Shown here: piece after piece, positions 1-64,000 of the stretch
Layout: the number at the start of each line of letters is the position of its first letter
Position numbering within the stretch: position 1 is the stretch's first letter
Source of the DNA: Gudongella oleilytica
Lineage (GTDB): Bacteria > Bacillota > Clostridia > Tissierellales > Tissierellaceae
DNA length: 64,000 nucleotides
Direction: 5' to 3'
Assembly (NCBI RefSeq): GCF_004101785.1
Contig: NZ_CP035130.1
Location: forward strand, 930,001 to 994,000
Program-made: the position numbers and the translations under genes
Notes under the pieces: model-generated
What the model was told of the DNA's origin: nothing
Database searches by the model: none
Seen by the model: the letters and a program-made list of their open reading frames with translations, nothing else

Positions 1-67
1 CACTGCTTCTTCGTTTATTGTGTGTGCTGAGGTGATTAGGATGGCAGTTGTACAGGATATTTGTGGG

Positions 68-104
68 AGGCTTGCCCTAAAAATTCAGGCAGGTCTTTTT
101 TATT
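68..104 (+). terminator. Hairpin with T-run upstream of virB4
   Basis: Arms at 68-76 and 88-96 pair over 9 bp (two G-T wobbles) around an 11-base loop and are followed by a run of T. It looks like a Rho-independent terminator for a gene to the left of the window, or an attenuator ahead of virB4, whose start lies about 30 bp further on. No gene is visible in bases 1-131. Confidence 0.5.
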
Positions 105-131
105 TGTTTTTCGAGGAGAGGAGATGATGCA

Positions 132-1964
132 ATGTCAAAAGCAAATCGAATGAATACTGCCGTGGCGCAGGAGGACGTCCGCATACAGGAATTCCTGGAC
201 ATGATCGCACCGTCGGTCATCAAATTCAACACCGACCACTTCATCTGCGGCAATACCTACCGCTGTGTGTGGGCGCTTCGCGAGTACCCCACAGCCACGG
301 AGGAACAGGCAATCCTGCGCCACCTTGGGGAAAAGGACGGCGTCACTTTAAAGATTTACGCCCGTCACGTCACCCCTGTTGAGGAAAAGAAGATCATTAG
401 CAATGCCGCCAACAAGAACCGCATGAAGCGGAGCAACACCAATGACCTCCAGCAGACCGTCACCGCTGAGAGCAACCTGCAGGATGTGGCTTCCATCGTA
501 GCCAGCATGCACCGGAACAAAGAACCGCTGCTCCATGCTGCCGTCTACATTGAGCTTTTAGCATACGACCTTGAGCAGTTAAAGCTGCTGCAGACCGAGG
601 TGCTGACCGAACTGATCCGTTCTAAGCTCAACGTTGATCGACTCATGCTCCGCCAGCAGCAGGGCTTTATATGCGTGATGCCTTCCGGCTGGAATGTGTT
701 CGGAGATCAGTTTGAACGGGTGCTGCCGGCATCCTCCGTTGCCAACCTTTATCCTTTTAACTACTCCGGCAAGACCGATGCCAACGGCTTCTACCTGGGC
801 AGGGACAAGTTCGGCAGCAACATTCTCGTGGATTTTAACAAACGTGCCGAGGACAAGACCAATGCCAACATTCTCATTCTTGGCAACTCAGGACAAGGAA
901 AGTCCTACCTCCTGAAGCTCATTCTATGCAACATGCGGCAGTCCGGCATGCATGTACTGGCGCTTGATCCGGAGATGGAATATGAGGAACTAACCAACAG
1001 CCTTGGCGGCTGCTTTATTGACTTAATGTCCGGCGAATATATCATCAATGTGCTGGAACCGAAAACATGGGATGAAAACGGCGATCCCAGGGATGCTGAA
1101 GCTCCCCAGGCGTTCCGGCAGACCTCCAAACTCAGCCAGCACATCAGCTTTCTCAAGGACTTTTTCAGAACCTACAAGGATTTTGACGACCGGCAGATCG
1201 ACACCATTGAAATCATGCTGGGGAAGCTGTATGAGCAATGGGGCATCACGGACCACAGCAGCTTTGACCGGCTTAAATCCACCGATTATCCCATCCTGTC
1301 CAACCTGTATGAGCTGATTGAAAACGAATACAAAACCTTTGATGAAAGCAAACGCCAGCTTTATACCGCAGAAATCCTGCAGCAAATCTGCCTTGGACTC
1401 CACTCCCTATGCAAGGGTGCGGAGTCTAAATTTTTTAACGGGCATACCAACATCACCAGCAGCCATTTCATCACCTTCGGTGTGAAAGGACTGCTGCAGG
1501 CAAGCAAAAATATCCGCAACGCCCTGCTGTTTAACGTGCTGTCCTTCATGTCCAACGAGCTTTTAACCAAGGGCAATACGGTAGCAAGCATCGATGAGTT
1601 TTACCTGTTTCTTACCAACCTCACAGCGGTTGAGTATATCCGCAACTTTATGAAGCGTGTCCGCAAAAAGGACAGCGCCGTGATCCTTGCCAGCCAGAAC
1701 CTGGAGGATTTCAATATTGACGGCATCCGGGAGTATACCAAGCCTTTGTTTTCCATACCGACTCATGCCTTCCTCTTTAATGCCGGAAACATTGATGCCA
1801 AATTCTACATCGATACCCTGCAGCTGGAGCAGAGCGAATATAACCTGATCCGCTACCCGCAGCGCGGTGTGTGTCTCTACAAATGCGGCAATGAGCGGTA
1901 TAACCTCATGGTGACCGCGCCGGAACACAAGGCAAGGCTCTTTGGAAAGGCGGGCGGCAGATGA
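132..1964 (+). CDS. virB4: VirB4-like conjugal transfer ATPase
   Basis: Cytoplasmic ATPase that powers the type IV secretion channel of an ICE. The 610-residue protein has a P-loop GNSGQGKS at 251-258 (K257) and a Walker B-type segment SIDEF with D488/E489, followed by the ASQN motif typical of VirB4/TraE ATPases. It resembles the group named after C. difficile CD1110. The start is supported by a GAGGAGAGG ribosome site just upstream; an ATG at 124 is out of frame. It heads a run of same-strand transfer genes (amidoligase, GGCT, M23 peptidase, relaxase, TraG), so the channel genes proper (VirB6, PrgI-like) are expected to the left of the window. High GC compared with the genes after 14 kb. 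Confidence 0.93.
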   Translation: MSKANRMNTAVAQEDVRIQEFLDMIAPSVIKFNTDHFICGNTYRCVWALREYPTATEEQAILRHLGEKDGVTLKIYARHVTPVEEKKIISNAANKNRMKRSNTNDLQQTVTAESNLQDVASIVASMHRNKEPLLHAAVYIELLAYDLEQLKLLQTEVLTELIRSKLNVDRLMLRQQQGFICVMPSGWNVFGDQFERVLPASSVANLYPFNYSGKTDANGFYLGRDKFGSNILVDFNKRAEDKTNANILILGNSGQGKSYLLKLILCNMRQSGMHVLALDPEMEYEELTNSLGGCFIDLMSGEYIINVLEPKTWDENGDPRDAEAPQAFRQTSKLSQHISFLKDFFRTYKDFDDRQIDTIEIMLGKLYEQWGITDHSSFDRLKSTDYPILSNLYELIENEYKTFDESKRQLYTAEILQQICLGLHSLCKGAESKFFNGHTNITSSHFITFGVKGLLQASKNIRNALLFNVLSFMSNELLTKGNTVASIDEFYLFLTNLTAVEYIRNFMKRVRKKDSAVILASQNLEDFNIDGIREYTKPLFSIPTHAFLFNAGNIDAKFYIDTLQLEQSEYNLIRYPQRGVCLYKCGNERYNLMVTAPEHKARLFGKAGGR

Positions 1965-2027
1965 TCAAAAACCGGAGAAATCCAGTATGGGCGAAACGCC
2001 TGTGCTACGGCAAGGGGGTGAAGGTTT

Positions 2028-3068
2028 TTGGAGATGAAGGACCAGCGCTTCGGCATCGAAATCGAATTGACGGGACTGTCCCGTCTGCGCGCTGCCCAGG
2101 TCATGGCGGAATACTTCGGCACGCCGGTTTCCCATGACGGGGGCTATTACGGCATCTATTCTGTCCTGGACGGCCAAAGCCGCCGGTGGAAGGTCATGAG
2201 CGACGGCAGCATCACTACAGAGAAAAAAGAAGGGCGGCGGATTATTCCGGCCGACAGCACCTACAGCGTGGAACTGGTCAGTCCCATTTGCAAATATGAG
2301 GATATTGAAACCATCCAGGAGATTGTGCGGAAACTCCGGGCTGCCGGAGCCATCGCCAATGCAAGCTGCGGCATCCATGTTCATGTGGATGCGTCACCTC
2401 ACAATGCCAACACCCTGCGCAATATTACCAACATCATGGCCAGCAAGGAGGACTTGATCTATAAGGCGCTGCAGGTCAATGTGGCAAGAGAGCGGAGCTA
2501 CTGCAAAAAGGTGGAGCAAAGTTTTTTAGAAGAACTCAACCGTAAAAAACCGAAAACCTTGGAGGATGTCAGCAGGATCTGGTACAACGGCAATGATGGC
2601 AGGCATCAGCATTACCACAACAGCCGGTACCACTGCCTCAATCTCCACAGTGTGTTTCAAAAAGGCACGATCGAGTTCAGGTTGTTTAACAGCACCACCC
2701 ACGCCGGAAAGATCAAAGCATATATCCAGCTCTGCCTCGCCATCAGCCACCAGGCGCTCACCCAACGCTGCGCCAGCCGGGCCAAAACCCAAAGCACCAA
2801 TGAAAAATATACCTTCCGCACCTGGCTTCTCAGACTCGGCTTAATCGGCGATGAATTCAAAACCGCACGGCTGCATTTGCTGGAGCATCTGGACGGCTGC
2901 ATCGCCTGGAAAGACCCCCAGCAGGCCGAGCGGCAAAAGGAACGATTAAGGCAGAATAAAGAAAAAGAACGAGCGCAAGCGATTACAGAAGCTTCAGCAG
3001 AACAAAATCATGAGGACATCGAACAGACCGAGGCCGAAGAATCCCCCGGTCTTTCTATGTCCATGTAG
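2028..3068 (+). CDS. Amidoligase family protein
   Basis: Glutamine-synthetase-fold COOH-NH2 ligase expected to form an amide bond using ATP. The family is recognised by RFGIEIEL near the N-terminus (residues 7-14), the conserved GIHVHVD segment and the later IEFRLFN block. The C-terminus is charged and low in complexity and ends in GLSMSM. The TTG at 2028 lies 8 bases after a GGGGGTG ribosome site; the ATG at 2034 is the alternative. It is followed 15 bp later by a gamma-glutamylcyclotransferase-like gene, a pairing described for firmicute conjugative elements and thought to make and break isopeptide bonds. The substrate is unknown; a cell-wall peptide or a protein tail are both possible. Confidence 0.85.
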   Translation: MEMKDQRFGIEIELTGLSRLRAAQVMAEYFGTPVSHDGGYYGIYSVLDGQSRRWKVMSDGSITTEKKEGRRIIPADSTYSVELVSPICKYEDIETIQEIVRKLRAAGAIANASCGIHVHVDASPHNANTLRNITNIMASKEDLIYKALQVNVARERSYCKKVEQSFLEELNRKKPKTLEDVSRIWYNGNDGRHQHYHNSRYHCLNLHSVFQKGTIEFRLFNSTTHAGKIKAYIQLCLAISHQALTQRCASRAKTQSTNEKYTFRTWLLRLGLIGDEFKTARLHLLEHLDGCIAWKDPQQAERQKERLRQNKEKERAQAITEASAEQNHEDIEQTEAEESPGLSMSM

Positions 3069-3083
3069 GAGGACTGATCAAAC

Positions 3084-3578
3084 ATGAAAAGCAAAACCTT
3101 GTACATTGCTTACGGAAGCAATCTCAACCTGCAGCAGATGGCATTTAGATGCCCCACTGCCAAGGTAATCGGGGCAAGTAAAATCAAGGATTATGAGCTG
3201 CTGTTCCGTGGCGGTCGCAGAGGTTCGGTAGCAACGGTAGAACCGCTCAAGGGCAGCCATGTTCCTGTTCTTTTATGGGAACTGAAAGAAAAAGACCTGC
3301 AGGCCCTTGACCGTTATGAGGGGTATCCCCATTTTTACCGCAAGGAAATCCTCGATGTCGAGCTTAACGGCAAGACCATTTCTGCGATGGTTTATATCAT
3401 GAATGACGGACATCCCTTCGGATCTCCGTCCGATTACTATCTTAATGCCATCATGGAGGGCTACAAAAGCGCAGGTTTCGATACCGAGTACCTGGAGCAG
3501 GCGGTGGAAAAATCTATCCGGCTTGCTAAGGAACAACAGCCGGAACAGGAAAATCTGTTTGACTTGAAATGGTGGTGA
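3084..3578 (+). CDS. Gamma-glutamylcyclotransferase-like (AIG2/GGCT) protein
   Basis: 164 residues of the GGCT/AIG2 fold, which cyclises gamma-glutamyl amides to release 5-oxoproline and a free amine. The signature YGSNL is at residues 10-14 and the likely catalytic glutamate is E79 in DRYEGYP. It follows the amidoligase by 15 bp behind a GGAGGA ribosome site and overlaps the M23 peptidase gene by 10 bp, so the three are translationally linked. The natural inference is that it reverses or trims the bond made by the upstream amidoligase. No signal peptide is seen, so it is probably cytosolic. Confidence 0.88.
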   Translation: MKSKTLYIAYGSNLNLQQMAFRCPTAKVIGASKIKDYELLFRGGRRGSVATVEPLKGSHVPVLLWELKEKDLQALDRYEGYPHFYRKEILDVELNGKTISAMVYIMNDGHPFGSPSDYYLNAIMEGYKSAGFDTEYLEQAVEKSIRLAKEQQPEQENLFDLKWW

Positions 3579-4675
3579 TGGTTATGGCTGATCCGGCTAC
3601 CATTACCCTCGCTGGTAAAGCGGCGGTCGCTGCGGCAGCCGACAGGCGGACATGGAAAGTCCTTGGCGTCCTCATCGCTGCCATTCTTACACCGTTGATT
3701 CTGGCCATCGTGATGATCGTGAGCCTGCTCTCCGCCGCAGCAGATCATAACAATGCAGCCATAGACCTGTGCTTTAATGGCGGTGCGATCTCTTCCCAAA
3801 TGCCGGAGGATTACGCCGCCTATATCCGGGATATGCAGGACAGCTTCGCCATGCTTGACACCGTCATCTCCGATATATCATCACTGGTGGAGGACGGCAG
3901 TATCGACAGCACAAGGGTTAAGGCAATTTTCTATTCTCTGTTCTTCGGCACTGAAAATCTGCAGATGGATAGCTCGGACTACCGTGCCTTTGCTGACTGC
4001 TTTGTCCGTTATGAAACCCGCACCCGAACCGTGGACAATGGCGATGGCACAACCTCGGAGGAAGAATACACCGTGGCTGTGCCGCTTAAATCACTGCCGG
4101 AAATTTACGGAAACCTTCAGAGCGCCCTCGGCAGGACCATCAGCTATGAGGAACAGGCCAACGCTTCGGAGATTTACTACCGCATTGACTACGGGGGCAG
4201 TGTCCCCACCTATGGAGAAGAATTTGATGCTTGGGTAAACGGACTGCCGTTGTCCGATGCACCCTTTACCGGCGTGGATGGCTTCTGTTCTCCCCTCGGT
4301 GAAAACTGGCGCAGCATGGTAACATCGGAATTTGGTTACAGAACTGATCCCTTCACCGGCCAACACAAGGGACACTCCGGACTGGACATGGGCGCGCCCG
4401 AAGGCACACCGATCCGTGCAGCCCTTGATGGTACGGTGCTGTTTGTGCGCTATAAGAATACAGGCTACGGCTATCATCTGGCCATCGACCACGGCGGCGG
4501 TTTCGTCACAATATATGCCCATTGCTCCAAAATCCTTGTCACTGAGGGGCAAACCGTGAAGGCGGGCGACATCATCGCACAGGTCGGTTCCACAGGCCGG
4601 AGTACCGGAGAGCACTTGCACTTTGAGGTACGAGTGAACGGTGAAAAGCAAAACCCAAGAAACTATCTGCCGTAA
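3569..4675 (+). CDS. Membrane-anchored M23 peptidase of the transfer apparatus
   Basis: Cell-wall hydrolase that probably opens peptidoglycan for the conjugation channel. A hydrophobic segment at about residues 28-55 makes it a membrane-anchored, outward-facing protein. A middle region of about 190 residues resembles the CD1108-type mobile element proteins. The C-terminal LytM/M23 domain has zinc ligands H269 and D273 (GHSGLD) and the catalytic H349-L-H351 (HLHFE). ATGs at 3569, 3578 and 3584 are all possible starts; the GGCT gene supplies the upstream context. Together with VirB4 and TraG it marks a Gram-positive type IV secretion system. Confidence 0.9.
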   Translation: MVVMVMADPATITLAGKAAVAAAADRRTWKVLGVLIAAILTPLILAIVMIVSLLSAAADHNNAAIDLCFNGGAISSQMPEDYAAYIRDMQDSFAMLDTVISDISSLVEDGSIDSTRVKAIFYSLFFGTENLQMDSSDYRAFADCFVRYETRTRTVDNGDGTTSEEEYTVAVPLKSLPEIYGNLQSALGRTISYEEQANASEIYYRIDYGGSVPTYGEEFDAWVNGLPLSDAPFTGVDGFCSPLGENWRSMVTSEFGYRTDPFTGQHKGHSGLDMGAPEGTPIRAALDGTVLFVRYKNTGYGYHLAIDHGGGFVTIYAHCSKILVTEGQTVKAGDIIAQVGSTGRSTGEHLHFEVRVNGEKQNPRNYLP

Positions 4676-4782
4676 GCATGGTGAAAAACGATGCTGCGGA
4701 TTAGAAAAATGAGTGGCTCCGATGGCGAGTCTTCCTGTTAGAATAAACCTATAGCCTTCGTAATTCTGTCTAAGCTTATTAA

Positions 4783-4796
4783 AAGTGTGGTATAAT
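4783..4796 (+). promoter_or_regulatory. Extended -10 promoter for the Fic gene
   Basis: TGGTATAAT at 4788-4796 is a perfect extended -10 element about 30 bases before the Fic start; the -35 region is poor, as is usual for this promoter type. It suggests that Fic is transcribed apart from the preceding transfer genes. Confidence 0.5.
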
Positions 4797-4828
4797 GAAA
4801 CAAATATTGTAAAAAAGGAGGAATGCGC

Positions 4829-5626
4829 TTGGATCAATATAACCGGGCTGTTGAACTGTGGCAGTCATACAAAATTGCGTCCGCCGCTGATTTAGATAAA
4901 TATCTTGACAGTTTCCGCATCCTGTTTGCGTTTCATTCCGGGAAAATAGAGAACGAGGAAATCACCTACCACGATACAAGAGAAATCTTTGAAAACGGCA
5001 GGGTTGTGGGCTACACCGGGAGTCCCCGCGCTCTGTTTGAGCAGCAAAACCAAAAGCTGTGCTATGAGTTTTTGAAAGAAAAAATCGTGAAAAAGGAGCC
5101 TCTCAGCATAGAGTTGGTTAAGGAAATTCACAAGGTTCTCACCAGCGGGACATACGATGAGCGAAAGTTTATTGAAAATGAGGAACGGCCAGGCGAATTT
5201 AAAAAGCACGATTATGTAACCGGCGTCCATGAGGTGGGCTCCGCTGCGGAAGATGTTGAAAACGACCTGACGGAACTGATTGCCGAAGTCAACGCCTATG
5301 AGGGCAAAGATGTCTTAAAAGCCGCCGCCTATCTTCACGCCAGGTTTGAATACATCCATCCCTTCGCAGACGGCAACGGGCGTGTGGGCAGGACGCTCAT
5401 GAATTACTATCTCATGACCCATAACCACCCGCCCCTTATCGTCTATAACGAGGATAAGCGGATGTATTACGAGTGCCTGCAAAAGTATGATGAAGCCGAG
5501 GACTTAAATTCTCTCTATGAGTTTCTCAAATATGAAACGGAAAAAACATGGGAAAAGGCCTTGGCTCTTGCCAATGGCGTGAAGCAGGAACGTAAAGGTT
5601 TGTCAGATTTTACCCAGAGTATGTAG
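4829..5626 (+). CDS. Fic family protein (likely AMPylase, class II)
   Basis: Fic proteins move AMP or a related group from a nucleotide to a target hydroxyl. The active-site loop HPFADGNGRVGR is canonical, with catalytic H177. The N-terminal segment SGKIEN at 37-42 matches the inhibitory helix motif (S/T)xxxE(G/N), so this is an auto-inhibited, class II type enzyme. Start: a strong GGAGG at 4817-4821 lies 7 bases before TTG 4829 but only 1 base before ATG 4823, so the TTG is preferred. It sits inside the transfer region but has its own promoter and a downstream hairpin. It may be a maintenance toxin or a modifier of host proteins during transfer; the target is unknown. Confidence 0.88.
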   Translation: MDQYNRAVELWQSYKIASAADLDKYLDSFRILFAFHSGKIENEEITYHDTREIFENGRVVGYTGSPRALFEQQNQKLCYEFLKEKIVKKEPLSIELVKEIHKVLTSGTYDERKFIENEERPGEFKKHDYVTGVHEVGSAAEDVENDLTELIAEVNAYEGKDVLKAAAYLHARFEYIHPFADGNGRVGRTLMNYYLMTHNHPPLIVYNEDKRMYYECLQKYDEAEDLNSLYEFLKYETEKTWEKALALANGVKQERKGLSDFTQSM

Positions 5627-5650
5627 CCAACAGAATAATTTAGAAGCGAA

Positions 5651-5679
5651 AGTCATCTCGAAAAGGGATGGCTTTTTTT
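5651..5679 (+). terminator. Terminator after Fic
   Basis: A 9-bp stem (5651-5659 with 5665-5673, two wobbles) with loop GAAAA runs directly into a T-run. It ends the Fic transcript, or attenuates reading into the small ICE genes that follow. Confidence 0.75.
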
Positions 5680-5699
5680 GTTTACCAAGGAGGGAAAAA

Positions 5700-6077
5700 A
5701 TGTTAAAGAGCAAAGCTATCTTTGAAAGAAAAACCGCTGACTTTCAGCCCAGGGACTGTGTGATTGAAAAAATTATTGAGCTTAATTCTCGGGAGTACGA
5801 TACGTTTTCCAAGAATATGCTGGCGGATTACGACTTTATCAAGGACAACATCGACCTCATGTATGTGGACCAAGAGGGGACATATCACTGCTTGCTGGTA
5901 GTTGGTGAGAACAGGTCCGATGGCATTCTCATCGAATCGGAAGGAAGCAGTTACGCCCGCTACGCTGCTTTCCTGCCCAACGCCTGTGATTTTCTTGTTG
6001 CGCATCAGGAGCAAACTCAAGGGCTTCATGATGCAAAGCCGGAGCTGGAATCTACCGGCATGAAAATGAATTTATAG
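5700..6077 (+). CDS. Small ICE protein of unknown function
   Basis: 125 residues behind a strong AAGGAGGG ribosome site. I recognise no catalytic motif. It resembles short domain-of-unknown-function proteins that occur at this place in Tn1549/CTn-like elements (possibly DUF6329; not certain). The composition is that of a soluble mixed alpha/beta protein, with no membrane segment. It is followed 13 bp later by two related small genes, so the three are probably one transcription unit between the Fic gene and oriT. Confidence 0.75.
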   Translation: MLKSKAIFERKTADFQPRDCVIEKIIELNSREYDTFSKNMLADYDFIKDNIDLMYVDQEGTYHCLLVVGENRSDGILIESEGSSYARYAAFLPNACDFLVAHQEQTQGLHDAKPELESTGMKMNL

Positions 6078-6090
6078 GAGGAAAAGAGCC

Positions 6091-6465
6091 ATGAGAGAAA
6101 CGGAACTGAAGATACTGTTCCCTACGGAGAAGCTGGATGCACTCCGTTTTTTTATGGGCAAAAAGGAGCTGACTGTTGAGCAGGAGCTGAAGGATTACCT
6201 TCATAAAACCTATGAAAAAGTTGTTCCGACACACGTCCGAGAATATGTGGAAAGCAAGCTTGACCAAGCATCGCTGCAAGAGGAAACGTCTGAACAGAGA
6301 GCTCAGGAGCAGCAGCCGGAGCCACAAAGGGAACGCCAGTCAAGACAAACCCGCCGCCAGCGTGAGCAGGCGGTAGCTGAATCAGCGACACTATCTTCGC
6401 AGGCCAGACAGCCGGAGCCGCCGGAAGAACCGGAAGAATCCCAGGGCATAAGCATGAGTATGTAA
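6091..6465 (+). CDS. Small ICE protein, DUF6103-like (long paralogue)
   Basis: 124 residues. The first 60 or so form a charged helical domain that is clearly homologous to the next gene (shared pattern: FxxEKLxAxxxxMGKKxxxxxxEL, then a YEK..VP..VREY(V/I)ES block). The rest is a Gln/Glu/Arg/Pro-rich tail ending EESQGISMSM, very like the amidoligase tail EESPGLSMSM. The domain matches what I know as DUF6103, found in ICEs of Clostridia. It may be a DNA- or relaxosome-associated factor, since it lies just before the oriT-like region, but that is inference. Confidence 0.8.
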   Translation: MRETELKILFPTEKLDALRFFMGKKELTVEQELKDYLHKTYEKVVPTHVREYVESKLDQASLQEETSEQRAQEQQPEPQRERQSRQTRRQREQAVAESATLSSQARQPEPPEEPEESQGISMSM

Positions 6466-6486
6466 ATTCGAAAGGAGAGATTCACA

Positions 6487-6741
6487 ATGAAACAAGCAAC
6501 CCTGCAAATCAAATTTGATGAAGAAAAGCTGAACGCTATCAAGCAGTACATGGGTAAAAAGGATGCCGACCTTCAGACGGAGCTGGACGACGTGATGCAA
6601 AAGCTCTACGAAAAGCACGTCCCCGCCCCAGTTCGTGAGTACATTGAAAGCCGGGATTCCAGGGTGCAGGAAAAGCCGAAAAGACCGTCCCGGCCTTCCT
6701 CTACGGCTGCTGCCAATAACGACAGCAACACTACCGTGTAA
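6487..6741 (+). CDS. Small ICE protein, DUF6103-like (short paralogue)
   Basis: 84 residues behind GAAAGGAGAG. It repeats the N-terminal domain of the preceding protein (FDEEKLNAIKQYMGKKDADL, then VREYIESR) but has a short Arg/Lys/Pro-rich tail and lacks the SMSM ending. The two therefore arose by tandem duplication and the tails then diverged. Function unknown. It is the last gene before about 420 bp of non-coding, repeat-rich DNA. Confidence 0.8.
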   Translation: MKQATLQIKFDEEKLNAIKQYMGKKDADLQTELDDVMQKLYEKHVPAPVREYIESRDSRVQEKPKRPSRPSSTAAANNDSNTTV

Positions 6742-6942
6742 ATAGCATACAAAAAGCCACATATTTGGCGGCTGTGTGCCCTTGTGCAGCCTTTTCAGGG
6801 GGAGGATGGCATCTATATACCTTTGGGCAGTTTTCCGCCCCTTGTTAGGGCTTGTTGAGAGCATAAAGAAGACGGCAGCAGGCATGGCTTTTATTATCCT
6901 CAGCAGGGGTGAACCATGGGGTCGAAAACGGTGCAGGTTAAA

Positions 6943-7100
6943 GAGGGGTGGTCGCAGGCGACCTCCCCTCGAATCACATCAGCCCGCAATGCGGACTGAA
7001 AGGCTTTAAGACAGGTGCACCTAAATAGGGCTGCGGTTACCTCGCGGGTGGTCGGAAATCCGGGTTTTTCCCGCATGCAAAGGCTTTTGCAGGTACACCT
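6943..7100 (+). other. Candidate origin of transfer (oriT)
   Basis: This lies in a 417-bp gap (6742-7158) directly upstream of the relaxosome accessory gene and the relaxase. It contains a 13-bp inverted repeat (6943-6955 with 6958-6970, one mismatch), a second inverted repeat (6980-6988 with 6990-6998), and an imperfect direct repeat of about 22 bases: AAAGGCTTT followed by AGGTGCACCT at 6999-7022, and AAAGGCTTT followed by AGGTACACCT at 7079-7100. GC-rich GCGGG/CCCGC arms lie between the copies. Clustered inverted and direct repeats next to relaxase genes are typical of oriT; the nick site itself cannot be named. Confidence 0.6.
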
Positions 7101-7158
7101 CACAGGTGGTTGCCGAATATATGAATGGAATCAAGACAAGGAACGGAGGTGGTTGAGA

Positions 7159-7566
7159 GTGGCAGAGGAGAATAAAAAGAGAATTCCCCTGTGGCTGTAT
7201 CCTGAAACCATAAAAAAGACAGACGAGCTTTTCCCGAAGGATAACTGCAAAAGCCGGAGCGAGTTTATAGAAAAGGCCATTCACTTTTACAGCGGATATA
7301 TCACATCCGGTGAAAACAACAAATATCTTCCTAGTGCAATTACTTCCACCCTTTCCGGTATTGTTGAAAGCTCTGAGAACCGTATTGCACGGCTGCTTTT
7401 CAAGCTGGCGGTGGAGATGTCCATGATGATGAATGTCCTTGCGTCTACCGCCGAGATCGATGAAACCCTGCTGCAAAAGCTCCGTGGGAAATGCATCAAC
7501 GATGTAAAAAAGACCATCGGCTCCGTCACCTTTGAGGAGGCAGTGAAATATCAAAAGGGTAAGTAA
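7159..7566 (+). CDS. Ribbon-helix-helix relaxosome accessory protein
   Basis: A 135-residue protein whose first 45 residues look like a ribbon-helix-helix DNA-binding domain (RIPLWLYPETIKKTDELF, then SRSEFIEKAIHFY). The remaining helical part probably serves in oligomerisation. The GTG at 7159 is chosen because GGAGGT sits 8-9 bases upstream; upstream in-frame codons run into the repeat region. It ends 11 bp before the relaxase gene. Expected role, from the position: binds oriT and helps to load the relaxase. Confidence 0.8.
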   Translation: MAEENKKRIPLWLYPETIKKTDELFPKDNCKSRSEFIEKAIHFYSGYITSGENNKYLPSAITSTLSGIVESSENRIARLLFKLAVEMSMMMNVLASTAEIDETLLQKLRGKCINDVKKTIGSVTFEEAVKYQKGK

Positions 7567-7577
7567 GGTGATATGCT

Positions 7578-9352
7578 ATGCCCAGGATCATATTCAAATG
7601 CCGGTACTTAAAAAATGCACCCAAAGCACATTTGGCCAATCTGGTAGAATATGTGGCCACCCGTGAGGGAGTCGAAAAAATTGATGACAGTTTCAGAACT
7701 CTTCCTGCAACAAAAAATCAGCAGCAGCTAATTTCTGAAATCCTGAAAATGCTGCCGGATACTGCTGACATATTCGAGTACGAGGACTATCTGAAAAAAC
7801 CTACCAGGGAAAATGCATCAGAGTTTATTTCTATTGCTCTTGAAAACAATCTCGATCTGATCGGCAAAAAGAAAAACTTTGTAGACTACATCGCCAATCG
7901 TCCGAGAGTTGAAAAGTTCGGCAGCCACGGACTCTTTACGGATGAAGGTGTACCTGTTGTACTATCAAAAGTTGCTGATGAAGTATCAAACCATTCCGGA
8001 AATGTGTGGACCAATATTGTATCCCTCCGGCGCGAAGATGCAGAGAGGCTGGGATATGACTGCGCAAAACCGTGGCAGGATTTGATCAGGGCACAACGGA
8101 ATATCATTGCGGAAAATATGAAGATCGCTCCGGAAAATTTGCGATGGTATGCTGCTTTTCACAATGAGAGCCATCACCCGCACATCCACCTGATTGCTTA
8201 CTCCATCAATCCCAAAGAAGCCTATGTCACAAAGCAAGGGATAGAAAACATGCGGGGAAGTCTTGCACGGGAAATCTTCCGCCAGGACTTGATGCAGATT
8301 TATGAGAAGCAGACTGAACGACGCAATGCCCTGAATAGACAGAGCCGTGAGGCCATGCAGGACATCATTGCTCAAATTCGTGCAGGGGTATGTGAGAATA
8401 AAAATATAGAGGAATTGATTGCCCGCCTTGCTGAAAAGCTCAAGCTACTTCCGGCAAGAAGCAATACGGTTATCTGAAGGCTCCCCTCAAGGCACTCGTT
8501 AATCAGATTGTCGATGAGCTTGCAAAGGATGAAAGAGTAACAGAGCTTTACAGCAGCTGGTACGAAATGCGTAATGAAGTTTTAAGCACCTATGTTGACA
8601 AGCTGCCGCCGCCTCTTCCGCTTTCACAGCAGAAAGAATTCAAGAGCATTAAAAACATGGTGATTGCCGAAGCGTTAAATATCGGCAGTCACCATTTCAC
8701 TTTTGAGCCGGACGAGGAACAGAATATATCAATAGAAGATGATGGTGATATTGTTGCTGCCACCACATATTTTGAGAAATCTGCAAAGCTCGGAAATGTC
8801 AACGCACAGTATATGCTCGAAAGGATTTATCTTGAATCGGACAGCGAGCATGAAAATGTAGAAAAGGCATTGCAGTGGCTGGGGAAAGCTGCGGACAACG
8901 GGAATGCTCTCGCACAGTATGCAATGGCGAAGCTGTACCTTACAGGAAACCATCTAGAGAAAGATGCCGTAAAGGCTGTGGAACTGTTCACCAAATCTGC
9001 AGAACAAGGCAATCAGTATGCGCAATATGCCCTCGGCAAACTGTATCTTTTGGGGCATGATGTCAGGCAGGATAAGGAAACAGCGTTGCATTGGCTGTCG
9101 GCAGCTGCAGCACAGGGAAATATCTATGCAAAATATTTGCTGGAACGCATGGATTCCTTCAAAGACCCATCCATACTCCTTGCAGCAACACGCTTGATGC
9201 ATCACTTGGGCAACATCTTTAGAGAGGAGTATCAGAAAGCTTTTGGCAATCCTCTCATCCAGGTTGACCGAAAGCTTCGCAAAAAAATCATGGAGAAAAA
9301 ACTGGCGCAAGGTCATGCATATAACGACCATGCGCCGCATCAAAGCTATTAG
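7578..9352 (+). pseudogene. MobP-type relaxase with Sel1 repeats, frameshifted
   Basis: The relaxase nicks oriT and pilots the transferred strand. The first frame (7578-8477) gives 299 residues with the HHPHIHL histidine motif and the surrounding WYAAFHNESHH block of MobP/MobL relaxases. At 8456-8457 the run in GGCAAGAAG appears to lack one A: restoring it lets the reading continue as LPAKKQYGYLKAPLKALVNQ and on to 9352. The second part contains three or four Sel1-type repeats (about 8750-9150) and a basic C-terminus. Repaired, the protein would be 591 residues. Either the gene is recently broken or the base is an assembly error; no other decay is seen in it. Confidence 0.85.
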
Positions 9353-9363
9353 GAGGAATTCCC

Positions 9364-9483
9364 ATGAAGAAGAACTACCTACAGAAAAAAGAAAAGATCC
9401 CCGTCTCTTATATATTCTCAAGACTGAAGCCACCTGTGAAAAGGGTGGCTTATTTTCGCAGGTCGGGCAAGCGGAAACGCTGA
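9364..9483 (+). CDS. Very small basic protein
   Basis: A 39-codon reading frame with a perfect AGGAGG 7 bases before its ATG, between the relaxase and the primase-like gene. The product is strongly basic and ends RRSGKRKR. A hairpin (9427-9434 with 9444-9451) followed by TTATTTT lies inside the frame, so it could also be a leader peptide with an attenuator for the next gene. Not recognised as a known family. Confidence 0.45.
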   Translation: MKKNYLQKKEKIPVSYIFSRLKPPVKRVAYFRRSGKRKR

Positions 9484-9498
9484 CAAAGGAGGATCGCT

Positions 9499-10980
9499 AT
9501 GGCAGAGTACGTACATTTTACCGATGAGCAGAAACAGCGTGCAAACTCCGTTGACCTTGTGGACTTTCTCAGACGGCAGGGAGAGCAGCTCATACGCTCC
9601 GGCAGGGAGTGGCGGTGGAAGCGTCATGACAGCGTGACTATCCGGGGCAACCGGTGGTTCCGCCACAGCGCCGGGCAAGGCGGTCTGTCCATTGATTTTG
9701 TGCAGGAATTTTATGGCCTCTCATTCCCTGATGCAGTGATGCTGCTTCTGGGCGGCGAACAGGGTACGGCGTTTAGGCAAAGCGATAAAAAGGTCCCGGA
9801 AACAGAACGAAAAGAATTCATACTGCCGGAGGCTGCAGATAATATGCGCCGGGTATATGCCTACCTCTTGAAGCAGAGGTATATTGACCGGGATGTCCTC
9901 ACCCACTTTGTCAGAGAGAAAAAAATATATGAGGATAAGGAATATCACAATGTTGTTTTTGTAGGCTATGATGAAAACGGTACTGCCCGGCATGCACATA
10001 AAAGGGGAACCTATTCCAACGCTGCTGGTTACCGTGGCAATGTAGAAGGCTCCGACCCAAAATACAGCTTCAATTACATCGGTACCAGCGATACCCTTTA
10101 TGTATTTGAAGCTCCCATTGATATGCTGTCATTTATCACCTTGCATAAGAACGGCTGGCAGCAGCACAGCTATGTTGCGCTGGACGGTGTGGCTGAACAT
10201 GCCATGCTTCATGTGCTGTCAAAAAATATGCATATTAAAAATGTGGTATTGTGCCTTGATCATGATCCTGCCGGTATAGAAGTTTCCGGGCGATTTACAG
10301 ACATATTGCATGAAAAAGGATACGCCTACATTTCATATTTACAGCCCGCATGCAAGGATTGGAATGAGGACTTGAAAGCGCAGCATGGCATAACACCGAT
10401 TCCGGCAAAACCGCATCCGAAGCTTGAAGCCTGCAAAGAGCTGTGCGGAGAGATTCGTTACTTGTGTAGCCATATCAAATCCGTGAAAAATCCCCATGAA
10501 ATGCTGATGGAGCACTATGAAAAAGCAGTGCCCCTCATGCAGTCATCAAGATCAACCGATAGACAAAAAGCTGTCCTGATGGAACAGCTGCTAAGCATGG
10601 CGGTATATGCGTTATTTGCAGTAATGGCGCAATACCGGCAGCTTGAAAAACCAATGAATTTTAAACAACTGACCGATGAACTCTGTCACAGCTATCATCC
10701 GCACCAGGACCGGGGAAAGCTGAAAACCAAAGCAGAGGATATCCAGCAGGATGTCAATGCCATTAATGCTCAGCTCAAAACATCTGGAATCCGTACCCTT
10801 GAGGATAAGCAAAAATTAATCGCATCGTATATGAGTCTTGCACTAAACTGTGTCAAGGCTCAAATTTTTATATGTCTTGAAGAGCAGGAACAGAGAATAG
10901 AAGCTCTGCAAAAGCAGAATGAAGAGAGAGTCGATTGTATGCAGGCTGTTTGCGAAGAATTTTTGCAGCATAATATTTAG
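9499..10980 (+). CDS. DUF3991/TOPRIM primase-like protein
   Basis: 493 residues behind AAAGGAGG. The N-terminus resembles the DnaG-type zinc-binding region (RWFRHSAGQGGLSIDFVQ segment) but without an obvious full set of cysteines. A TOPRIM domain follows, with E204 (FEAPIDMLS) and D254/D256 (LDHDPAG). The C-terminal third is helical. Such proteins are standard in Tn1549/CTn-like ICEs between the relaxase and coupling protein genes. They probably synthesise primers or process DNA ends during transfer; the exact activity is unproven. Confidence 0.85.
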   Translation: MAEYVHFTDEQKQRANSVDLVDFLRRQGEQLIRSGREWRWKRHDSVTIRGNRWFRHSAGQGGLSIDFVQEFYGLSFPDAVMLLLGGEQGTAFRQSDKKVPETERKEFILPEAADNMRRVYAYLLKQRYIDRDVLTHFVREKKIYEDKEYHNVVFVGYDENGTARHAHKRGTYSNAAGYRGNVEGSDPKYSFNYIGTSDTLYVFEAPIDMLSFITLHKNGWQQHSYVALDGVAEHAMLHVLSKNMHIKNVVLCLDHDPAGIEVSGRFTDILHEKGYAYISYLQPACKDWNEDLKAQHGITPIPAKPHPKLEACKELCGEIRYLCSHIKSVKNPHEMLMEHYEKAVPLMQSSRSTDRQKAVLMEQLLSMAVYALFAVMAQYRQLEKPMNFKQLTDELCHSYHPHQDRGKLKTKAEDIQQDVNAINAQLKTSGIRTLEDKQKLIASYMSLALNCVKAQIFICLEEQEQRIEALQKQNEERVDCMQAVCEEFLQHNI

Positions 10981-11005
10981 CAACATTATAACTACGGATT
11001 TGAAA

Positions 11006-11050
11006 AAAGCCATGTGCGAATGAAAAACCATTGGTGCATGGCTTTCTTAA
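11006..11050 (+). terminator. Hairpin between primase-like gene and traG
   Basis: A perfect 9-bp stem AAAGCCATG (11006-11014) with CATGGCTTT (11037-11045), then CTTAATTT. It lies about 28 bp before the traG start and may end one message or attenuate the next. Confidence 0.55.
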
Positions 11051-11072
11051 TTTGGAAAGAAGGAGGAAACCA

Positions 11073-12911
11073 ATGCAAGCATCACAGGTGGTTACTTTAA
11101 TCATAGCTGCTGCAACTATGTTTGGAGTCATCGGTTTTATCGTTCTTTTGGCTCATTACTATACCTTGCATGGCATCAAGGCCAGGACTGTAGGTGACGG
11201 CCAGCATGGCACGGCAAGGTTTGCAACGAAGAATGAAATAAAGAAGACCTATGCTCATGTACCCTATGAGCCGGAACGGTGGCGCAAGGGCATCAACCTG
11301 CCCAAGGTGCAGGGTCTGGTTGTGGGATGCAAAACGGCTTCAGGGGTGGTCACCGCTCTTGTAGACCAGGGGGATGTGCATGCATTGATGATCGGTGCGG
11401 CGGGGGTCGGCAAAACTGCCAATTTCCTCTACCCCAATCTGGAATATGCCTGTGCGTCCGGGATGAGTTTTATCACCACTGACACCAAAGGCGACCTTTA
11501 CAGGAATTATGGATGCATCGCCAAGGATTACTATGGCTATGATGTGTCCGTCATTGACCTGAGAAACCCCACCCGCAGCGACGGCAACAATATGCTGCAC
11601 CTTGTAAACAAATATATGGATGAATACCTTGCCAATCCTGATAATCTCCCAGCAAAAGCCAGGGCGGAGAAATATGCAAAAATTATTGCCAAAACCATCG
11701 TCAACTCCGGGGGACTGGATGCAGGCTCCTACGGCCAGAATGCATTTTTCTATGATGCAGCCGAAGGCTTGCTGACCGCCGTCATTTTATTGGTGGCGGA
11801 ATACTGTCCAAACGAAAAACGCCATATCATATCGGTCTTTAAGCTCATACAGGACTTGCTGGCTCCCTCTGGCGTAAAAGGCAAAAATCAGTTCCAGCTG
11901 CTTATTGAAAAGCTCCCGTCAGAGCATAAGGCAAGATGGTTTGCGGGAGCGGCATTAAACACTGCGGAGCAGGCGATGCAAAGCGTCCTGTCGACAGCCC
12001 TTTCCCGGTTGAATGCATTCCTGGACTCGGAACTGGAGCAGATACTGTGCTTTGACACTGCCATCGATGCAGAGCGTTTTTGCAAAAGAAAGTCTGCCAT
12101 CTTCCTTGTCATGCCGGAAGAAGACAATACAAAATACTTTCTAATTTCTCTCATTGTCCAGCAGCTCTACCGGGAGATACTGTCGGTGGCCGATGAGCAG
12201 GGCGGCAGGCTTCAAAACCGTGTCATGATGTACCTGGATGAGATCGGCACCATACCAAAAATTGAATGTGCGGAGATGATGTTTTCCGCTTCCCGTTCCC
12301 GCCGTGTTTCCATCGTGGCCATCATACAGAGCTTTGCGCAGCTTGAAAAGAACTACGGCAAGGAAGGAGCCGCCATCATCATCGATAACTGCCAGGACAC
12401 CATCTTCGGAGGCTTTGCCCCAAACTCGGAATCAGCGGAGATACTTTCCAGAAGCCTTGGCAATAAGACGGTTTTATCAGGTTCGGTCACCCGGGGAAAG
12501 CATGATCCGTCCCAATCCTTGCAAATGATCCAGCGTCCCCTGATGACTCCCGATGAATTGAAGACCCTGCCCAAAGGCAGCTTCATTGTCGCAAAGACCG
12601 GCGCCTGTCCTATGAAAACAAGTTTAAAGCTGTTCATTGAATGGGGCATCCGGTTTGAAAAGGTGTATGAGCTGCAGGAAAAATCCGCCCGCAAGGTTGC
12701 CTATGCTGACAAAAAAGAGCTGGAAGAGGAGATTGTCAAGCGGCACATATCATATGAAGATATAGTAGAACAGGAACCATACTTCACATCAGCTCAAGGC
12801 GGCATATCCCTTGCACCTGCTGAAGAGATTCAGGAAAAAGCATTGAAGTCCAGGCTGCAAACAAAGACAAAAACACAGCGGCAAATGGAGCCGCCGCTGC
12901 GTACAGATTAG
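11073..12911 (+). CDS. VirD4/TraG type IV coupling protein
   Basis: Membrane ATPase that brings the relaxase-DNA complex to the secretion channel. A single hydrophobic segment lies at about residues 6-30. Walker A is GAAGVGKT at 108-115 (K114), Walker B is YLDEIGT with D389/E390, followed by the SRSRRVSIVAIIQSFAQL segment typical of VirD4. 612 residues, normal for the family in Gram-positive ICEs. The ATG at 11073 follows AGAAGGAGG; an in-frame ATG at 11031 has no ribosome site. It is followed 10 bp later by a small HTH gene, as in related elements. Confidence 0.94.
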   Translation: MQASQVVTLIIAAATMFGVIGFIVLLAHYYTLHGIKARTVGDGQHGTARFATKNEIKKTYAHVPYEPERWRKGINLPKVQGLVVGCKTASGVVTALVDQGDVHALMIGAAGVGKTANFLYPNLEYACASGMSFITTDTKGDLYRNYGCIAKDYYGYDVSVIDLRNPTRSDGNNMLHLVNKYMDEYLANPDNLPAKARAEKYAKIIAKTIVNSGGLDAGSYGQNAFFYDAAEGLLTAVILLVAEYCPNEKRHIISVFKLIQDLLAPSGVKGKNQFQLLIEKLPSEHKARWFAGAALNTAEQAMQSVLSTALSRLNAFLDSELEQILCFDTAIDAERFCKRKSAIFLVMPEEDNTKYFLISLIVQQLYREILSVADEQGGRLQNRVMMYLDEIGTIPKIECAEMMFSASRSRRVSIVAIIQSFAQLEKNYGKEGAAIIIDNCQDTIFGGFAPNSESAEILSRSLGNKTVLSGSVTRGKHDPSQSLQMIQRPLMTPDELKTLPKGSFIVAKTGACPMKTSLKLFIEWGIRFEKVYELQEKSARKVAYADKKELEEEIVKRHISYEDIVEQEPYFTSAQGGISLAPAEEIQEKALKSRLQTKTKTQRQMEPPLRTD

Positions 12912-12921
12912 GAGGTGCCTG

Positions 12922-13188
12922 ATGGGCTATTTTGAATCGCTTTATGCATCAGAGCTTCCCCATAGGGCTGTAGCCGTCTACATGTACCTTCGTGACAGGG
13001 CCGACAGGGACGGCAAATGCTATCCGGCGATCGGTACCATCGCCGCAGAACTGAAGCTGTCACGGAGCACTGTAAAAAGAGCCATCGCGGACCTTGAAAA
13101 GAGCAGTTATCTTCGCAAGGAGCAGCGGTGGCGTGAGAACGGGGGCAAGAGCAGCAACATGTATTTTTTAAAATCAGGGATGGGGTAA
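12922..13188 (+). CDS. Small helix-turn-helix protein, probably frameshifted at its C-terminus
   Basis: 88 residues with a winged-HTH (YPAIGTIAAELKLSRSTVKR, then AIADLEKSSYLRKEQRWREN), of the type that follows traG in CTn-like elements; a control function is likely. The ribosome site is AGGAGG. The frame stops at 13188, but the +1 frame stays open from there to about 13335 and encodes plausible sequence (FTPRGQSVYLVNCGTVHREL). This suggests that a base has been lost near 13175-13190 and that the native protein was about 135 residues. The HTH part is intact. Confidence 0.72.
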   Translation: MGYFESLYASELPHRAVAVYMYLRDRADRDGKCYPAIGTIAAELKLSRSTVKRAIADLEKSSYLRKEQRWRENGGKSSNMYFLKSGMG

Positions 13189-13356
13189 CTCTGAAAAACT
13201 TTACTTTACACCAAGGGGGCAGTCTGTTTATTTGGTGAACTGTGGTACGGTTCACCGTGAGCTATGCAGTGAACTCCCCACTCTAAGAAATATTCAACAT
13301 CAGACAAAGAAACAAAATAGTTTTATTGATAAATAGCATGAAAGGTGGAAGATGAG

Positions 13357-13599
13357 ATGAATTTAGAAAAATCAAGGAATGCGGAGTACAAGAAGTGTGC
13401 AGCTTTATTGTCTCTGCTGGTTGGATTGGATGCTGATACAGAAGAAAGGGTTTGTGGATGTTTTCAAAACATGGGAATAAATAACTTTTTTCTTCATCTC
13501 GAATCACTTGAACTTGGCTTATCCCAGGAGACTTATGAGAAGCTGAAAAGCTTAAGAATTATTATTGAGGTATTTGGTGAGGAAAGGGGGCAGGCATAA
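13357..13599 (+). CDS. Hypothetical protein
   Basis: 80 residues, mostly helical, of unknown family. ATG 13357 is chosen because AGGTGG lies 8 bases upstream; an in-frame GTG at 13345 is the alternative. It ends directly before radC (1 bp gap), so the two are co-translated. Base composition drops here from the GC-rich transfer genes to an A/T-rich cargo region. Confidence 0.6.
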   Translation: MNLEKSRNAEYKKCAALLSLLVGLDADTEERVCGCFQNMGINNFFLHLESLELGLSQETYEKLKSLRIIIEVFGEERGQA

Positions 13600-13600
13600 C

Positions 13601-14305
13601 ATGAAGAAAAATATGCAGCATACCGAAAGCTTTTTAAAAGGGCTGACGACTTTAACAGGACTGCCCTACAAAAAGGTTCGGCAGTATGCAAAAGAAAACA
13701 ACCCTTTTAATATCTTGGAACACCCTCATATCATGGAACCAAATGAAAAACAGCTTGAAAAGATAGGGCTGCTCAATGAATTCATAGCCTCTTATAACCT
13801 CTTGAAAATCTACGAAAGTGAGAAGAAGATTATGCTTAATTCATCAACCGTATCTGGACAGTATTTTTTGGCTCTTTTGGGTGGAATGAAGGATAAAGAA
13901 AGGTTCATGGTTGCTTTTCTGGATAATGGCAATAACGTGATTGAAACAAAAACTATGTCTGAAGGAAGTGTCGGACAAGCCGTTGTTTATCTAAGAGAGG
14001 TATTGAAATATGCTATTGCCTGTGATTGCAGGGCGATAATCTTGGCCCATAATCATCCCGGCGGCTCCACAAATTTTTCTCCGGAAGATAGGGCATTGAC
14101 ACAGAGATTTGTTGATATTTTTCATCCTCTTGAAATCAAAGTTTTAGACCATATTGTTGTAGGCGGAACACGCTATTCTTCCATGGCGGAACAAGGAGAA
14201 ATTCCTCATCAGTGTGTAAGTAAAGCAAATTATGAAGTGATTGCATTAAGTGAATCGGCGGTGGAAGAAAACCAGGATAGTTGTCAGTATACTCATTCAT
14301 TTTAG
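13601..14305 (+). CDS. radC: RadC-like JAB domain protein
   Basis: 234 residues with a C-terminal JAB/MPN domain: H150-N-H152-P-G-G, S160 and D163 form the JAMM zinc motif, preceded by the family's EGS(V/T)..A.VY.RE block. Family members on mobile elements and in defence islands are common; their true activity is unsettled (once called a DNA repair protein, the enzyme class is a metal-dependent isopeptidase fold). The N-terminus is a short helical region with the KKVRQYAKENNPF segment. Start is ATG 13601 behind GGAAAGGGGG. Confidence 0.88.
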   Translation: MKKNMQHTESFLKGLTTLTGLPYKKVRQYAKENNPFNILEHPHIMEPNEKQLEKIGLLNEFIASYNLLKIYESEKKIMLNSSTVSGQYFLALLGGMKDKERFMVAFLDNGNNVIETKTMSEGSVGQAVVYLREVLKYAIACDCRAIILAHNHPGGSTNFSPEDRALTQRFVDIFHPLEIKVLDHIVVGGTRYSSMAEQGEIPHQCVSKANYEVIALSESAVEENQDSCQYTHSF

Positions 14306-14361
14306 GCCGAAGAGAAGGGGAAAAACGATTGCAGCTATATTAGTTCAGTATATCTATTTTG

Positions 14362-14398
14362 AGCTCATAAAGTCTTGCTATGCAAGGCTTTATGAGCT
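14362..14398 (+). other. Long near-perfect hairpin
   Basis: A 17-bp inverted repeat (14362-14378 with 14382-14398, one G-T pair) around a 3-base loop, with no T-run after it. It sits in a 332-bp gap between radC and the SH3 protein. It could stop transcription or be the scar of a small element; nothing else is seen in this gap. Confidence 0.7.
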
Positions 14399-14637
14399 TA
14401 CGGGCATAGTTATAGTTAGATATATTTCCATTGATGGAAAGAAACCAATTGAAAATTTTTCTTCAATTATGAAGGGAATACTTGCCATTATTCGTAGTTT
14501 CGAATATAATATATTTTGTATGATTATAACTTTTAAGAGATATGTCAATGGGATATATCGGTTAAAACAGAATGCAAATGCCTAGCTGTAAGTTGAATCA
14601 GAACGGTTTGCGATTAGGTGGGGGGCTTTCGGTAGAA

Positions 14638-15678
14638 ATGTCAAAGGGTAAGATGGAGAAGCCATTCAGGACGATGAATAGATATATGGAACAAATGGAT
14701 AGAATCAGTAGGTTGACAGGAATAGCATCAAGGCTTAATATGGCAACCATGTTTGAGACGCCTATTAGTCGGTTGCTTCAACAGCAAGACTATATTGCCA
14801 ATCTTTTTAAAAGCACAGAATTTGCTTCTGCATTTTCATACGCAGAGAAAATGGACAAACTCTTTCCGCGTATTGAAAAGCTTGTATTGCCTAATGCTGC
14901 GGTTTTTTCTGAAGTACAAAGAGCTTTAGATATTGTCAATACGCCTGCAATCAGAGAGGCAATTCTTTATGCAAATAGGATTGAAGGTATTATGCCAAAG
15001 CATTTAGGCAGTATGTTTGAGAATTCTATAGCAATCCTTGAGAGGATTAATTTTAATAACAGCAGGCTGTCGTCCATTATAGATTCATTAAATACTTATC
15101 AAAACCTTTTCCAAAACATAATAAATACCACTGCTTATAACAATTTGTTAGGGAACTTATTTCCTGAAGACGAGTATACTCAGATATTCAACAATTTTGA
15201 TAGTGAAATTGACGAGGTATCTTTAACCTCTATCGAAGAGGAAGAGCTTGCAAATGATATTACAGAGATTTATTCTTCTCCAAACTGGCAGCAACGGCTA
15301 AATGCAGCAATAATAAAATGGCAGGAAAAAAATCCTATAGTTATGCGGGTTTTACAAGCAATTGTTACGATAATTACCATAATAAGTGCAATAGTGACGA
15401 TAGCCGGTTTTGTGCATCAGGCTACCATCGTTTCAGATAAAGCAGCAATAAGAAAAGAACCTTCTAAAGCAGCTCCAATTGTATATACCATTACAAAAAA
15501 TGAAATCGTCACGATAATTAGCGAAGAACGGTACTGGTACCAGGTCGAATATGTACCTCTAAAATTTGAGGATGAAGATAAAAAAACTGTTTACAGGGGA
15601 TATATTGCTAAACGGACAACAGGGAAAACCATTGAAACGAAGTCTACCAGCGCTGCTGAAGATGATGGTTTGGAATAA
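14638..15678 (+). CDS. Membrane protein with C-terminal SH3-like domain
   Basis: 346 residues, not recognised as a named family. About 230 residues of helical, Asn/Leu/Ile-rich sequence come first, then one or two hydrophobic passes (about 238-265), then a bacterial SH3-like domain (about 275-330: AIRKEPSKAAPIVYTI, then YWYQVEY). The SH3 part resembles those that bind cell wall or peptides. ATG 14638 is preferred over 14572 because the latter has no ribosome site; 14653 is possible. It stands alone between radC and the Type III restriction genes, low in GC, and may be an accessory effector of the cargo island; this is inference. Confidence 0.65.
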   Translation: MSKGKMEKPFRTMNRYMEQMDRISRLTGIASRLNMATMFETPISRLLQQQDYIANLFKSTEFASAFSYAEKMDKLFPRIEKLVLPNAAVFSEVQRALDIVNTPAIREAILYANRIEGIMPKHLGSMFENSIAILERINFNNSRLSSIIDSLNTYQNLFQNIINTTAYNNLLGNLFPEDEYTQIFNNFDSEIDEVSLTSIEEEELANDITEIYSSPNWQQRLNAAIIKWQEKNPIVMRVLQAIVTIITIISAIVTIAGFVHQATIVSDKAAIRKEPSKAAPIVYTITKNEIVTIISEERYWYQVEYVPLKFEDEDKKTVYRGYIAKRTTGKTIETKSTSAAEDDGLE

Positions 15679-15717
15679 GTAGAAAAGTTTTGGATGGCAA
15701 GAAGAAGGGGTGTTTAT

Positions 15718-15843
15718 TTGAAGCAAGTGAATTCTTTAATAAGATGCATACTGGATTTTTATAATCTCCAAAGAATGGAAAATCCAGTAGTTCTTGAACG
15801 TATGAAAGAGGGCAATAGCGAGGAATGGGTAATGGACAGGTGA
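15718..15843 (+). CDS. Small protein upstream of the restriction genes
   Basis: A 41-codon frame beginning at TTG 15718, 8 bases after GAAGGGG; an ATG at 15694 in the same frame lacks a ribosome site. The product (LDFYNLQRMENPVVLERMKE within it) looks like a real folded helical peptide. It ends 6 bp before the HTH gene, so it would share the Mod/Res transcript. Family not known to me. Confidence 0.5.
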   Translation: MKQVNSLIRCILDFYNLQRMENPVVLERMKEGNSEEWVMDR

Positions 15844-15849
15844 TGAGAA

Positions 15850-16074
15850 ATGGAATATATTACTGCGAAAGAAGCTGCTGAAAAATGGGGCATATCCCAA
15901 CGGCGGGTACAGGTTCTGTGTGAACAGGGCAGAGTTGATGGAGCCAAGCGCCTTGGCTGGGTATGGGCAATTCCTAAAGATGCCCTAAAACCAGCAGATG
16001 CAAGGTTTAAAAGAGAAGAAACCAGGACTAATGAAAAGAAGATAGATGCTAGGACAGGAGGGGTTAGGCAATGA
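15850..16074 (+). CDS. Small HTH (excisionase/MerR-like) DNA-binding protein
   Basis: 74 residues: an N-terminal winged HTH (YITAKEAAEKWGISQRRVQV, then LCEQGRVDGAKRLGWVWAIP) as in helix_turn_helix_17 proteins, and a basic tail. Its stop overlaps the Mod start (ATGA at 16071), so it is translated together with the methyltransferase. It probably regulates the restriction operon. Confidence 0.85.
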   Translation: MEYITAKEAAEKWGISQRRVQVLCEQGRVDGAKRLGWVWAIPKDALKPADARFKREETRTNEKKIDARTGGVRQ

Positions 16075-19000
16075 CCGAAAAACTGCAACGCTTTACCAAA
16101 CTTTTAAGGGACATGTTTGAGTTGGAGAAATCAGATCTTGACTTTGGCATATACCGCATCATGAATATTCGAAAAAATGAGATCAATAACTTCATTGAAA
16201 ATACTCTTGCCAGTGAAGTTAATTCCATACTATCGAAATATGCTACCGACAACAGCCAGGTAAGAAAGCGTATTGAAGAAATTGAGAAACAGTGTGAAAG
16301 CGTAGGGGTTAAGGTAGAGGACAGCAAGCTGAGAGAAGAATATGCCGAATATAAGGCGTTGCTTGCCTCCGGCACAGGAGTTGCCGAGCTGGAAAGTGAT
16401 GTTTATTCAGCTTTATATAACTTTTTCAGCCGTTACTATGATGAGGGAGATTTTATAAGCAAACGCCGCTATAAAGAAGGGGTCTATGCTATCCCCTATG
16501 AGGGGGAAGAAGTAAAGCTTTACTGGGCCAACCATGACCAATACTATATCAAAACCAGCGAAAACTTCAGGGATTATTCGTTTAAGGTAGATGTACAGGG
16601 AGAAAAGTATACGATTCATTTTAAGCTGGTTGACGCCAATACCGAGCAAAATAACAACAAAGAAAGTGATGACAAGAAGCGCGAATTCATCCTGCTGGAT
16701 GGAAACTTCCTGGAAGCGGAGGGTAATGAGCTTACAATAAAATTTGAATATCGTGTTCCTGCAAGTGAGCAGGATAGCGTAAACAAGCTGAAAGATAATA
16801 CTAAATTAAATAAATCCGCCGTTGATAAAATTAAAGGCGCCGTTTCAGAAAATGCCGACTTAAAGCGCTTTGTCTGGGCCATAAACATGCCTGCTCCAAC
16901 AGATAAAAATAAGACCCGCACAATTCTGGAAAAGCACCTGGAAACCTATGTTGCCAAGAACACCTTCGATTATTTTATTCACAAAGATTTGCGCGGTTTC
17001 TTGAACAGGGAACTGGATTTTTACATAAAAGCCGAGATAATGCACCTGGACGACCTGGATACCGACAATGAAGTGAAAGTAAATGCCTACCTGGCCAAGG
17101 TGAAGGCCATTAAAAAGGTAGGTCGCACCATTATTGACTTTTTGGCGCAAATAGAGGACTTTCAGAAAAAGCTGTGGCTCAAGAAAAAGTTTGTGGTTGA
17201 GACAAACTGGTGTATCACCCTTGATAAAATTGACGAGAGTTTCTATCCTGAAATATCTGCAAATGATGCACAACGGCAGGAATGGGTGGAACTGTATGCC
17301 ATTGATGAGATTGCCGGGGACTTGATGACAGTGGCCTATTCTATTCCGCTGACCGTAGATTTTTTAAAACAGAATAAAAATCTAGTGTTGGATACAAAGC
17401 ATTTTACGACGGAATTCAAGGAGAGGCTGATTGCGAGCATTGACAATTTAGATGAGGAAACAAACGGCCTTTTAATTCACAGTGAGAATTTTCAGGCATT
17501 AAATTTGCTGCAGGAGAAGTATCGAGAGAAGATTAAGTGTATTTATATAGATCCGCCGTATAATTCACCTTCTAGTGAGATTGTATATAAAAACAATTTT
17601 AAACATTCATCATGGTTATCTTTAATGGAAAACAGGTTAAATTTAAGTCGAAAATTATCTTCCGGCGATGGTTCTATTGTTGTGGCTATTGATAAATATG
17701 AGCATAATGGGTTATTCGCATTACTAAAACAGCTTTATCCCAATTATGATATTGTATCTGTATCAGTTGAGCATAATAAAAAAGGAACACAAGGTGATCA
17801 TTTCTCGTTTTCAAATGAATACGCAATATTTGTAATGCCAGAAACCCTTAAAGAATTAAATAGGGTTGAAATTCCCGAAAATGAATGGGAGTATTCAAAC
17901 CTTAGAAACTGGGGCGGAGAGTCGTTGAGAGAAGATGCAGCTAATTGTTTTTACCCAATTTATGTAAAAGATAATGAGATAATTGGTTTTGGCGATGTTT
18001 GTGAAGATGATTTTCATCCTGCATCTTCAAATATTTTGCGTGATGACGGAATAATTGAAATTTATCCTATTGATGATGAGGGAATTGAAAGAAAGTGGAG
18101 ATATGCTAGACAAACAGTAGAGCAAATAAAAAAATACTTGAAAATCGATACATCAAGAAAAGGGAACTTGCAAATTAAATTGGCTAAAGCAACCGAACAA
18201 TTTAAGACTATGTGGTATTCACCGCTTTATAATGCTGGGGATTATGGTACAAAAATACTTAGTTCGTTAGGCTTGGGTAATAAGTTGTTTGATTACCCAA
18301 AATCAATATTTACTGTAAGAGACTGTATATATGCTGTTTCTGACTCAAACGATACTATTCTTGACTATTTTGCCGGCTCTGGCACAACAGGTCACGCAGT
18401 CATAAATCTCAACCGCGAAGACGGAGGTAACCGTAAATATATCCTTGTGGAAATGGGCAATTATTTCAACACAATTACCAAGCCGAGGATTAAAAAGGTT
18501 GTCTACGCTAAAGATTGGAAGGACGGCAAGCCACAGAACAGAAATACCGGTGTTTCACAGATTTTTAAATACATCCGTCTGGAAAGCTACGAGGATACAT
18601 TGAATAATATCGAGCTTAGCCGCACGACTGAGCAGGAGAAGCAGCTAAGGATGGACGCAAACTTCTTTAACGAGTACCTTGTATCATATATGCTGGACAT
18701 TGAAAGCAGGGGCAGCCTCTTAAACCTTGACCGCTTTAAGGAGCCTTTTGCCTATAAAATGAAAATTGCCGAGAACAACGAGACAAAAGAAACAACCATA
18801 GACCTGGTGGAAACCTTTAATTACCTCCTTGGCCTTGCTGTTACGAGACAAAAAGCTGCTGCTCGCTTTAATGCCGTCCCTGATCCTGAGGGTGAATATG
18901 AAAACGCAGTAATGCTTACAGAAGACAAGGAAGGGCAATATGCCTTTAAAACAGTGGAAGGTATTATGCCCAATGGGGATAAAGCTCTTGTTATCTGGCG

Positions 19001-19205
19001 CAATCTTACCGAAGATCTGGCAGCCGATAACGCTGCTTTGGATGCTTTCTTTGTGAAATACCGCGCAGAAACAAAAAACAGCGAGTTCGACATTATCTAT
19101 GTTAATGGAGATAACAATCTGGAAAACCTCAAGGGCGACAAAGAGCAGTGGAAGGTTCATTTAATCGAGCTTGAATTTAAAAAGAGGATGTTTGAGGGGG
19201 TGTGA
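16071..19205 (+). CDS. mod: Type III restriction-modification methyltransferase (Mod)
   Basis: 1044 residues. N6-adenine methyltransferase of the beta arrangement: catalytic motif DPPY at 494-497 comes before the SAM motif FAGSG at 767-771. The target recognition region lies between them and is distinctly A/T-richer (17.5-18.35 kb) than the flanks, suggesting that the specificity domain has been exchanged. The large N-terminal extension (about 470 residues) is usual for this long Mod group. Pairs with Res 3 bp downstream; Mod alone methylates one strand of an asymmetric site and directs cleavage by Res. Confidence 0.93.
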   Translation: MTEKLQRFTKLLRDMFELEKSDLDFGIYRIMNIRKNEINNFIENTLASEVNSILSKYATDNSQVRKRIEEIEKQCESVGVKVEDSKLREEYAEYKALLASGTGVAELESDVYSALYNFFSRYYDEGDFISKRRYKEGVYAIPYEGEEVKLYWANHDQYYIKTSENFRDYSFKVDVQGEKYTIHFKLVDANTEQNNNKESDDKKREFILLDGNFLEAEGNELTIKFEYRVPASEQDSVNKLKDNTKLNKSAVDKIKGAVSENADLKRFVWAINMPAPTDKNKTRTILEKHLETYVAKNTFDYFIHKDLRGFLNRELDFYIKAEIMHLDDLDTDNEVKVNAYLAKVKAIKKVGRTIIDFLAQIEDFQKKLWLKKKFVVETNWCITLDKIDESFYPEISANDAQRQEWVELYAIDEIAGDLMTVAYSIPLTVDFLKQNKNLVLDTKHFTTEFKERLIASIDNLDEETNGLLIHSENFQALNLLQEKYREKIKCIYIDPPYNSPSSEIVYKNNFKHSSWLSLMENRLNLSRKLSSGDGSIVVAIDKYEHNGLFALLKQLYPNYDIVSVSVEHNKKGTQGDHFSFSNEYAIFVMPETLKELNRVEIPENEWEYSNLRNWGGESLREDAANCFYPIYVKDNEIIGFGDVCEDDFHPASSNILRDDGIIEIYPIDDEGIERKWRYARQTVEQIKKYLKIDTSRKGNLQIKLAKATEQFKTMWYSPLYNAGDYGTKILSSLGLGNKLFDYPKSIFTVRDCIYAVSDSNDTILDYFAGSGTTGHAVINLNREDGGNRKYILVEMGNYFNTITKPRIKKVVYAKDWKDGKPQNRNTGVSQIFKYIRLESYEDTLNNIELSRTTEQEKQLRMDANFFNEYLVSYMLDIESRGSLLNLDRFKEPFAYKMKIAENNETKETTIDLVETFNYLLGLAVTRQKAAARFNAVPDPEGEYENAVMLTEDKEGQYAFKTVEGIMPNGDKALVIWRNLTEDLAADNAALDAFFVKYRAETKNSEFDIIYVNGDNNLENLKGDKEQWKVHLIELEFKKRMFEGV

Positions 19206-19208
19206 TGT

Positions 19209-22200
19209 ATGGGGGCTAAAAAGACCAAGAAAGCAAATAAAGCCATCAATCTCAATGATTGCCTGGTGCTCAATAAGTACTTCCTTTCCCTCTTTGGCAA
19301 AAGAGATTTCAGGGAACTGGCGGAAGATATGCGGTCTGCCGATTTGGAAGGGTATAACGAAGAGAACACCTCCTATTTCCATGAATTTATAGTACGCAAG
19401 TATGTTAAGCTGGGCTTTTTAAATAAGGACAAGCTGAAGGAGTATGATGAAAACATCTTCCGTTATGTCCAGCATATCGGCGAGGGTCGGGGCGGGCTTA
19501 CCCTAAAATATTTCCAGTATCTTGCTCTCCTTTTTACCGAGATGTATCTTGACAGGTACTTCCTGGACAGGGAGAACTTTGTTGCCGACTTAAATAATTT
19601 CCTGCATGAATTCAATTCTGGAAGCGATGGAGAAACAATTTCAGATTATACAGCGGACAGCTTGAACAAGCTGGCCTTTATGTGCGCGACGGGTAGCGGC
19701 AAGACGTTAATCATGCATGCTAATATCCTGCAATTCCAACATTACTTTAAGAGGGCACAGGAATATAACAAAAGCTTGACATTAAATAAAATCATTCTTC
19801 TTACGCCTAATGAAGGTTTATCGCACCAGCACATTGAGGAAATGAAGCTTTCAGGCATTCGCTGCCGCCTCTTTGAAAAGGATACTCTGCAGGAAAAAAA
19901 TGAAGTGCTGGTTATCGACATTAACAAGCTGGAAGAGCAGGGGAAGGTGAAGACTGTTTCTGTGGACAGTTTTGAGCAGAACAACCTTGTCCTTGTTGAT
20001 GAAGGGCATAAAGGTCTCTCCGGGAATGTGTGGTACGATTTTCGGAGCCGGTTGTCGGAAAACGGGTTTTCCTTTGAGTATTCGGCGACTTTTAAGCAGG
20101 CTATCAAGGAGGAAAAAACAAAATCGGAAGCTGAGGCTCTTGCTCATCAGTACGGCAAGGCCATTATATTTGACTATTCCTATAAGTACTTCTATAACGA
20201 CGGCTATGGCAAGGAATACCGTATTTATAACCTGAAAGAGAGTCTTTCCAGAGAACAGCAGGAGCTGTATTTAACGGGTTGTTTACTCAGTTTTTATCAG
20301 CAAATGAAAATTTATCAGAGCGATAGAGGGGCCTTTGTCCCCTTCAATATTGAAAAGCCATTGCTTGTATTTGTGGGTAACAGCGTGAATAAAACCGTCA
20401 GCAAGGACGAATTAACCGACGTGCAGGAAGTCCTGGCCTTTATTAACGGCTTTACGGCAAACAAAGAAAAGGCCGTAAGCCGGATCAAAATGCTGCTGGA
20501 TGACAATACCGGGCTCCTTGATGAAAGAGGACAGGAGCTGTTTTATGGCGATTTTTCCTATCTGCAAAATCTGTTTCAGCGAGATGCCGGCTCTGTTTAT
20601 GACGATGTGTTAAAAATCGTTTTTGAGACAACTTCCACAGGCAGGTTGCACTTGGTAAATTTAAAACAGCTGGGCGGAGAAATTGGTTTACGGATTGGCA
20701 GTGACAATGAATTTTTCGGGGTTATCAATGTTGGCGCCGGCGGCGACAGCGAGCTGATTAAGAATATTGAAAAAGGGAAGACCGGGATTGTTACCGATGA
20801 AAACCAGTTTGAGAACGAGTCCCTGTTTAAAAGAATAAATGATAAAAATTCCAGGATTAATATACTTATAGGCTCTAAAAAGTTTACAGAAGGGTGGAAC
20901 AGCTGGCGGGTTTCCACCATGGGGCTGATTAACTTTGCCAAAGGCGAAGGCTCTCAGGCCATCCAGCTTTTTGGCAGGGGGGTAAGACTTAAAGGTTACG
21001 GAAACTGTCTCAAGCGCAGTTCCAAACTGGACTACCCTGTTGAAGTGCCGAGGTATATTAACAAAATAGAAACCTTAACTATATTTGGGGTAAAAGCCGA
21101 TTATATGGCACAATTCAAAGAATATCTTGAAAAGGAAGATATGGATCTGAATGACTCCATCAGAGAATTCAAGCTCCCTGTAGTAAGCCGTTTTCATGAT
21201 GCGAAGGATAAACTGAAGGTGATTAAGGTCAAGGACGGCATCAATTTCAAAAAGCAGTCGAAACGGCTGATCCTTACCACTCCTTCAGACGGCTTTATGG
21301 ACAACCTGGTCAAAAATAAAGTCAAGGTAGATTATAATGCTGCCATCCAAAGTCTTACTTCTACCAGGAGTGAAGATGTAAAATATCAAAAGGACGAGGC
21401 TGTATTGGAGCCACATCATATCGCGTTCTTAGATGTGGATAAGCTTTATGCCGAACTGCTGCAATACAAAAACCAAAAGGCTTATTACAATATCAGCATC
21501 GAAAAGTCATTATTGCCGGAAATACTTAAGCTGAAGGGCTGGTACACTTTGTTTGTCCCCAGGGCGCTGATGGAAATCGACAGTTTTGATAAAATCGGCA
21601 GAATCAATGATATATGTGTTATGCTTCTGAAAAACTATCTGGACAGATTTTTTAAATATCATAAGGCCCAATGGGAAGCGCCGCACCTGGTTTACGGGGA
21701 CTTAAAATCCAGTGATAAGAATTTTATCGATGAGTATAATATTACTCTTTTTAACAAAGAGAAATTCGACGAATTTGCAGAGCTGATTGAGGGAATCAGA
21801 GAGGCTTTGGAAAAAAACAGGCGTTTGGGCAAGTACGAGGATAAGCATTTGAATTTCCGCTACTTTGACTTTTACAACCACCTTTACACTCCCCTTATCT
21901 CTATAGATAAAGGAATCCGTATCGAGGTTTCGCCTGTAAGCCTAAACAGCGATGAAAAGCTGTTTATTGACAGGCTGAAGAAATATTGCGATGATAATCC
22001 ATCTGCTTTTATAGAAAAGAGGTTGTATTTGCTCCGCAATAAGAGCAAAGTTGGTATTGGCTTTTTTGAAGCAGGTAATTTTTACCCGGACTTTATTATG
22101 TGGATTGCCGAAGATGACAAGCAGTATATAACCTTTATTGATCCCAAGGGCATAATGATGCTGGAAAAGAATATCAATAACCCCAAAATACAATTTTACA

Positions 22201-22448
22201 AGACTATAAAGGAAAAGGAAGCCCAGTTACAGCCGACCTGCACCGAAAAGCAGATTATTTTGAATTCCTTCATCATGTCCGGCACACCGGCTGCAGATGC
22301 CAGCTCCCATTTTGGAGTTAAGAGACCTGAGTTTGAAAGCAGGAATGTGCTTTTTCTGGAGGATGATGATTGCATAGAGAAGATGATGAGCAAGATATGT
22401 CTGGAATGCTCAAAACCGGCGAGCATGGAGAGGCATGGGGCTAAATGA
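19209..22448 (+). CDS. res: Type III restriction enzyme, helicase/nuclease subunit (Res)
   Basis: 1079 residues. Superfamily 2 helicase: Walker A ATGSGKT at 160-166 (K165), Walker B DEGH at 264-267, motif VI-like QLFGRGVR. A PD-(D/E)XK nuclease closes the protein, with PD at 960-961 and D978-P-K980. It uses ATP to move or signal along DNA from unmodified sites and cuts near them together with Mod. All key residues are present, so the system appears active. Start ATG 19209, 3 bp after the mod stop. Confidence 0.93.
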   Translation: MGAKKTKKANKAINLNDCLVLNKYFLSLFGKRDFRELAEDMRSADLEGYNEENTSYFHEFIVRKYVKLGFLNKDKLKEYDENIFRYVQHIGEGRGGLTLKYFQYLALLFTEMYLDRYFLDRENFVADLNNFLHEFNSGSDGETISDYTADSLNKLAFMCATGSGKTLIMHANILQFQHYFKRAQEYNKSLTLNKIILLTPNEGLSHQHIEEMKLSGIRCRLFEKDTLQEKNEVLVIDINKLEEQGKVKTVSVDSFEQNNLVLVDEGHKGLSGNVWYDFRSRLSENGFSFEYSATFKQAIKEEKTKSEAEALAHQYGKAIIFDYSYKYFYNDGYGKEYRIYNLKESLSREQQELYLTGCLLSFYQQMKIYQSDRGAFVPFNIEKPLLVFVGNSVNKTVSKDELTDVQEVLAFINGFTANKEKAVSRIKMLLDDNTGLLDERGQELFYGDFSYLQNLFQRDAGSVYDDVLKIVFETTSTGRLHLVNLKQLGGEIGLRIGSDNEFFGVINVGAGGDSELIKNIEKGKTGIVTDENQFENESLFKRINDKNSRINILIGSKKFTEGWNSWRVSTMGLINFAKGEGSQAIQLFGRGVRLKGYGNCLKRSSKLDYPVEVPRYINKIETLTIFGVKADYMAQFKEYLEKEDMDLNDSIREFKLPVVSRFHDAKDKLKVIKVKDGINFKKQSKRLILTTPSDGFMDNLVKNKVKVDYNAAIQSLTSTRSEDVKYQKDEAVLEPHHIAFLDVDKLYAELLQYKNQKAYYNISIEKSLLPEILKLKGWYTLFVPRALMEIDSFDKIGRINDICVMLLKNYLDRFFKYHKAQWEAPHLVYGDLKSSDKNFIDEYNITLFNKEKFDEFAELIEGIREALEKNRRLGKYEDKHLNFRYFDFYNHLYTPLISIDKGIRIEVSPVSLNSDEKLFIDRLKKYCDDNPSAFIEKRLYLLRNKSKVGIGFFEAGNFYPDFIMWIAEDDKQYITFIDPKGIMMLEKNINNPKIQFYKTIKEKEAQLQPTCTEKQIILNSFIMSGTPAADASSHFGVKRPEFESRNVLFLEDDDCIEKMMSKICLECSKPASMERHGAK

Positions 22449-22507
22449 GCTCAACAAGGTTTGTAATGTGGGGCGATTAGTTTATTGTAGCAAAGAGGTG
22501 CGGAAAA

Positions 22508-23080
22508 GTGGCTGTTAATTATAAAAAATGCCCTAAATGCGGGTCTAAGAATTCGGTTAAAATTGTTTATGGCATGCCGAGTTTCAAGCTTTTTCAGGAA
22601 GCTGAAGCCGGAAAAGTAAAATTGGGCGGCTGTTGCATTATAGAAGGCGGTCCGGAATACCACTGCAAGGATTGTAACAATGAGTGGAACGGGGAACAGG
22701 CGCTTGACATCGCATACGGCCAGATCAAAGGGCTTAAAGCATCAGTGGGTGGATACTTCGGCGGTTATTATCATGTAACTATTGATTTGACAAATCTTAA
22801 AACTACATGGCTATTCAACGAGGGCGGTTCTGAAGAAACCAGTACAAGATCCATCCGAAATAAAACAGCAGAAGAATTTATTAAGTGTTTAAAAGAAATT
22901 GATTTGCTGAATTGGAAAGCCAGGTACATAGAACCCGGAATCTGTGATGGTACTCAATGGAGCATTGAAATAATTACTAGCGGGAGAACCGTAAAAAAGT
23001 ATGGCAACAATAAGTTTCCGGAAGAATGGAAGCAATTCTGCAAGATGATTAAAAGAATAACCGGAAAGGAATTCAGGTGA
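22508..23080 (+). CDS. Zinc-ribbon protein of unknown function
   Basis: 190 residues beginning at GTG 22508 behind GAGGTGCGG. The first 60 residues form a zinc ribbon with cysteine pairs CPKCGS and CKDCNN. The rest is a mixed alpha/beta domain with no recognised motif. Its stop codon lies beside or just before the start of the next gene, so the two are coupled. It may be cargo linked to the restriction operon, but I see no direct sign of that. Confidence 0.7.
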   Translation: MAVNYKKCPKCGSKNSVKIVYGMPSFKLFQEAEAGKVKLGGCCIIEGGPEYHCKDCNNEWNGEQALDIAYGQIKGLKASVGGYFGGYYHVTIDLTNLKTTWLFNEGGSEETSTRSIRNKTAEEFIKCLKEIDLLNWKARYIEPGICDGTQWSIEIITSGRTVKKYGNNKFPEEWKQFCKMIKRITGKEFR

Positions 23081-23085
23081 AAGTG

Positions 23086-23730
23086 ATGAAAGCCTTTCAG
23101 ATAAAAATCGAATTAATTGATTCCGAACCGCTAATATGGAGAAGGGTAGTTATCCCGGCGGATGTTACCTTCAGACGCCTGCATGACACAATACAATTTT
23201 CAATGGGTTGGCGGGATTATCATCTTTATGAGTTTGAGTTCCCGCAGGAGAAACTTAGAATTACTAATGACGAAGAATCCTATGAAGAATTCAAATTTTA
23301 CTTTGCCAAGTATAAAAACAAAAAGCCAACAAAAAAGGAAGACCCTCATGGCATTATAGCCAGGATAATTGAAACAAACGTTAGACAGCCTCAAACGGTC
23401 AAAATTGATAAGTATCTGGAAAAATATAAGACCATAGAATACATTTACGACTTTGGCGACTACTGGAGACATAAAATTGAATTGGAAAAAACCATAGAAG
23501 ATTATGAGTTTGGTTACCCTATAATACTTGCAGGCGCGGGCGCTTGTCCGCCGGAAGATGTAGGTGGTCTTGGCGGTTACAAAGAATTTCTTGAAGCATG
23601 GAATGACCCTAAGCATCCGGAACATGAATCAATGCGGCAATGGGGAGAAAGCCAGCATTACAGGGAATTTGACATTGACTTTAGGAATGATCTGCTAAAG
23701 ACATGCTTGAAAATCAAAAAAGTAAAGTAG
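23086..23730 (+). CDS. Plasmid pRiA4b ORF-3-like protein
   Basis: 214 residues of the pRiA4b ORF-3 family, recognised by IKIELIDSEPLIWRRV at the start, LHDTIQFSMGW, and the later YDFGDYWRHKIELEK and GACPPEDVGG blocks. The family is common on mobile elements and beside defence genes; its activity is unknown. ATG 23086 follows AGGTGA; GTG 23077 in frame is possible. Overlaps or touches the zinc-ribbon gene. Confidence 0.85.
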   Translation: MKAFQIKIELIDSEPLIWRRVVIPADVTFRRLHDTIQFSMGWRDYHLYEFEFPQEKLRITNDEESYEEFKFYFAKYKNKKPTKKEDPHGIIARIIETNVRQPQTVKIDKYLEKYKTIEYIYDFGDYWRHKIELEKTIEDYEFGYPIILAGAGACPPEDVGGLGGYKEFLEAWNDPKHPEHESMRQWGESQHYREFDIDFRNDLLKTCLKIKKVK

Positions 23731-23744
23731 CGGGGGATGCTACC

Positions 23745-23951
23745 ATGATAAAAACCAATAATGCGTGCAGTTGCGGATGCTGTTCGCAGGATTTAGCTCA
23801 AACCAAGGGATTTGCCCTGTCTGCAATAATAAAGGCGAAGCAGTAGGAAAATATACCAAAAAATTCTAATTGCAAAGAGAATAATCCAATGGGCGTTTGC
23901 TACCATAAGATCATTCAGGAAGCAATAAATAAAGGATTGGCAATGAAATGA
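23745..23951 (+). pseudogene. Decayed cysteine-rich metallochaperone-like remnant
   Basis: A start behind GGGGG is followed by NACSCGCCSQ, then after a frame change QGICPVCNNKGEAVGKYTKK, then again NPMGVCYHKIIQEAINKGLA up to a stop at 23951. The order CxCxCC, CPVC, GxxVG resembles (2Fe-2S)/copper-binding chaperone-like proteins. It is broken by at least one frameshift and a stop, so probably not functional. Confidence 0.4.
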
Positions 23952-23997
23952 TTGTTTATTGTCTTAAAATTAGAAACAAGGATGTAAGACTGGAATA

Positions 23998-24085
23998 GTA
24001 TAAACAAAAACAAAAACACCCCGTACATCTTTAAACATGTGATGTTTCGGGGTGTTATTTTTTCAGGAAATCTCCGGTAGCATTT
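23998..24085 (+). repeat. 88-bp target site duplication, left copy
   Basis: Identical over all 88 bases to 26116-26203 and directly abutting the left end of the insertion sequence. It carries a copy of the terminator and of the last codons of the ImmA gene, which shows that the element entered at the 3' end of immA. Confidence 0.95.
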
Positions 24086-24187
24086 CCTGACTTTGGAAGG
24101 AAAACAAATAAAAATAAATAGCATAACTTCTAAAACCTTGAATTCTCAAACGAATTCAGGGTTTTATTTTGGAAAAACATGGTTTAA

Positions 24188-24219
24188 CTATGTACACTTA
24201 TAATCACTTATGATATAAT
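24188..24219 (+). promoter_or_regulatory. Transposase promoter
   Basis: Extended -10 TGATATAAT at 24211-24219 with a weak -35 (TGTACA, 24191-24196) 17 bases upstream, about 28 bases before the transposase ATG. Confidence 0.55.
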
Positions 24220-24247
24220 ATAAGTAAATAGGTGTTGGAGGTGCCAG

Positions 24248-26035
24248 ATGTATATCACAATCAGCGGAAAAGGAAGTCATCGCATTGTCCAGTTGCGTGA
24301 TGATCGACGAGTTCCAGGCACAGATAAAAGAAAAGCGGTCATCGTAAAAAATTATGGTAACTATGAAAAGTTGCTGGCAGAAAACCCTCATATCATTGAG
24401 GAACTGAAAGAAGAAGCAAAGCGCTTAACACGGGAAAAGAATGCTGAGTCTGCTCCAATTACCTTAACTGTGCCCACAAAAGAGATTACCTCCGCCGAAG
24501 ACGTGACGTCTTCGTTCCGTTTCGGACACGCCCTGATTCAGAACCTCTGGAGAGAACTGAAATTGGAGAAGTTCTTTGAACGATATGCTGGAAAAAGAGA
24601 TCCTGAAGAGCTAATACAAAGCATCTTCTACCTCTTGGCTAGGAGATGTACGGATCCCGGCAGTATTTACAGCTGTTATCAAGTACAGAGCCAATATGCT
24701 GGTCATACGGAACAGACTTTGGATGCACTCTATGGAGTTTTGGATATCCTAGCAGAGTCTAAAGAGGATCTCATTGAATTCCTATCTGTTTTCTTCCAGA
24801 AGAAAACGAAACGAAAGAATGGTTGCGCCTATTACGATGTCACCACTCATTCCTTTGAGAGCACCAAATGGGGTGAACTGAGAATGTTTGGTTTCTCAAA
24901 ATCCCACAAAAACAATGAAGTTCAAGTAGTTATGGGACTTCTAATTGATAACAATGGGATTCCTGTAACCTATGAACTTTTTCCTGGAAACACTATGGAT
25001 CAGTCAACTTTAACGAAGTCAGTGGAAAGACTGAGAGAGTTATATCGTTTAGAGAAGATCACAGTAGTCGCAGATAGAGGACTTAATAGTGGTACAAACC
25101 TAGGCTACCTATGCTCACAGGATCATAACTTTGTAATCAGCTATACGCTGAAACGATCCACGCAAGAGTTTAAAAAACTGGCCTTGAATCCAGAGGGATG
25201 GAAAGTGACTTCGGTAAACAAAGAGAGCGGCGAGGTTCTGACCATGGAGAAAGTGGTGGAACAAACATTGGAATACAAGACAGAAGGTCTAGCGCTGGAC
25301 GCACCGGAGGGTGCGGAAGAAGGCATAAAGAAGAAGCGTGGACGACCTAAAAAGTATCAACACCATACTGTTCCGGTGAAGATCCATCTGACATGGAGCG
25401 CTAAAAGAGCGTCGAAAGACCGCGGTGATCGGCAACGAATGCTTGAAAAACTGATGAAAAAAATGGATAAGCCTTATCAGATGAAAGCAGCGGTGAAAAG
25501 AGGGGTAAACCAGTTCTTGGAGATGGAACTGGAGACAGAAAACTGGAAAATCAGCGAAGAGAAAATTAGGGAATCTGAAAAATATGATGGATATTACGCT
25601 ATCATCACGAACAATCTAGAGTTATCAACCCTTGAAGTAGTTGAAATCTATCGTGGTTTGTGGAGAATCGAAGAGAGTTTTAGGATCATGAAGACAGATT
25701 TACAGGCGACCCCTGCTTTTGTTTGGACCGATAAACACATCGAAGGACACTTTGCATTGTGCTTTTTAGCCTTAACTATTATGAGATATCTACAGTATAA
25801 GATTGCAGATCACACTGGAGCGCAGGTATCCGCTGCAAATCTCATGGAAGCTTTGTCAGGACCTACCGTTATTACGCAGGGAACTTATCCCAGTATTACC
25901 GTAACCCCGATCAATATAAACCAGACATACCTGGACATCAGTAAGATTCTTGGCATGGCCGCACTCAGACAGAATATGACTTTGACTCAGTTTCGGAGTG
26001 CAACAAAATTGAATTTAGTGAAGAATCTAGAATAA
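24248..26035 (+). CDS. IS1634 family transposase, copy 1
   Basis: 595-residue DDE transposase of the IS4-like superfamily. The first acidic residue is probably in YYDVTTHSFES, the second in VVADRGLNSGTN, and the third in the Y(2)R(3)E(6)K-like block YRGLWRIEESFRIMKTDL. A Lys-Arg-rich insertion (KKKRGRPKKY) lies in the middle. The protein differs from copy 2 at one position seen (EFKKLALN here, EFKELALN there). Intact, so probably active. The GGAG ribosome site precedes ATG 24248. Confidence 0.95.
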   Translation: MYITISGKGSHRIVQLRDDRRVPGTDKRKAVIVKNYGNYEKLLAENPHIIEELKEEAKRLTREKNAESAPITLTVPTKEITSAEDVTSSFRFGHALIQNLWRELKLEKFFERYAGKRDPEELIQSIFYLLARRCTDPGSIYSCYQVQSQYAGHTEQTLDALYGVLDILAESKEDLIEFLSVFFQKKTKRKNGCAYYDVTTHSFESTKWGELRMFGFSKSHKNNEVQVVMGLLIDNNGIPVTYELFPGNTMDQSTLTKSVERLRELYRLEKITVVADRGLNSGTNLGYLCSQDHNFVISYTLKRSTQEFKKLALNPEGWKVTSVNKESGEVLTMEKVVEQTLEYKTEGLALDAPEGAEEGIKKKRGRPKKYQHHTVPVKIHLTWSAKRASKDRGDRQRMLEKLMKKMDKPYQMKAAVKRGVNQFLEMELETENWKISEEKIRESEKYDGYYAIITNNLELSTLEVVEIYRGLWRIEESFRIMKTDLQATPAFVWTDKHIEGHFALCFLALTIMRYLQYKIADHTGAQVSAANLMEALSGPTVITQGTYPSITVTPININQTYLDISKILGMAALRQNMTLTQFRSATKLNLVKNLE

Positions 26036-26115
26036 GTGTACAAAAAAACCGTTGGAAACGAGGTGTAAACCAGGTGTTTCCAACGGTTTTATTAATATTA
26101 AGTTCTAAAGTCAGG

Positions 26116-26203
26116 GTATAAACAAAAACAAAAACACCCCGTACATCTTTAAACATGTGATGTTTCGGGGTGTTATTTTTTCAGGAAATCTCCGGTAGCA
26201 TTT
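26116..26203 (+). repeat. 88-bp target site duplication, right copy
   Basis: Identical to 23998-24085. Contains the true 3' end of immA (stop codon on the minus strand at 26173-26175), which is therefore preserved despite the insertion. Confidence 0.95.
26133..26181. terminator. Bidirectional terminator after immA
   Basis: AACACCCCG (26133-26141) pairs with CGGGGTGTT (26166-26174), with T-runs on both strands. The same structure exists at 24015-24063 as part of the duplicated target. Confidence 0.8.
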
Positions 26204-26682
26204 AATGGAGCTTCAAGCCTGTAGCCTCTATTTTTCAATATCTGAAATTTGAAATCCATTAATTCAGGTGGTACATAAAGTTCCCTTGCGGCTCTGAAAA
26301 AATTCATATCTGCGTCATTTATCAGTTTAATAACCTCATCATCAGGCAAGAGGATTTCTGCAGCGAAAACATTTGCTTCCCTTTCCGGCTTTGATGACAT
26401 ATCATAGCTGATAAGCTCCTGGGCCTGGGGATTCATTTTGGCCAAATGCCTGTGGAAGCGGTCATGGCCAATTTCATGAGCGCATACCAATCGTCTGGCA
26501 GGACTGTCCAATTCATTGTTAATGCAGATATACCGGCTCCGCCTTGTGTATATGTAAATCCCTTTAAGCTTGCCGAGCGGCCTGTAGAGAACATTAATAT
26601 TAAGACAATCGGCAATCTCAAAAGGGTTTCGGGTTTTATGCTTTTGGATCAACCTTTTGGCTTCTCTCAAAATAAATTCCAT
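26173..26682 (-). CDS. immA: ImmA/IrrE family metallo-endopeptidase
   Basis: 169 residues with the zinc protease motif HEIGH (CAHEIGHDRFHRHLAK). In ICEs such as ICEBs1, ImmA cleaves the element's repressor after DNA damage or a cell signal and so induces excision. It lies 15 bp downstream of an XRE-type gene on the same strand, exactly the ImmR/ImmA order. Its last codons are inside the 88-bp duplication made by the insertion sequence, and the gene is complete. Confidence 0.9.
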   Translation of the reverse strand: MEFILREAKRLIQKHKTRNPFEIADCLNINVLYRPLGKLKGIYIYTRRSRYICINNELDSPARRLVCAHEIGHDRFHRHLAKMNPQAQELISYDMSSKPEREANVFAAEILLPDDEVIKLINDADMNFFRAARELYVPPELMDFKFQILKNRGYRLEAPLNATGDFLKK

Positions 26683-26697
26683 ACTTTCACCCCGCAG

Positions 26698-27147
26698 CTA
26701 ATCAGTTGGTGTATTTTTGCTGCCTTTATTTTTACGGGCACCATACTTTTTGGCTTTTTTCTTTGAGTCGAAGTATATTTCGGTTAATACCTCAAAAAGC
26801 GCATCTTTATCTTCTTCTGATAACTCTCCACCGGCAAATAAACATTTTGTAGTTTCGATGAATTTTTTTGCTTCGCTTTTTCCCCTCAACTTATCTTCTG
26901 CTTTAGCTTCCTCAAGAAATATTTCTTCCTTGGTCATTGCAATGCTTTCGCTGTCGTCTGTGAGAAAATCTGAAGATACGTTAAAGAAACTGGCGATTTT
27001 ATCAATCAGCTCTGCTTCCCTTGGAAAACGCTGCCCGTTTTCGTAATAGACCAAAGCCCGTCTTGTAATCCCGAGCTGCGCTGCAAAATCTTTCTGAGAA
27101 ATCCCTGCCCTTTTACGTAATAATCTAATTTTTTCGCCAAACTGCAT
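26698..27147 (-). CDS. XRE family repressor (ImmR-like)
   Basis: 149 residues from ATG 27147: an N-terminal lambda-repressor HTH (IRLLRKRAGISQKDFAAQLG, then ITRRALVYYENGQRFP), and a charged helical C-terminus. The longer in-frame start at 27189 lacks a ribosome site; 27147 has GGAGGT 10-11 bases upstream. It is divergent from the gene at 27296, and the space between holds two matched palindromes, so it very probably represses both directions. Likely keeps the ICE silent until cleaved by the neighbouring ImmA. Confidence 0.88.
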   Translation of the reverse strand: MQFGEKIRLLRKRAGISQKDFAAQLGITRRALVYYENGQRFPREAELIDKIASFFNVSSDFLTDDSESIAMTKEEIFLEEAKAEDKLRGKSEAKKFIETTKCLFAGGELSEEDKDALFEVLTEIYFDSKKKAKKYGARKNKGSKNTPTD

Positions 27148-27181
27148 TTGATAAAACACCTCCGGTAATATTTTGGCTATA

Positions 27182-27258
27182 TTGTTCACTCATTATACAT
27201 TGAGAGAACAAATTTATTGACAAAAATATTGTTCACATTATATAATACAAGAGAACAA
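27182..27258. promoter_or_regulatory. Divergent promoter with two repressor operators
   Basis: Two inverted repeats of the form TTGTTC-N18-GAACAA lie at 27182-27211 and 27229-27258, 47 bp apart. Rightward promoter: TTGACA at 27217-27222, 18-bp spacer, TATAAT at 27241-27246. The second operator covers the -10, so binding would block transcription of the regulator gene at 27296. Confidence 0.85.
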
Positions 27259-27295
27259 AAAATATGTCAATAATTTTGAAAAGAGGTGAAAACAG

Positions 27296-27841
27296 ATGAG
27301 TTCTGAAAAAATGGCGTTAGCTGTGTTGAAACGAGGATTAGCTTCCATGCACATTGATGAAGAGCGGGTATATCATAAAACAAAATTGTTGCTGAAAATA
27401 TACCGGGATGTGGTTTGGTGTATTGAAGACAGGATATGCGAGATTGAAACAGAGTATTATGCCATGGGAGGCAATCGTCTGGCTGAAGCCTTGGATTACC
27501 TGGATGACTATGACCCCAATATCAATAAGAAAGACCTTGAGGAAAAGCTGTGCTCATTATTGAAAAGCAAGTGGCTTATTGAAATTGTGGACAAGGCATT
27601 GTTAAAAATAAAGAATTATCCTGATTATGGGGACTTGTATTTCAATATCCTTTACAAGCAGTATATTGTAAAATACAGGTATTCGGAAAAGGAAATTATC
27701 GAATCTCTCAATTGTGAGAGGACAACCTTTTATAAAAGAAAAAAGGAAGCTATTAATTTAATGGGCCTTGCCATATGGGGATATGTGATACCTGCTCTAA
27801 GGGATATATGGCAAACGGAATGTGAACTAAATACGAACTGA
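27296..27841 (+). CDS. Sigma-like/ArpU-like transcriptional regulator
   Basis: 181 residues. The C-terminal 60 residues form a region-4-type HTH (YRYSEKEIIESLNCERTTFY, then KRKKEAINLMG), as in phage ArpU-like activators; the N-terminal part is helical with no motif. It is driven by the strong repressed promoter just upstream, behind AAAGAGGTG. Likely an activator of ICE or prophage-type genes when the repressor is removed. Confidence 0.75.
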   Translation: MSSEKMALAVLKRGLASMHIDEERVYHKTKLLLKIYRDVVWCIEDRICEIETEYYAMGGNRLAEALDYLDDYDPNINKKDLEEKLCSLLKSKWLIEIVDKALLKIKNYPDYGDLYFNILYKQYIVKYRYSEKEIIESLNCERTTFYKRKKEAINLMGLAIWGYVIPALRDIWQTECELNTN

Positions 27842-27925
27842 TAAAGGACAAAATTCCTACATAGTAAGTACTGAATATGAACTGCTAGGGTGTTACGATA
27901 ATTATGATGGGTAGCTGCATACTTT

Positions 27926-27974
27926 AAAGCCCTCGATTTCAGGCTTATACAGCCATGAGTCGAGGGCTTTTTTT
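27926..27974 (+). terminator. Terminator after the ArpU-like gene
   Basis: AAAGCCCTCGA (27926-27936) pairs with TCGAGGGCTTT (27960-27970), followed by T5. Confidence 0.85.
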
Positions 27975-28005
27975 ATGCCCCGAAACCCGTCCTAAATTGC
28001 ACATA

Positions 28006-28055
28006 GGCAGCAAAAAAAGGGTCGCACGGAAAACCGTGCGGCCTTTTTTGCTGCC
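28006..28055. terminator. Very long hairpin, bidirectional terminator
   Basis: A 10-bp core (28020-28029 with 34-43, loop AAAA) is extended by an A-run opposite a T-run and by GGCAGC/GCTGCC outer arms, about 22 paired bases in all. It separates the ArpU-like gene from the next regulator in a 321-bp gap. Confidence 0.75.
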
Positions 28056-28112
28056 GGAAAGGGGACATCCGTGAAGCGTTTGTTTTGGTACTACATCCGG
28101 TATCCTTGATTT

Positions 28113-28153
28113 CCTCTGTTTTGCTAAGGACCGCAAACAAAGCAAAACGGAGG
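28113..28153 (+). promoter_or_regulatory. Hairpin touching a ribosome binding site
   Basis: CCTCTGTTTTGC (28113-28124) pairs with GCAAAACGGAGG (28142-28153, one wobble). The right arm includes the first half of the GGAGGGAAGGAA ribosome site of the gene at 28163, so it could limit its translation. Confidence 0.5.
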
Positions 28154-28162
28154 GAAGGAAAG

Positions 28163-28567
28163 ATGAAAGAATACAAAATAAGAGTGAAAAATGAAATTGT
28201 TACTGTAAGCAAGGAAATATATACCGCCTATTACAAGTTGAAAAGACGAGAAAGGTACATAGAGGAAACCAGCATTAAGAACAATCTTTCTTATGACCAG
28301 CTAGTAGAGCTGGACTATCCTATCGAGCAGAAAATGTGTGATCAGCAACTTCTTGTTGAAGACGTTATTATTGAAAAAATCATGCTTGAGAAATTGATGC
28401 TGGCGCTTGAAGAATTGACAGATTGCGAGCGGCTAATAATTAACGAACTGTTCTTTAATGGCAAAAGCGAAAGAGAGCTGGCAGATTCAATGAAGCTGCC
28501 AAGAACAACTTTGCAATCTCGTAAAAACAGCATTATCAGCAAACTTAAAAAAATTATTGAAAAATAA
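28163..28567 (+). CDS. Sigma-70 region-4-like ICE regulator
   Basis: 134 residues. N-terminal segment as in the YKIRVKNEIVTVSKEIYTAY family found before serine recombinases of firmicute ICEs; the C-terminal part is a sigma region 4 HTH (LTDCERLIINELFFNGKSER, then ELADSMKLPRTTLQSRKNSI). Probably activates the recombinase genes downstream. Confidence 0.85.
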   Translation: MKEYKIRVKNEIVTVSKEIYTAYYKLKRRERYIEETSIKNNLSYDQLVELDYPIEQKMCDQQLLVEDVIIEKIMLEKLMLALEELTDCERLIINELFFNGKSERELADSMKLPRTTLQSRKNSIISKLKKIIEK

Positions 28568-28582
28568 AAATTTGTTTCGTCC

Positions 28583-28624
28583 ACCCCTTCATTTTTTCGG
28601 CTTAAAAAGTGAAGGGGTATTTTT
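28583..28624 (+). terminator. Terminator after the sigma-like gene
   Basis: ACCCCTTCA (28583-28591) pairs with TGAAGGGGT (28610-28618), followed by ATTTTTTA. Confidence 0.85.
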
Positions 28625-29130
28625 TATCCCTTATTGCTCTTTGAAAAATTGCCGGCAAGGCTCGCTTGTAAGCCTTAAAGCCGTACATATCCAACAGCTC
28701 AAATACGTTAGCTGTTCAGCTGCTGAAACGGGAAGCGACATTGGTAAACACGCCAAGACAGCCTGCGGGCATTTTTTGTCCGTCAAAACGATGGCATCAA
28801 AGGCTATGAGCGAGAAATGTTTGACCATAAAACAATCTGTGGTGGATTGTTTCGCCAGGACCTGAACAGCCTACAATGATACTCCTGCATAGTCGAGGTT
28901 GAGTCCCAGAGTGCAGCCCGGAGGTTCTCGGGGAGGTGGAATTCCTGTGATGCCTGCTGACCACAGGCAGTTTGAGCTGTTGCCCCGGTGCTTGGGAAGC
29001 AGCGGCAAATAGAGCACAGGAAGAAGATTGATAACAAGCTTAACCGCTTTGATATCAGAAACTATGCAGCGGAACTTAAATCCGCTGCATCCTTGTGGTA
29101 TTAAAGCAAAATGTAAAGGGGGATTTAACC
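28625..29130 (+). other. Non-coding or degenerate region before the recombinase operon
   Basis: No intact gene over about 500 bp, though it is GC-richer than its flanks. A perfect 10-bp hairpin lies at 29064-29073 with 29081-29090 (loop ACTTAAA), and a weaker CCTGTG/CACAGG hairpin near 28950-28975. One frame near the end reads DNKLNRFDIRNYAAELKSAA before a stop at 29104, perhaps the tail of a lost gene. Either a decayed gene or a structured RNA. Confidence 0.4.
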
Positions 29131-29292
29131 ATGTCACAAACTCAAATAACTAATGAAATCAAGTACAAAATAGCGCTTTCGCTGCTAAACAGCATGCTTG
29201 AAAAAGGGCTTATTACTCTTTCTGAATTGAAAGAAATTGACAGATTAAATCGGAATTCATTCACTCCAACCCTGGCGGAGGTATATGTGTAA
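29131..29292 (+). CDS. SHOCT-like small protein
   Basis: 53 residues behind AAAGGGGG, with the helical SHOCT-type pattern (LLNSMLEKGLITLSELKEID). Proteins of this kind regularly come just before the serine recombinase genes of clostridial ICEs. Role unknown; perhaps an excision or recombination-direction factor. Confidence 0.75.
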   Translation: MSQTQITNEIKYKIALSLLNSMLEKGLITLSELKEIDRLNRNSFTPTLAEVYV

Positions 29293-29375
29293 AAACACTT
29301 GATATGGCTGGATTTGTGTGGTACTGTGTGTTGCTGATAAAGCATCATGTACTGAAAAGTGAAAGGAGGAAGCGT

Positions 29376-30971
29376 ATGGCAAAGGTAAGAGTCATCAAGC
29401 CCATCCATCGTATGGAAGCAGAAGCTCCGAAACTGCGGGTGTGTGCCTACTGCCGGGTCAGCTCAGACCATACAGGGCAGCTGCAATCCTTTTCAGCACA
29501 GGTGGAGTACTACACCCGGCTGATAGAAAACAACGATGCTTGGACTTTTGCCGGAATTTATGCGGACGAAGGCATCAGTGGCACCGCCAAGGACAAGCGG
29601 GATGAGTTTCTAAGGCTCATTGCTGACTGTGAAGCCAAAAAGGTGGACATGGTCATTACCAAGTCCATATCCAGATTTGCAAGAAACACCGCCGACTGCA
29701 TTGAGACGGTGAGAAAGTTGAAAGCGCTGGGGATTGCAGTCTTCTTTGAGAAAGAAAACATCAACACCCTGTCTGCTGAAAGCGAGCTTCTGATGACGGT
29801 TTTAAGCTCCATTGCCCAGGAGGAATCCATTTCTACCTCCAAAAATAACCGGTGGGCGATACAAAAAAGGTTCATGAAAGGCGAATGGAAGCCTTCCTAC
29901 CTTCCCTACGGCTATATGAAGGGTAAGGACGGAGGAATCGTCATCAATGAAGAAGAAGCCGCTATTGTCCGAAGGATTTACACCGATTACCTGAATGGAA
30001 AAGGAACGTATGTCATCGCAAAGGAGCTTACGGAAGAAGGAGTTCCAACAAGAAAAGGGGCGGAAGCCTGGGGAGAAAATGTGGTTAAGGAAATACTCAT
30101 GAATGAAAAATATTACGGCGACATGCTCCTTCAGAAAACCTTTACCACCGACACATTGCCCTTCCAACGAAAGCGGAACCGGGGACAAAAACAGTGCTAC
30201 TACATCGCCAACGACCATGAACCCATTATTTCAAAAGAGCAGGCTGAACGAGTCAGGGAGATTATGGAGCAGCGAAAAATTGAAAAAGCCATGGTGGATA
30301 CAGACACCCGGAAATACAACCAACGGTACCCCTTCAGCAGCAAAATCCAATGCGGTGAATGCGGGAGTAATTTTAAAAGGCAAATCATATTCAAAGGCAA
30401 ACCTTATGAAACCGTGCAGTGGTGCTGCACCAAGCATATCATGAATCGGGCGAAATGCAGCATGACAGCTGTCAAGGACAATAACATCAAAGCTGCATTC
30501 ATCAATCTCTATAATAAGCTGAAAAGCAATCATGACAAAATATTAACCCCCCTGGCCGAGGATTTGAAAAAGCTTCACTGCAGCAGGGAACATGAATCCC
30601 AGGTCAGGGAAATCAATAAAAGAATAACGGAACTTACGGAACAGAGTCATGTATTAAGTAGACTGAGGTCGAAAGGGTATCTTGACTCTGTTCTTTTTAT
30701 GGAGCAAAGCAATCTGATTACCAAGCAGCTCAATGAAGCCAAAAAGCAGCGGAACAAGCTGTTTGAATATAACGGATTTAGCGACGAGGCTGCCAGAACG
30801 GAGGAACTGATTGCTTTCCTCAAAAAGCAGGATGACTTAATGGAGAGCTTTGATGAAAGCATATTTTCGCTGATGGTAGAAAGGATCATTGTAAAATCCA
30901 AGCTTGAAATCGCCTTCCGCCTGATCAACGGACTGGAGCTTCCGGAAATCATCGGAGAGGAAGTGGGCTAA
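29376..30971 (+). CDS. Large serine recombinase 1
   Basis: 531 residues. Resolvase catalytic domain with nucleophile S29 (YCRVSS) and the SRFARN block, then a Recombinase domain (about 160-260), a zinc ribbon (CGECGS ... C...C, about 325-365) and a coiled-coil region. ATG 29376 follows AAAGGAGGA; the in-frame upstream ATG (29304) lacks a ribosome site. First of three adjacent recombinase genes; they probably act together to integrate and excise the ICE. Confidence 0.92.
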   Translation: MAKVRVIKPIHRMEAEAPKLRVCAYCRVSSDHTGQLQSFSAQVEYYTRLIENNDAWTFAGIYADEGISGTAKDKRDEFLRLIADCEAKKVDMVITKSISRFARNTADCIETVRKLKALGIAVFFEKENINTLSAESELLMTVLSSIAQEESISTSKNNRWAIQKRFMKGEWKPSYLPYGYMKGKDGGIVINEEEAAIVRRIYTDYLNGKGTYVIAKELTEEGVPTRKGAEAWGENVVKEILMNEKYYGDMLLQKTFTTDTLPFQRKRNRGQKQCYYIANDHEPIISKEQAERVREIMEQRKIEKAMVDTDTRKYNQRYPFSSKIQCGECGSNFKRQIIFKGKPYETVQWCCTKHIMNRAKCSMTAVKDNNIKAAFINLYNKLKSNHDKILTPLAEDLKKLHCSREHESQVREINKRITELTEQSHVLSRLRSKGYLDSVLFMEQSNLITKQLNEAKKQRNKLFEYNGFSDEAARTEELIAFLKKQDDLMESFDESIFSLMVERIIVKSKLEIAFRLINGLELPEIIGEEVG

Positions 30972-31952
30972 ATGGCGCAAAGACATACGCCCTTTGGCTA
31001 TAAAATCATAGACGGAGCTGTAACCATCGAACCGGAAAAGGCAGACCTGGTCAGAAAAATGTTCAATAATTTTATATCGGGTATATCCTTGAATCAGATG
31101 GCAAAGGACCTGACGGAAATGAAGGTTTCCAATGCCAACGGAAAGCCCTCCTGGAATCATGGCTCCATCGGAAAAATTTTGAGCAACTGTAAATACACCG
31201 GAAACGACTTCTATCCTTCCATTATCCCGGAGGAAGTGTTCAATGCTGCAAATAAGATCAGGGAAGAAAAGAACGCCCGGCTTGGCAGGAATGTCAATTA
31301 CTATGCTAACGGCATCGCCAGCACTTACCCCTTCAGCGGCAGGTTGATATGCGGGGAATGCGGGAGTGTTTTCAAAAGGTACACCGAACATCATGACAGG
31401 AACAAGAAATGCAACTGGAAATGCAAACGGTATATCGTTGACAACAGGGTCTGCTGCAAAAGCGGCGTGGTTGATGACAAGCAGCTTGAAGCTGCCTTTA
31501 TACAGATCATCAACCGGGTGATGGAGAACCCTGAAATGATAGAAAAGCGTCCAGCAGTTAATGCTGTGACTGAGAGTGTTGAATTAAGAAAGATAAAATT
31601 GCAAATATCCAACGGATTTGATCAAAACGGCTTGGAACCGTCGGAAATGGCACAGCTGTTGTTTAAAAGGGCTATAGAACAATATCGAATCTCCCAGGCA
31701 GATGACTTTGAATATAAAACCAGGAAATTGAAAGCGGTGCTTGAGAGCTTCAAGCCCATTAAAGCATTTGATGAGGCTTTATTCAAAGCAACCATCAAAA
31801 GCATTACGGTGGAAATCACCGGGCAGCTCCGGTTTGAACTGATCAACGGAGTGATGTTGAGCACATCATATAAACTACGGGGAAAAGGAGGAAAAGCCCA
31901 TGGCGATGGGACAAAGAACAGTATCGGTAATCCCTGCAAATCCGATTTATGA
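30972..31952 (+). CDS. Recombinase-like protein without catalytic domain (2)
   Basis: 326 residues. It starts directly with the Recombinase domain (RHTPFGYKIIDGAVTIEPEK), followed by a zinc ribbon (CGECGS, then C-K...CC) and a helical tail. The resolvase catalytic domain with its serine is absent, and the start codon follows the stop of recombinase 1 without a gap, so this is the designed form and not a truncation by decay. It presumably binds attachment-site DNA or partners with the other two. Its 3' end overlaps recombinase 3 by 53 bp. Confidence 0.88.
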   Translation: MAQRHTPFGYKIIDGAVTIEPEKADLVRKMFNNFISGISLNQMAKDLTEMKVSNANGKPSWNHGSIGKILSNCKYTGNDFYPSIIPEEVFNAANKIREEKNARLGRNVNYYANGIASTYPFSGRLICGECGSVFKRYTEHHDRNKKCNWKCKRYIVDNRVCCKSGVVDDKQLEAAFIQIINRVMENPEMIEKRPAVNAVTESVELRKIKLQISNGFDQNGLEPSEMAQLLFKRAIEQYRISQADDFEYKTRKLKAVLESFKPIKAFDEALFKATIKSITVEITGQLRFELINGVMLSTSYKLRGKGGKAHGDGTKNSIGNPCKSDL

Positions 31953-33534
31953 TTTTAAGGAAAAAGCAAAGATAAAAAAACTGAGAGTGGCCGCTTACTG
32001 CCGGGTCAGCACGGAGCTGGAGGAACAGCAGTCCAGCTACCAAGCACAGGTGGATTATTACACGATGGAGATTATGAAAAACCCAGGCTGGAAGTTTGCA
32101 GGCATCTATGCCGATGAGGGCATATCCGGCACCAGCACAAAAAACAGGACAGGCTTCAATAAATTGATTGAAGACTGCATGGCAGGCAAGATCGACCTGG
32201 TGCTGACAAAATCCATCAGCCGTTTTGCACGAAACACCCTTGACTGCATTCAATACATACGGAAACTGAAAGAAAAAAACATCGGAGTGTTTTTTGAGAA
32301 AGAAAACGTCAACACCCTGGACAGCACCGGAGAATTTCTAATCACCATCCTCGGAAGCCTTGCCCAGGAAGAAAGCCGTTCCTTAAGCACCAACACAAGG
32401 TGGGGTGTGGTCCGCCGGTTCGAAAAAGGACAGGTTATGGTCAATCACAACAAGTTTTTAGGTTATACAAAGAATGAGGCCGGAGAGCTGGTGATTGTAC
32501 CCGAAGAAGCAGAAATTGTAAGGCTGATTTTCAGGCTGTATTTAGAGGGTCTAAGCATCGCACAAATAAAAAAGTACCTGGAGGAAAACGGCATTAAAAC
32601 CGTTACTGGAAGAAATCAATGGTCTACAACTACCATCAACAACATGCTCTCCAATGAGAAGTACATGGGAGATGCCTTGCTGCAAAAAAGCTACACTGTA
32701 GACTACCTCACAAAGAAAAGAGTTAAAAACAATGGAATTGTCCCGCAGTATTATGTGGAGGACAGCCATCCGGCCATCATTTCCAAAGACTTGTTTCACC
32801 GGATACAGGAAGAAAAAGCACGCCGGGCTAACATTAAAAAGACTGCTGAAAAAAGAGCCAAAACCGACAGCGGGAAATATAGCTCAATATATGCTCTCAC
32901 CGAATTATTGATATGCGGGGAGTGCGGCAAGCCTTATAGACGGGTATCCTGGACAGCCTACAGCGAGAAAAGGATTGTCTGGCGGTGCTTAAACAGGCTG
33001 GAGTATGGAAAAAAATACTGCCAAAAGTCCCCTACCATCGATGAAGAAGTTTTACATAGAGCCATTATGGATGCTTTCAATTCCCTCATACAGGATAAGG
33101 GGGATTTTGTGGACACGCTCCAGTCCAATATTCAGCTGGTGATGGGCAACCGAGCCAAGCAGATGGACATAGCAAAAATTGAGGAACGGATCACGGAATT
33201 AAAGAAAGAGATGATAGGCTTTGTAGAGGAAAATGCAAAATGTGGAGCAGATAATACAGACTTTGACGAGCACTATGCCAAAATCTCCGCCGAGATGAAA
33301 AAGCTTCAGGAGATAAAAACGCAGTATACCGAGCAGCAAGCCAGGCAAGACAGCTTCCAGCGAAGAATCGAGGATATGAAGAAGTTTCTGAACACCGCAG
33401 ACTGCAAATTATCAAATTTTGATAACCAGCTTGTCAGGCAGCTTATACAAAGCATCAAGGTCATGTCAAAGGATAAGATTCTCATAAAATTCAAGTCGGG
33501 CTTAGAGATGGAGCAAGAGCTTGCTAAAAAATAG
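31900..33534 (+). CDS. Large serine recombinase 3
   Basis: 544 residues with catalytic S37 (YCRVST), SRFARN, Recombinase domain, zinc ribbon (CGECGK) and coiled coil. Clearly related to recombinase 1 but not a recent duplicate. ATG 31900 follows AAAGGAGGAAAA inside the end of gene 2. As the last gene of the block, it marks the probable right end of the ICE within the following 100-150 bp. Confidence 0.92.
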   Translation: MAMGQRTVSVIPANPIYDFKEKAKIKKLRVAAYCRVSTELEEQQSSYQAQVDYYTMEIMKNPGWKFAGIYADEGISGTSTKNRTGFNKLIEDCMAGKIDLVLTKSISRFARNTLDCIQYIRKLKEKNIGVFFEKENVNTLDSTGEFLITILGSLAQEESRSLSTNTRWGVVRRFEKGQVMVNHNKFLGYTKNEAGELVIVPEEAEIVRLIFRLYLEGLSIAQIKKYLEENGIKTVTGRNQWSTTTINNMLSNEKYMGDALLQKSYTVDYLTKKRVKNNGIVPQYYVEDSHPAIISKDLFHRIQEEKARRANIKKTAEKRAKTDSGKYSSIYALTELLICGECGKPYRRVSWTAYSEKRIVWRCLNRLEYGKKYCQKSPTIDEEVLHRAIMDAFNSLIQDKGDFVDTLQSNIQLVMGNRAKQMDIAKIEERITELKKEMIGFVEENAKCGADNTDFDEHYAKISAEMKKLQEIKTQYTEQQARQDSFQRRIEDMKKFLNTADCKLSNFDNQLVRQLIQSIKVMSKDKILIKFKSGLEMEQELAKK

Positions 33535-33549
33535 CATTACCGAGAAGAG

Positions 33550-33592
33550 ACAACCGCCAAACTGTGAAAAAGCAGGATGGTGGTTGTTTTAA
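33550..33592 (+). terminator. Terminator after the recombinases
   Basis: ACAACCGCCA (33550-33559) pairs with TGGTGGTTGT (33578-33587, one wobble), then TTT. Near the likely ICE boundary. Confidence 0.7.
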
Positions 33593-33640
33593 AAAGTATT
33601 AGTAGATAAGAAAATATATAAAAGAAAAGTTGCAATTCAT

Positions 33641-33677
33641 TATAACATATGCTATAAAGAATATAACATATGCTATA
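33641..33677. promoter_or_regulatory. Two phased palindromic operators
   Basis: TATAACATATGCTATA occurs at 33641-33656 and again at 33662-33677, each nearly palindromic about CATATG and exactly 21 bp (two helical turns) apart, 16 bp before the XRE start. Probably the binding site of that XRE protein, controlling the defence genes behind it. Confidence 0.75.
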
Positions 33678-33692
33678 ATTTGAGGTGTAAGC

Positions 33693-33908
33693 ATGGAGTT
33701 TTCGAAAATAGTGAGAAAAGTCCGGAAACAACTTAGGATGAGTCAGCAACAGCTAGCGGACGCATTATGTGTCAGCTTTGCGACTATTAATAGATGGGAA
33801 AATGGGCATGTAATACCTAGTAATCTTGCCCAAAAAAGTTTTTTTGATTTTTGTGAAAATAATTTCATTGATATTACTTCACTTAAGGAAGAGAAACACG
33901 AAGATTGA
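33693..33908 (+). CDS. XRE-type HTH regulator of the defence block
   Basis: 71 residues: one lambda-repressor HTH (VRKQLRMSQQQLADALCVSF, then ATINRWENGHV) and a short tail. It directly follows two CATATG palindromes and comes 44 bp before the IetA-like gene. Small stand-alone HTH proteins in this position commonly repress anti-phage operons; that role is inferred. Confidence 0.85.
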   Translation: MEFSKIVRKVRKQLRMSQQQLADALCVSFATINRWENGHVIPSNLAQKSFFDFCENNFIDITSLKEEKHED

Positions 33909-33951
33909 TTTTTTCAATATGTAGGGAATTTATAAACGGGAGGACGCGCAT

Positions 33952-34962
33952 ATGGCAAGAGCAGATTTGCTATGTGAATTGATAAAAAACGGTCTTATTG
34001 GTGATAATGTTAATTTTAGAAAAGCAGCTGAAGCTATTTGCGCTGAAGAACGCGCGAAGCAACATGGTGTTTTAGCAGATAAAATTGAAGAATTATTAAA
34101 AATGTCTAGCCGCCCAACAGCAAAAGAAAGTACTTCGCCTGTCATTATGAAAAATGGGGTGAATGAACAGTCTTTATTTTGGGAGAAAGCTCCTCGCAAA
34201 AGACTGGACAGATTAGTTTTGCCTTCCAATGTGATTGAATTATGTAAAGGTTTAATTGAAGAGCAAACACGTGCAGATTTATTGCGTTCATATGGCGTGG
34301 AACCAAGAAACAAACTTTTATTGATTGGGCCTCCTGGGAACGGAAAAACCTCTTTAGCTGAAGCAATCGCTGAATCGCTGATGTTACCATTCCTTATTGT
34401 TAGGTATGAGGGCATAGTCGGAGCATATCTTGGAGAGACAGCTAGCCGACTTTCCAAGCTTTTTGAATATGTGAAGACCAGAAAATGTGTGCTGTTTTTT
34501 GACGAATTTGAAACACTGGGCAAAGAACGTGGTGATGTTCACGAGACAGGTGAAATTAAAAGGGTTGTCAGTTCGCTGCTGCTTCATATAGACTCACTAC
34601 CAAGTTATGTTGTAGTCATTGGGGCAACAAATCATGAAAATTTGCTAGATAAAGCAGCTTGGCGTAGATTTCAATTGAAATTAGATTTACCTCGACCAAC
34701 TCGTTCAAATTTAGAAAAATGGTTTTCTATGTTTGAAAAGGAAAAGGATTTTGACTTTGGTATTGAGCCTAGTACTTTAGCTAAACGTACGCTAGGCTAT
34801 AGTTATGCTGAAGCAGAAGAACTGGCTTTGGAGATATACCGGCAATATATTTTACAACTACCTAATGCCTCGACAAAAACTATTTCAGAAAAAGTATTAA
34901 AACTTTGGAGCACTCAGCGAAAAAGCATAGATACATGTTCTCAAGAGGAGGCTGATGAATAA
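33952..34962 (+). CDS. ietA: AAA ATPase, IetA-like
   Basis: 336 residues. Walker A GPPGNGKT at 126-133 (K132), Walker B FFDEFE with D184/E185, and a sensor-1 type GATNH. AAA proteins of this size directly linked to a subtilase gene match the two-gene IetAS anti-phage system, first reported as a plasmid stability pair in Agrobacterium. The stop overlaps the start of the protease gene (TAATG). The ATPase probably controls access to or activates the protease upon infection. Name assigned from gene pair and sizes. Confidence 0.82.
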   Translation: MARADLLCELIKNGLIGDNVNFRKAAEAICAEERAKQHGVLADKIEELLKMSSRPTAKESTSPVIMKNGVNEQSLFWEKAPRKRLDRLVLPSNVIELCKGLIEEQTRADLLRSYGVEPRNKLLLIGPPGNGKTSLAEAIAESLMLPFLIVRYEGIVGAYLGETASRLSKLFEYVKTRKCVLFFDEFETLGKERGDVHETGEIKRVVSSLLLHIDSLPSYVVVIGATNHENLLDKAAWRRFQLKLDLPRPTRSNLEKWFSMFEKEKDFDFGIEPSTLAKRTLGYSYAEAEELALEIYRQYILQLPNASTKTISEKVLKLWSTQRKSIDTCSQEEADE

Positions 34963-37526
34963 TGCCGGAAAGACCTTTAATTCTATTCCCAACACCAGAG
35001 CAGGCTGAACGTATTAAAAGAAGAGTGCCTATACGTCCTCCTGTATATCCCTCAATAGCAAGACAATATGACAGGCTTAATCCTTATTTCAGTGTTTTAA
35101 GACAAGCTTTCCAACAAAAGGCTATTGCTATTCAGAATTCACCTGTAGGATTAAATCCGGAATTTGCTCTTGTTTTTGAAGTCGTTGGCTCTGTTGAGAA
35201 TTTTTATACTGCAGTTAAAAGAGTTGAAGGAATGGAGTGGATGTTTGAAGCATCTACAGATGAAATTGAACCGGATAATGATTTTTATAACATAGATGAT
35301 TCTGGCCAGAGAGAAGAAAGTAGTTTATCCGGAAGGGTTTACTGCATAATGTCAAACCAAGAGGCTATGAATCAATTGCTTTCTTTATGGAACAGGTATG
35401 TAGCTGGTGAAACTAGTTTGTTTGAACGTGGATTTGCCGGCTTAAGGGATGTTTTTGTTCATATCAAAACTATTAGACCATGGGGTCCAGAAGACAGAAT
35501 CCATGAAACAAATGTTATGGAATATTGGAAAGAAAGCCTCGAAATACAAGGGGATCAGGAAGTTCCCTTTGAGATTGAATTGTTTTTTAGGGATGATCCT
35601 ACTAAGCGCAGGGTTGCTTATGAAACAGTAAGACGAGCTGTTGTTGAACTTGGGGGAGTCGTACGCAGCCAATGCGAAATTGAATCAATTAACTATCATT
35701 CAATGCTTGTTCTTCTTCCAAGACAGCAAATTCAATTACTCGTAGATACTTATGATCAAATTTCCATTGTTACTATTGATGATATTATGTTTTTTAGACC
35801 CGTTTCACAAGCTGTAGTAAAAGGATATGAGGATAGTTCAGCTTTAGATATAGATTCAGATCGAGTAGATATTCAACCCGATACGAATCCAATAATTGGT
35901 ATTTTTGATGGCATGCCAGTTCAAAATCATAGACTTTTATCGGGAAGGTTGATAGTGGACGACCCGGACAATTATGAAAATAATTACTTAGAAAAATATC
36001 GATGCCATGGAACGGCGATGGCTTCATTGATAATATATGGAGATTTAAGCAGAAATGATCAGGTACATAATCACAAGGTTTATTTTCGACCCGTATTAAA
36101 ACCTGTTTTAGATTTTTGGGGAAATGCAATTGAGCGAGTGCCAACAGATATAATCTTTGTTGATGTTATTCATCGTGCTGTAAGGAGAATATTTGAAGGA
36201 GAGGGAGCAACTCCTGCGGTAGCTCCTACTGTAAAAGTCATTAATATTTCTATCGGAGATCCGGTAAGGCAACTTACAAGTATTATGAGCCCTCTTGCAC
36301 GACTGTTAGATTGGTTAAGTTTTAAATATAAAGTATTATTTATTGTGAGTGCTGGAAACCAGAATACCGGAGGACTTAATATAGGAATTTCTTTTGATGA
36401 ATTTAAGGGGTTAACACAAGAACAACGAAATGAGCGAATCTTTTCACATCTGAAAGATGAGATACGTAATCTTCGCGTTTTATCTCCTGCTGAAAGTATA
36501 AATAGTTTAACTATAGGAGCCTTGTATAAAGATGCATGTCAGGTGATGGAAAACGAAAGGCAGGCAGCAGCTGTAAGCGATGGATTACCAAGCCCGGTAT
36601 CTTCGTTTGGATTAGGCTATAATCGTGCCATAACCCCTGATTTGTACTACTATGGGGGTAGAAAGTTTTTAATACGCTCAATAGATGGTGGACTTAGATG
36701 GCCTATAAGTGGCAGGGAGCCAGGATGTAAAATTGCAGCACCATATGGAGATGGTGCAGAATCAGGACAAGCCTTTTCATTTGGGACGAGTGATGCTGCT
36801 GCTCAGATTACTCATGAAGCTGGTAAGTGTTACGATGTCCTCAATGAAATATTCTTTAATGAAACAGGCAATTCGATTCCGAATAATTATACCGCAATAT
36901 TATTAAAAGGTATGTTAACTCATGGAGCATCATGGGATACTTGTGCAGATGAATTATCGAAGCTGACACAGTTGCCTCCTAATAGACTTCATCGTTGGTT
37001 GGGAAATGGAGTTCCAGATATTTCTCGTGTGATGGAGTGCACCAATAGGAGAATTACTCTGATTGGTTTAGGGGGTTTGAAGCCAGATGAGGCGCATGTA
37101 TATACTCTGCCGTTACCGTTTGACTTTTCAGCACAACTTGTAAAAAGAAGGTTAACAGTAACATTAGCATATTTTTCACCTATATCCCCAGCCAAACAGA
37201 GATATCGTACAGCACAAATTTGGTTTGAGATTGAGCAGCCACATGAACTGTTTTCCACCCGTCAGAATACAGATTGGAACAGTGTTCGCAGAGGAACATT
37301 ACAACATGAGATTTTTTCTGGAGAAAATGCAGTTGTATGGGATATTGAAGATAGCATAAAGATTAAAGTCAATTGTAAAAAAGATGCTGAAAATCGCAAA
37401 GAAACAGTGGCATACGGTTTGTTTGTAACCTTTGAAGTAGCAGAAGGTCTGGATGTAGATGTTTATACAAGTGTCGTTAATAAAATACGGCAAGCGGTTC
37501 CTATCACTACACTTGGCCGAGCATAG
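34962..37526 (+). CDS. ietS: Subtilisin-like serine protease, IetS-like
   Basis: 854-residue S8 protease with complete catalytic triad: D316 (IFDGMP), H349 (CHGTAMA), S610 (FGTSDAA), and oxyanion N466 (SAGNQN). About 300 residues precede the protease domain and about 200 follow it. No signal peptide is seen, so it works inside the cell. It is translationally coupled to the AAA ATPase gene. In IetAS both genes are needed for defence; the substrate of the protease is not known to me. Confidence 0.85.
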   Translation: MPERPLILFPTPEQAERIKRRVPIRPPVYPSIARQYDRLNPYFSVLRQAFQQKAIAIQNSPVGLNPEFALVFEVVGSVENFYTAVKRVEGMEWMFEASTDEIEPDNDFYNIDDSGQREESSLSGRVYCIMSNQEAMNQLLSLWNRYVAGETSLFERGFAGLRDVFVHIKTIRPWGPEDRIHETNVMEYWKESLEIQGDQEVPFEIELFFRDDPTKRRVAYETVRRAVVELGGVVRSQCEIESINYHSMLVLLPRQQIQLLVDTYDQISIVTIDDIMFFRPVSQAVVKGYEDSSALDIDSDRVDIQPDTNPIIGIFDGMPVQNHRLLSGRLIVDDPDNYENNYLEKYRCHGTAMASLIIYGDLSRNDQVHNHKVYFRPVLKPVLDFWGNAIERVPTDIIFVDVIHRAVRRIFEGEGATPAVAPTVKVINISIGDPVRQLTSIMSPLARLLDWLSFKYKVLFIVSAGNQNTGGLNIGISFDEFKGLTQEQRNERIFSHLKDEIRNLRVLSPAESINSLTIGALYKDACQVMENERQAAAVSDGLPSPVSSFGLGYNRAITPDLYYYGGRKFLIRSIDGGLRWPISGREPGCKIAAPYGDGAESGQAFSFGTSDAAAQITHEAGKCYDVLNEIFFNETGNSIPNNYTAILLKGMLTHGASWDTCADELSKLTQLPPNRLHRWLGNGVPDISRVMECTNRRITLIGLGGLKPDEAHVYTLPLPFDFSAQLVKRRLTVTLAYFSPISPAKQRYRTAQIWFEIEQPHELFSTRQNTDWNSVRRGTLQHEIFSGENAVVWDIEDSIKIKVNCKKDAENRKETVAYGLFVTFEVAEGLDVDVYTSVVNKIRQAVPITTLGRA

Positions 37527-37763
37527 AAATTTGGAAGAAACCAAGTGTATTTGCTTATACACATTTAATCTTTTTGGGGATGTATGTTTTATGTATAGAC
37601 ATAAAGACGAATGTTCTGTTGAAGTGATTTGCTACGAGCAAGTTCATGTTCAAATTTAAAACTAAACTGAGAATTATTATTACTAAGAATTCGTTAATAA
37701 TTAGGAGAAGAATCCTTATTATCTATGTTTGAAGAGTATAGTTATTGAGGCAGGAGGAATACA

Positions 37764-40700
37764 ATGTCCGAAATAGGTAAACGAGGTAGTTCTCGACGAA
37801 AAGGTGATGAATACCAAGACCTTACTGCTCTGCGGCTGGCCTTGGAAGCATATATTGACCGTAAACCCTTCGAAATGTTTTTGGAGTACGAAAAATCTGG
37901 CAACCTTGATGACATCGTACTTTTCCAGGGATCCGATATCTTTGCCCATCAAGTGAAGTATGCTGTTAACTCGCTCGAAAACTACGAAATGGTTGACTTC
38001 CTTAATCCAGACAGTCCAGTCAGCATTAAGAAATTTGCTACGAGCTGGCAATTTTTAAAACAGCGGTTCCCTGATCGCAGGCTTACTGTATGTTTATGCT
38101 CAAACAGGGGTTTGGATAGCGCTCTCTTTGATCTTGTGAATCCGGAAGGGACATTTAAACGTGAGGTTATCGAAAACCGCAAACGTGGCGATGCTAAAAA
38201 ACTACGATTGGACCTGGCCTCGGCCTCAGGCCTTGATACAGACTCATTCAAAGCATTTTTGACAGATTTCTGGTTTGTACTCCGACAGCCGACTCTATCG
38301 GAGCTGGAGCAATATATCCGAACGGTTCTTCTTGACAAGGAATTGGGCTTATCGGATAATACTATTTTTTTAGATCTTAAGGATGCCATTAAAAACAATG
38401 CAATTTTCTCGCGTGAAGCAATTACTTCCCAATCTATTGACAGTCTATTAGAGCGAGTCCAGAGCAAGTTGCTTATTCCTCAGGTATTTCCTGTAAACCA
38501 AGACCACTTCGTAGAACAGAAGTCTCTTTCAGAGCAACTTGACAAGGTGTTGCCACACATTAACGGTGGATATTTGATTGTTACCGGACTTCCTGGCAGC
38601 GGGAAATCTACATCGCTGACTATGTACTTCGATGCGCTTAGCACTTCTATGTATGAAGTGTTCAGATACTACTGTTTCGTCGGAGTCAATGATAACGCCC
38701 AAAGAATGCGTGTCCAGGCTGAAAGCCTCCGTGCCAACCTTCTGAGTGAGTTCCACCGGAGATACCCGGATGTCCTCAAAAGACGTTTTGATTATAGCGA
38801 ACGTAACTTCTTCGAATGCCTGGTAACACTGGCCAAGTTCTTTGTAGATCATGGCCGCCGATTCGTTATTCTCCTTGATGGATTGGATCACGCTGAACGA
38901 CTTGAACCGGAAATAAGAGAAACGGTGATATCGGCTTTGCCCTCGGATGTTCCTGAGGGGGTTACCATAGTTGTTGGTACACAAGAATTACATAAGTGGC
39001 CATACTTTCTTAAGCGAGCGAGAGAATGCCCGGACAGTCACATCAAGATGCCGCTATTTTCGGAAACCGAGACGCGCGAGTATCTGGAAAATAAACGGGG
39101 CATTTCAGGCCTGACACATGCTGACATTGTAGAGATTCACAAGAGGAGTGAAGGCCTACCCCTATATTTGCGGTATGCGGCTGAAATCCTCATCTCAAGC
39201 GAGTCGTTAGCGGAGGCCATTGCTTCTCTAACTCCGGCCTCAGGTGGGGATATTCGCAATTACTATGGGCTTCTCTGGGACGAGTTTGAGCGAGTTGGTA
39301 TGGGGGAGGCAAAACACCTGTGTGCAGCTATGGCTTGTATGCGCTTTAGCGTGCATAGGGATGAACTCTATAAGATTGCGGCACTTAATCGGCCAGCTTT
39401 TGAAGATGCTTACAAATGCATCTCCCACTTGCTGCGCGATTTTGACTGTAGATTGACTGTTTTTCACAACAGCTTCCGTGAGTTCGTGATTAGTCAGGTG
39501 TCTGACGACTGGATTAAGGAGATAAGAAGTAACATCTGTACCTTCCTAAAAGATAACAAGGATTCTCCTCGCTGGTTTGGCCACGTTTTTAAATACTGCT
39601 ATGACGCTGAAGATTACGCATATGTTCTTGATGAAGTTAACGAAGAATTCGTGGATCGCGCATTGCTGCATTGCCGGCCAGCCGCGGAAATTCTGGATGC
39701 GATACACTGGGCCATAGAAGCAGCATTCAATCGGCAAGATATAGTTCAACTTAGTCGTCTCGGAGCACTGAAGTTTAGAACTGGTGACCGCCTTGAGAAC
39801 AACCTCAATCGAGCCTTACTTGCAGATGCTCTTCTCGCTCTGGGCAGGGAACAAGACGTAATCGCCTTTGCCTATTCGCTAGAGGCGGATCACTGGCTTG
39901 TGGACAGTCGCACCTCACTTGCGGTTATGTATAGGCTGGCCGAATCAGGGAAATTGGAGCTTGGGCGGCGGCTTTTTGATGTTTTCACAAACGAGTTCAG
40001 AGGCATTCATTCTGACAATGCAGAAGAAGTAAGGTCGCAGGTTGTAGGTATAGCACGATGCTTAGGCATTTATAGGGAGAATCAGGTACGTCCGCTGCGA
40101 TGGCTTGCGCAATTCAACTTCTCCCCCGGGATTCTGGAACAACAGGACTTATATGCCCCGGGCTACAGCCCTCACTTGGATGCCTATATTGATACGCTTG
40201 TTAAATTCGGATTTTCAGACAAGTGGAAGCGGCTCAAGCGTGTGAAAAGAATATTTCCAAGCAGATTGGTGCGGTATCTGATAATCCGTGCTCTTGCTCG
40301 CTACAACCTAATCGATGACCTGCGGACTGACGTGTCTGAGTACTGGGAACAGGAGCAGCCTTCTGGCAATGTCGAGCTTGCTTTCTACGCTGCCAAGGCA
40401 GGTATGCCGGCTTCCGAGGTGACTGCCATTGCTGGCACTATTGAAGCCCCAAAGGCGGCAGTACCTGCTTACGTTTCCCCGAGCAACCCGATGCTTAGGC
40501 AGTATGTATACACTTTCATTGTTGTTGCTTATGAGGGTAACGAGGAAGCCTATGCAAACCTCTTCGCTACGGTCGGCATAGCTCGAACACTTTGGAACGC
40601 GGCTCTTAGACATTTGCTTGTAGCCAGTCACTGTATCGGGCAGTCGTTGCGAGGTACTGATCATGATTGGTATGAAGAAGCGCGGCAGAGTATCAACATA

Positions 40701-43700
40701 CTTGTCCAGGCTGAACAAGGAGAAGGCGAAAGAATTTTCGAGTCGATTGAGCTAATTAGAGAAGTACTGCAGTTGTCTATCGGCCTTCTTACTGAGCAGG
40801 TACAGAAGTATTTTCCAGAGCGTCTGAGTGAATGGGTCATGGGCTTGGATTCCCTTCGTGACTCTATACTATGGAACACACATTTCGGAATAGGGGAATC
40901 CCGTCAAGATTATGGTTTTGAGCTTCGGATTTGGGAAACCCTTGCGAGAATTCCGCAAGTGGGCACCAGGCTCGCTCCAATTTTGAGAAGTTGTGCCGAA
41001 ACCTATGAGAAGTCAACCTTGCTTAAAGGTGGTTCCCGTTCGGATCATTTCATTTGGCTTTCAGCGATTATGGCTAAGTGTGGTATGCGTGATGATGCCG
41101 AAAAGTGGCTCCGCTATGGCATACGCTCATCGCAAATATATGGGTATCACAAGGATGTCACCCTTTTACACTTGATCGACATCCTTAATCTCGTCAATCA
41201 GCGTCAGCCTAAATTGGCACTTGAACGGTGTGCTCGCGTGCTGTCAATGGTGGACTGGATGCCACATCTTACGGATGGCAGGGAGACCAAGTGGTTTCCC
41301 CAGAAAGCTTTCGCGGCCGTTTTAAAAGTTAATCGGCAGGCCGCGTTTGATTTGCTAACTCATTTCTCACGGTCTATAGCAAGATGGAAGATGCAGGATT
41401 GCCTTGAGGAATACATTCTTAGTATGGAAGAGGGCGACCCCGAGTACCTCTGGTGTCTCACGGAGCTCTTTGCCAATCACTTTAGCGAAGATGGTAGGCA
41501 TTGTAATCAAATTATGGAAACCAGGCAGCACATCATCGATTTGGTGCACGAATCCTGTTCAGTAGAAATTTACAATGAATTCGAAAACCGCTTCCGACGT
41601 TTCATACTAACGGAGATCACACCTAGGCACTGGCCCGAAGACCTGAAGAAAGAGCTCGGCATCCCTGGTAGCACTAATGTTAAGAACGACAATGCTGACT
41701 CATGGGCTAAGCCACCATCAGAGTTCAAACTGGATGGTGAAAGCATAACCATTGAAGGCATAGCTGAGAAATGCCGGGTATCATTTGCTGAGTTTCTGAA
41801 GACGATTGACAAGCTGAAGAACCAGAATGAGCATTTTTACGAACGGGATCTAGTAAATACCTCTTTAAGACATCACATAACGACTGCCAAGACATTAGAA
41901 GACCTCATATCGATCAAGGAATATGCTGAGCCTGAAGGTCGCTGGCAGGATGCAACTGTAATTGAACAATTAGCTGAACGTTTTGTGGAATTCGGAGATC
42001 ATGTTAACGCCATATCGTGCTTCGGGATAGCATACGCTTGCTATGGAAGCTGGTCCCGTTGGCGAGATAACAGAAAATATCTGGCGGCAGCAGCGGCAAG
42101 GGACAGACAAACTGCGAAGAAGTTTGTCCTAAAGGAATGCTATGAATCAACATGCGGTTCCGGTGGTGGCTATGATACACCGCCTATTGCGGCTTCTGGA
42201 CTGGATGTGCTGGATGAACCTCAAATGCTTGAGGATGTATTCAATGACTTCCTGACGCATTGTGAAAGCATGTTTGCGCAATTGCCTAAGAATGATAACT
42301 ATGCATGGCTGAAAGAGTACAAGGAACCGTCCGCCGATGCCAACCAGCTCATTCTTAATTTTGTTGTGGACGAGTTGTCGACTTCTGAGATTGATCACGG
42401 CGAGAGATTGATCAAGGCAGTGACGAAGTTGGCGATTGCCAGACCCGATGAGGCAATACCTGTGCTTATTACCAGGATGGTATCAGCTTCCGGAAGGATT
42501 CTGCGTCGTTTGCTGACGGTATTTTACTGTCTTGCTACCCATTGTCCCCAGCTCTTGGTGCCGCACCAGCAGGTGTTCGCCCAAATTCTTGAGAGGGAGG
42601 ACTTTTTCTGCCGTCAAACAGTTCTGCGTATTCTTCGCCGTGTGGACGAAGCTTCTCCTCTTGAAGCTTCCGTTAACAGTTCTGTCCAGCGTATAGATAA
42701 GAATTACTCAGATGCCATATATTATTCGTCGTATATACTTCCGTCTTGTTCTACTCCTGAATTCAAGCATTTTCTAAAACGAAACACCCTGTTTGATTTT
42801 TCCAAGCAGGTAGAGTTGATGGAGAAAATTCTTCAAGTACCTCCGGGGAATCTTGTGGCTGCCATTGAAGAACGACTGATTGCCCAAAAATGGTCGATAG
42901 ATGATGAGAGAGACCGTGTAAAAGATGACTGGTACGGCCATGTACATCCGCAGGGCTGGCCTGTTGTCTGGATTACAACCGAATTTCAGGAACTTGTTAC
43001 AGAGACTCTTTGGGGCATACTGGACGAAGTGGCTATAAAGCTGAAGATGAGCAAAGAACAGATTAACTGGCTCTGGCAGACAATCCAGCCTGCCGATCCG
43101 GAATATGTTTTCCGTGGTTTAATGCCGCGCCCTCTAGACATCGAGCCACTTAATGTCCATGACAAAGAGGCCTGGTTCAGCGAGCTGGACGCGTTCAAAT
43201 CTCTGGAAATTGGAGATACAAGAATCCAGGGTGATGATGGAGAATGGATAACAATATTTGAGAAGCGGAGAATGGCTCAGGAAGAAACGTACAATGTTCC
43301 ATATAGACAAGAGATCTCCCTGCAAGGATTTCTGATCCCTCGACAGGTGTACGGTGGATCCTATAGGTTAGATGAACTTGAATTATGGACCGAGAGAATC
43401 CTCCCAAATTCCTCAATGTCTGTCACAATTAAACAGACTCAGATAGAACTATCTGGTAGAGGACACAGAGTCTTGGAAAAGTCAGACGAATGTATCCCCA
43501 TTATCGCCGAGCACGAGAATCCTTTAACTTTTTTGGGGTACTTAAATGTGTGTACTCTGACCTCTTTCATCATAAAGGAATTCAATCTGTCGTTTGAAGG
43601 GTTGAATCTTCTCAGAAATGGCGAAGTTGTTGCCAAGTATGAGGCATGGCAGGAAGGCTACCAGGATGAGTGTTACACACGGGAGAAATTGTCACTTGGC

Positions 43701-43868
43701 TTTAGACTTCGGGTGCGCCAAGACTTCTTAACCGAGATTTGTCGTTGTTATCGCAAATTACTGTGTATTTGTATTGATGAAAAACGGGAGTATTACGAGT
43801 CTATTTACCGTCCAGAACCTAATGATAGTCGATATTCAAGACGATATGTATTGTATTATTTGAGCTAA
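37764..43868 (+). CDS. Avs-like protein: Cap4-type nuclease plus STAND NTPase
   Basis: 2034 residues. The N-terminal 200 residues look like a Cap4/DUF4297 dsDNA nuclease: E16, the DD pair at 49-50 and Q63-V-K65 fit a PD-(D/E)XK active site. An NTPase core follows with Walker A GLPGSGKS at 275-282 (K281) and Walker B VILLDGLDH (D372, D375). The remaining 1500 residues are helical and repeat-like. Order and size agree with Avs-type (antiviral STAND) proteins, in which the long C-terminus recognises a phage protein and tetramerisation activates the nuclease. Start ATG 37764 behind CAGGAGGA, 237 bp after ietS. The exact Avs class cannot be told by eye. Confidence 0.78.
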   Translation: MSEIGKRGSSRRKGDEYQDLTALRLALEAYIDRKPFEMFLEYEKSGNLDDIVLFQGSDIFAHQVKYAVNSLENYEMVDFLNPDSPVSIKKFATSWQFLKQRFPDRRLTVCLCSNRGLDSALFDLVNPEGTFKREVIENRKRGDAKKLRLDLASASGLDTDSFKAFLTDFWFVLRQPTLSELEQYIRTVLLDKELGLSDNTIFLDLKDAIKNNAIFSREAITSQSIDSLLERVQSKLLIPQVFPVNQDHFVEQKSLSEQLDKVLPHINGGYLIVTGLPGSGKSTSLTMYFDALSTSMYEVFRYYCFVGVNDNAQRMRVQAESLRANLLSEFHRRYPDVLKRRFDYSERNFFECLVTLAKFFVDHGRRFVILLDGLDHAERLEPEIRETVISALPSDVPEGVTIVVGTQELHKWPYFLKRARECPDSHIKMPLFSETETREYLENKRGISGLTHADIVEIHKRSEGLPLYLRYAAEILISSESLAEAIASLTPASGGDIRNYYGLLWDEFERVGMGEAKHLCAAMACMRFSVHRDELYKIAALNRPAFEDAYKCISHLLRDFDCRLTVFHNSFREFVISQVSDDWIKEIRSNICTFLKDNKDSPRWFGHVFKYCYDAEDYAYVLDEVNEEFVDRALLHCRPAAEILDAIHWAIEAAFNRQDIVQLSRLGALKFRTGDRLENNLNRALLADALLALGREQDVIAFAYSLEADHWLVDSRTSLAVMYRLAESGKLELGRRLFDVFTNEFRGIHSDNAEEVRSQVVGIARCLGIYRENQVRPLRWLAQFNFSPGILEQQDLYAPGYSPHLDAYIDTLVKFGFSDKWKRLKRVKRIFPSRLVRYLIIRALARYNLIDDLRTDVSEYWEQEQPSGNVELAFYAAKAGMPASEVTAIAGTIEAPKAAVPAYVSPSNPMLRQYVYTFIVVAYEGNEEAYANLFATVGIARTLWNAALRHLLVASHCIGQSLRGTDHDWYEEARQSINILVQAEQGEGERIFESIELIREVLQLSIGLLTEQVQKYFPERLSEWVMGLDSLRDSILWNTHFGIGESRQDYGFELRIWETLARIPQVGTRLAPILRSCAETYEKSTLLKGGSRSDHFIWLSAIMAKCGMRDDAEKWLRYGIRSSQIYGYHKDVTLLHLIDILNLVNQRQPKLALERCARVLSMVDWMPHLTDGRETKWFPQKAFAAVLKVNRQAAFDLLTHFSRSIARWKMQDCLEEYILSMEEGDPEYLWCLTELFANHFSEDGRHCNQIMETRQHIIDLVHESCSVEIYNEFENRFRRFILTEITPRHWPEDLKKELGIPGSTNVKNDNADSWAKPPSEFKLDGESITIEGIAEKCRVSFAEFLKTIDKLKNQNEHFYERDLVNTSLRHHITTAKTLEDLISIKEYAEPEGRWQDATVIEQLAERFVEFGDHVNAISCFGIAYACYGSWSRWRDNRKYLAAAAARDRQTAKKFVLKECYESTCGSGGGYDTPPIAASGLDVLDEPQMLEDVFNDFLTHCESMFAQLPKNDNYAWLKEYKEPSADANQLILNFVVDELSTSEIDHGERLIKAVTKLAIARPDEAIPVLITRMVSASGRILRRLLTVFYCLATHCPQLLVPHQQVFAQILEREDFFCRQTVLRILRRVDEASPLEASVNSSVQRIDKNYSDAIYYSSYILPSCSTPEFKHFLKRNTLFDFSKQVELMEKILQVPPGNLVAAIEERLIAQKWSIDDERDRVKDDWYGHVHPQGWPVVWITTEFQELVTETLWGILDEVAIKLKMSKEQINWLWQTIQPADPEYVFRGLMPRPLDIEPLNVHDKEAWFSELDAFKSLEIGDTRIQGDDGEWITIFEKRRMAQEETYNVPYRQEISLQGFLIPRQVYGGSYRLDELELWTERILPNSSMSVTIKQTQIELSGRGHRVLEKSDECIPIIAEHENPLTFLGYLNVCTLTSFIIKEFNLSFEGLNLLRNGEVVAKYEAWQEGYQDECYTREKLSLGFRLRVRQDFLTEICRCYRKLLCICIDEKREYYESIYRPEPNDSRYSRRYVLYYLS

Positions 43869-44070
43869 GTGCCATGATACCAGCAGTAACAAGTACCCAA
43901 TTTACCATCTATAGTTTTTAAAAAAGCGGAATTCTTACAGAGAGCCGAGATGTGTTGGTATCTCATAGTTGTTTCGATGATAAGTTGGGATGACTGTAAG
44001 TTATTTTTTGGAGACACTTACCATCTTTTTTGGTGTATTTTACTGAGCAATTTATCTATTCCATACCATC

Positions 44071-44299
44071 AACACACGTTGAGACGGTCGTATTGATGTC
44101 AAGGATTGAGAAGTGAGTATGTGGAAAGGGCTTGAAATAAGGGCTTTCCGGAGTTTGAACGGTAAAATTGGATAAGCAATAATCGTGAAAATATCTTTTC
44201 ATGGAAACAAGTCAAAAGGCATGATTTTGAACGTGACAGAGCGATTTAGATAACATGGGTTTGTGTGTGGTCGATTTAGATGTTTTGTAAAAAACGGAG
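44071..44299 (+). repeat. Dispersed repeat of about 230 bp, copy 1
   Basis: Starts at AACACACGTTGAG and matches 59284-59513 in the same orientation with roughly 80 percent identity; the stretch TGATTTTGAACGTGACAGAG is identical. No reading frame is shared. The surrounding gap 43869-44378 shows nothing else. Confidence 0.85.
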
Positions 44300-44378
44300 G
44301 CTATATGAGCTGTTTGAATGTAATACAGGTTTACTATAAATAGTTAAGGAACTGTTTTTATCGGGGGTGAAAGTGTAG

Positions 44379-44501
44379 ATGAATATTGAAAACTATATTG
44401 AATCTCAGTATAGGGAACTTATTAAAAGTGGACAAATAAATCCGGAATTTGCTGATTTGTATGCAGTAATTGATCATCAAAGATTAAGAGACGATTTTTA
44501 A
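44379..44501 (+). CDS. Small hypothetical protein
   Basis: A 40-codon frame behind GGGGGTGA. The product is helical and acidic. No known family; it may be a remnant. The gap after it (44502-44731) holds only the BlaI promoter. Confidence 0.4.
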   Translation: MNIENYIESQYRELIKSGQINPEFADLYAVIDHQRLRDDF

Positions 44502-44661
44502 AGAGAGTTTCACAGTTTAATTTAAGCAGGGTGTTGAGTTTGATGTATATGCATGAAATTGGTAGATACCGTCAAGTAGGAGATGAATTCTCTTAGTTGG
44601 TGATTTTGGTATCCTTTATTAAACAATTAAATAGTTCTTTATATATTTTCATGAATACTTA

Positions 44662-44718
44662 TTGACAATTTGGTCTATTAGGCATAGACTTATAACACAA
44701 AGTCGATATTGTATAGAC
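44662..44718 (+). promoter_or_regulatory. Promoter and operators of the BlaI/M56 operon
   Basis: TTGACA at 44662-44667 and TAGACT at 44685-44690 (17-bp spacing). Two inverted repeats, GTCTAT-N5-ATAGAC (44673-44689) and GTCGATATTGTATAGAC (44702-44718), cover the -10 and the transcript start and look like BlaI/MecI-type operators. Confidence 0.7.
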
Positions 44719-44731
44719 CAAGGAGGTTATC

Positions 44732-45094
44732 ATGAAGGAATATAAACTTGCAGAAAGTGAAGAAAAGTTTGCAGAGTTAATATGGCAAAGCGAGCCGATT
44801 GGTTCTGGCGATCTTGTGAAACTATGTGAACAAAAAATGAATTGGAAAAAATCTACAACATATACAGTACTGAAGAAATTATGTGAAAAGGGCATTTTTC
44901 AAAATGAAAATGCTTTAGTTTCATCTCTAGTTACAAAGGATGAATATTATACCAAGCAAAGTATAGGTTTTGTTGAAGATACCTTTGGAGGGTCATTGCC
45001 TAAGTTTCTAACAGCTTTTATAGGGGCAAAAAAATTAAGTAAACATCAAGCTGAAGAGTTGAAAAAGCTGATTGATGAGCATGGGGAGGTGTAG
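44732..45094 (+). CDS. BlaI/MecI/CopY family repressor
   Basis: 120 residues with the family's winged HTH (LAESEEKFAELIWQSEPIGS, then KSTTYTVLKKLCEKGIF) and a C-terminal dimerisation helix pair. The operators just upstream indicate self-regulation. The M56 gene starts 2 bp after its stop, giving the classic repressor-sensor pair. No beta-lactamase gene is near, so the controlled function may be cell-envelope stress or the pair itself. Confidence 0.92.
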   Translation: MKEYKLAESEEKFAELIWQSEPIGSGDLVKLCEQKMNWKKSTTYTVLKKLCEKGIFQNENALVSSLVTKDEYYTKQSIGFVEDTFGGSLPKFLTAFIGAKKLSKHQAEELKKLIDEHGEV

Positions 45095-45096
45095 CA

Positions 45097-47157
45097 ATGA
45101 GTGGACTCTTTATTACTGTTTTAAATATGAGTCTTACGGCAAGCTACGTGATCCTTTTTGTGATAATTGTCAGACTTATACTAAAAAAAGCTCCAAAAGT
45201 CATTTCCTATGCCTTATGGGGTGTGGTTGCTTTTCGACTTATAATTCCATTCTCCTTTGAAAGCATGTTTAGTCTTATGCCACGGAATACAAATTCTGTT
45301 CCAATCCCTCGTGATATCATTTATCAGCAAAGTCCACAGGTTAATAGTGGGATGGAAGCAGTTGATTCCTTTGTAAGTCAATCACTTCCTGCTCCAACAG
45401 TTGGAGATATTGTAAATCCTTCACAGATTTTTGTAGAATTAGGGACATACCTCTGGGTTTTTGGAATAATAGCATTGCTTGTTTACAGTTTAGTGTCCGT
45501 TTTCCGATTAAAAAGACAACTTAAAAGTGCACGGCTAATAGAGCAGAATATCTATCAATCGGAGAATTTGAAAACACCATTTGTGCTTGGCCTAATAAAC
45601 CCCAAGATATATTTACCTATTGGATTGAGTAAAGAGGAGCGAAATTATATCCTCCTTCATGAACAGACCCATATCCAGAGAAAAGATCATATCATTAAAA
45701 TATTAGCTTTTTTAATATTGTCTATACATTGGTTTAATCCTCTTGTATGGATTGCGTTCATGTTAATGAGTACGGATATGGAGCTTTCTTGTGACGAAAG
45801 AGTATTAAGAGAAATGGATGAAGAAATTGAAGAAATTAAAAAGCCTTATGCTAAATCATTATTATCCCTTGCTACTGGACGGCATATTTTAAATGGAAGT
45901 CCTCTTGCTTTTGGTGAGGGAAATGTGAAAAGGAGGATAATAAACGTGCTAAATTATAAAAAGCCAGTGTTTTGGGTTGTTATTGTGGCAATTATCGCTG
46001 TGGTAGCAGTTAGTGTAGGGCTTATGAGTAATCCTCAAGAAAAGCAGTTGTCGATAGAGGATTATGCTAATCAATTTATTGAAAAAACAATTGCAGATTA
46101 TAACACCGACGATAATTATTTTAAGATTATAGATAGGAAAATTACAAAGCTTGAGAAAATAGTATCCTTTGATGAACTGCTACCTGCAGCTACATTAGAG
46201 TTGTGGAGTCTCGAATACCGTCTTAAACCCGAAGATATGAGTAAGATTATGTTGGCAGGAGGTATGAATGAAGTTGACGGTTGGATTACGGAGGAGGCTA
46301 GTATGGGTAAACCGATATTGGTCTTTTCCTATGATTACGCTATACCGCAGTTTTTAGGTACCCTTTGGAGTGGTGAAGCAGATCTTTCTACACTGGCAGG
46401 ACAAGAAACTGCGCTTCGCATTTTTCTCGAAACTAGAGAAATGTTACCAAGGGAAACATACAGTGGGAATCATATTGTTGTAAAATTTCCTTTGTCAACA
46501 GGAGAAACCTGCCAACTGTTTTTGTCTCAGCCGATTGTTCAGGGAGAACATGGGATTTGGTGTGTAGAACGCTGGATGGATGGAAACGGTACAGTATATT
46601 ATGTTACCCCAGAAACAGATATTATGATAGCAGATTATTATAGGAAACTGCAAAATGAAGTTGATAATGGGCATAAACCAGGGCTTAGAGACCCTCTACA
46701 GGTTGCCATTGAATTTATAAAAAATGACTTGGAACAATGGCAAGTGTTTATTGATGACCTTGTTCCTCAATATTCGGCAACATTAGAGGATTTTATGGAA
46801 ACGCCAGAAAGCCATTTTATAGATATCGGGGACTCTACTAAATTTACTGAAGAAGAGATAAATAGGGCAATAGAAATTGTTAAAGATAATTTTGAGTTTC
46901 CAGCTTCTACCCTAACAAAAATAATGTACAATGAAGAAAAAGCAGAGAAGTTGACTAAAGTCTATTTAGAAAGTGGTAACGGTTCAATAAATGGAGCTAA
47001 ATCTGAAAATGTTATTGTATTGTTATCAAATTTTGAGGTTGACGATTCAGGTGATAATCCTGTTTTAAATCCAGGTACAACTTATGAAAATTATCAATGG
47101 ATATTAATAAGGGATGATAAAAAAACTGATTGGAAAATTGATGACCAAGGTTATTAA
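45097..47157 (+). CDS. BlaR1-like M56 membrane metallopeptidase with unusual extracellular part
   Basis: 686 residues. N-terminal membrane helices (about 5-50, 105-130), then the cytoplasmic zinc protease with HEQTH (H188) and the following NPLVW helix, then ELSCDE and another membrane pass (about 290-312). The C-terminal 370 residues lack the penicillin-binding SxxK/SxN motifs of BlaR1 and look like two secreted lipoprotein-type domains. The input signal is therefore probably not a beta-lactam. It would cleave the BlaI-type repressor next to it. Confidence 0.85.
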   Translation: MSGLFITVLNMSLTASYVILFVIIVRLILKKAPKVISYALWGVVAFRLIIPFSFESMFSLMPRNTNSVPIPRDIIYQQSPQVNSGMEAVDSFVSQSLPAPTVGDIVNPSQIFVELGTYLWVFGIIALLVYSLVSVFRLKRQLKSARLIEQNIYQSENLKTPFVLGLINPKIYLPIGLSKEERNYILLHEQTHIQRKDHIIKILAFLILSIHWFNPLVWIAFMLMSTDMELSCDERVLREMDEEIEEIKKPYAKSLLSLATGRHILNGSPLAFGEGNVKRRIINVLNYKKPVFWVVIVAIIAVVAVSVGLMSNPQEKQLSIEDYANQFIEKTIADYNTDDNYFKIIDRKITKLEKIVSFDELLPAATLELWSLEYRLKPEDMSKIMLAGGMNEVDGWITEEASMGKPILVFSYDYAIPQFLGTLWSGEADLSTLAGQETALRIFLETREMLPRETYSGNHIVVKFPLSTGETCQLFLSQPIVQGEHGIWCVERWMDGNGTVYYVTPETDIMIADYYRKLQNEVDNGHKPGLRDPLQVAIEFIKNDLEQWQVFIDDLVPQYSATLEDFMETPESHFIDIGDSTKFTEEEINRAIEIVKDNFEFPASTLTKIMYNEEKAEKLTKVYLESGNGSINGAKSENVIVLLSNFEVDDSGDNPVLNPGTTYENYQWILIRDDKKTDWKIDDQGY

Positions 47158-47217
47158 TGATTGGAAATAATATAATAATAGTTGTTGCGCATCATTTATA
47201 TTATATGCAGTACCAAA

Positions 47218-47243
47218 GAGACCTTCAGTGGTCTCGTTTTTTT
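47218..47243 (+). terminator. Terminator after the M56 gene
   Basis: GAGACC (47218-47223) pairs with GGTCTC (47230-47235), followed by GTTTTTTT. Confidence 0.8.
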
Positions 47244-47332
47244 GTGTTTATTCAAGTTATTTGTGATATAATGAAGTTGAAAATTAACTATGTGGATTTA
47301 TCATAGGGAGCTAAATAAGGAGGAGTAAAAAT

Positions 47333-47521
47333 ATGCCATTTATACAGTTTGACGGGCCCGAACTTACTAAAGAAAAGAAAGCCGAACTTGTTGAAAAGTT
47401 AACACAGGCTTCAGTAGAAGTATTAGGTATCCCGGAGCAGGCATTCCATGTCTTAATCAAAGAGAACAGTATGGATAACATAGGTGCAGGAGGCAAATTG
47501 TTATCTGAAACGCATAAGTAA
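47333..47521 (+). CDS. Tautomerase family protein
   Basis: 62 residues of the 4-oxalocrotonate tautomerase type. After removal of Met, the N-terminal Pro (MPFIQFDGP) is the catalytic base. The ribosome site AAGGAGGAG precedes ATG 47333. Small enzymes of this kind act as hexamers on enol/keto substrates; the true substrate cannot be told. Confidence 0.88.
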   Translation: MPFIQFDGPELTKEKKAELVEKLTQASVEVLGIPEQAFHVLIKENSMDNIGAGGKLLSETHK

Positions 47522-47948
47522 TTTAAATCATAACAGGCCATCTTGAATATGAAATTTTGAGAGGGCCTATGCTTTTTAGTAAAAAGGAAGTTTCCATCTT
47601 GATAAGTTAAGCTCTTTATATTTAGATGAGGAATATGCTGCAACGTTTTTCTGGCTACTTTTCTACCGAGGTGTTCAGCTTGCACTTGCAATTTGCGATT
47701 AAATGAAAACAGCAAACCTGGCGCTTTGATACTCCAATCACTTGAATTTTATTGACTGAGTGACTGGGCAAATTCCTCAGTTTTTTTGTTTTCTTCAGCG
47801 CCCGGAGGCCCTTTGTAATCCCTCCAAATAATTTGAAAATGAAGAAAGTATCAAAACCCTTGCAAGCAAAACATTCGATTATCTTTGCTTTTTGCTTCAG
47901 TAGGTTTATTATATTCAAAAATATTATTTAATGAAGAGGAGATTTGTT

Positions 47949-48308
47949 ATGCATTTCAAACAAGTTACTTTGATGGTTGAAAAACTTGAGGAATCGATCG
48001 AATTTTACGAAACAGTCATTGAAATGACGATTTCCCGCCGCATCAAAACAGGAATGGGAGAAGTGGTGTTTTTGGGAAACGGCAAGGGAGAAACGGAAAT
48101 TGAATTGGTTTGCATGCCGCAAACTCCAAAACTGGAAGGTAAAGGAGTCTCCCTTTGCTTTGAAACAGAAGACCTGGATGAAAAGCACGAACTAGTTCAG
48201 TCGAAAGGACTCAATCCTTCCGAAATAAAAACGCCAGACGCCAAAAGTCGCTATTTCTGGGTATATGATCCCAATGGGATTTCGATACAGCTAAGGCAGA
48301 AACTATAA
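47949..48308 (+). CDS. VOC (glyoxalase/bleomycin resistance) family protein
   Basis: 119 residues: two beta-alpha-beta-beta-beta halves, beginning HFKQVTLMVEKLEESIEFYE and ending YFWVYDPNGISIQL, with H2, E at about 55 and the final acidic region available for metal binding. ATG 47949 follows AGAGGAG; the ATG at 47931 is too far upstream. The reaction is unknown. The gap 47522-47948 before it shows no gene. Confidence 0.85.
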   Translation: MHFKQVTLMVEKLEESIEFYETVIEMTISRRIKTGMGEVVFLGNGKGETEIELVCMPQTPKLEGKGVSLCFETEDLDEKHELVQSKGLNPSEIKTPDAKSRYFWVYDPNGISIQLRQKL

Positions 48309-48357
48309 GATAAGCCATACCCGTTTGCTGGAAAGTGGTGTAAAATAAAGCACTATT

Positions 48358-48402
48358 ATCTGCCGAATCCACTCCAGGGTCCATGAAGTGGATTCGGCAG
48401 AT
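48358..48402. terminator. 16-bp inverted repeat after the VOC gene
   Basis: 48358-48373 pairs with 48387-48402, perfect over 16 bp around a 13-base loop, with only a short T-poor tail. Terminator-like or the end of a mobile element. The bases from 48403 to 48580 show no gene. Confidence 0.55.
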
Positions 48403-48580
48403 ATTGTATCAATTTGAACTGCGATATAGTTAATGAGAAGGTGCATATTGAATATGTCGGCGCTGTTTTACACTGCGAACCGGATAGGGTTTACACTTGC
48501 GACGCTGAAATTTAACAGTTGCGGCGCAGAGATTTGACATTGACACCCTGATGAAAAGTGGTGCTACGCTTTAACTGCTT

Positions 48581-48799
48581 TTACTCATACACAGGATAGG
48601 GCAGCACCCCGATTGAGCCGCAAGTAATCTGCAAAACTGGATTGTTCAAGAGTTTATCCACCCATTTATTCAAAGGCAAACTCAAACAAACCATCAGAAT
48701 CAGCGAACGAAAGATTTCAGACTGTTTTTTGGGAGATCTTCCAGCTACTGAATAGATTGGTGCGACGAGCTTTTTGAGTTCAAGAAGGGTTTCTAACAA
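48581..48799 (-). pseudogene. Transposase N-terminal fragment
   Basis: 72 codons resembling the start of a DDE transposase (IFRSLILMVCLSLPLNKWVD, then LLNNPVLQ) that stops after 72 residues, where intact relatives have 350-450. Remnant of an insertion sequence; the rest is missing. Confidence 0.55.
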
Positions 48800-48801
48800 A
48801 A

Positions 48802-48842
48802 GAACACCTCACTACTGTTGTCAAACCAAAAGTGAGGTGTTC
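48802..48842. other. 11-bp inverted repeat
   Basis: GAACACCTCAC (48802-48812) pairs with GTGAGGTGTTC (48832-48842), just upstream of the transposase fragment start. A weaker AACACTAT/ATAGTGTT hairpin follows at about 48895-48932. From 48843 to 49310 no gene is seen. Confidence 0.6.
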
Positions 48843-49310
48843 TTATTTAATGACTCAATGTGGGTATTTTGTATTACTCAACATCAATTGTAACACTATC
48901 AAGATGGAAAACTTCCTGCCCAATAGTGTTAAAATTACCTTTGATTTATTCCCCAAACCATAGTTAATTTTGATATGTTTCCATCTACGAGCTTGGATGT
49001 GTGTGTTCCCAACAAAAACAGGGATTGAAAACGTACTTTTGATAGCTATCAATTCAACTCAAAACATGTGGAAACCGTCGTGAGGATCGAACGTGTGAAT
49101 ACTGATGGATAGAGAGCTTGGGGCACTTGGGAAATCTTCTGATTTTGGGTTACCCTTGAGTGTATAAAAAAGATATTCGGTAAAAACGGGCATGAATAGA
49201 AAATTGAGTATAAATCTTGCATAAATTCTTCTTAGGGAATAAAATAACGATAACGATATTTACCAAGCAGTACAGGTATTGTAAATCATAAAAAGTTGAG
49301 GTTGAATTTT

Positions 49311-50523
49311 ATGACACAGACTGAACTTGAAATCATCCTTCAAGAGGGTGAAAGATATAAAGTTGAATTCAAAGAAAGTGTGGATAAGAACCTTGTGGAA
49401 GAAGTATTCGCTTTTGCAAATGCATCCGGCGGACGTATATTTATAGGTGTTGATGACAATGGCAAAATTACTGGTACTGATATCAGTAATACCGTCCGTT
49501 CCCGTATCCAGGACACGCTAAGGCAGATTCAACCGGACTAAACTGTAAAACTTGATGTTTTTAATAATATTATCATCATCCTGTCAGTGCCAGAAGGAAA
49601 GAAAAGTCGTACAGTTGCTCAAAGGGATTTTTCCTCAGAGTCGGCCCGAATTCTCAAAAGCTTGGTCGAAATGAAATTATTGCTTTTATACAGTCAGAAG
49701 GAAAAACTTATCTAACAAATGCGGGAGTGCTTTTTTTAAAAGAGACTATGAAATATATTCCGCAGGCTCAAGTGATATGTGCTTTATATAAAGGAACCGA
49801 AAAGATAACAGTTCTTGACCGGAAAGATTTGATTGGCGATTTGGTTACTATTATTGATGAAGCCATTTTATTTCTTAAGAAGCATTTAAACTTGAGATAT
49901 GAAATCAAAGAAATACGTAGGAAAGAGATTCTTGAAATACTTGAAATAGCAATCAGGGAAGCGGTTGTCAGTGCAGTTTGCCACAGGGATTATTTTGAAA
50001 AAGGGGCCAATGTGATGGTTGAGATTTTTGATGACCAGGTTGAAATCAGCAATCCTGGTTCCCTTCCTCACGGTATGACTTTAGAAGACTTCGGAAAGAA
50101 GAGTATAACGAGGAATCCTATCATTGCTTCCCTATTACACCATATTCACTATATAGAAAAAATGGGGACAGGCATCAACAGGATGAGGGAAGCCTGTAAA
50201 GAAGCTGGAATACCTGAACCGGAGTTTGAAATAACAGGCTTTTTCACAATTTTATTCCGCAGAAAAACTTCGGGAAACTTCGGTATAAATATCGGTATAA
50301 ACATCGGATTAAATGAAACTCAAATGAAGATTACTGAACTTATGAAATAAGACAGCAGAATAACAACAGTTGGACTTTCTAAAATTTTGAAAAATTTTTG
50401 GTATATCAAAAAGAAAAAAGAAATATAGAGGCAAACATATCAGATTTAAAAAAGAAAGGAATTATTGAGAGGGTTGGTTCAAGAAAAAACGGGTATTGGG
50501 AAGTAAGGGAAAATGGAATATAA
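49311..50523 (+). pseudogene. Broken AlbA/Schlafen-domain ATP-binding regulator
   Basis: The N-terminal part (49311-49541) is an AlbA_2 domain (YKVEFKESVDKNLVEEVFAF, then ANASGGRIFIGVDDNGKI). It meets a stop at 49539-49541, the reading continues in the same frame to about 49617, then shifts frame and resumes as GFFLRVGPNSQKLGRNEIIA up to 50350 (GHKL-like ATP-binding part: PGSLP and GTGINRM segments). Pieces of the C-terminal winged helix (ISDLKKKGIIERVGSRKNGY) follow up to 50523 after further breaks. At least three disabling changes, so inactive; it overlaps the next gene's start. Confidence 0.85.
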
Positions 50524-53437
50524 TGAGCTTTTCGAAAAATACCAGAAGCTGCTGGAGGAAAATCAAAGGTTAAAAAATGAAAATGAGGACTATAGGAAAC
50601 GGCTTGGATTGCCAGTGACATCACCCTATATAAAAAATGATGCTCAAGCCTCAATAGAGATAAATAACATCCAGGCAGTTGAGGTAGTCAAACCAGGATA
50701 TGTAACCAATAGTAGCTCCCCGGAGGATAAAATTAACCTGTTTATGTCATTGTTTAGAGGCAGGGATGATGTCTATGCAAAAAGGTGGCAAAACAAAGAG
50801 GGTAAATCGGGGTATTCTCCTGTATGTTTGAATGAGTGGGCAAGAGGATTTTGTAATAAGCCAAGGATTAAATGCTCCGAATGCGATAGTAGAAATTATG
50901 CAAATTTTGACTTTGCAGCAATAGACAAGCATCTCAGGGGCAAAGATGTTTTTGGCATATATCCTATGCTACCGGATGAAACCTGCTATTTCCTCGCTAT
51001 TGATTTCGATGATGAAGGCTGGGAAAAAGATATATCAGCCATGAGGGATATCTGTGCAGAAAAAAATATTCCATTTGCAGTTGAACGTTCTCGTTCAGGG
51101 AATGGAGCGCATGTATGGTTCTTTTTTGATGACAAGGTGAGCGCTGCGTCGGCCAGAAAATTTGGTACAGCACTTCTTACACATGCTATGGTTAAAAGGC
51201 ATGAAATCAAATTTTCTTCATATGACCGCTTGTTTCCAAATCAGGATACACTTCCTAAAGGTGGTCTTGGGAATCTCATCGCATTACCTTTACAATTAAA
51301 TGCTCGAAGAAACAACAACAGTGTTTTTATAGATGAAAACCTCCGGCCCTATGAGGATCAATGGAGTTTTTTGAGCACTATTCGAAAGCTCAGTGAAAGT
51401 GAAATTGACCTATATATTTCGCAACTATGCAGTGGCAGTGAATTGGGTGATTTAAGGCAGAATGAAGATGAAGAATGCAAGCCATGGGAGAGAAGCAAGA
51501 CAAATTATAAATTATGCAAGTCTGATTTTCCTGACACTGTTTATATAACCAAAGCAAATATGCTTTACATTAGTAAAAATAGCTTTTCACATAAAGCATT
51601 GAATATTATTAAACGTATGGCAGCCTTTAAAAACCCTGACTTTTATAAGGCTCAAGCTATGAGATTGCCGACTTTTGATAAGCCAAGAATTATTTCCTTA
51701 TCTGACGAGACGCCTGAGTACTTGTGTCTTCCAAGGGGATGTGAGCTTGATCTGATAAACCTGTTTAATGTTCACAAGGTGGATGTCAAATGGATTGATA
51801 AAAGCTATTCAGGAAAACAGATTGACGTTGAATTCAACGGCCAGCTTCGTGATGAGCAGGAAGATTCTGTTAATTCAATGATACAATATAACATCGGTGT
51901 ATTATCCGCAACGACTGCATTTGGCAAAACCGTTATCGGAGCGAAAATTATATCAGTAAAAAAAGTAAATACTCTTATACTTGTTCATACTCAGCAATTA
52001 TTAGAGCAGTGGAAGGAGCGTTTGAACCAGTTTCTCGTAATCAGAGAAGCCCTTCCTTCTGAAGAAATTAAGAATAGAGGCAGAAAAAAGAGCAGAAGTA
52101 TTATTGGTCAGATAGGGGGAGGAAAAAACAATCTAAGTGGCATCATTGATGTTGCTATCATGCAGTCATTGGTAAAGGGAGATGAGGTTAAGGACTTTAT
52201 CCGCAACTACGGCATGGTGATAGTAGATGAATGCCATCATGTTCCGGCATTTAGTTTCGAACAGATATTAAAAAACGTGGATGGCAAATATGTTTACGGA
52301 TTAACAGCAACCCCGGTAAGGCAGGACGGACACCACCCCATCATATTCATGCATTGCGGTCCGGTCAGGTATAGAGTGGATGCCAGAAAACAAGCTGAAA
52401 AAAGACCTTTTGAGCATTATGTCATTCCGCGCTTTACTCCTTTCAGAAAACCTATCGGCCAGGATGAAAAGGAATGGTCTATTGGACAAATTTATGCTGA
52501 AATCAGCACCAGTCAGATCCGTAACAAATTAATCGTAGATGATGTTATTGAAAGTGCAAATGAGGGCCGCAATCCCATTGTTCTAACTGAAAGAACTGCA
52601 CATGTTGAAGTGATTGCAAGCTCTTTAAAGGAAGTACTCCCGAATGTTATTACATTAACAGGAGGTATGTCTGCAAAGGAAAGAAGAGCTGCGCTTGAAA
52701 GACTTTCAAGTATACCGGAAGAGAGTAATTTTGTCATAGTTGCAACCGGCAAATTTGTTGGCGAGGGTTTTGACGAACCAAGACTTGATACTTTGTTTCT
52801 TGCAATGCCTGTAGCCTGGAAAGGTACAGTTCAACAGTATGCGGGCAGGCTCCACAGATTATATCAGAATAAGAGTGAAGTTCAGATTTATGATTATGTG
52901 GATGCACATGTAGGTGTACTTGAAAGAATGTATCAAAAAAGATTGAAGGGATATGCCTCTATCGGATATTCGGCTAAGGGTGACAGCAGGTCTTTTGAAT
53001 CTATTAATACGATTTTTGACAATAGCAACTTCCTAACAGTTTTCAGTAATGATATTACGTCTGCTAAATCAGACATTGTCATTGTCAGTCCTTATGTTAC
53101 TAAAAAACGTTTAGATCAGATGTTAAGTATTTTTATGACCGGGATTAACAATGGTGCAAAGCTTACCATCATTACCCTGCCTGAAACAGATTATAAGGAA
53201 AGGGACAGGCTTACCTTTGAGGAGATGATTAGTTCTATAAAGAATACAGGAGCCAGTATTATTTTTAAATCAAATATCCATCAAAAGTTTGCGGTGATTG
53301 ATCAGAGGATTGTTTGGTATGGCAGCATAAATCTTTTGAGCTTTGGAAATTCCGAAGAAAGTATCATGAGGTTGGATAGCCTGAGTATTGCAAATGAATT
53401 AATAGGTACGCTTGATGAAATACTAAATCAAACATAA
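50513..53437 (+). CDS. TOTE-type primase-helicase-phospholipase D protein
   Basis: 974 residues. Short coiled coil at 1-30; archaeo-eukaryotic primase domain (about 70-300) with D164-x-D166 (AIDFDDE), SGNGAHVW at 195-202 and GNLIALPLQ; superfamily 2 helicase with K472 (TTAFGKT), DECH at 572-575 and the QYAGRLHR motif; C-terminal PLD-type nuclease with one H923-x-K925 motif (HQKFAVID) and WYGSIN. This is the architecture of proteins annotated as TOTE conflict system primase/helicase, proposed to act against invading nucleic acid. First gene of a likely three-gene operon. Start ATG 50513; its beginning overlaps the decayed regulator. Confidence 0.88.
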   Translation: MEYNELFEKYQKLLEENQRLKNENEDYRKRLGLPVTSPYIKNDAQASIEINNIQAVEVVKPGYVTNSSSPEDKINLFMSLFRGRDDVYAKRWQNKEGKSGYSPVCLNEWARGFCNKPRIKCSECDSRNYANFDFAAIDKHLRGKDVFGIYPMLPDETCYFLAIDFDDEGWEKDISAMRDICAEKNIPFAVERSRSGNGAHVWFFFDDKVSAASARKFGTALLTHAMVKRHEIKFSSYDRLFPNQDTLPKGGLGNLIALPLQLNARRNNNSVFIDENLRPYEDQWSFLSTIRKLSESEIDLYISQLCSGSELGDLRQNEDEECKPWERSKTNYKLCKSDFPDTVYITKANMLYISKNSFSHKALNIIKRMAAFKNPDFYKAQAMRLPTFDKPRIISLSDETPEYLCLPRGCELDLINLFNVHKVDVKWIDKSYSGKQIDVEFNGQLRDEQEDSVNSMIQYNIGVLSATTAFGKTVIGAKIISVKKVNTLILVHTQQLLEQWKERLNQFLVIREALPSEEIKNRGRKKSRSIIGQIGGGKNNLSGIIDVAIMQSLVKGDEVKDFIRNYGMVIVDECHHVPAFSFEQILKNVDGKYVYGLTATPVRQDGHHPIIFMHCGPVRYRVDARKQAEKRPFEHYVIPRFTPFRKPIGQDEKEWSIGQIYAEISTSQIRNKLIVDDVIESANEGRNPIVLTERTAHVEVIASSLKEVLPNVITLTGGMSAKERRAALERLSSIPEESNFVIVATGKFVGEGFDEPRLDTLFLAMPVAWKGTVQQYAGRLHRLYQNKSEVQIYDYVDAHVGVLERMYQKRLKGYASIGYSAKGDSRSFESINTIFDNSNFLTVFSNDITSAKSDIVIVSPYVTKKRLDQMLSIFMTGINNGAKLTIITLPETDYKERDRLTFEEMISSIKNTGASIIFKSNIHQKFAVIDQRIVWYGSINLLSFGNSEESIMRLDSLSIANELIGTLDEILNQT

Positions 53438-53455
53438 TGAAGAGAGAGATGAAGC

Positions 53456-55171
53456 ATGGGTGTATTAAGTTATAAAGAATTTATGGAAGAAGTAAGGAGC
53501 CGTTTAAGAAATCTTTCTACAGAAGATTTCCGAAACCTGATATTGAACTGGGCCAGCGAAGAACATCCTTCAGGAAGACAAGAGTTTTTGGGCAAATTAA
53601 TGCATTTGAGGCAGAATGAAGAAGTTATTTCCAATGAGGATACGCTGATGGATGAGATAGAAGCTTTTGCACAGAGAGTGGAGAATGGTGAATATTGCGA
53701 TGGATGGGGCTGGGATGATGCTATCCAAGAGGAAAGAGATTGGGGTGACGAAAGCTGGGCAGAGGAAATGGACGAGTTTTTTCTGCAAGCAAGAAAATTA
53801 TTGCTGCGAGGGAAATATAAGCTGGCCGAAGCTGCATATAGAAGGTTATTCGATATATTGGAGATGGGATGGGAACCGGGGCATCTTCCTGGTGATCCGG
53901 ATTACAGCAATATGTTAAAAACGGATATAGATGAGCAGGTTGCACTCTTTCTGAGATCCGTATATATGAATTCCGCTTCCAAAGAGAGGCCCGCTTCGCT
54001 GTATAGATCAATGAATGAATATGGATATCTGGCCCATGGAATCAAACTAAAAAATATTATGGATGCCTTAGACTCTGTGTTACCGAATTTTGATGCTTTT
54101 CTAACAAATTGGATTGAATATTTGAAAAGTGAAAGTCAGATAAATGTCAGCGAGTTACTGAGGGAAGCTGTTTTTATTAAGGGGGGTATCCCGGCTATTT
54201 CTGAGTTTGCAAGGCAATATGCAGCGAAATATCCTAAAGCATATTTGGATTGGATTGCGGATTTGGAGATGGAAGACGATAAAGATTCAGTTATTCAGGT
54301 TGCCAGAGAAGGATTGTCCAGAATTCCTCGGGATTATGCGGTAAGGGCTAAAATAGCAGAAGCCATTTCAAGGATAGGAGAAAGATTGAATGATAATGAG
54401 CTGAAACTGGAAGGGTATAGGGAAAGCTTTTATTCCGATCCTTCTATAGGATATTTACTTGACTTATATATTAGTGCTATTGAATGTGCTTGCTTTGAAG
54501 AAATTCAAGATGAAGCTGAACAAAGGGTGATGGAACTTCAAGGTAAAGGTAGGATACCTGAAAGCAACTACCACAATAGAGAGCAAAGTGCATCTTTTGC
54601 AACCGAAGGAGTATTATTCAATACTTTGCTTCTAAGTGGAAAGTATGAAAAGGTATTTGAAATGTGCAAAGGCAAAGGTCCCCTTGGATGGAGCTCCAGT
54701 GAGAATCCCAAACCATTGTTTGTTACTTTTATGATGGCAGTTTTATCAAAGGAAGGAATGCATTCAAAAATTCTTTGCAAACAATGGGAGGATGCTATTA
54801 AAAATACAAGTGATAATGCAAATAAGGAATATATTGAGAAGTACCTAAAGGTTACTGATTTTATAAAAAAGTCTATAAAGCTAACCAAGGAACAAGAAGA
54901 ATTTTATTTAAAATGGTGTAGGGATGAGATAGGACACCGGGTAGATGCAATTGTCAGTAACCAGCATCGAGGGAGTTATCATAAAGCAGCCGGACTATTG
55001 GTCGCAATGGCAGAGGTTTTAGCGAACAGAGAGGAAAAGCAGGAGGGTATGGATTTCATTGAAAGATATAGGAGCAAATATCCCCGGCATTCAGCCTTCA
55101 AAAGCGAGATTACCCAGGCATTACAGGCGTCAGGGTTATTTAATATAAAAATGTCCGGGGAATGGAGGTAA
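53456..55171 (+). CDS. Alpha-helical repeat protein linked to the TOTE gene
   Basis: 571 residues, almost entirely helical, with TPR-like segments (for instance about 105-135: FLQARKLLLRGKYKLAEAAY, and about 385-410). No catalytic motif, no membrane segment. A Trp/Asp/Glu-rich acidic stretch lies at about 82-105 (CDGWGWDDAIQEERDWGDES). It starts 18 bp after the TOTE gene and ends 29 bp before the next frame. I know similar proteins only as hypothetical; a scaffold or sensor for the primase-helicase is plausible. Confidence 0.75.
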   Translation: MGVLSYKEFMEEVRSRLRNLSTEDFRNLILNWASEEHPSGRQEFLGKLMHLRQNEEVISNEDTLMDEIEAFAQRVENGEYCDGWGWDDAIQEERDWGDESWAEEMDEFFLQARKLLLRGKYKLAEAAYRRLFDILEMGWEPGHLPGDPDYSNMLKTDIDEQVALFLRSVYMNSASKERPASLYRSMNEYGYLAHGIKLKNIMDALDSVLPNFDAFLTNWIEYLKSESQINVSELLREAVFIKGGIPAISEFARQYAAKYPKAYLDWIADLEMEDDKDSVIQVAREGLSRIPRDYAVRAKIAEAISRIGERLNDNELKLEGYRESFYSDPSIGYLLDLYISAIECACFEEIQDEAEQRVMELQGKGRIPESNYHNREQSASFATEGVLFNTLLLSGKYEKVFEMCKGKGPLGWSSSENPKPLFVTFMMAVLSKEGMHSKILCKQWEDAIKNTSDNANKEYIEKYLKVTDFIKKSIKLTKEQEEFYLKWCRDEIGHRVDAIVSNQHRGSYHKAAGLLVAMAEVLANREEKQEGMDFIERYRSKYPRHSAFKSEITQALQASGLFNIKMSGEWR

Positions 55172-55200
55172 ATCATGCTTCGGAAAAGGAAAAACAGCCT

Positions 55201-55596
55201 ATGAATAATGTTGAATTGAAGCGGAAGATATACTCGGTCATGAACAACATATTGCAAGAAAAGATTTATATATCTCCTATAGATGTGATAATGGGTGTAG
55301 GCATATTATCAGTCAAGGATTATGAAAGCTGGAGGTTTGGGCATGTGCCGTATCTTGAACAGGTATGTAAATCCAACTTGAGTAACCTGTCCTTTATAAT
55401 GAGAGAGCTTAGGACATATGCGAAATAGAATCATATGAAGCCCTCATGGACTGCATACAATCAGTGGGGTGTAAAAGGCAGGAAGATTCCTTTGCGTTTT
55501 AGTAAATCCGGAGATTCAAGAATAGAAGAAGCGTATGCTACACACTACGTTGTAGCTCTAAAGCTAGGAGAGGGAAAGGATTTTCATAAACAGTAA
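55201..55596 (+). pseudogene. Small operon protein split by an in-frame amber codon
   Basis: Codons 1-75 encode a folded-looking protein (KIYSVMNNILQEKIYISPID, then ILSVKDYESWRFGHVPYLEQ). A TAG at 55426-55428 ends it, but the same frame goes on without any other stop to 55596 with MKPSWTAYNQWGVKGRKIPL and RFSKSGDSRIEEAYATHYVV, which reads like the natural continuation. Restored, it would be 131 residues. A CAG to TAG change is the simplest cause. Third gene of the TOTE operon; either newly inactivated or made in two parts. Confidence 0.65.
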
Positions 55597-56252
55597 AAAA
55601 ATGAAAATCTAACGTAATGAAAACCAATTTATCAAGATAAATTGCAATAACAAATTGAACTAATTTTCATGCCTAACAGATCTTGTACTGTATTATGATT
55701 GATTTGTCACGGGAAGGGTGGAGATTTTCATCGAAAATACTACCCGACCTTGACAACTTTTAGCATAGTATACTCTAAGTTGGCCTTTCGGCACTCGATG
55801 CCGTAAAGGCCTACATGAAAACTCGATGGCTTCTGCTATGATGCATAGATTGCATCCAGTTCGTCCTCAAAGAGCTCCTCTGGTGTATTGTATCCAAGGA
55901 TCTTTCTGGGTAATGAGTTCATCCATTCCTCTATGAAGGAAATGTCTTCATCAGCATAGTCATTTATGCTTTTCCCTTTTGGGATGAAGCGACGTATCAG
56001 CCCATTGTGCCTTTCGTTTGTCCCTCTCTCAAATGATGAATAAGGATGGGTGAAGTAGACTTTTGTAGATGTTTTAGACTCCAGTTCATGTAGCTCTGAG
56101 AACTCCGACCCATTATCGGAGGTTATGGTCTTAAACACCTTGCTGAACCTGTCACCGAAAAATGATCGTATCTTCTGGAACTCATTGGATACTGCATCAG
56201 CTGTTTTTGATGGGATCCTTCTTATGATGGCGTTTCGGGTCTGTCTTTCAAC

Positions 56253-56474
56253 TATGGTCAGCAAGACTTCTTCGCCCCTGGACTTTTTACCTATTACAGT
56301 GTCTATCTCCCAGTGCCCGAATTCATTGCGCTGATCAACTGACTTTGGTCGTAGTTCTATACTGTTGCCAAGCTTCCTCTTATTCTTGCGAGTACGTTTT
56401 GATTTTGTGTTGTATTGAAGCTTAAGGGGTAAGTCAGAGTTCTTTACTCTCATAAGTCCAAGGTCAATGTAATT
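56253..56474 (+). repeat. 222-bp target site duplication, left copy
   Basis: Identical in all bases compared to 58505-58726 and abutting the IS end. It is part of the IS30 transposase gene. Confidence 0.95.
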
Positions 56475-58504
56475 CCTGACTTTAGAACTTAATATTAATA
56501 AAACCGTTGGAAACACCTGGTTTACACCTCGTTTCCAACGGTTTTTTTGTACACTTATTCTAGATTCTTCACTAAATTCAATTTTGTTGCACTCCGAAAC
56601 TGAGTCAAAGTCATATTCTGTCTGAGTGCGGCCATGCCAAGAATCTTACTGATGTCCAGGTATGTCTGGTTTATATTGATCGGGGTTACGGTAATACTGG
56701 GATAAGTTCCCTGCGTAATAACGGTAGGTCCTGACAAAGCTTCCATGAGATTTGCAGCGGATACCTGCGCTCCAGTGTGATCTGCAATCTTATACTGTAG
56801 ATATCTCATAATAGTTAAGGCTAAAAAGCACAATGCAAAGTGTCCTTCGATGTGTTTATCGGTCCAAACAAAAGCAGGGGTCGCCTGTAAATCTGTCTTC
56901 ATGATCCTAAAACTCTCTTCGATTCTCCACAAACCACGATAGATTTCAACTACTTCAAGGGTTGATAACTCTAGATTGTTCGTGATGATAGCGTAATATC
57001 CATCATATTTTTCAGATTCCCTAATTTTCTCTTCGCTGATTTTCCAGTTTTCTGTCTCCAGTTCCATCTCCAAGAACTGGTTTACCCCTCTTTTCACCGC
57101 TGCTTTCATCTGATAAGGCTTATCCATTTTTTTCATCAGTTTTTCAAGCATTCGTTGCCGATCACCGCGGTCTTTCGACGCTCTTTTAGCGCTCCATGTC
57201 AGATGGATCTTCACCGGAACAGTATGGTGTTGATACTTTTTAGGTCGTCCACGCTTCTTCTTTATGCCTTCTTCCGCACCCTCCGGTGCGTCCAGCGCTA
57301 GACCTTCTGTCTTGTATTCCAATGTTTGTTCCACCACTTTCTCCATGGTCAGAACCTCGCCGCTCTCTTTGTTTACCGAAGTTACTTTCCATCCTTCTGG
57401 ATTCAAGGCCAGTTCTTTAAACTCTTGCGTGGATCGTTTCAGCGTATAGCTGATTACAAAGTTATGATCCTGTGAGCATAGGTAGCCTAGGTTTGTACCA
57501 CTATTAAGTCCTCTATCTGCGACTACTGTGATCTTCTCTAAACGATATAACTCTCTCAGTCTTTCCACTGACTTCGTTAAAGTTGACTGATCCATAGTGT
57601 TTCCAGGAAAAAGTTCATAGGTTACAGGAATCCCATTGTTATCAATTAGAAGTCCCATAACTACTTGAACTTCATTGTTTTTGTGGGATTTTGAGAAACC
57701 AAACATTCTCAGTTCACCCCATTTGGTGCTCTCAAAGGAATGAGTGGTGACATCGTAATAGGCGCAACCATTCTTTCGTTTCGTTTTCTTCTGGAAGAAA
57801 ACAGATAGGAATTCAATGAGATCCTCTTTAGACTCTGCTAGGATATCCAAAACTCCATAGAGTGCATCCAAAGTCTGTTCCGTATGACCAGCATATTGGC
57901 TCTGTACTTGATAACAGCTGTAAATACTGCCGGGATCCGTACATCTCCTAGCCAAGAGGTAGAAGATGCTTTGTATTAGCTCTTCAGGATCTCTTTTTCC
58001 AGCATATCGTTCAAAGAACTTCTCCAATTTCAGTTCTCTCCAGAGGTTCTGAATCAGGGCGTGTCCGAAACGGAACGAAGACGTCACGTCTTCGGCGGAG
58101 GTAATCTCTTTTGTGGGCACAGTTAAGGTAATTGGAGCAGACTCAGCATTCTTTTCCCGTGTTAAGCGCTTTGCTTCTTCTTTCAGTTCCTCAATGATAT
58201 GAGGGTTTTCTGCCAGCAACTTTTCATAGTTACCATAATTTTTTACGATGACCGCTTTTCTTTTATCTGTGCCTGGAACTCGTCGATCATCACGCAACTG
58301 GACAATGCGATGACTTCCTTTTCCGCTGATTGTGATATACATCTGGCACCTCCAACACCTATTTACTTATATTATATCATAAGTGATTATAAGTGTACAT
58401 AGATAAACAATGTTTTTCCAAAATAAAACCCTGAATTCGTTTGAGAATTCAAGGTTTTAGAAGTTATGCTATTTATTTTTATTTGTTTTCCTTCCAAAGT
58501 CAGG
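56475..58504 (-). mobile_element. IS1634-like insertion sequence, copy 2 (2030 bp)
   Basis: Same length and ends (CCTGACTTT ... AAAGTCAGG) as copy 1 at 24086-26115 but in the opposite orientation. Only a few base differences are seen, for example two near the transposase promoter. It has a 222-bp target duplication instead of 88 bp. Confidence 0.96.
56555..58342 (-). CDS. IS1634 family transposase, copy 2
   Basis: 595 residues, the same as the transposase at 24248-26035 apart from one residue seen (EFKELALN here). DDE elements as in copy 1. Its upstream hairpin (about 58425-58458) and downstream 15-bp terminator (about 56500-56545) are kept. Intact and probably functional. Confidence 0.95.
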   Translation of the reverse strand: MYITISGKGSHRIVQLRDDRRVPGTDKRKAVIVKNYGNYEKLLAENPHIIEELKEEAKRLTREKNAESAPITLTVPTKEITSAEDVTSSFRFGHALIQNLWRELKLEKFFERYAGKRDPEELIQSIFYLLARRCTDPGSIYSCYQVQSQYAGHTEQTLDALYGVLDILAESKEDLIEFLSVFFQKKTKRKNGCAYYDVTTHSFESTKWGELRMFGFSKSHKNNEVQVVMGLLIDNNGIPVTYELFPGNTMDQSTLTKSVERLRELYRLEKITVVADRGLNSGTNLGYLCSQDHNFVISYTLKRSTQEFKELALNPEGWKVTSVNKESGEVLTMEKVVEQTLEYKTEGLALDAPEGAEEGIKKKRGRPKKYQHHTVPVKIHLTWSAKRASKDRGDRQRMLEKLMKKMDKPYQMKAAVKRGVNQFLEMELETENWKISEEKIRESEKYDGYYAIITNNLELSTLEVVEIYRGLWRIEESFRIMKTDLQATPAFVWTDKHIEGHFALCFLALTIMRYLQYKIADHTGAQVSAANLMEALSGPTVITQGTYPSITVTPININQTYLDISKILGMAALRQNMTLTQFRSATKLNLVKNLE

Positions 58505-58726
58505 TATGGTCAGCAAGACTTCTTCGCCCCTGGACTTTTTACCTATTACAGTGTCTATCTCCCAGTGCCCGAATTCATTGCGCTGATCAACTGACTTTGG
58601 TCGTAGTTCTATACTGTTGCCAAGCTTCCTCTTATTCTTGCGAGTACGTTTTGATTTTGTGTTGTATTGAAGCTTAAGGGGTAAGTCAGAGTTCTTTACT
58701 CTCATAAGTCCAAGGTCAATGTAATT
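58505..58726 (+). repeat. 222-bp target site duplication, right copy
   Basis: Second copy of 56253-56474, continuing without break into the N-terminal part of the IS30 transposase gene. Confidence 0.95.
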
Positions 58727-59283
58727 GTACAAAGTCTTGGTGCATACCATTTCAGAAGGCTTGAACTTTCCGGATTTAAGCGCACGACCAACGCATGTGT
58801 CGGGTGACCACTTATCTTCTTTGATCATTTTGGTGACATAATCTATGAAGTCACTGCATTGTAGCCTTTTAAAGGGCTTACAGGAGTTCTTACGGTTGTT
58901 GTCATAGACTGCTTTGCCTGTGGCAGCCAGGTATACATCAACTTTCTTTTTGGCATATATTTGTGTTGTTGTACCCCTTCTGATTTCATTTAGAATGGTA
59001 TTCCTTGCCCTGCCAAGCTGCTTTGCTATCTTGTAGGGGGTAAAGCCATCTTGAAGACGAAGTTGAATAAACATTCGCTCCTCGTAGTTTAGGTGTTTAT
59101 TTTTCCTCGAATCAGTGGTATTATTAGGGTAGTCCATAGTGATTATCCTCCGTGTCAGATTTTTTGTAGTGATTAAATCATAACACAGATAGTCATCTAT
59201 GGGCTTTTTATATTAGTTCAATTTCATTTTACAATGAGTCACCAATTTATCAAATTTATCTTTTTGATCTTTTTCACGCACCC

Positions 59284-59513
59284 AACACACGTTGAGCCGG
59301 TCGTATTGATGTCAAGGGTTGAGAAGTAAAAGTGTAGAAAAGCCTTGAAATAAAGGGTTTCCGAGGTTTGAACGTAAAAATCGGATGAGCAAAAATCGTG
59401 AAAACATCGGGTTTTGGGAACAAGTCCAAAGACGTGATTTTGAACGTGACAGAGCGATTTAGATAACATGGGTTTGCAGTGATCGAGTTAGATGTTTTTT
59501 GAAAAATCCGAGG
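59284..59513 (+). repeat. Dispersed repeat of about 230 bp, copy 2
   Basis: Pairs with 44071-44299 (same orientation, about 80 percent identity, several small gaps). It lies in the 512-bp gap between the IS30 gene and the DUF2202 gene, 60 bp outside the IS30 end. Confidence 0.85.
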
Positions 59514-59574
59514 TTGTGTGGTCAGGATAAATGAGTGATATCTAAACACAAGCAAATGCCATAAAAAAACCATA

Positions 59575-59620
59575 AAAACGTTGGGCAAATAGCAACTAAA
59601 TGCTTTTCCTCAACGTTTTT
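59575..59620. terminator. Terminator downstream of the DUF2202 gene
   Basis: AAAAACGTTG (59575-59584) pairs with CAACGTTTTT (59611-59620); A-run and T-run on either side make it work in both directions. Confidence 0.75.
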
Positions 59621-59649
59621 GACTTTTACATTTTACTGGGTGATGTTGT

Positions 59650-60330
59650 TTATTTCAACTTATCGACTTGCTTTTGGAACGCTAACAGATGGCTTTCAGA
59701 ACCACTCTTTAATGCAGTGAATACTTCATATACATTATCAGGAAGATCATAGGTTAAGAATAATTCATACATCGCAATATTGTCAATTTCGGCTTGAACT
59801 CCAGTCTCGGCGGCTTCAAGAAGGTCGGCGGGTATAACAATGTGATCCGCAGAGTCATCCGCAGGGAAATCAAGACCATATGAGACATATACCTCTTTTA
59901 AAAATGCGAGATGTGTTTCTTCGGCACTAACGATATTGTCGTAGGGCTTTTGGCTGCCAAACTTATCTATGATGGCTAAGTATTCAGCACGCGCTAAATA
60001 TTCATCTTGAACAGCATACATCAACATATCGTTGACACTCAGAGCTTTATCAGCAGCAGCTCCTTTAGCCCCATAACCTTCAAGTGATAGTGCTTTATCG
60101 TTATCGGTTAGTGGAGCTGGATCAATGTCAATATTATGATCGATAGGTTGCGTAGTTTCAGGTGCTTGAGTTGAGGTATCCTGAACGGGTGGGGTAGTTT
60201 CCTTTGTTGGTTCAGTGGATGTGCTGCAGGCAGCTAGTAAAAACATACTGCTGATAATAAGCAGGAGAATTAATATTCCCATTGTCGTGCGCTTATGATT
60301 TTTTTTAAACAAATCTATTCTCGTTCGCAT
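59650..60330 (-). CDS. DUF2202 lipoprotein
   Basis: 226 residues. Signal peptide of a lipoprotein: basic start, hydrophobic core MGILILLLIISSMF and lipobox LLAAC (Cys at about 38). A Thr/Pro-rich linker follows, then a DUF2202 ferritin-like four-helix domain (DEYLARAEYLAIIDKFG, EETHLAFLKEVY, ESHLLAFQKQ) with Glu and His residues able to bind metal. Start ATG 60330 has GGAG 8 bases upstream; the GTG at 60339 overlaps that site. Exported and membrane-linked; function unknown. Confidence 0.88.
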   Translation of the reverse strand: MRTRIDLFKKNHKRTTMGILILLLIISSMFLLAACSTSTEPTKETTPPVQDTSTQAPETTQPIDHNIDIDPAPLTDNDKALSLEGYGAKGAAADKALSVNDMLMYAVQDEYLARAEYLAIIDKFGSQKPYDNIVSAEETHLAFLKEVYVSYGLDFPADDSADHIVIPADLLEAAETGVQAEIDNIAMYELFLTYDLPDNVYEVFTALKSGSESHLLAFQKQVDKLK

Positions 60331-60580
60331 ATTTTTCACTCCTTTATATTGATATTTTTAACGTTTATCATACTCCATAAATGTGATGGAAATATGATTA
60401 TCGGAGATTTTATATCCGAATGATGTGAAAGAGTCAAGTCCATATTAGTGTGTAAATTCCTCGGGTATGATTTTGTGGGGGTATTTAGCCTAAGGGGCAT
60501 AGTATAGTGAGTCAAATGCATAAGGGTATGTACTGTAGTTTTTCCTGCAGTAAGTTGACACCATCATGTCAAGTTGATTA

Positions 60581-60634
60581 TTGACAAATTCATCAAAAAA
60601 TAGTACTATAAGAATAAATCGGACGAACGACCGA
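60581..60634 (+). promoter_or_regulatory. Promoter and operator of the TetR gene
   Basis: TTGACA at 60581-60586, 17-bp spacer, TACTAT at 60604-60609. An imperfect palindrome TCGGACGAACGACCGA at 60619-60634 directly follows and fits a TetR operator. The rest of the gap 60331-60580 shows no gene. Confidence 0.7.
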
Positions 60635-60653
60635 ATTGTGAGGTGTTGGTATT

Positions 60654-61229
60654 GTGCTTACTAGAACAAATGAACGAACTCAACCAGAGAAAATCTTATT
60701 AGCAGCTTATACCTGTATATCGACCAGAGGTTATGCAAATGTTTCAATGAGAGACATTGCTGATGAAGCAGGAGTCGTTTTAAGCCAGTTAAATTATTAC
60801 TTCAAAAATAAGGAGGGGTTATTTAAAGAAGTTGTAGGAATGATGACTTCAAAGTATTTAAAGGAGATTAAAGCATCATTGGAGCAGGAAAGTACACCCC
60901 AGAAAAAAGTAAAAGGCTTGATTAATTACTTTAAAAATATGTTGCAGCATAATCCGGAACTTTTTAGATTGCTCTATGATTTTACGGGTTTAGCTATTTG
61001 GTCACCTGTATTCAGTAGTTTGCTTAGTGAATTGTTCAAAGATTTATCGGACATGATTGAGAAGTATATTTTTAACGATCTTCAATTAAAGGAATTAAAA
61101 GGCTATCCTACAAAAGACTTGTCTCGCTTGATTTTGGGGTCGATGTTTGGTACAGGGATTCAGGTTTTGCTTGATCAAGATGAAAAATTACCAGAAGCAT
61201 TAAATGCTATGCAAATTTTATTTGATTAA
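60654..61229 (+). CDS. TetR/AcrR family regulator
   Basis: 191 residues with an N-terminal TetR HTH (ILLAAYTCISTRGYANVSMR, then DIADEAGVVLSQLNYYFKNK) and a helical ligand-binding part. GTG 60654 follows GAGGTG. The palindrome upstream suggests autorepression, and the phasin-like, DegV and AarF genes behind it on the same strand are the probable regulon. Confidence 0.92.
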   Translation: MLTRTNERTQPEKILLAAYTCISTRGYANVSMRDIADEAGVVLSQLNYYFKNKEGLFKEVVGMMTSKYLKEIKASLEQESTPQKKVKGLINYFKNMLQHNPELFRLLYDFTGLAIWSPVFSSLLSELFKDLSDMIEKYIFNDLQLKELKGYPTKDLSRLILGSMFGTGIQVLLDQDEKLPEALNAMQILFD

Positions 61230-61254
61230 ATTTATGAAAGTGAGGTATTTTGTT

Positions 61255-61605
61255 ATGTCAGGATTAATTGAAAAGTCAGTCAATTTAGGGTTAGGGTTGT
61301 TTTCTTACTCTAGAGAAAAAATTGAAAATGTGGTTGATGAGTTGGTGAATAAAGGTGAAGTGGCTAGGAAGGACGCTAAGGATCTGGTTAATGATTTAGT
61401 GAAAAAAGGCGAAGAACAACGTGAAGAATTTAAGAAAATGGTCAAGGATGAAATTTTAGACGCACTAGAATCAAAAGATATTGCCCGCAAAGAAGATCTC
61501 ATGGGAAAAGATGAGTTCAGAAAGATTGTAAGAGAAGAGTTGATTGATATATTAAATGAGAAAGAAATAGCCACAAAGAAGGATATAAACGAACTAAAAA
61601 AATAA
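61255..61605 (+). CDS. Phasin-like coiled-coil protein
   Basis: 116 residues, with a short hydrophobic N-terminal helix (LIEKSVNLGLGLFSYS) and long charged helices (KKGEEQREEFKKMVKDEIL). Similar to phasin/polyhydroxyalkanoate-granule regulator-like proteins that are found beside AarF genes in Clostridia. Probably membrane- or granule-associated. ATG 61255 with GTGAGG upstream, 25 bp after tetR. Confidence 0.8.
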   Translation: MSGLIEKSVNLGLGLFSYSREKIENVVDELVNKGEVARKDAKDLVNDLVKKGEEQREEFKKMVKDEILDALESKDIARKEDLMGKDEFRKIVREELIDILNEKEIATKKDINELKK

Positions 61606-61704
61606 GATTTGGATTGATCAGTTAAAAGACAGAGCAATGGCAGGTTCTTAGATATTGTCTATGTTTTTTAGCTGGGCTGTCCATTATTTGGAGATGGTTT
61701 TGAA

Positions 61705-62425
61705 ATGGGAATTGTTATAGCTACTGATTCAAATTGCGATTTGCCGTTGAATATATTTCTCAAAATAATATACATGTTATTCCATTTACATTTGTGCTAA
61801 ATGGAATAAATTATATAGATGATTTTGGGGAATCTTTAAGTTACAAAGAATTTTACGACGAAATTCGAAATGGAAGTATGCCAACAACTGCTCAGATTGC
61901 TGCTTTTACTTTTGAAAATGAATTTAGAAGTTTTGTTTAAAAAGGAGATCCAGTTATTTATATAGGTTTCTCTTCAGCACTTATTGAAACTTTTAATGGC
62001 TCTGTCATAGATAGAAATGAAATAATGGAAGCAAACCCAGAAGCAGATATAACAGTGATAGATTCGAAAAGCGCCTCAATCGGTCAGGGTTTATTAGTGT
62101 ATTATGCGAGCGAAATGTTAAAACAAGGAAAATCTAAAGAAGAAATCGTAGAGTGGATTGCTTGATGTTAAACCGGTTTTAAATGTTTCAAATGATGGAA
62201 GATTAGATGTTGTAAAAAAATTAGAGGGATAAAATTCGCGTAACTAAACCGGAAGAACAAATGATATTCATCACCCATGGTGATTGTATTGAAGATGCAG
62301 AGTATCTGAAATCTCTGATTTTGAGTGAGACAGTGCCCAAAGATATAGTTATAAATAGTTTGGGACCAATCATAGGGACACATACAGGACCAGGGTTGGT
62401 GGGTGTATTTTTTTTTAGGAAAAGA
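61705..62425 (+). pseudogene. DegV family protein, decayed
   Basis: DegV fatty-acid-binding protein in pieces: MGIVIATDSNCDLP (61705 on), frameshift, EYISQNNIHVIPFTFVLNGI to a stop at 61938-61940, then IYIGFSSALIETFNGSV and DSKSASIGQGLLVYYASEML to a stop at 62163-62165, a missing stretch, and finally VINSLGPIIGTHTGPGLVGV. All diagnostic blocks appear in the right order but at least four breaks are present. It lies between the phasin-like and AarF genes, where an intact degV is often found. Confidence 0.9.
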
Positions 62426-62565
62426 AAGATAGTTATGACGTCCGTTCCGTTAAGAATTAAAAATGTATATTAGCTCACAGACATGAAGCAGGTATAGATG
62501 ACAGAGTTTCTATCAATTTATATCTTCATTTTTAGCAAAAGAGTGATTGGACAGAGTGGGGATAA

Positions 62566-64000
62566 ATGATGGCGGTTAGTAAACATAGAAAATTAAAGAG
62601 AACAACACAAATTGTCAAAATATTTGCAAACCATGGATTTGGCGCATTAATGGATAGATTAGGAATTTTAAAATATCTTAAAATAGAGATGCAAACCAAA
62701 GAATATTCAGAAAGGGAACTTTCAAAATTATCAATTGGGGAGAGACTGAGATTATCTTTTGAAGAGTTGGGGCCGACATTTATAAAATTGGGTCAAATCA
62801 TGAGTACTAGACCAGACTTATTGCCTCGTGAGATCATACATGAAATGGAAAAACTTCAAGATGCAGTAGCCCCATTTTCAATAAGCGATGTTAAACAAGT
62901 AATAGAATTTGAGTTAGGAGATAAACTTGAAAATATATTTAGAGAGTTTAAAGAGGAACCTATAGCGGCAGCTTCTATTGGGCAAGTTCATCGTGCAAAA
63001 TTATTATCAGGTAAAGATGTGGTAGTAAAAGTTCAAAGACCTAATATCGAAAAAAATATTGAGCTTGATTTGGGTATCCTTAAAGATTTAGCAGATTTTA
63101 TAGATAATCGAACTAAGCTGGGGAAACTTTATAGTTTCAGTAAAATGGCTGAAGAATTTGAGACTACCATAACGAATGAATTAGACTTTAGGCTTGAAGG
63201 CGAAAATGCAGAAACTTTTAAAGTGAATTTTAAGGATGAAGCAAATGTAATAGTTCCAGATATTAGTTGGATCCATACAACGAGTCGTGTACTTACAATG
63301 GATGAAATCAAAGGAACTTCTCTAAAAAACTTTGAAGCGTTAGATCAATTAGGGTTAGATAAAAAAATAATAGCAAGAAATTTAGCCAACTCTGTTTTAT
63401 ATCAGATATTAAGAGATGGTTTTTTCCACGGCGATCCTCATCCGGGGAATATAATGGTGCTCGAAAATAATAAGATAGCTTTTTTAGATTTTGGGATGAT
63501 AGGACAACTGAGCCCTCATAGGAAAAACCAGTTTTTGAAAATGTTAATGGGAATAACTTTGAAAGATAGTAAGCTGATTATTCAAGCAATTGTTGAACTT
63601 GATGCAATATCAAACAGTATCAATATGAGAAAGTTGGGAAAAGATATTGATCGATTAAGAGATCAAGTTTTGTCGGTTCCATTGAGTGAAATAAAAATAG
63701 GTGAAGTTTTTAATGAAATTTTTGATTTAGCATTTACTTATAATATGATGATTCCAGGGGAATTCACTATGCTTGCTAAATCCCTTATAACTTTGGAAGG
63801 GTTAGTTGAGAAATTGGACCCTGATCTTAATATCCTGGAAATTGCCGAACCTATTGCAGGAAAGTTGATTTTCACTTTGATTTCCCCTGAGAAAATAGGC
63901 CGGGAAATCTTGAGTGGTGCTATGGATTATGGTAATCTAGTTCGAAAGTTTCCGTCTGTTTTTTTAAATTTTCTAGGTAAAATAGAACATGATGACTTTA
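62566..64000 (+). CDS. AarF/UbiB (ABC1) kinase-like protein, 3' end beyond window
   Basis: At least 478 residues, open at the right edge. ABC1/UbiB atypical kinase fold: KxGQ motif (FIKLGQIMSTRPDLLP), the alanine-rich loop in place of a P-loop (AAASIGQVH), VVVKVQRP with the ATP-site lysine, ELDF, and the catalytic HGDPHPGN with the metal-binding LDFGMIG. Members support isoprenoid quinone or lipid handling; in organisms without ubiquinone the role is unclear. Start ATG 62566 behind GGGGATAA; the ATG at 62569 is equally possible. Same strand as tetR. Confidence 0.93.
   Translation, partial: MMAVSKHRKLKRTTQIVKIFANHGFGALMDRLGILKYLKIEMQTKEYSERELSKLSIGERLRLSFEELGPTFIKLGQIMSTRPDLLPREIIHEMEKLQDAVAPFSISDVKQVIEFELGDKLENIFREFKEEPIAAASIGQVHRAKLLSGKDVVVKVQRPNIEKNIELDLGILKDLADFIDNRTKLGKLYSFSKMAEEFETTITNELDFRLEGENAETFKVNFKDEANVIVPDISWIHTTSRVLTMDEIKGTSLKNFEALDQLGLDKKIIARNLANSVLYQILRDGFFHGDPHPGNIMVLENNKIAFLDFGMIGQLSPHRKNQFLKMLMGITLKDSKLIIQAIVELDAISNSINMRKLGKDIDRLRDQVLSVPLSEIKIGEVFNEIFDLAFTYNMMIPGEFTMLAKSLITLEGLVEKLDPDLNILEIAEPIAGKLIFTLISPEKIGREILSGAMDYGNLVRKFPSVFLNFLGKIEHDDF

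Follow-up and report, generated by a model that had tools for sequence, protein, structure and literature searches.

A candidate portable XRE control head upstream of IetAS and an Avs3-like gene in an rlmD-integrated ICE of Gudongella oleilytica

The silencing and switching-on of defence operons are poorly known, and the general regulators that have been described, BrxR and RptR, are mainly proteobacterial. BrxR/CapW, a WYL-domain protein, is a single regulator family found ahead of diverse defence systems but is rare in Firmicutes, with 6 homologues in 607 genomes (PMC9122601). RptR is encoded by the leading gene of a type I R-M/DarTG2 island and is conserved in Gammaproteobacteria; it recognises TAGCTA, and its fold has been described as lacking close structural homologues (PMC12255303). 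Among the defence systems themselves, IetAS, as modelled in PADLOC, consists of an AAA ATPase and an S8 protease encoded by overlapping genes, and Avs3 (AVAST; PDB 8dgc), a protein of 2028 aa, joins a long helical part to a Cap4-type nuclease and a STAND NTPase. Streptococcal ICEs have mutT, traG and hsdM as their targets when they carry a triplet of serine integrases, and rumA when they carry a single one (PMC4701971).

Here we analyse a locus in a window of 64,000 nucleotides of Gudongella oleilytica (contig NZ_CP035130.1, positions 930,001 to 994,000), the features of which are summarized in Table 1. The explanation that we favour, with a probability of roughly 0.6, is that the locus is cargo of an rlmD-integrated ICE under the control of an XRE autorepressor head that is portable among Firmicutes defence operons.

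Table 1. Features of the locus (positions in the window)
Feature	Position	Strand	Basis
Serine recombinase triplet of the host ICE (555, 326, 544 aa)	29304..33534	+	Pfam Resolvase/Recombinase/Zn_ribbon_recom
Candidate promoter TTGCAA-17-TATAAA, overlapping operator site 1	33630..33658	+	read from sequence
Operator site 1 (candidate), TATAACATATGCTATA	33641..33656	+	motif scan
Operator site 2 (candidate), TATAACATATGCTATA	33662..33677	+	motif scan; 21 bp from site 1
XRE (HTH_3) regulator P0001, 71 aa, proposed autorepressor	33693..33908	+	PF01381 E 4e-12; family alignment A3
IetA, AAA ATPase; Walker A from residue 126, Walker B from 180	33952..34962	+	PADLOC PDLC04232 E 1.3e-143
IetS, S8 (subtilase) protease; triad D316-H349-S610	34962..37526	+	PADLOC PDLC04233 E 1.5e-303
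Stretch common to elements with giant behind AbiE, not IetAS	37728..44098	+	blastn, 97 (L017) and 94 percent (L018)
Giant, 2034 aa: Cap4-type nuclease, STAND NTPase, helical-repeat part, C-terminal part without assigned fold	37764..43868	+	profiles and models
ICE right terminal segment, conserved in four elements	43869..44072	+	alignment of window, L017, L018, L019
11-bp att repeat CACACGTTGAG, right end, within rlmD 3' remnant	44073..44083	+	same 11-mer in intact rlmD

The HTH gene, ietA, ietS and the giant gene lie on the same strand where the original prediction had placed them, but its view that the block sits just outside an ICE end was wrong: the block is cargo that a serine-recombinase ICE, inserted in the 3' end of rlmD, carries internally between its recombinase triplet and its right end. 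CACACGTTGAG occurs as a direct repeat at genome positions 900066, in the 3' end of the intact rlmD, and 974073, at the far end of the element. The right end adjoins a 3' remnant of rlmD (rumA) here and in three other genomes, and the identity of RlmD is secured by TIGR00479 (378.7 bits vs a cut-off of 183.55). A search for the empty site in 30 relatives with the right flank of this end gave partial matches. As in the streptococcal triplet ICEs, the three serine integrases share one orientation and genes may sit between the triplet and the target gene (PMC4701971), but here it is a triplet element that occupies rlmD/rumA. The middle recombinase gave no match to the Resolvase domain in Pfam.

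That the AAA ATPase/subtilase pair represents IetAS was confirmed by PADLOC matches to both genes. The IetA match spans residues 1-327 of 336, ietS follows directly with an overlap of 1 base, and the catalytic triad of IetS is present in 8/8 aligned sequences. Both proteins score far below the cut-offs of the narrower NCBIfam IteA/IteS equivalogs (213.2 bits for a cut-off of 510, and 79.6 for one of 900), and the pair is headed by an XRE gene and resides inside a serine-recombinase ICE. Searched by sequence against solved structures, IetS had no match; it has one relative in viral contigs (L095) and 91 records in plasmids, all below 60 percent identity.

The giant protein is, as judged from its profiles and models, Avs3-like and close to Avs3 in length (2034 against 2028 aa), with a predicted Avs-type N-terminal effector domain followed by a STAND NTPase. 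PADLOC models of Cap4/LmuA-type effector nucleases match about residues 9-225, the Pfam Cap4_nuclease profile stays below its cut-off, and the model of residues 2-218 superimposes on Cap4 (7yib) with Z 11.6 (162 aligned residues, rmsd 3.3). NPHP3_N and AAA_22 score above cut-off, and the Walker A (GxPGSGKST) and Walker B (LDGLDHAERL) motifs of the STAND domain are kept in the 9/9 sequences that have the region. The model of residues 6-675 aligns with Avs3 at Z 12.7 but with an rmsd of 32.6, and the helical solenoid (pLDDT about 60) resembles assorted helical-repeat proteins; mean pLDDT of the giant models is 57 and 60. The original reading of an Avs-like protein is supported, but no curated Avs family matches over the whole length: the PADLOC Avs1b match is confined to residues 240-742, and the curated Avs1b family reaches 120.8 of 1500 bits, over residues 224-757 only. 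Nor did the sequence match a solved Avs chain, or any solved structure beyond chance. No relative of the giant was found in viral contigs, and none of its 34 records in plasmids covers 80 percent of the query.

Upstream of the block, the twin palindromes noticed ahead of the small HTH gene proved genuine. With up to 2 mismatches, TATAACATATGCTATA has 2 matches in the window; shuffled sequences had a mean of 0.07, and 0/100 of them contained 2. Relative L019 keeps the 21-bp spacing, with mirror-image base changes in one of its sites. A consensus promoter scan lists no promoter there because its rule demands T as the last base of the -10 box. In the domain search, P0001 contained HTH domains alone and no WYL domain. 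The regulator has no relative in viral contigs and 2 weak records in plasmids.

Relatives of P0001 stand before many kinds of defence genes. The 30 stand-alone relatives examined include members of a first list of 34 rows (25 stand-alone, of which 23 were used, G195 and G066 being left out; 9 fused, of which only L145 was read) and of an independent draw of 378 genomes (18 rows, 5 new stand-alone relatives); L125, the same place as L144, was dropped from the counts, and the fused, broken or unplaced L204-L210 lie outside the 30. A defence operon is headed by 22/30, with type I, II and III R-M, BREX, DarTG, Mza and IetAS represented, and all five new relatives from the independent draw head type I R-M. 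The remaining 8/30 head no recognised defence gene; among them are four loci that resemble one another and precede a LuxR-like gene, two of which were covered by the scan (the other two being L122 and L124). The half-site TGCTATA/TATAGCA occurs at most 130 bp upstream of 23 of the 30 relatives (7/30 lack the 7-mer), compared with none of 20 other XRE genes of matched size in the same genomes (Fisher 2e-8), and after thinning it is retained in 19/24 relatives (Fisher 3e-8 against the size-matched genes); it is present in 8/437 other upstream regions. That one regulator family and its landing site recur ahead of many unrelated defence systems suggests a shared, portable on/off switch, and points to a control head and not to a component of IetAS. 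We consider it somewhat more probable than the opposite that these small XRE proteins, a family without a name as yet, commonly serve, together with a TATAGCA/TGCTATA operator, as mobile control heads of Firmicutes defence operons, of which at least seven kinds are represented; members fused to an HmaA-like helicase also occur. A full-text search of openly available papers found no such XRE family.

We read the role of this family as comparable to that of BrxR and RptR, the protein family being different. Like RptR, P0001 would be a small repressor heading defence genes, with more than one short palindrome covering the -10 box; like BrxR/CapW, it belongs to a single family ahead of diverse systems. 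It differs from RptR in fold, in site (TAGCTA for RptR) and in the gammaproteobacterial range of the latter, and from BrxR/CapW in the WYL domain of that family. If this is correct, Firmicutes defence islands would have a testable common switch in one small XRE family whose operator is readable, and searching for that operator could lead to new defence operons. The family may let incoming elements de-repress their own defences upon entry, and may cross-regulate several operons within one cell.

In the proposed scheme, the two TATARCATATGYTATA sites that cover the promoter of the P0001 gene itself are most likely where this protein binds, and it would thereby repress a presumably co-transcribed HTH-ietA-ietS run, possibly along with the giant gene through read-through. 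Entry of the element into a naive cell, or loss of the repressor, would then lead to expression of the operon. IetA could act on a target altered by the phage and thereby allow IetS to cleave proteins. In the giant, the helical part may serve to detect a phage protein, the STAND domain to bring about assembly and the Cap4 domain to cut DNA. A sequence scan of the 237-bp gap between ietS and the giant gene found nothing resembling a terminator; the gap holds one promoter-like site, at chance level, so that the giant is possibly transcribed separately.

Controller (C) proteins of R-M systems are small XRE proteins, encoded by the first gene and associated with tandem dyads, that act as activators. 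P0001 might be a branch of these proteins, activating at low dose and repressing at high dose via the tandem sites, so that the effector is delayed until the element is established. All the features just listed are present here (a small HTH_3 first gene, two dyads 21 bp apart at the promoter) and many relatives precede R-M genes, but the PADLOC control-protein model PDLC03665 gives E 0.018, short of a match, the partners are mostly type I R-M or non-R-M, and the half-sites are often on the -10 box; on balance, we regard this origin as unlikely.

Still less probable is that the four genes form one layered defence unit, with IetAS and the giant co-selected and the operator functionally common to them. 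The missing terminator-like site would fit such a unit, as would the identical gene order and 237-bp gap in the window and L019, which are 93-98 percent identical, although these two can share one recent ancestor. The conserved neighbourhood of IetAS and the giant expected in the original prediction was not borne out. Upstream of the giant, the seven loci with a readable upstream side carry IetS twice (the window and L019), AbiEi/AbiEii twice (L017 and L018) and other genes in three cases (L025, L026 and L029). Conversely, in the 22 IetS loci read (the window and 21 of 23 fetched), the giant was seen downstream in two and not in the other 20, some of which end at a contig edge. On the basis of these neighbourhoods, we reject a conserved partnership. 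Instead, partners are exchanged: within one element family, the genes ahead of the giant are IetAS in two cases and AbiEi/AbiEii in two others.

Returning to the control head, TGCTATA overlaps an extended -10 box, so that promoter strength could explain part of the half-site signal. That the half-site is merely a strong extended -10 promoter, its link to defence reflecting chance gathering in defence islands, is very improbable, for although TGCTATAAT fits the extended -10 consensus, the 7-mer is absent from the size-matched XRE genes, PADLOC matches lie downstream of 0/13 of these (13 of the 20 had a testable downstream ORF), and the other TGNTATA variants fall short of that enrichment (TGATATA 4/25, TGGTATA 1/25, TGTTATA 5/25).

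The 71-aa XRE regulator that heads the block (P0001) represents a family that precedes several kinds of defence genes. A search with P0001 across 381 genomes of the class (E 1e-8 or better) located 34 places, spread over 32 genomes, and an independent draw of 378 genomes added 5 stand-alone relatives. When the downstream genes were classified with PADLOC and Pfam, 22 of the 30 stand-alone relatives, the window included, were found to head defence genes, namely, IetAS (window, L019, L078 and L079, the latter two identified with phmmer against the window proteins), type I R-M (12 loci: L127, L128, L131, L132, L135, L137, L141, L199, L200, L201, L202 and L203), type II R-M (L136 and L138), type III R-M (L139), BREX (L126), DarTG (L129, with DarG scanned) and Mza (L144). 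In L201, other genes intervene between the HTH and the type I R-M genes, and L141 was assigned from N6_Mtase (E 1.3e-66) plus a weak REase_I match. PADLOC and Pfam recognised no defence gene downstream at 4 of the 30 (L130, L133, L134 and L143), and 4 have a LuxR-like 7TM gene in this position (L140, scanned; L142, by like sequence; L122 and L124, placed only because their HTH and the sequence upstream of it are similar). The alignment of 21 members contains seven invariant residues and the core SF(S/A)T(V/I)NRWENG. Fusions of the same XRE domain exist as well: in L205, L206 and L207 the partner is a protein of ~1200 aa, which in L205 is an HmaA-like SNF2 helicase (PADLOC) with an adjoining HmaB-like methylase, and in L145 (2067-2957) the partner is DUF3990, giving a 296-aa protein; the search of the 381 genomes contained nine matches of about this size.

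The heptamer TGCTATA or TATAGCA is present within 130 bp upstream of 23 of the 30 relatives, including 3 of the 5 relatives added by the independent draw, and the hexamer GCTATA or TATAGC upstream of 27, versus 0 and 2, respectively, of 20 other XRE genes of matched size taken from the same genome set (Fisher 2e-8 and 1e-8). After thinning (protein similarity ratio 0.75), the counts are 19/24 and 21/24. For the heptamer, the general background amounts to 8 of 437 upstream regions, and first-order Markov resampling of 26 family regions predicts 1.6 on average vs 21 observed. Within the family, the remaining TGNTATA variants are found far less often (4, 1 and 5 of 25). Only 8 of the 30 relatives have the full dyad at short spacing, and therefore the half-sites are not arranged uniformly; one of them sits on the -10 box at many loci. 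Among the fused relatives, GCTATA occurs in L205 and L207, and TATAGC in L206.

The regulator may work like a C protein; the simplest model, however, is that the small XRE protein is an autorepressor travelling at the head of defence operons. RptR, as presented in PMC12255303, has a similar position and logic, and BrxR, according to PMC9122601, likewise serves diverse systems, but the P0001 family belongs to neither of these families.

In the window, the plus-strand order is three serine recombinases, the XRE gene, ietA, ietS (with a one-base overlap with ietA) and, after a gap of 237 bp, the 2034-aa gene. Two copies of TATAACATATGCTATA, spaced 21 bp, lie upstream of the XRE gene, and none of 100 window shuffles reached two matches; the candidate promoter at this location is absent from the consensus-scan list because the scan rule demands T as the last -10 base. 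The PADLOC models cover IetA and IetS at nearly full length, IetA contains the Walker A and Walker B motifs, and the IetS triad D316-H349-S610 is kept in all 8 aligned relatives. The PADLOC matches and the paired TATAACATATGCTATA uphold the original prediction of an IetAS pair behind a small HTH gene and two palindromes.

Coordinates of features in the window (G000:C1:930001-994000; single contig of 2.36 Mb) and elsewhere in the genome
Feature	Position	Strand	Remark
Intact rlmD	genome 898787-900106		TIGR00479 378.7 bits, cut-off 183.55
CACACGTTGAG, rlmD 3' end	genome 900066
IS-like transposase unit	24086-26115
Three serine recombinases	29304-33534	+	upstream of XRE gene
Candidate promoter TTGCAA-17-TATAAA	33630-33658		overlaps site 1 (TATAACATATGCTATA copy)
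CACACGTTGAG, block end	44073 (genome 974073)
End of similarity among giant loci	about 44083-44098
rlmD 3'-end remnant	49065-49110
AEP-TOTE and TPR genes	50513-55171
IS-like transposase unit, second copy	56475-58504
CACACGTTGAG, third copy	59286
rlmD 3'-end remnant	59286-59330
Second IetS-like match	G000:C1:703730-704593		weak (E 1e-12); not recovered by phmmer

The Avs-like giant protein was also correctly anticipated: residues 9-225 match Cap4/LmuA/SAVED-effector nuclease models and residues 240-742 the NTPase part of Avs1b (PADLOC). The nuclease residues D49-D50 and Q63-V64-K65, as well as Walker A and Walker B, remain conserved in relatives with as little as 49 percent identity. The AlphaFold models, for which 8 and 9 sequences were used, are weak, at pLDDT 57 and 60, with the C-terminal part at very low confidence. 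The best Foldseek match of the first 840 modelled residues is Avs3 (8dgc; E 1.3e-10), and a second comparison places residues 6-675 on Avs3 (Z 12.7, rmsd 32.6, 417 aligned) and 2-218 on Cap4 (Z 11.6, rmsd 3.3, 162 aligned); the remainder is a helical solenoid that matches assorted helical-repeat proteins. As modelled, the giant would best be termed Avs3-like, not Avs3.

Among the 391 genomes searched in the class, 3 others encode giant relatives at 95-97 percent identity. L019 (genome G261) contains, in this order, a recombinase fragment, HTH, IetA, IetS and the giant, with 93-98 percent identity to the window. L018 (G082) has the same recombinase, with an ABC-3C pair, AbiEi, AbiEii and then the giant behind it, and L017 (G055) combines the giant with the same AbiEi- and AbiEii-like genes, identified by matching sequence starts. 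The four giant genes in this element family share sequence only from 36 bp before the start codon onwards, and therefore no private promoter moves with the giant gene. A conserved neighbourhood of IetAS and the giant, the check proposed originally, did not emerge: IetS is upstream of the giant in 2 of the 7 giant loci whose upstream side could be read, and the giant is present at 2 of the 22 IetS loci read (window and 21 of 23 fetched). A P0001-like HTH directly precedes ietA in 4 of these 22 loci (window, L019, L078 and L079), and serine recombinases precede 5 (window, L019, L078, L087 and L088, the last two recognised by eye from the RVAAY(C/A)RVS sequence). In L018, similar GTTCGTAAAGAG and TTTCGTAAAGAG were noticed by eye before the ABC-3C pair and before AbiEi (5180-5250 and 7925-7965), which would fit control of both the ABC-3C pair and AbiEi by AbiEi itself.

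The similarity of all four giant loci stops at one place. In their alignment, a terminal segment of ~200 bp is common to all; the sequence beyond it varies from genome to genome and still encodes the tail HVE(T/C/S)(V/I)V in all four (translated for the window, L018 and L019; judged by eye from DNA for L017), which is the 3' end of rlmD. The 11-mer CACACGTTGAG is found at the 3' end of the intact rlmD and again at the block end; therefore, rather than just outside an ICE end as originally proposed, the block lies within an element spanning at most 74 kb, beside its right end, marked by the rlmD 3' remnant. We infer that the entire 74 kb is one ICE. Serine-integrase triplets, and also genes between the triplet and the target, are described for streptococcal ICEs in PMC4701971.

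Beyond the ICE end, where further rlmD remnants are located, more elements seem to be stacked, putatively one of about 5 kb that contains BlaI/BlaR-like genes and one of about 10 kb that contains a TOTE-type gene. In the next element, the gene of an AEP-TOTE primase/helicase/PLD protein (Pfam E 1e-106) precedes that of a TPR protein, and the two form a candidate conflict system. The two copies of the IS-like transposase unit, one of them inside the ICE, are 99.75 percent identical and in opposite orientation.

What the first reader, a model, noticed from the sequence alone, without database searches (positions are those of the whole stretch)
56253..58726. Second copy of the IS with a 222-bp duplication inside an IS30 gene
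The same element in opposite orientation is flanked by 222 identical bases. Removing the IS and one copy restores an unbroken 349-codon IS30 transposase, which proves the event and shows that it is recent. The two copies differ by very few bases, so one enzyme produced both 88 and 222 bp duplications, which implies strand cuts at widely variable distance.
Basis: seen in the sequence. Interest (0 to 1): 0.75.

Follow-up and report, generated by a model that had tools for sequence, protein, structure and literature searches.

The report
Jumping gene with unusually long target duplications
A bacterial jumping gene of the IS1634 family has recently landed inside another jumping gene and copied 222 bases of it instead of the usual handful. 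This odd habit was already known for two relatives; here it is shown to belong to a whole branch of the family, apparently because the element's two ends pick their landing points separately.

Summary
A 2,030-bp IS (56475-58504, minus strand) is flanked by two identical 222-bp copies of an IS30 transposase gene; removing the IS and one copy restores 349 codons, and a same-genus IS30 homolog is colinear across the join. The copy at 24086-26115 (88-bp duplication) differs at 5 of 2,030 bases; a third copy elsewhere in the genome has a 65-bp duplication. The transposase is an IS1634-family DDE enzyme with a Tn5-like fold. Long variable duplications (8-514 bp) were already reported for IS1549 and IS1634, so the phenomenon is not new.

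A survey of relatives gave 87 duplications of 17-582 bp (median 103), all in one well-supported clade; 6-bp makers lie outside. In the window's subgroup both junctions independently prefer A as first duplicated base (21/22 and 19/22), which supports two separate strand transfers. Unexpectedly, in a sister clade (two insertions in this same genome) one end inserts at the edge of the -10 box of sigma-A promoters, with the -35 box 17 bp beyond, while the other end lands tens to hundreds of bp upstream. That held in 16 new sites. The strand-transfer mechanism is inferred, not shown.

The parts
56475..58504 (-). IS1634-family insertion sequence, 2,030 bp
   Evidence: 5 differences from copy 24086-26115; exact ends set by the flanking duplication
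56555..58342 (-). IS1634-family DDE transposase gene, 595 aa; catalytic residues D197, D276, E475
   Evidence: NF033559, 342.5 bits, cut-off 100; PF01609; invariant columns; Tn5-like fold
58491..58504 (-). left terminal inverted repeat (upstream of the transposase) CCTGACTTTGGAAG
56475..56488 (+). right terminal inverted repeat (downstream of the transposase) CCTGACTTTAGAAC
56253..56474 (.). 222-bp target duplication, copy 1
   Evidence: identical to copy 2
58505..58726 (.). 222-bp target duplication, copy 2
55836..56474 (-). 3' part of the interrupted IS30-family transposase gene
   Evidence: NF033563
58505..59137 (-). 5' part of the interrupted IS30-family transposase gene
   Evidence: NF033563
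24086..26115 (+). sister copy of the same IS
23998..24085 (.). 88-bp target duplication of the sister copy, copy 1
26116..26203 (.). 88-bp target duplication of the sister copy, copy 2

Best explanation
This is an active IS1634-family insertion sequence of a clade whose Tn5-like DDE transposase duplicates tens to hundreds of target bases. Shown: exact ends, exact duplications of 65, 88 and 222 bp for one element, restoration of the IS30 frame, the clade-wide habit, and matching base preferences at both junctions. Inferred: the two transposon 3' ends do not attack the target as one rigid pair a few bases apart. Each end makes its own strand transfer, on opposite strands, at its own preferred site. 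The variable stretch between the nicks (here 222 bp) is then copied by repair or strand-displacement synthesis, giving the long direct repeat. In the window's subgroup each end needs little more than an A as first base inside the duplication. In a sister clade one end is docked on the -10 element of a promoter and the other lands upstream of it.
For: Exact duplications of 222, 88 and 65 bp for three copies in one genome and 69 bp for a 97%-identical relative. 87 curated duplications of 17-582 bp, 80 without a single mismatch; spread is as wide within one element as between elements (Kruskal p 0.39). All long ones fall in one clade with support 100/99, 6-bp makers outside. First duplicated base is A at 21/22 right-end and 19/22 left-end junctions of the window type against 30% background. 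No significant helical phasing (p 0.09). Sister clade: right-end site ATTATA at least 5/6 in 28 of 36, left-end site 0 of 36, background 2.5%; -10/-35 score peaks at exactly that junction, z 9.4; replicated in 16 new sites (10 with -10 at least 5/6; 5 with a perfect TGTCAA at spacer 17). Two ends with different site rules at variable distance are hard to explain by one rigid target cut.
Against: No biochemistry. The window's own element shows only a one-base preference, so the two-site argument for it is weaker than for the promoter clade. The predicted Tn5-like fold comes from a family that normally makes fixed short staggers. About one in six elements with located ends shows no intact duplication, not explained here.
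Confidence: 0.72

Rival explanations
1. Replication-coupled insertion: the transposase, held by the sliding clamp, joins its two ends to the two sister arms or to the two sides of a single-stranded gap at a fork, and the distance between the points becomes the duplication.
For: An Acidiphilium IS1634-family transposase binds the beta clamp, and stronger binding raises transposition (PMC4549789).
Against: That element makes 6-bp repeats. No orientation bias relative to the fork for window-type (4 co-directional, 9 head-on, p 0.27) or TCAG-type elements (7 and 5). The bias in the promoter clade (13 and 36) is what co-oriented promoters would give. No plain clamp motif seen in the window transposase by a simple pattern.
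Confidence: 0.13
2. The 222 bp was already tandemly duplicated and the IS landed exactly at the junction, or the duplication arose by later homologous recombination.
For: Tandem duplications exist in bacteria (general knowledge).
Against: It would have to happen exactly at the junction in 87 insertions. Both junctions carry base preferences. The homologous IS30 is single-copy and colinear.
Confidence: 0.02
3. The insertion made an ordinary 5-6 bp stagger, and the duplication was lengthened afterwards by resection and template switching during gap repair.
For: Other IS1634-family elements make 5-6 bp duplications (L147-L150).
Against: Repair would extend from random points, yet the far junction has its own +1 A preference in the window type. 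The trait follows the transposase phylogeny, and long and 6-bp makers coexist in the same genome G837.
Confidence: 0.1
4. Assembly artefact caused by the repeated IS.
For: Three near-identical IS copies in one genome.
Against: Three different unique duplications at three sites, and the same habit in many unrelated genomes.
Confidence: 0.01

Closest known systems
IS1634 of Mycoplasma mycoides and IS1549 of Mycobacterium smegmatis (IS1634 family)
   Same: Same family; long, variable direct repeats, reported as 8-514 bp depending on the copy (PMC2266710).
   Different: Different elements and hosts. Their sequences were not compared here. No mechanism had been proposed in 2008 according to that paper.
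Typical IS1634-family elements (ISPfe2, ISGka5, Acidiphilium IS1634-1)
   Same: Same transposase family and type of ends.
   Different: Duplications of 6 bp.
IS4 family / Tn5 (IS50)
   Same: Predicted fold closest to Tn5 transposase (3ecp, E 9.9e-10); DDE chemistry.
   Different: Fixed duplications of about 7-13 bp. The window's transposase lacks the R of the YREK motif.
TnGBS / ISLre2 / ISKra4 promoter-targeting elements (Mutator superfamily)
   Same: Oriented insertion at sigma-A promoters, with the right end next to the promoter (PMC3942029), as in the sister clade found here.
   Different: Different transposase superfamily; they insert 15-17 bp upstream of the -35, not at the edge of the -10. 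The window's own element shows no promoter signal.

Membership tests
IS1634 family | IS1634-family transposase profile (NF033559) | tested here: met
   342.5 bits against a cut-off of 100
IS1634 family | DDE catalytic triad | tested here: met
   D197, D276, E475 invariant in 23 relatives
IS1634 family | YREK motif without its arginine | tested here: met
   Y468-(2)-L471-(3)-E475-(6)-K482 in the window protein (definition)
IS1634 family | ends C-----YT | tested here: met
   CCTGACTT at both ends (definition)
IS1634 family | typical length 1.5-2.0 kb | tested here: met
   2,030 bp, marginally above the usual range
IS1634 family | usual direct repeat of 5-6 bp | tested here: not met
   65, 88 and 222 bp. 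The family description itself lists IS1549 and IS1634 as exceptions, so this is not an exclusion criterion and membership stands
Long-duplication IS1634 elements (IS1549, IS1634) | long direct repeats of variable length from one element | tested here: met
Long-duplication IS1634 elements (IS1549, IS1634) | common ancestry with IS1549 and IS1634 themselves | not tested
   their sequences were not fetched
[quoted passage not shown]
   no -10/-35 signal at either junction of window-type elements; met only by the sister clade, at another position

The most novel reading that the evidence does not exclude
Long-duplication IS1634 transposases uncouple the two strand transfers: each transposon end chooses its own target site. 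In one clade, present in this same genome, the right end docks at the downstream edge of the -10 box of sigma-A promoters, within the region melted in the RNA polymerase open complex, while the left end lands upstream at a variable distance. The long duplication then leaves the target gene with an intact copy of its promoter.
Probability: 0.6. Interest if true: 0.82.

Novelty: new member of a known kind. Interest (0 to 1): 0.52.

Why it matters
Fixed target duplications are a signature of DDE transposases, because both ends attack one target at a set stagger. A clade in which one enzyme produces 17-582 bp breaks that rule, and the 2008 review of the family says no mechanism had been proposed. 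The site analysis turns the open question into a testable model (two separately chosen sites) and adds an unexpected link to promoters in a sister clade. If right, long duplications may also spare the target gene by copying its promoter.

Tried and rejected
Pre-existing duplication and assembly artefact: rejected. Helical phasing of duplication length: not significant. Promoter signal at the window element's own junctions: none. Replication-fork polarity for the window type: none detectable, n = 13. Clamp-binding motif: none found by a simple pattern in the window transposase. Intact identical IS30 copies elsewhere in the genome: none, so the same-genus homolog was used instead. Plasmid collection: only five distant matches. 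The primary IS1549 and IS1634 papers are not in the library. Profile search of solved structures by sequence: nothing, hence the fold search. An 858-bp repeat (L164, 3 mismatches) and a few loci with doubtful ends were left out of the curated set.

Full report
Observation. The coordinates are exact. A 2,030-bp element at 56475-58504 (minus strand) lies between 56253-56474 and 58505-58726, which are identical over all 222 bases. Its ends, CCTGACTTTGGAAG and CCTGACTTTAGAAC, are inverted repeats with 12 of 14 matches. The other window copy (24086-26115) differs at 5 of 2,030 positions and is flanked by 88 identical bases. Joining the flanks with one 222-bp copy gives an open IS30-family transposase frame of 349 codons from the ATG, whose two halves each match the IS30 model. 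A third copy of the element in the genome (G000:C1:2097411-2099440) has an exact 65-bp duplication. No second intact copy of this IS30 exists in the genome. A same-genus genome carries a homolog that aligns to the joined frame over 918 columns at 72.7% identity, with the 222-bp stretch present once.

Identity. The 595-aa protein is an IS1634-family transposase (NF033559, 342.5 bits, cut-off 100; PF01609). D197, D276 and E475 are invariant in 23 relatives, and the YREK arginine is missing, as is usual in this family. The AlphaFold2 model (mean pLDDT 83.7) is closest to Tn5 transposase (3ecp, E 9.9e-10).

What was known. The 2008 review of the IS4 family gives 5-6 bp direct repeats for IS1634-family elements but records that IS1549 and IS1634 make long variable repeats of 8-514 bp, with no mechanism proposed (PMC2266710). 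Measured members such as ISPfe2, ISGka5 and Acidiphilium IS1634-1 make 6 bp. The window finding is therefore a new case of a known phenomenon.

Survey. I collected IS1634-family elements from the genome and from other genomes. Ends and duplications were located by direct repeats anchored on terminal inverted repeats. The curated set has 87 long duplications of 17-582 bp, median 103; 80 have no mismatch. Lengths vary as much within one element as between elements, fit a log-normal distribution, and show no significant helical phasing. Two clusters of 6-bp makers were measured. In a maximum-likelihood tree all long-duplication elements fall in one clade (49 rows, support 100/99) and the 6-bp makers outside it. 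Many rows have unknown duplication length, and some outside branches are long, so the exact origin of the trait is uncertain.

Junctions. For window-type elements the first duplicated base is A at 21 of 22 right-end and 19 of 22 left-end junctions, with 30% A in the background. The two ends thus show the same one-base preference although they lie 17-582 bp apart.

Promoter clade. In a sister clade (ends such as CGGGTCTTTGACAG), which includes two insertions in this same genome (duplications of 79 and 156 bp), the right-end junction reads flank|ATTATA: at least 5/6 in 28 of 36 insertions, never at the left end, background 2.5%. ATTATA is the reverse complement of the -10 box. The reverse complement of the -35 box (TGTCAA) is enriched at exactly 17 bp beyond (mean 3.61 of 6 matches against 1.77, s.d. 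0.40), and the combined -10/-35 score peaks only at this junction (z 9.4). A second branch shows the same with the cut one base inside the motif (z 6.6). Likely genes start within 250 nt downstream of 14 of 29 right-end sites against 4 of 29 left-end sites. Sixteen sites found afterwards in other genomes, one in a Carnobacterium plasmid, agree: 10 with at least 5/6 of the -10 and 5 with a perfect -35 at spacer 17. Insertion direction relative to replication (36 head-on, 13 co-directional) is what targeting of co-oriented promoters would give, so it is not independent proof of replication coupling. Promoter targeting is known for TnGBS, ISLre2 and ISKra4 elements, 15-17 bp upstream of the -35 (PMC3942029). 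I found no report of it in the IS1634 family or at the -10 edge in the papers I could search, which does not exclude one elsewhere.

Mechanism. The simplest account is that the two ends make separate strand transfers on opposite strands, each by its own site preference, and that the stretch between is filled by copying. Steps shown: exact duplications, variable length for one enzyme, clade-wide inheritance of the trait, distinct site rules at the two ends in the promoter clade. Steps inferred: order of the two joinings, how the intervening duplex is opened and copied, and any role of RNA polymerase or the sliding clamp. Rivals are a replication-fork model, later lengthening of a short duplication, and a pre-existing duplication; the last is nearly excluded.

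Noticed in passing
G000:C1:266086-267669 and 1278561-1280144 (L006, L007); L118, L129, L153, L270, L284, L288, L301: A sister clade of IS1634-family elements inserts its right end at the downstream edge of sigma-A -10 boxes, with the -35 at a 17-bp spacer inside the duplication; the left end lands upstream at variable distance.
   Followed up: yes
L165, L177, L250-L253: In a small related branch the promoter-like motif seems to sit at the left end instead of the right end (score peak z 4.4 at left offset -1, only six insertions).
   Followed up: partly
G000:C1:611700-618919: Several intact and broken IS1634-family transposase genes are packed within about 7 kb of this genome.
   Followed up: no
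L305, L306, L307: IS1634-family elements on plasmid-collection records of Carnobacterium, Mycoplasmopsis gallopavonis and Lactobacillus johnsonii also have long direct repeats nearby (175+144, 332 and 61 bp), so the habit probably extends to Bacilli and mycoplasmas.
   Followed up: partly
23998-24085: The 88-bp duplication of the other window copy contains a terminator-like hairpin (AACACCCC ... GGGGTGTT followed by T-rich sequence), now present on both sides of the IS.
   Followed up: no
44051-44263 and 59264-59476: Two 213-bp stretches 83% alike, the second next to the interrupted IS30; nature unknown.
   Followed up: no
L047, L172, L199, L246, L265: Some promoter-clade elements have the right end at a -10 box but no intact duplication; they could be recombinants, decayed duplications or insertions with a deletion.
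   Followed up: no
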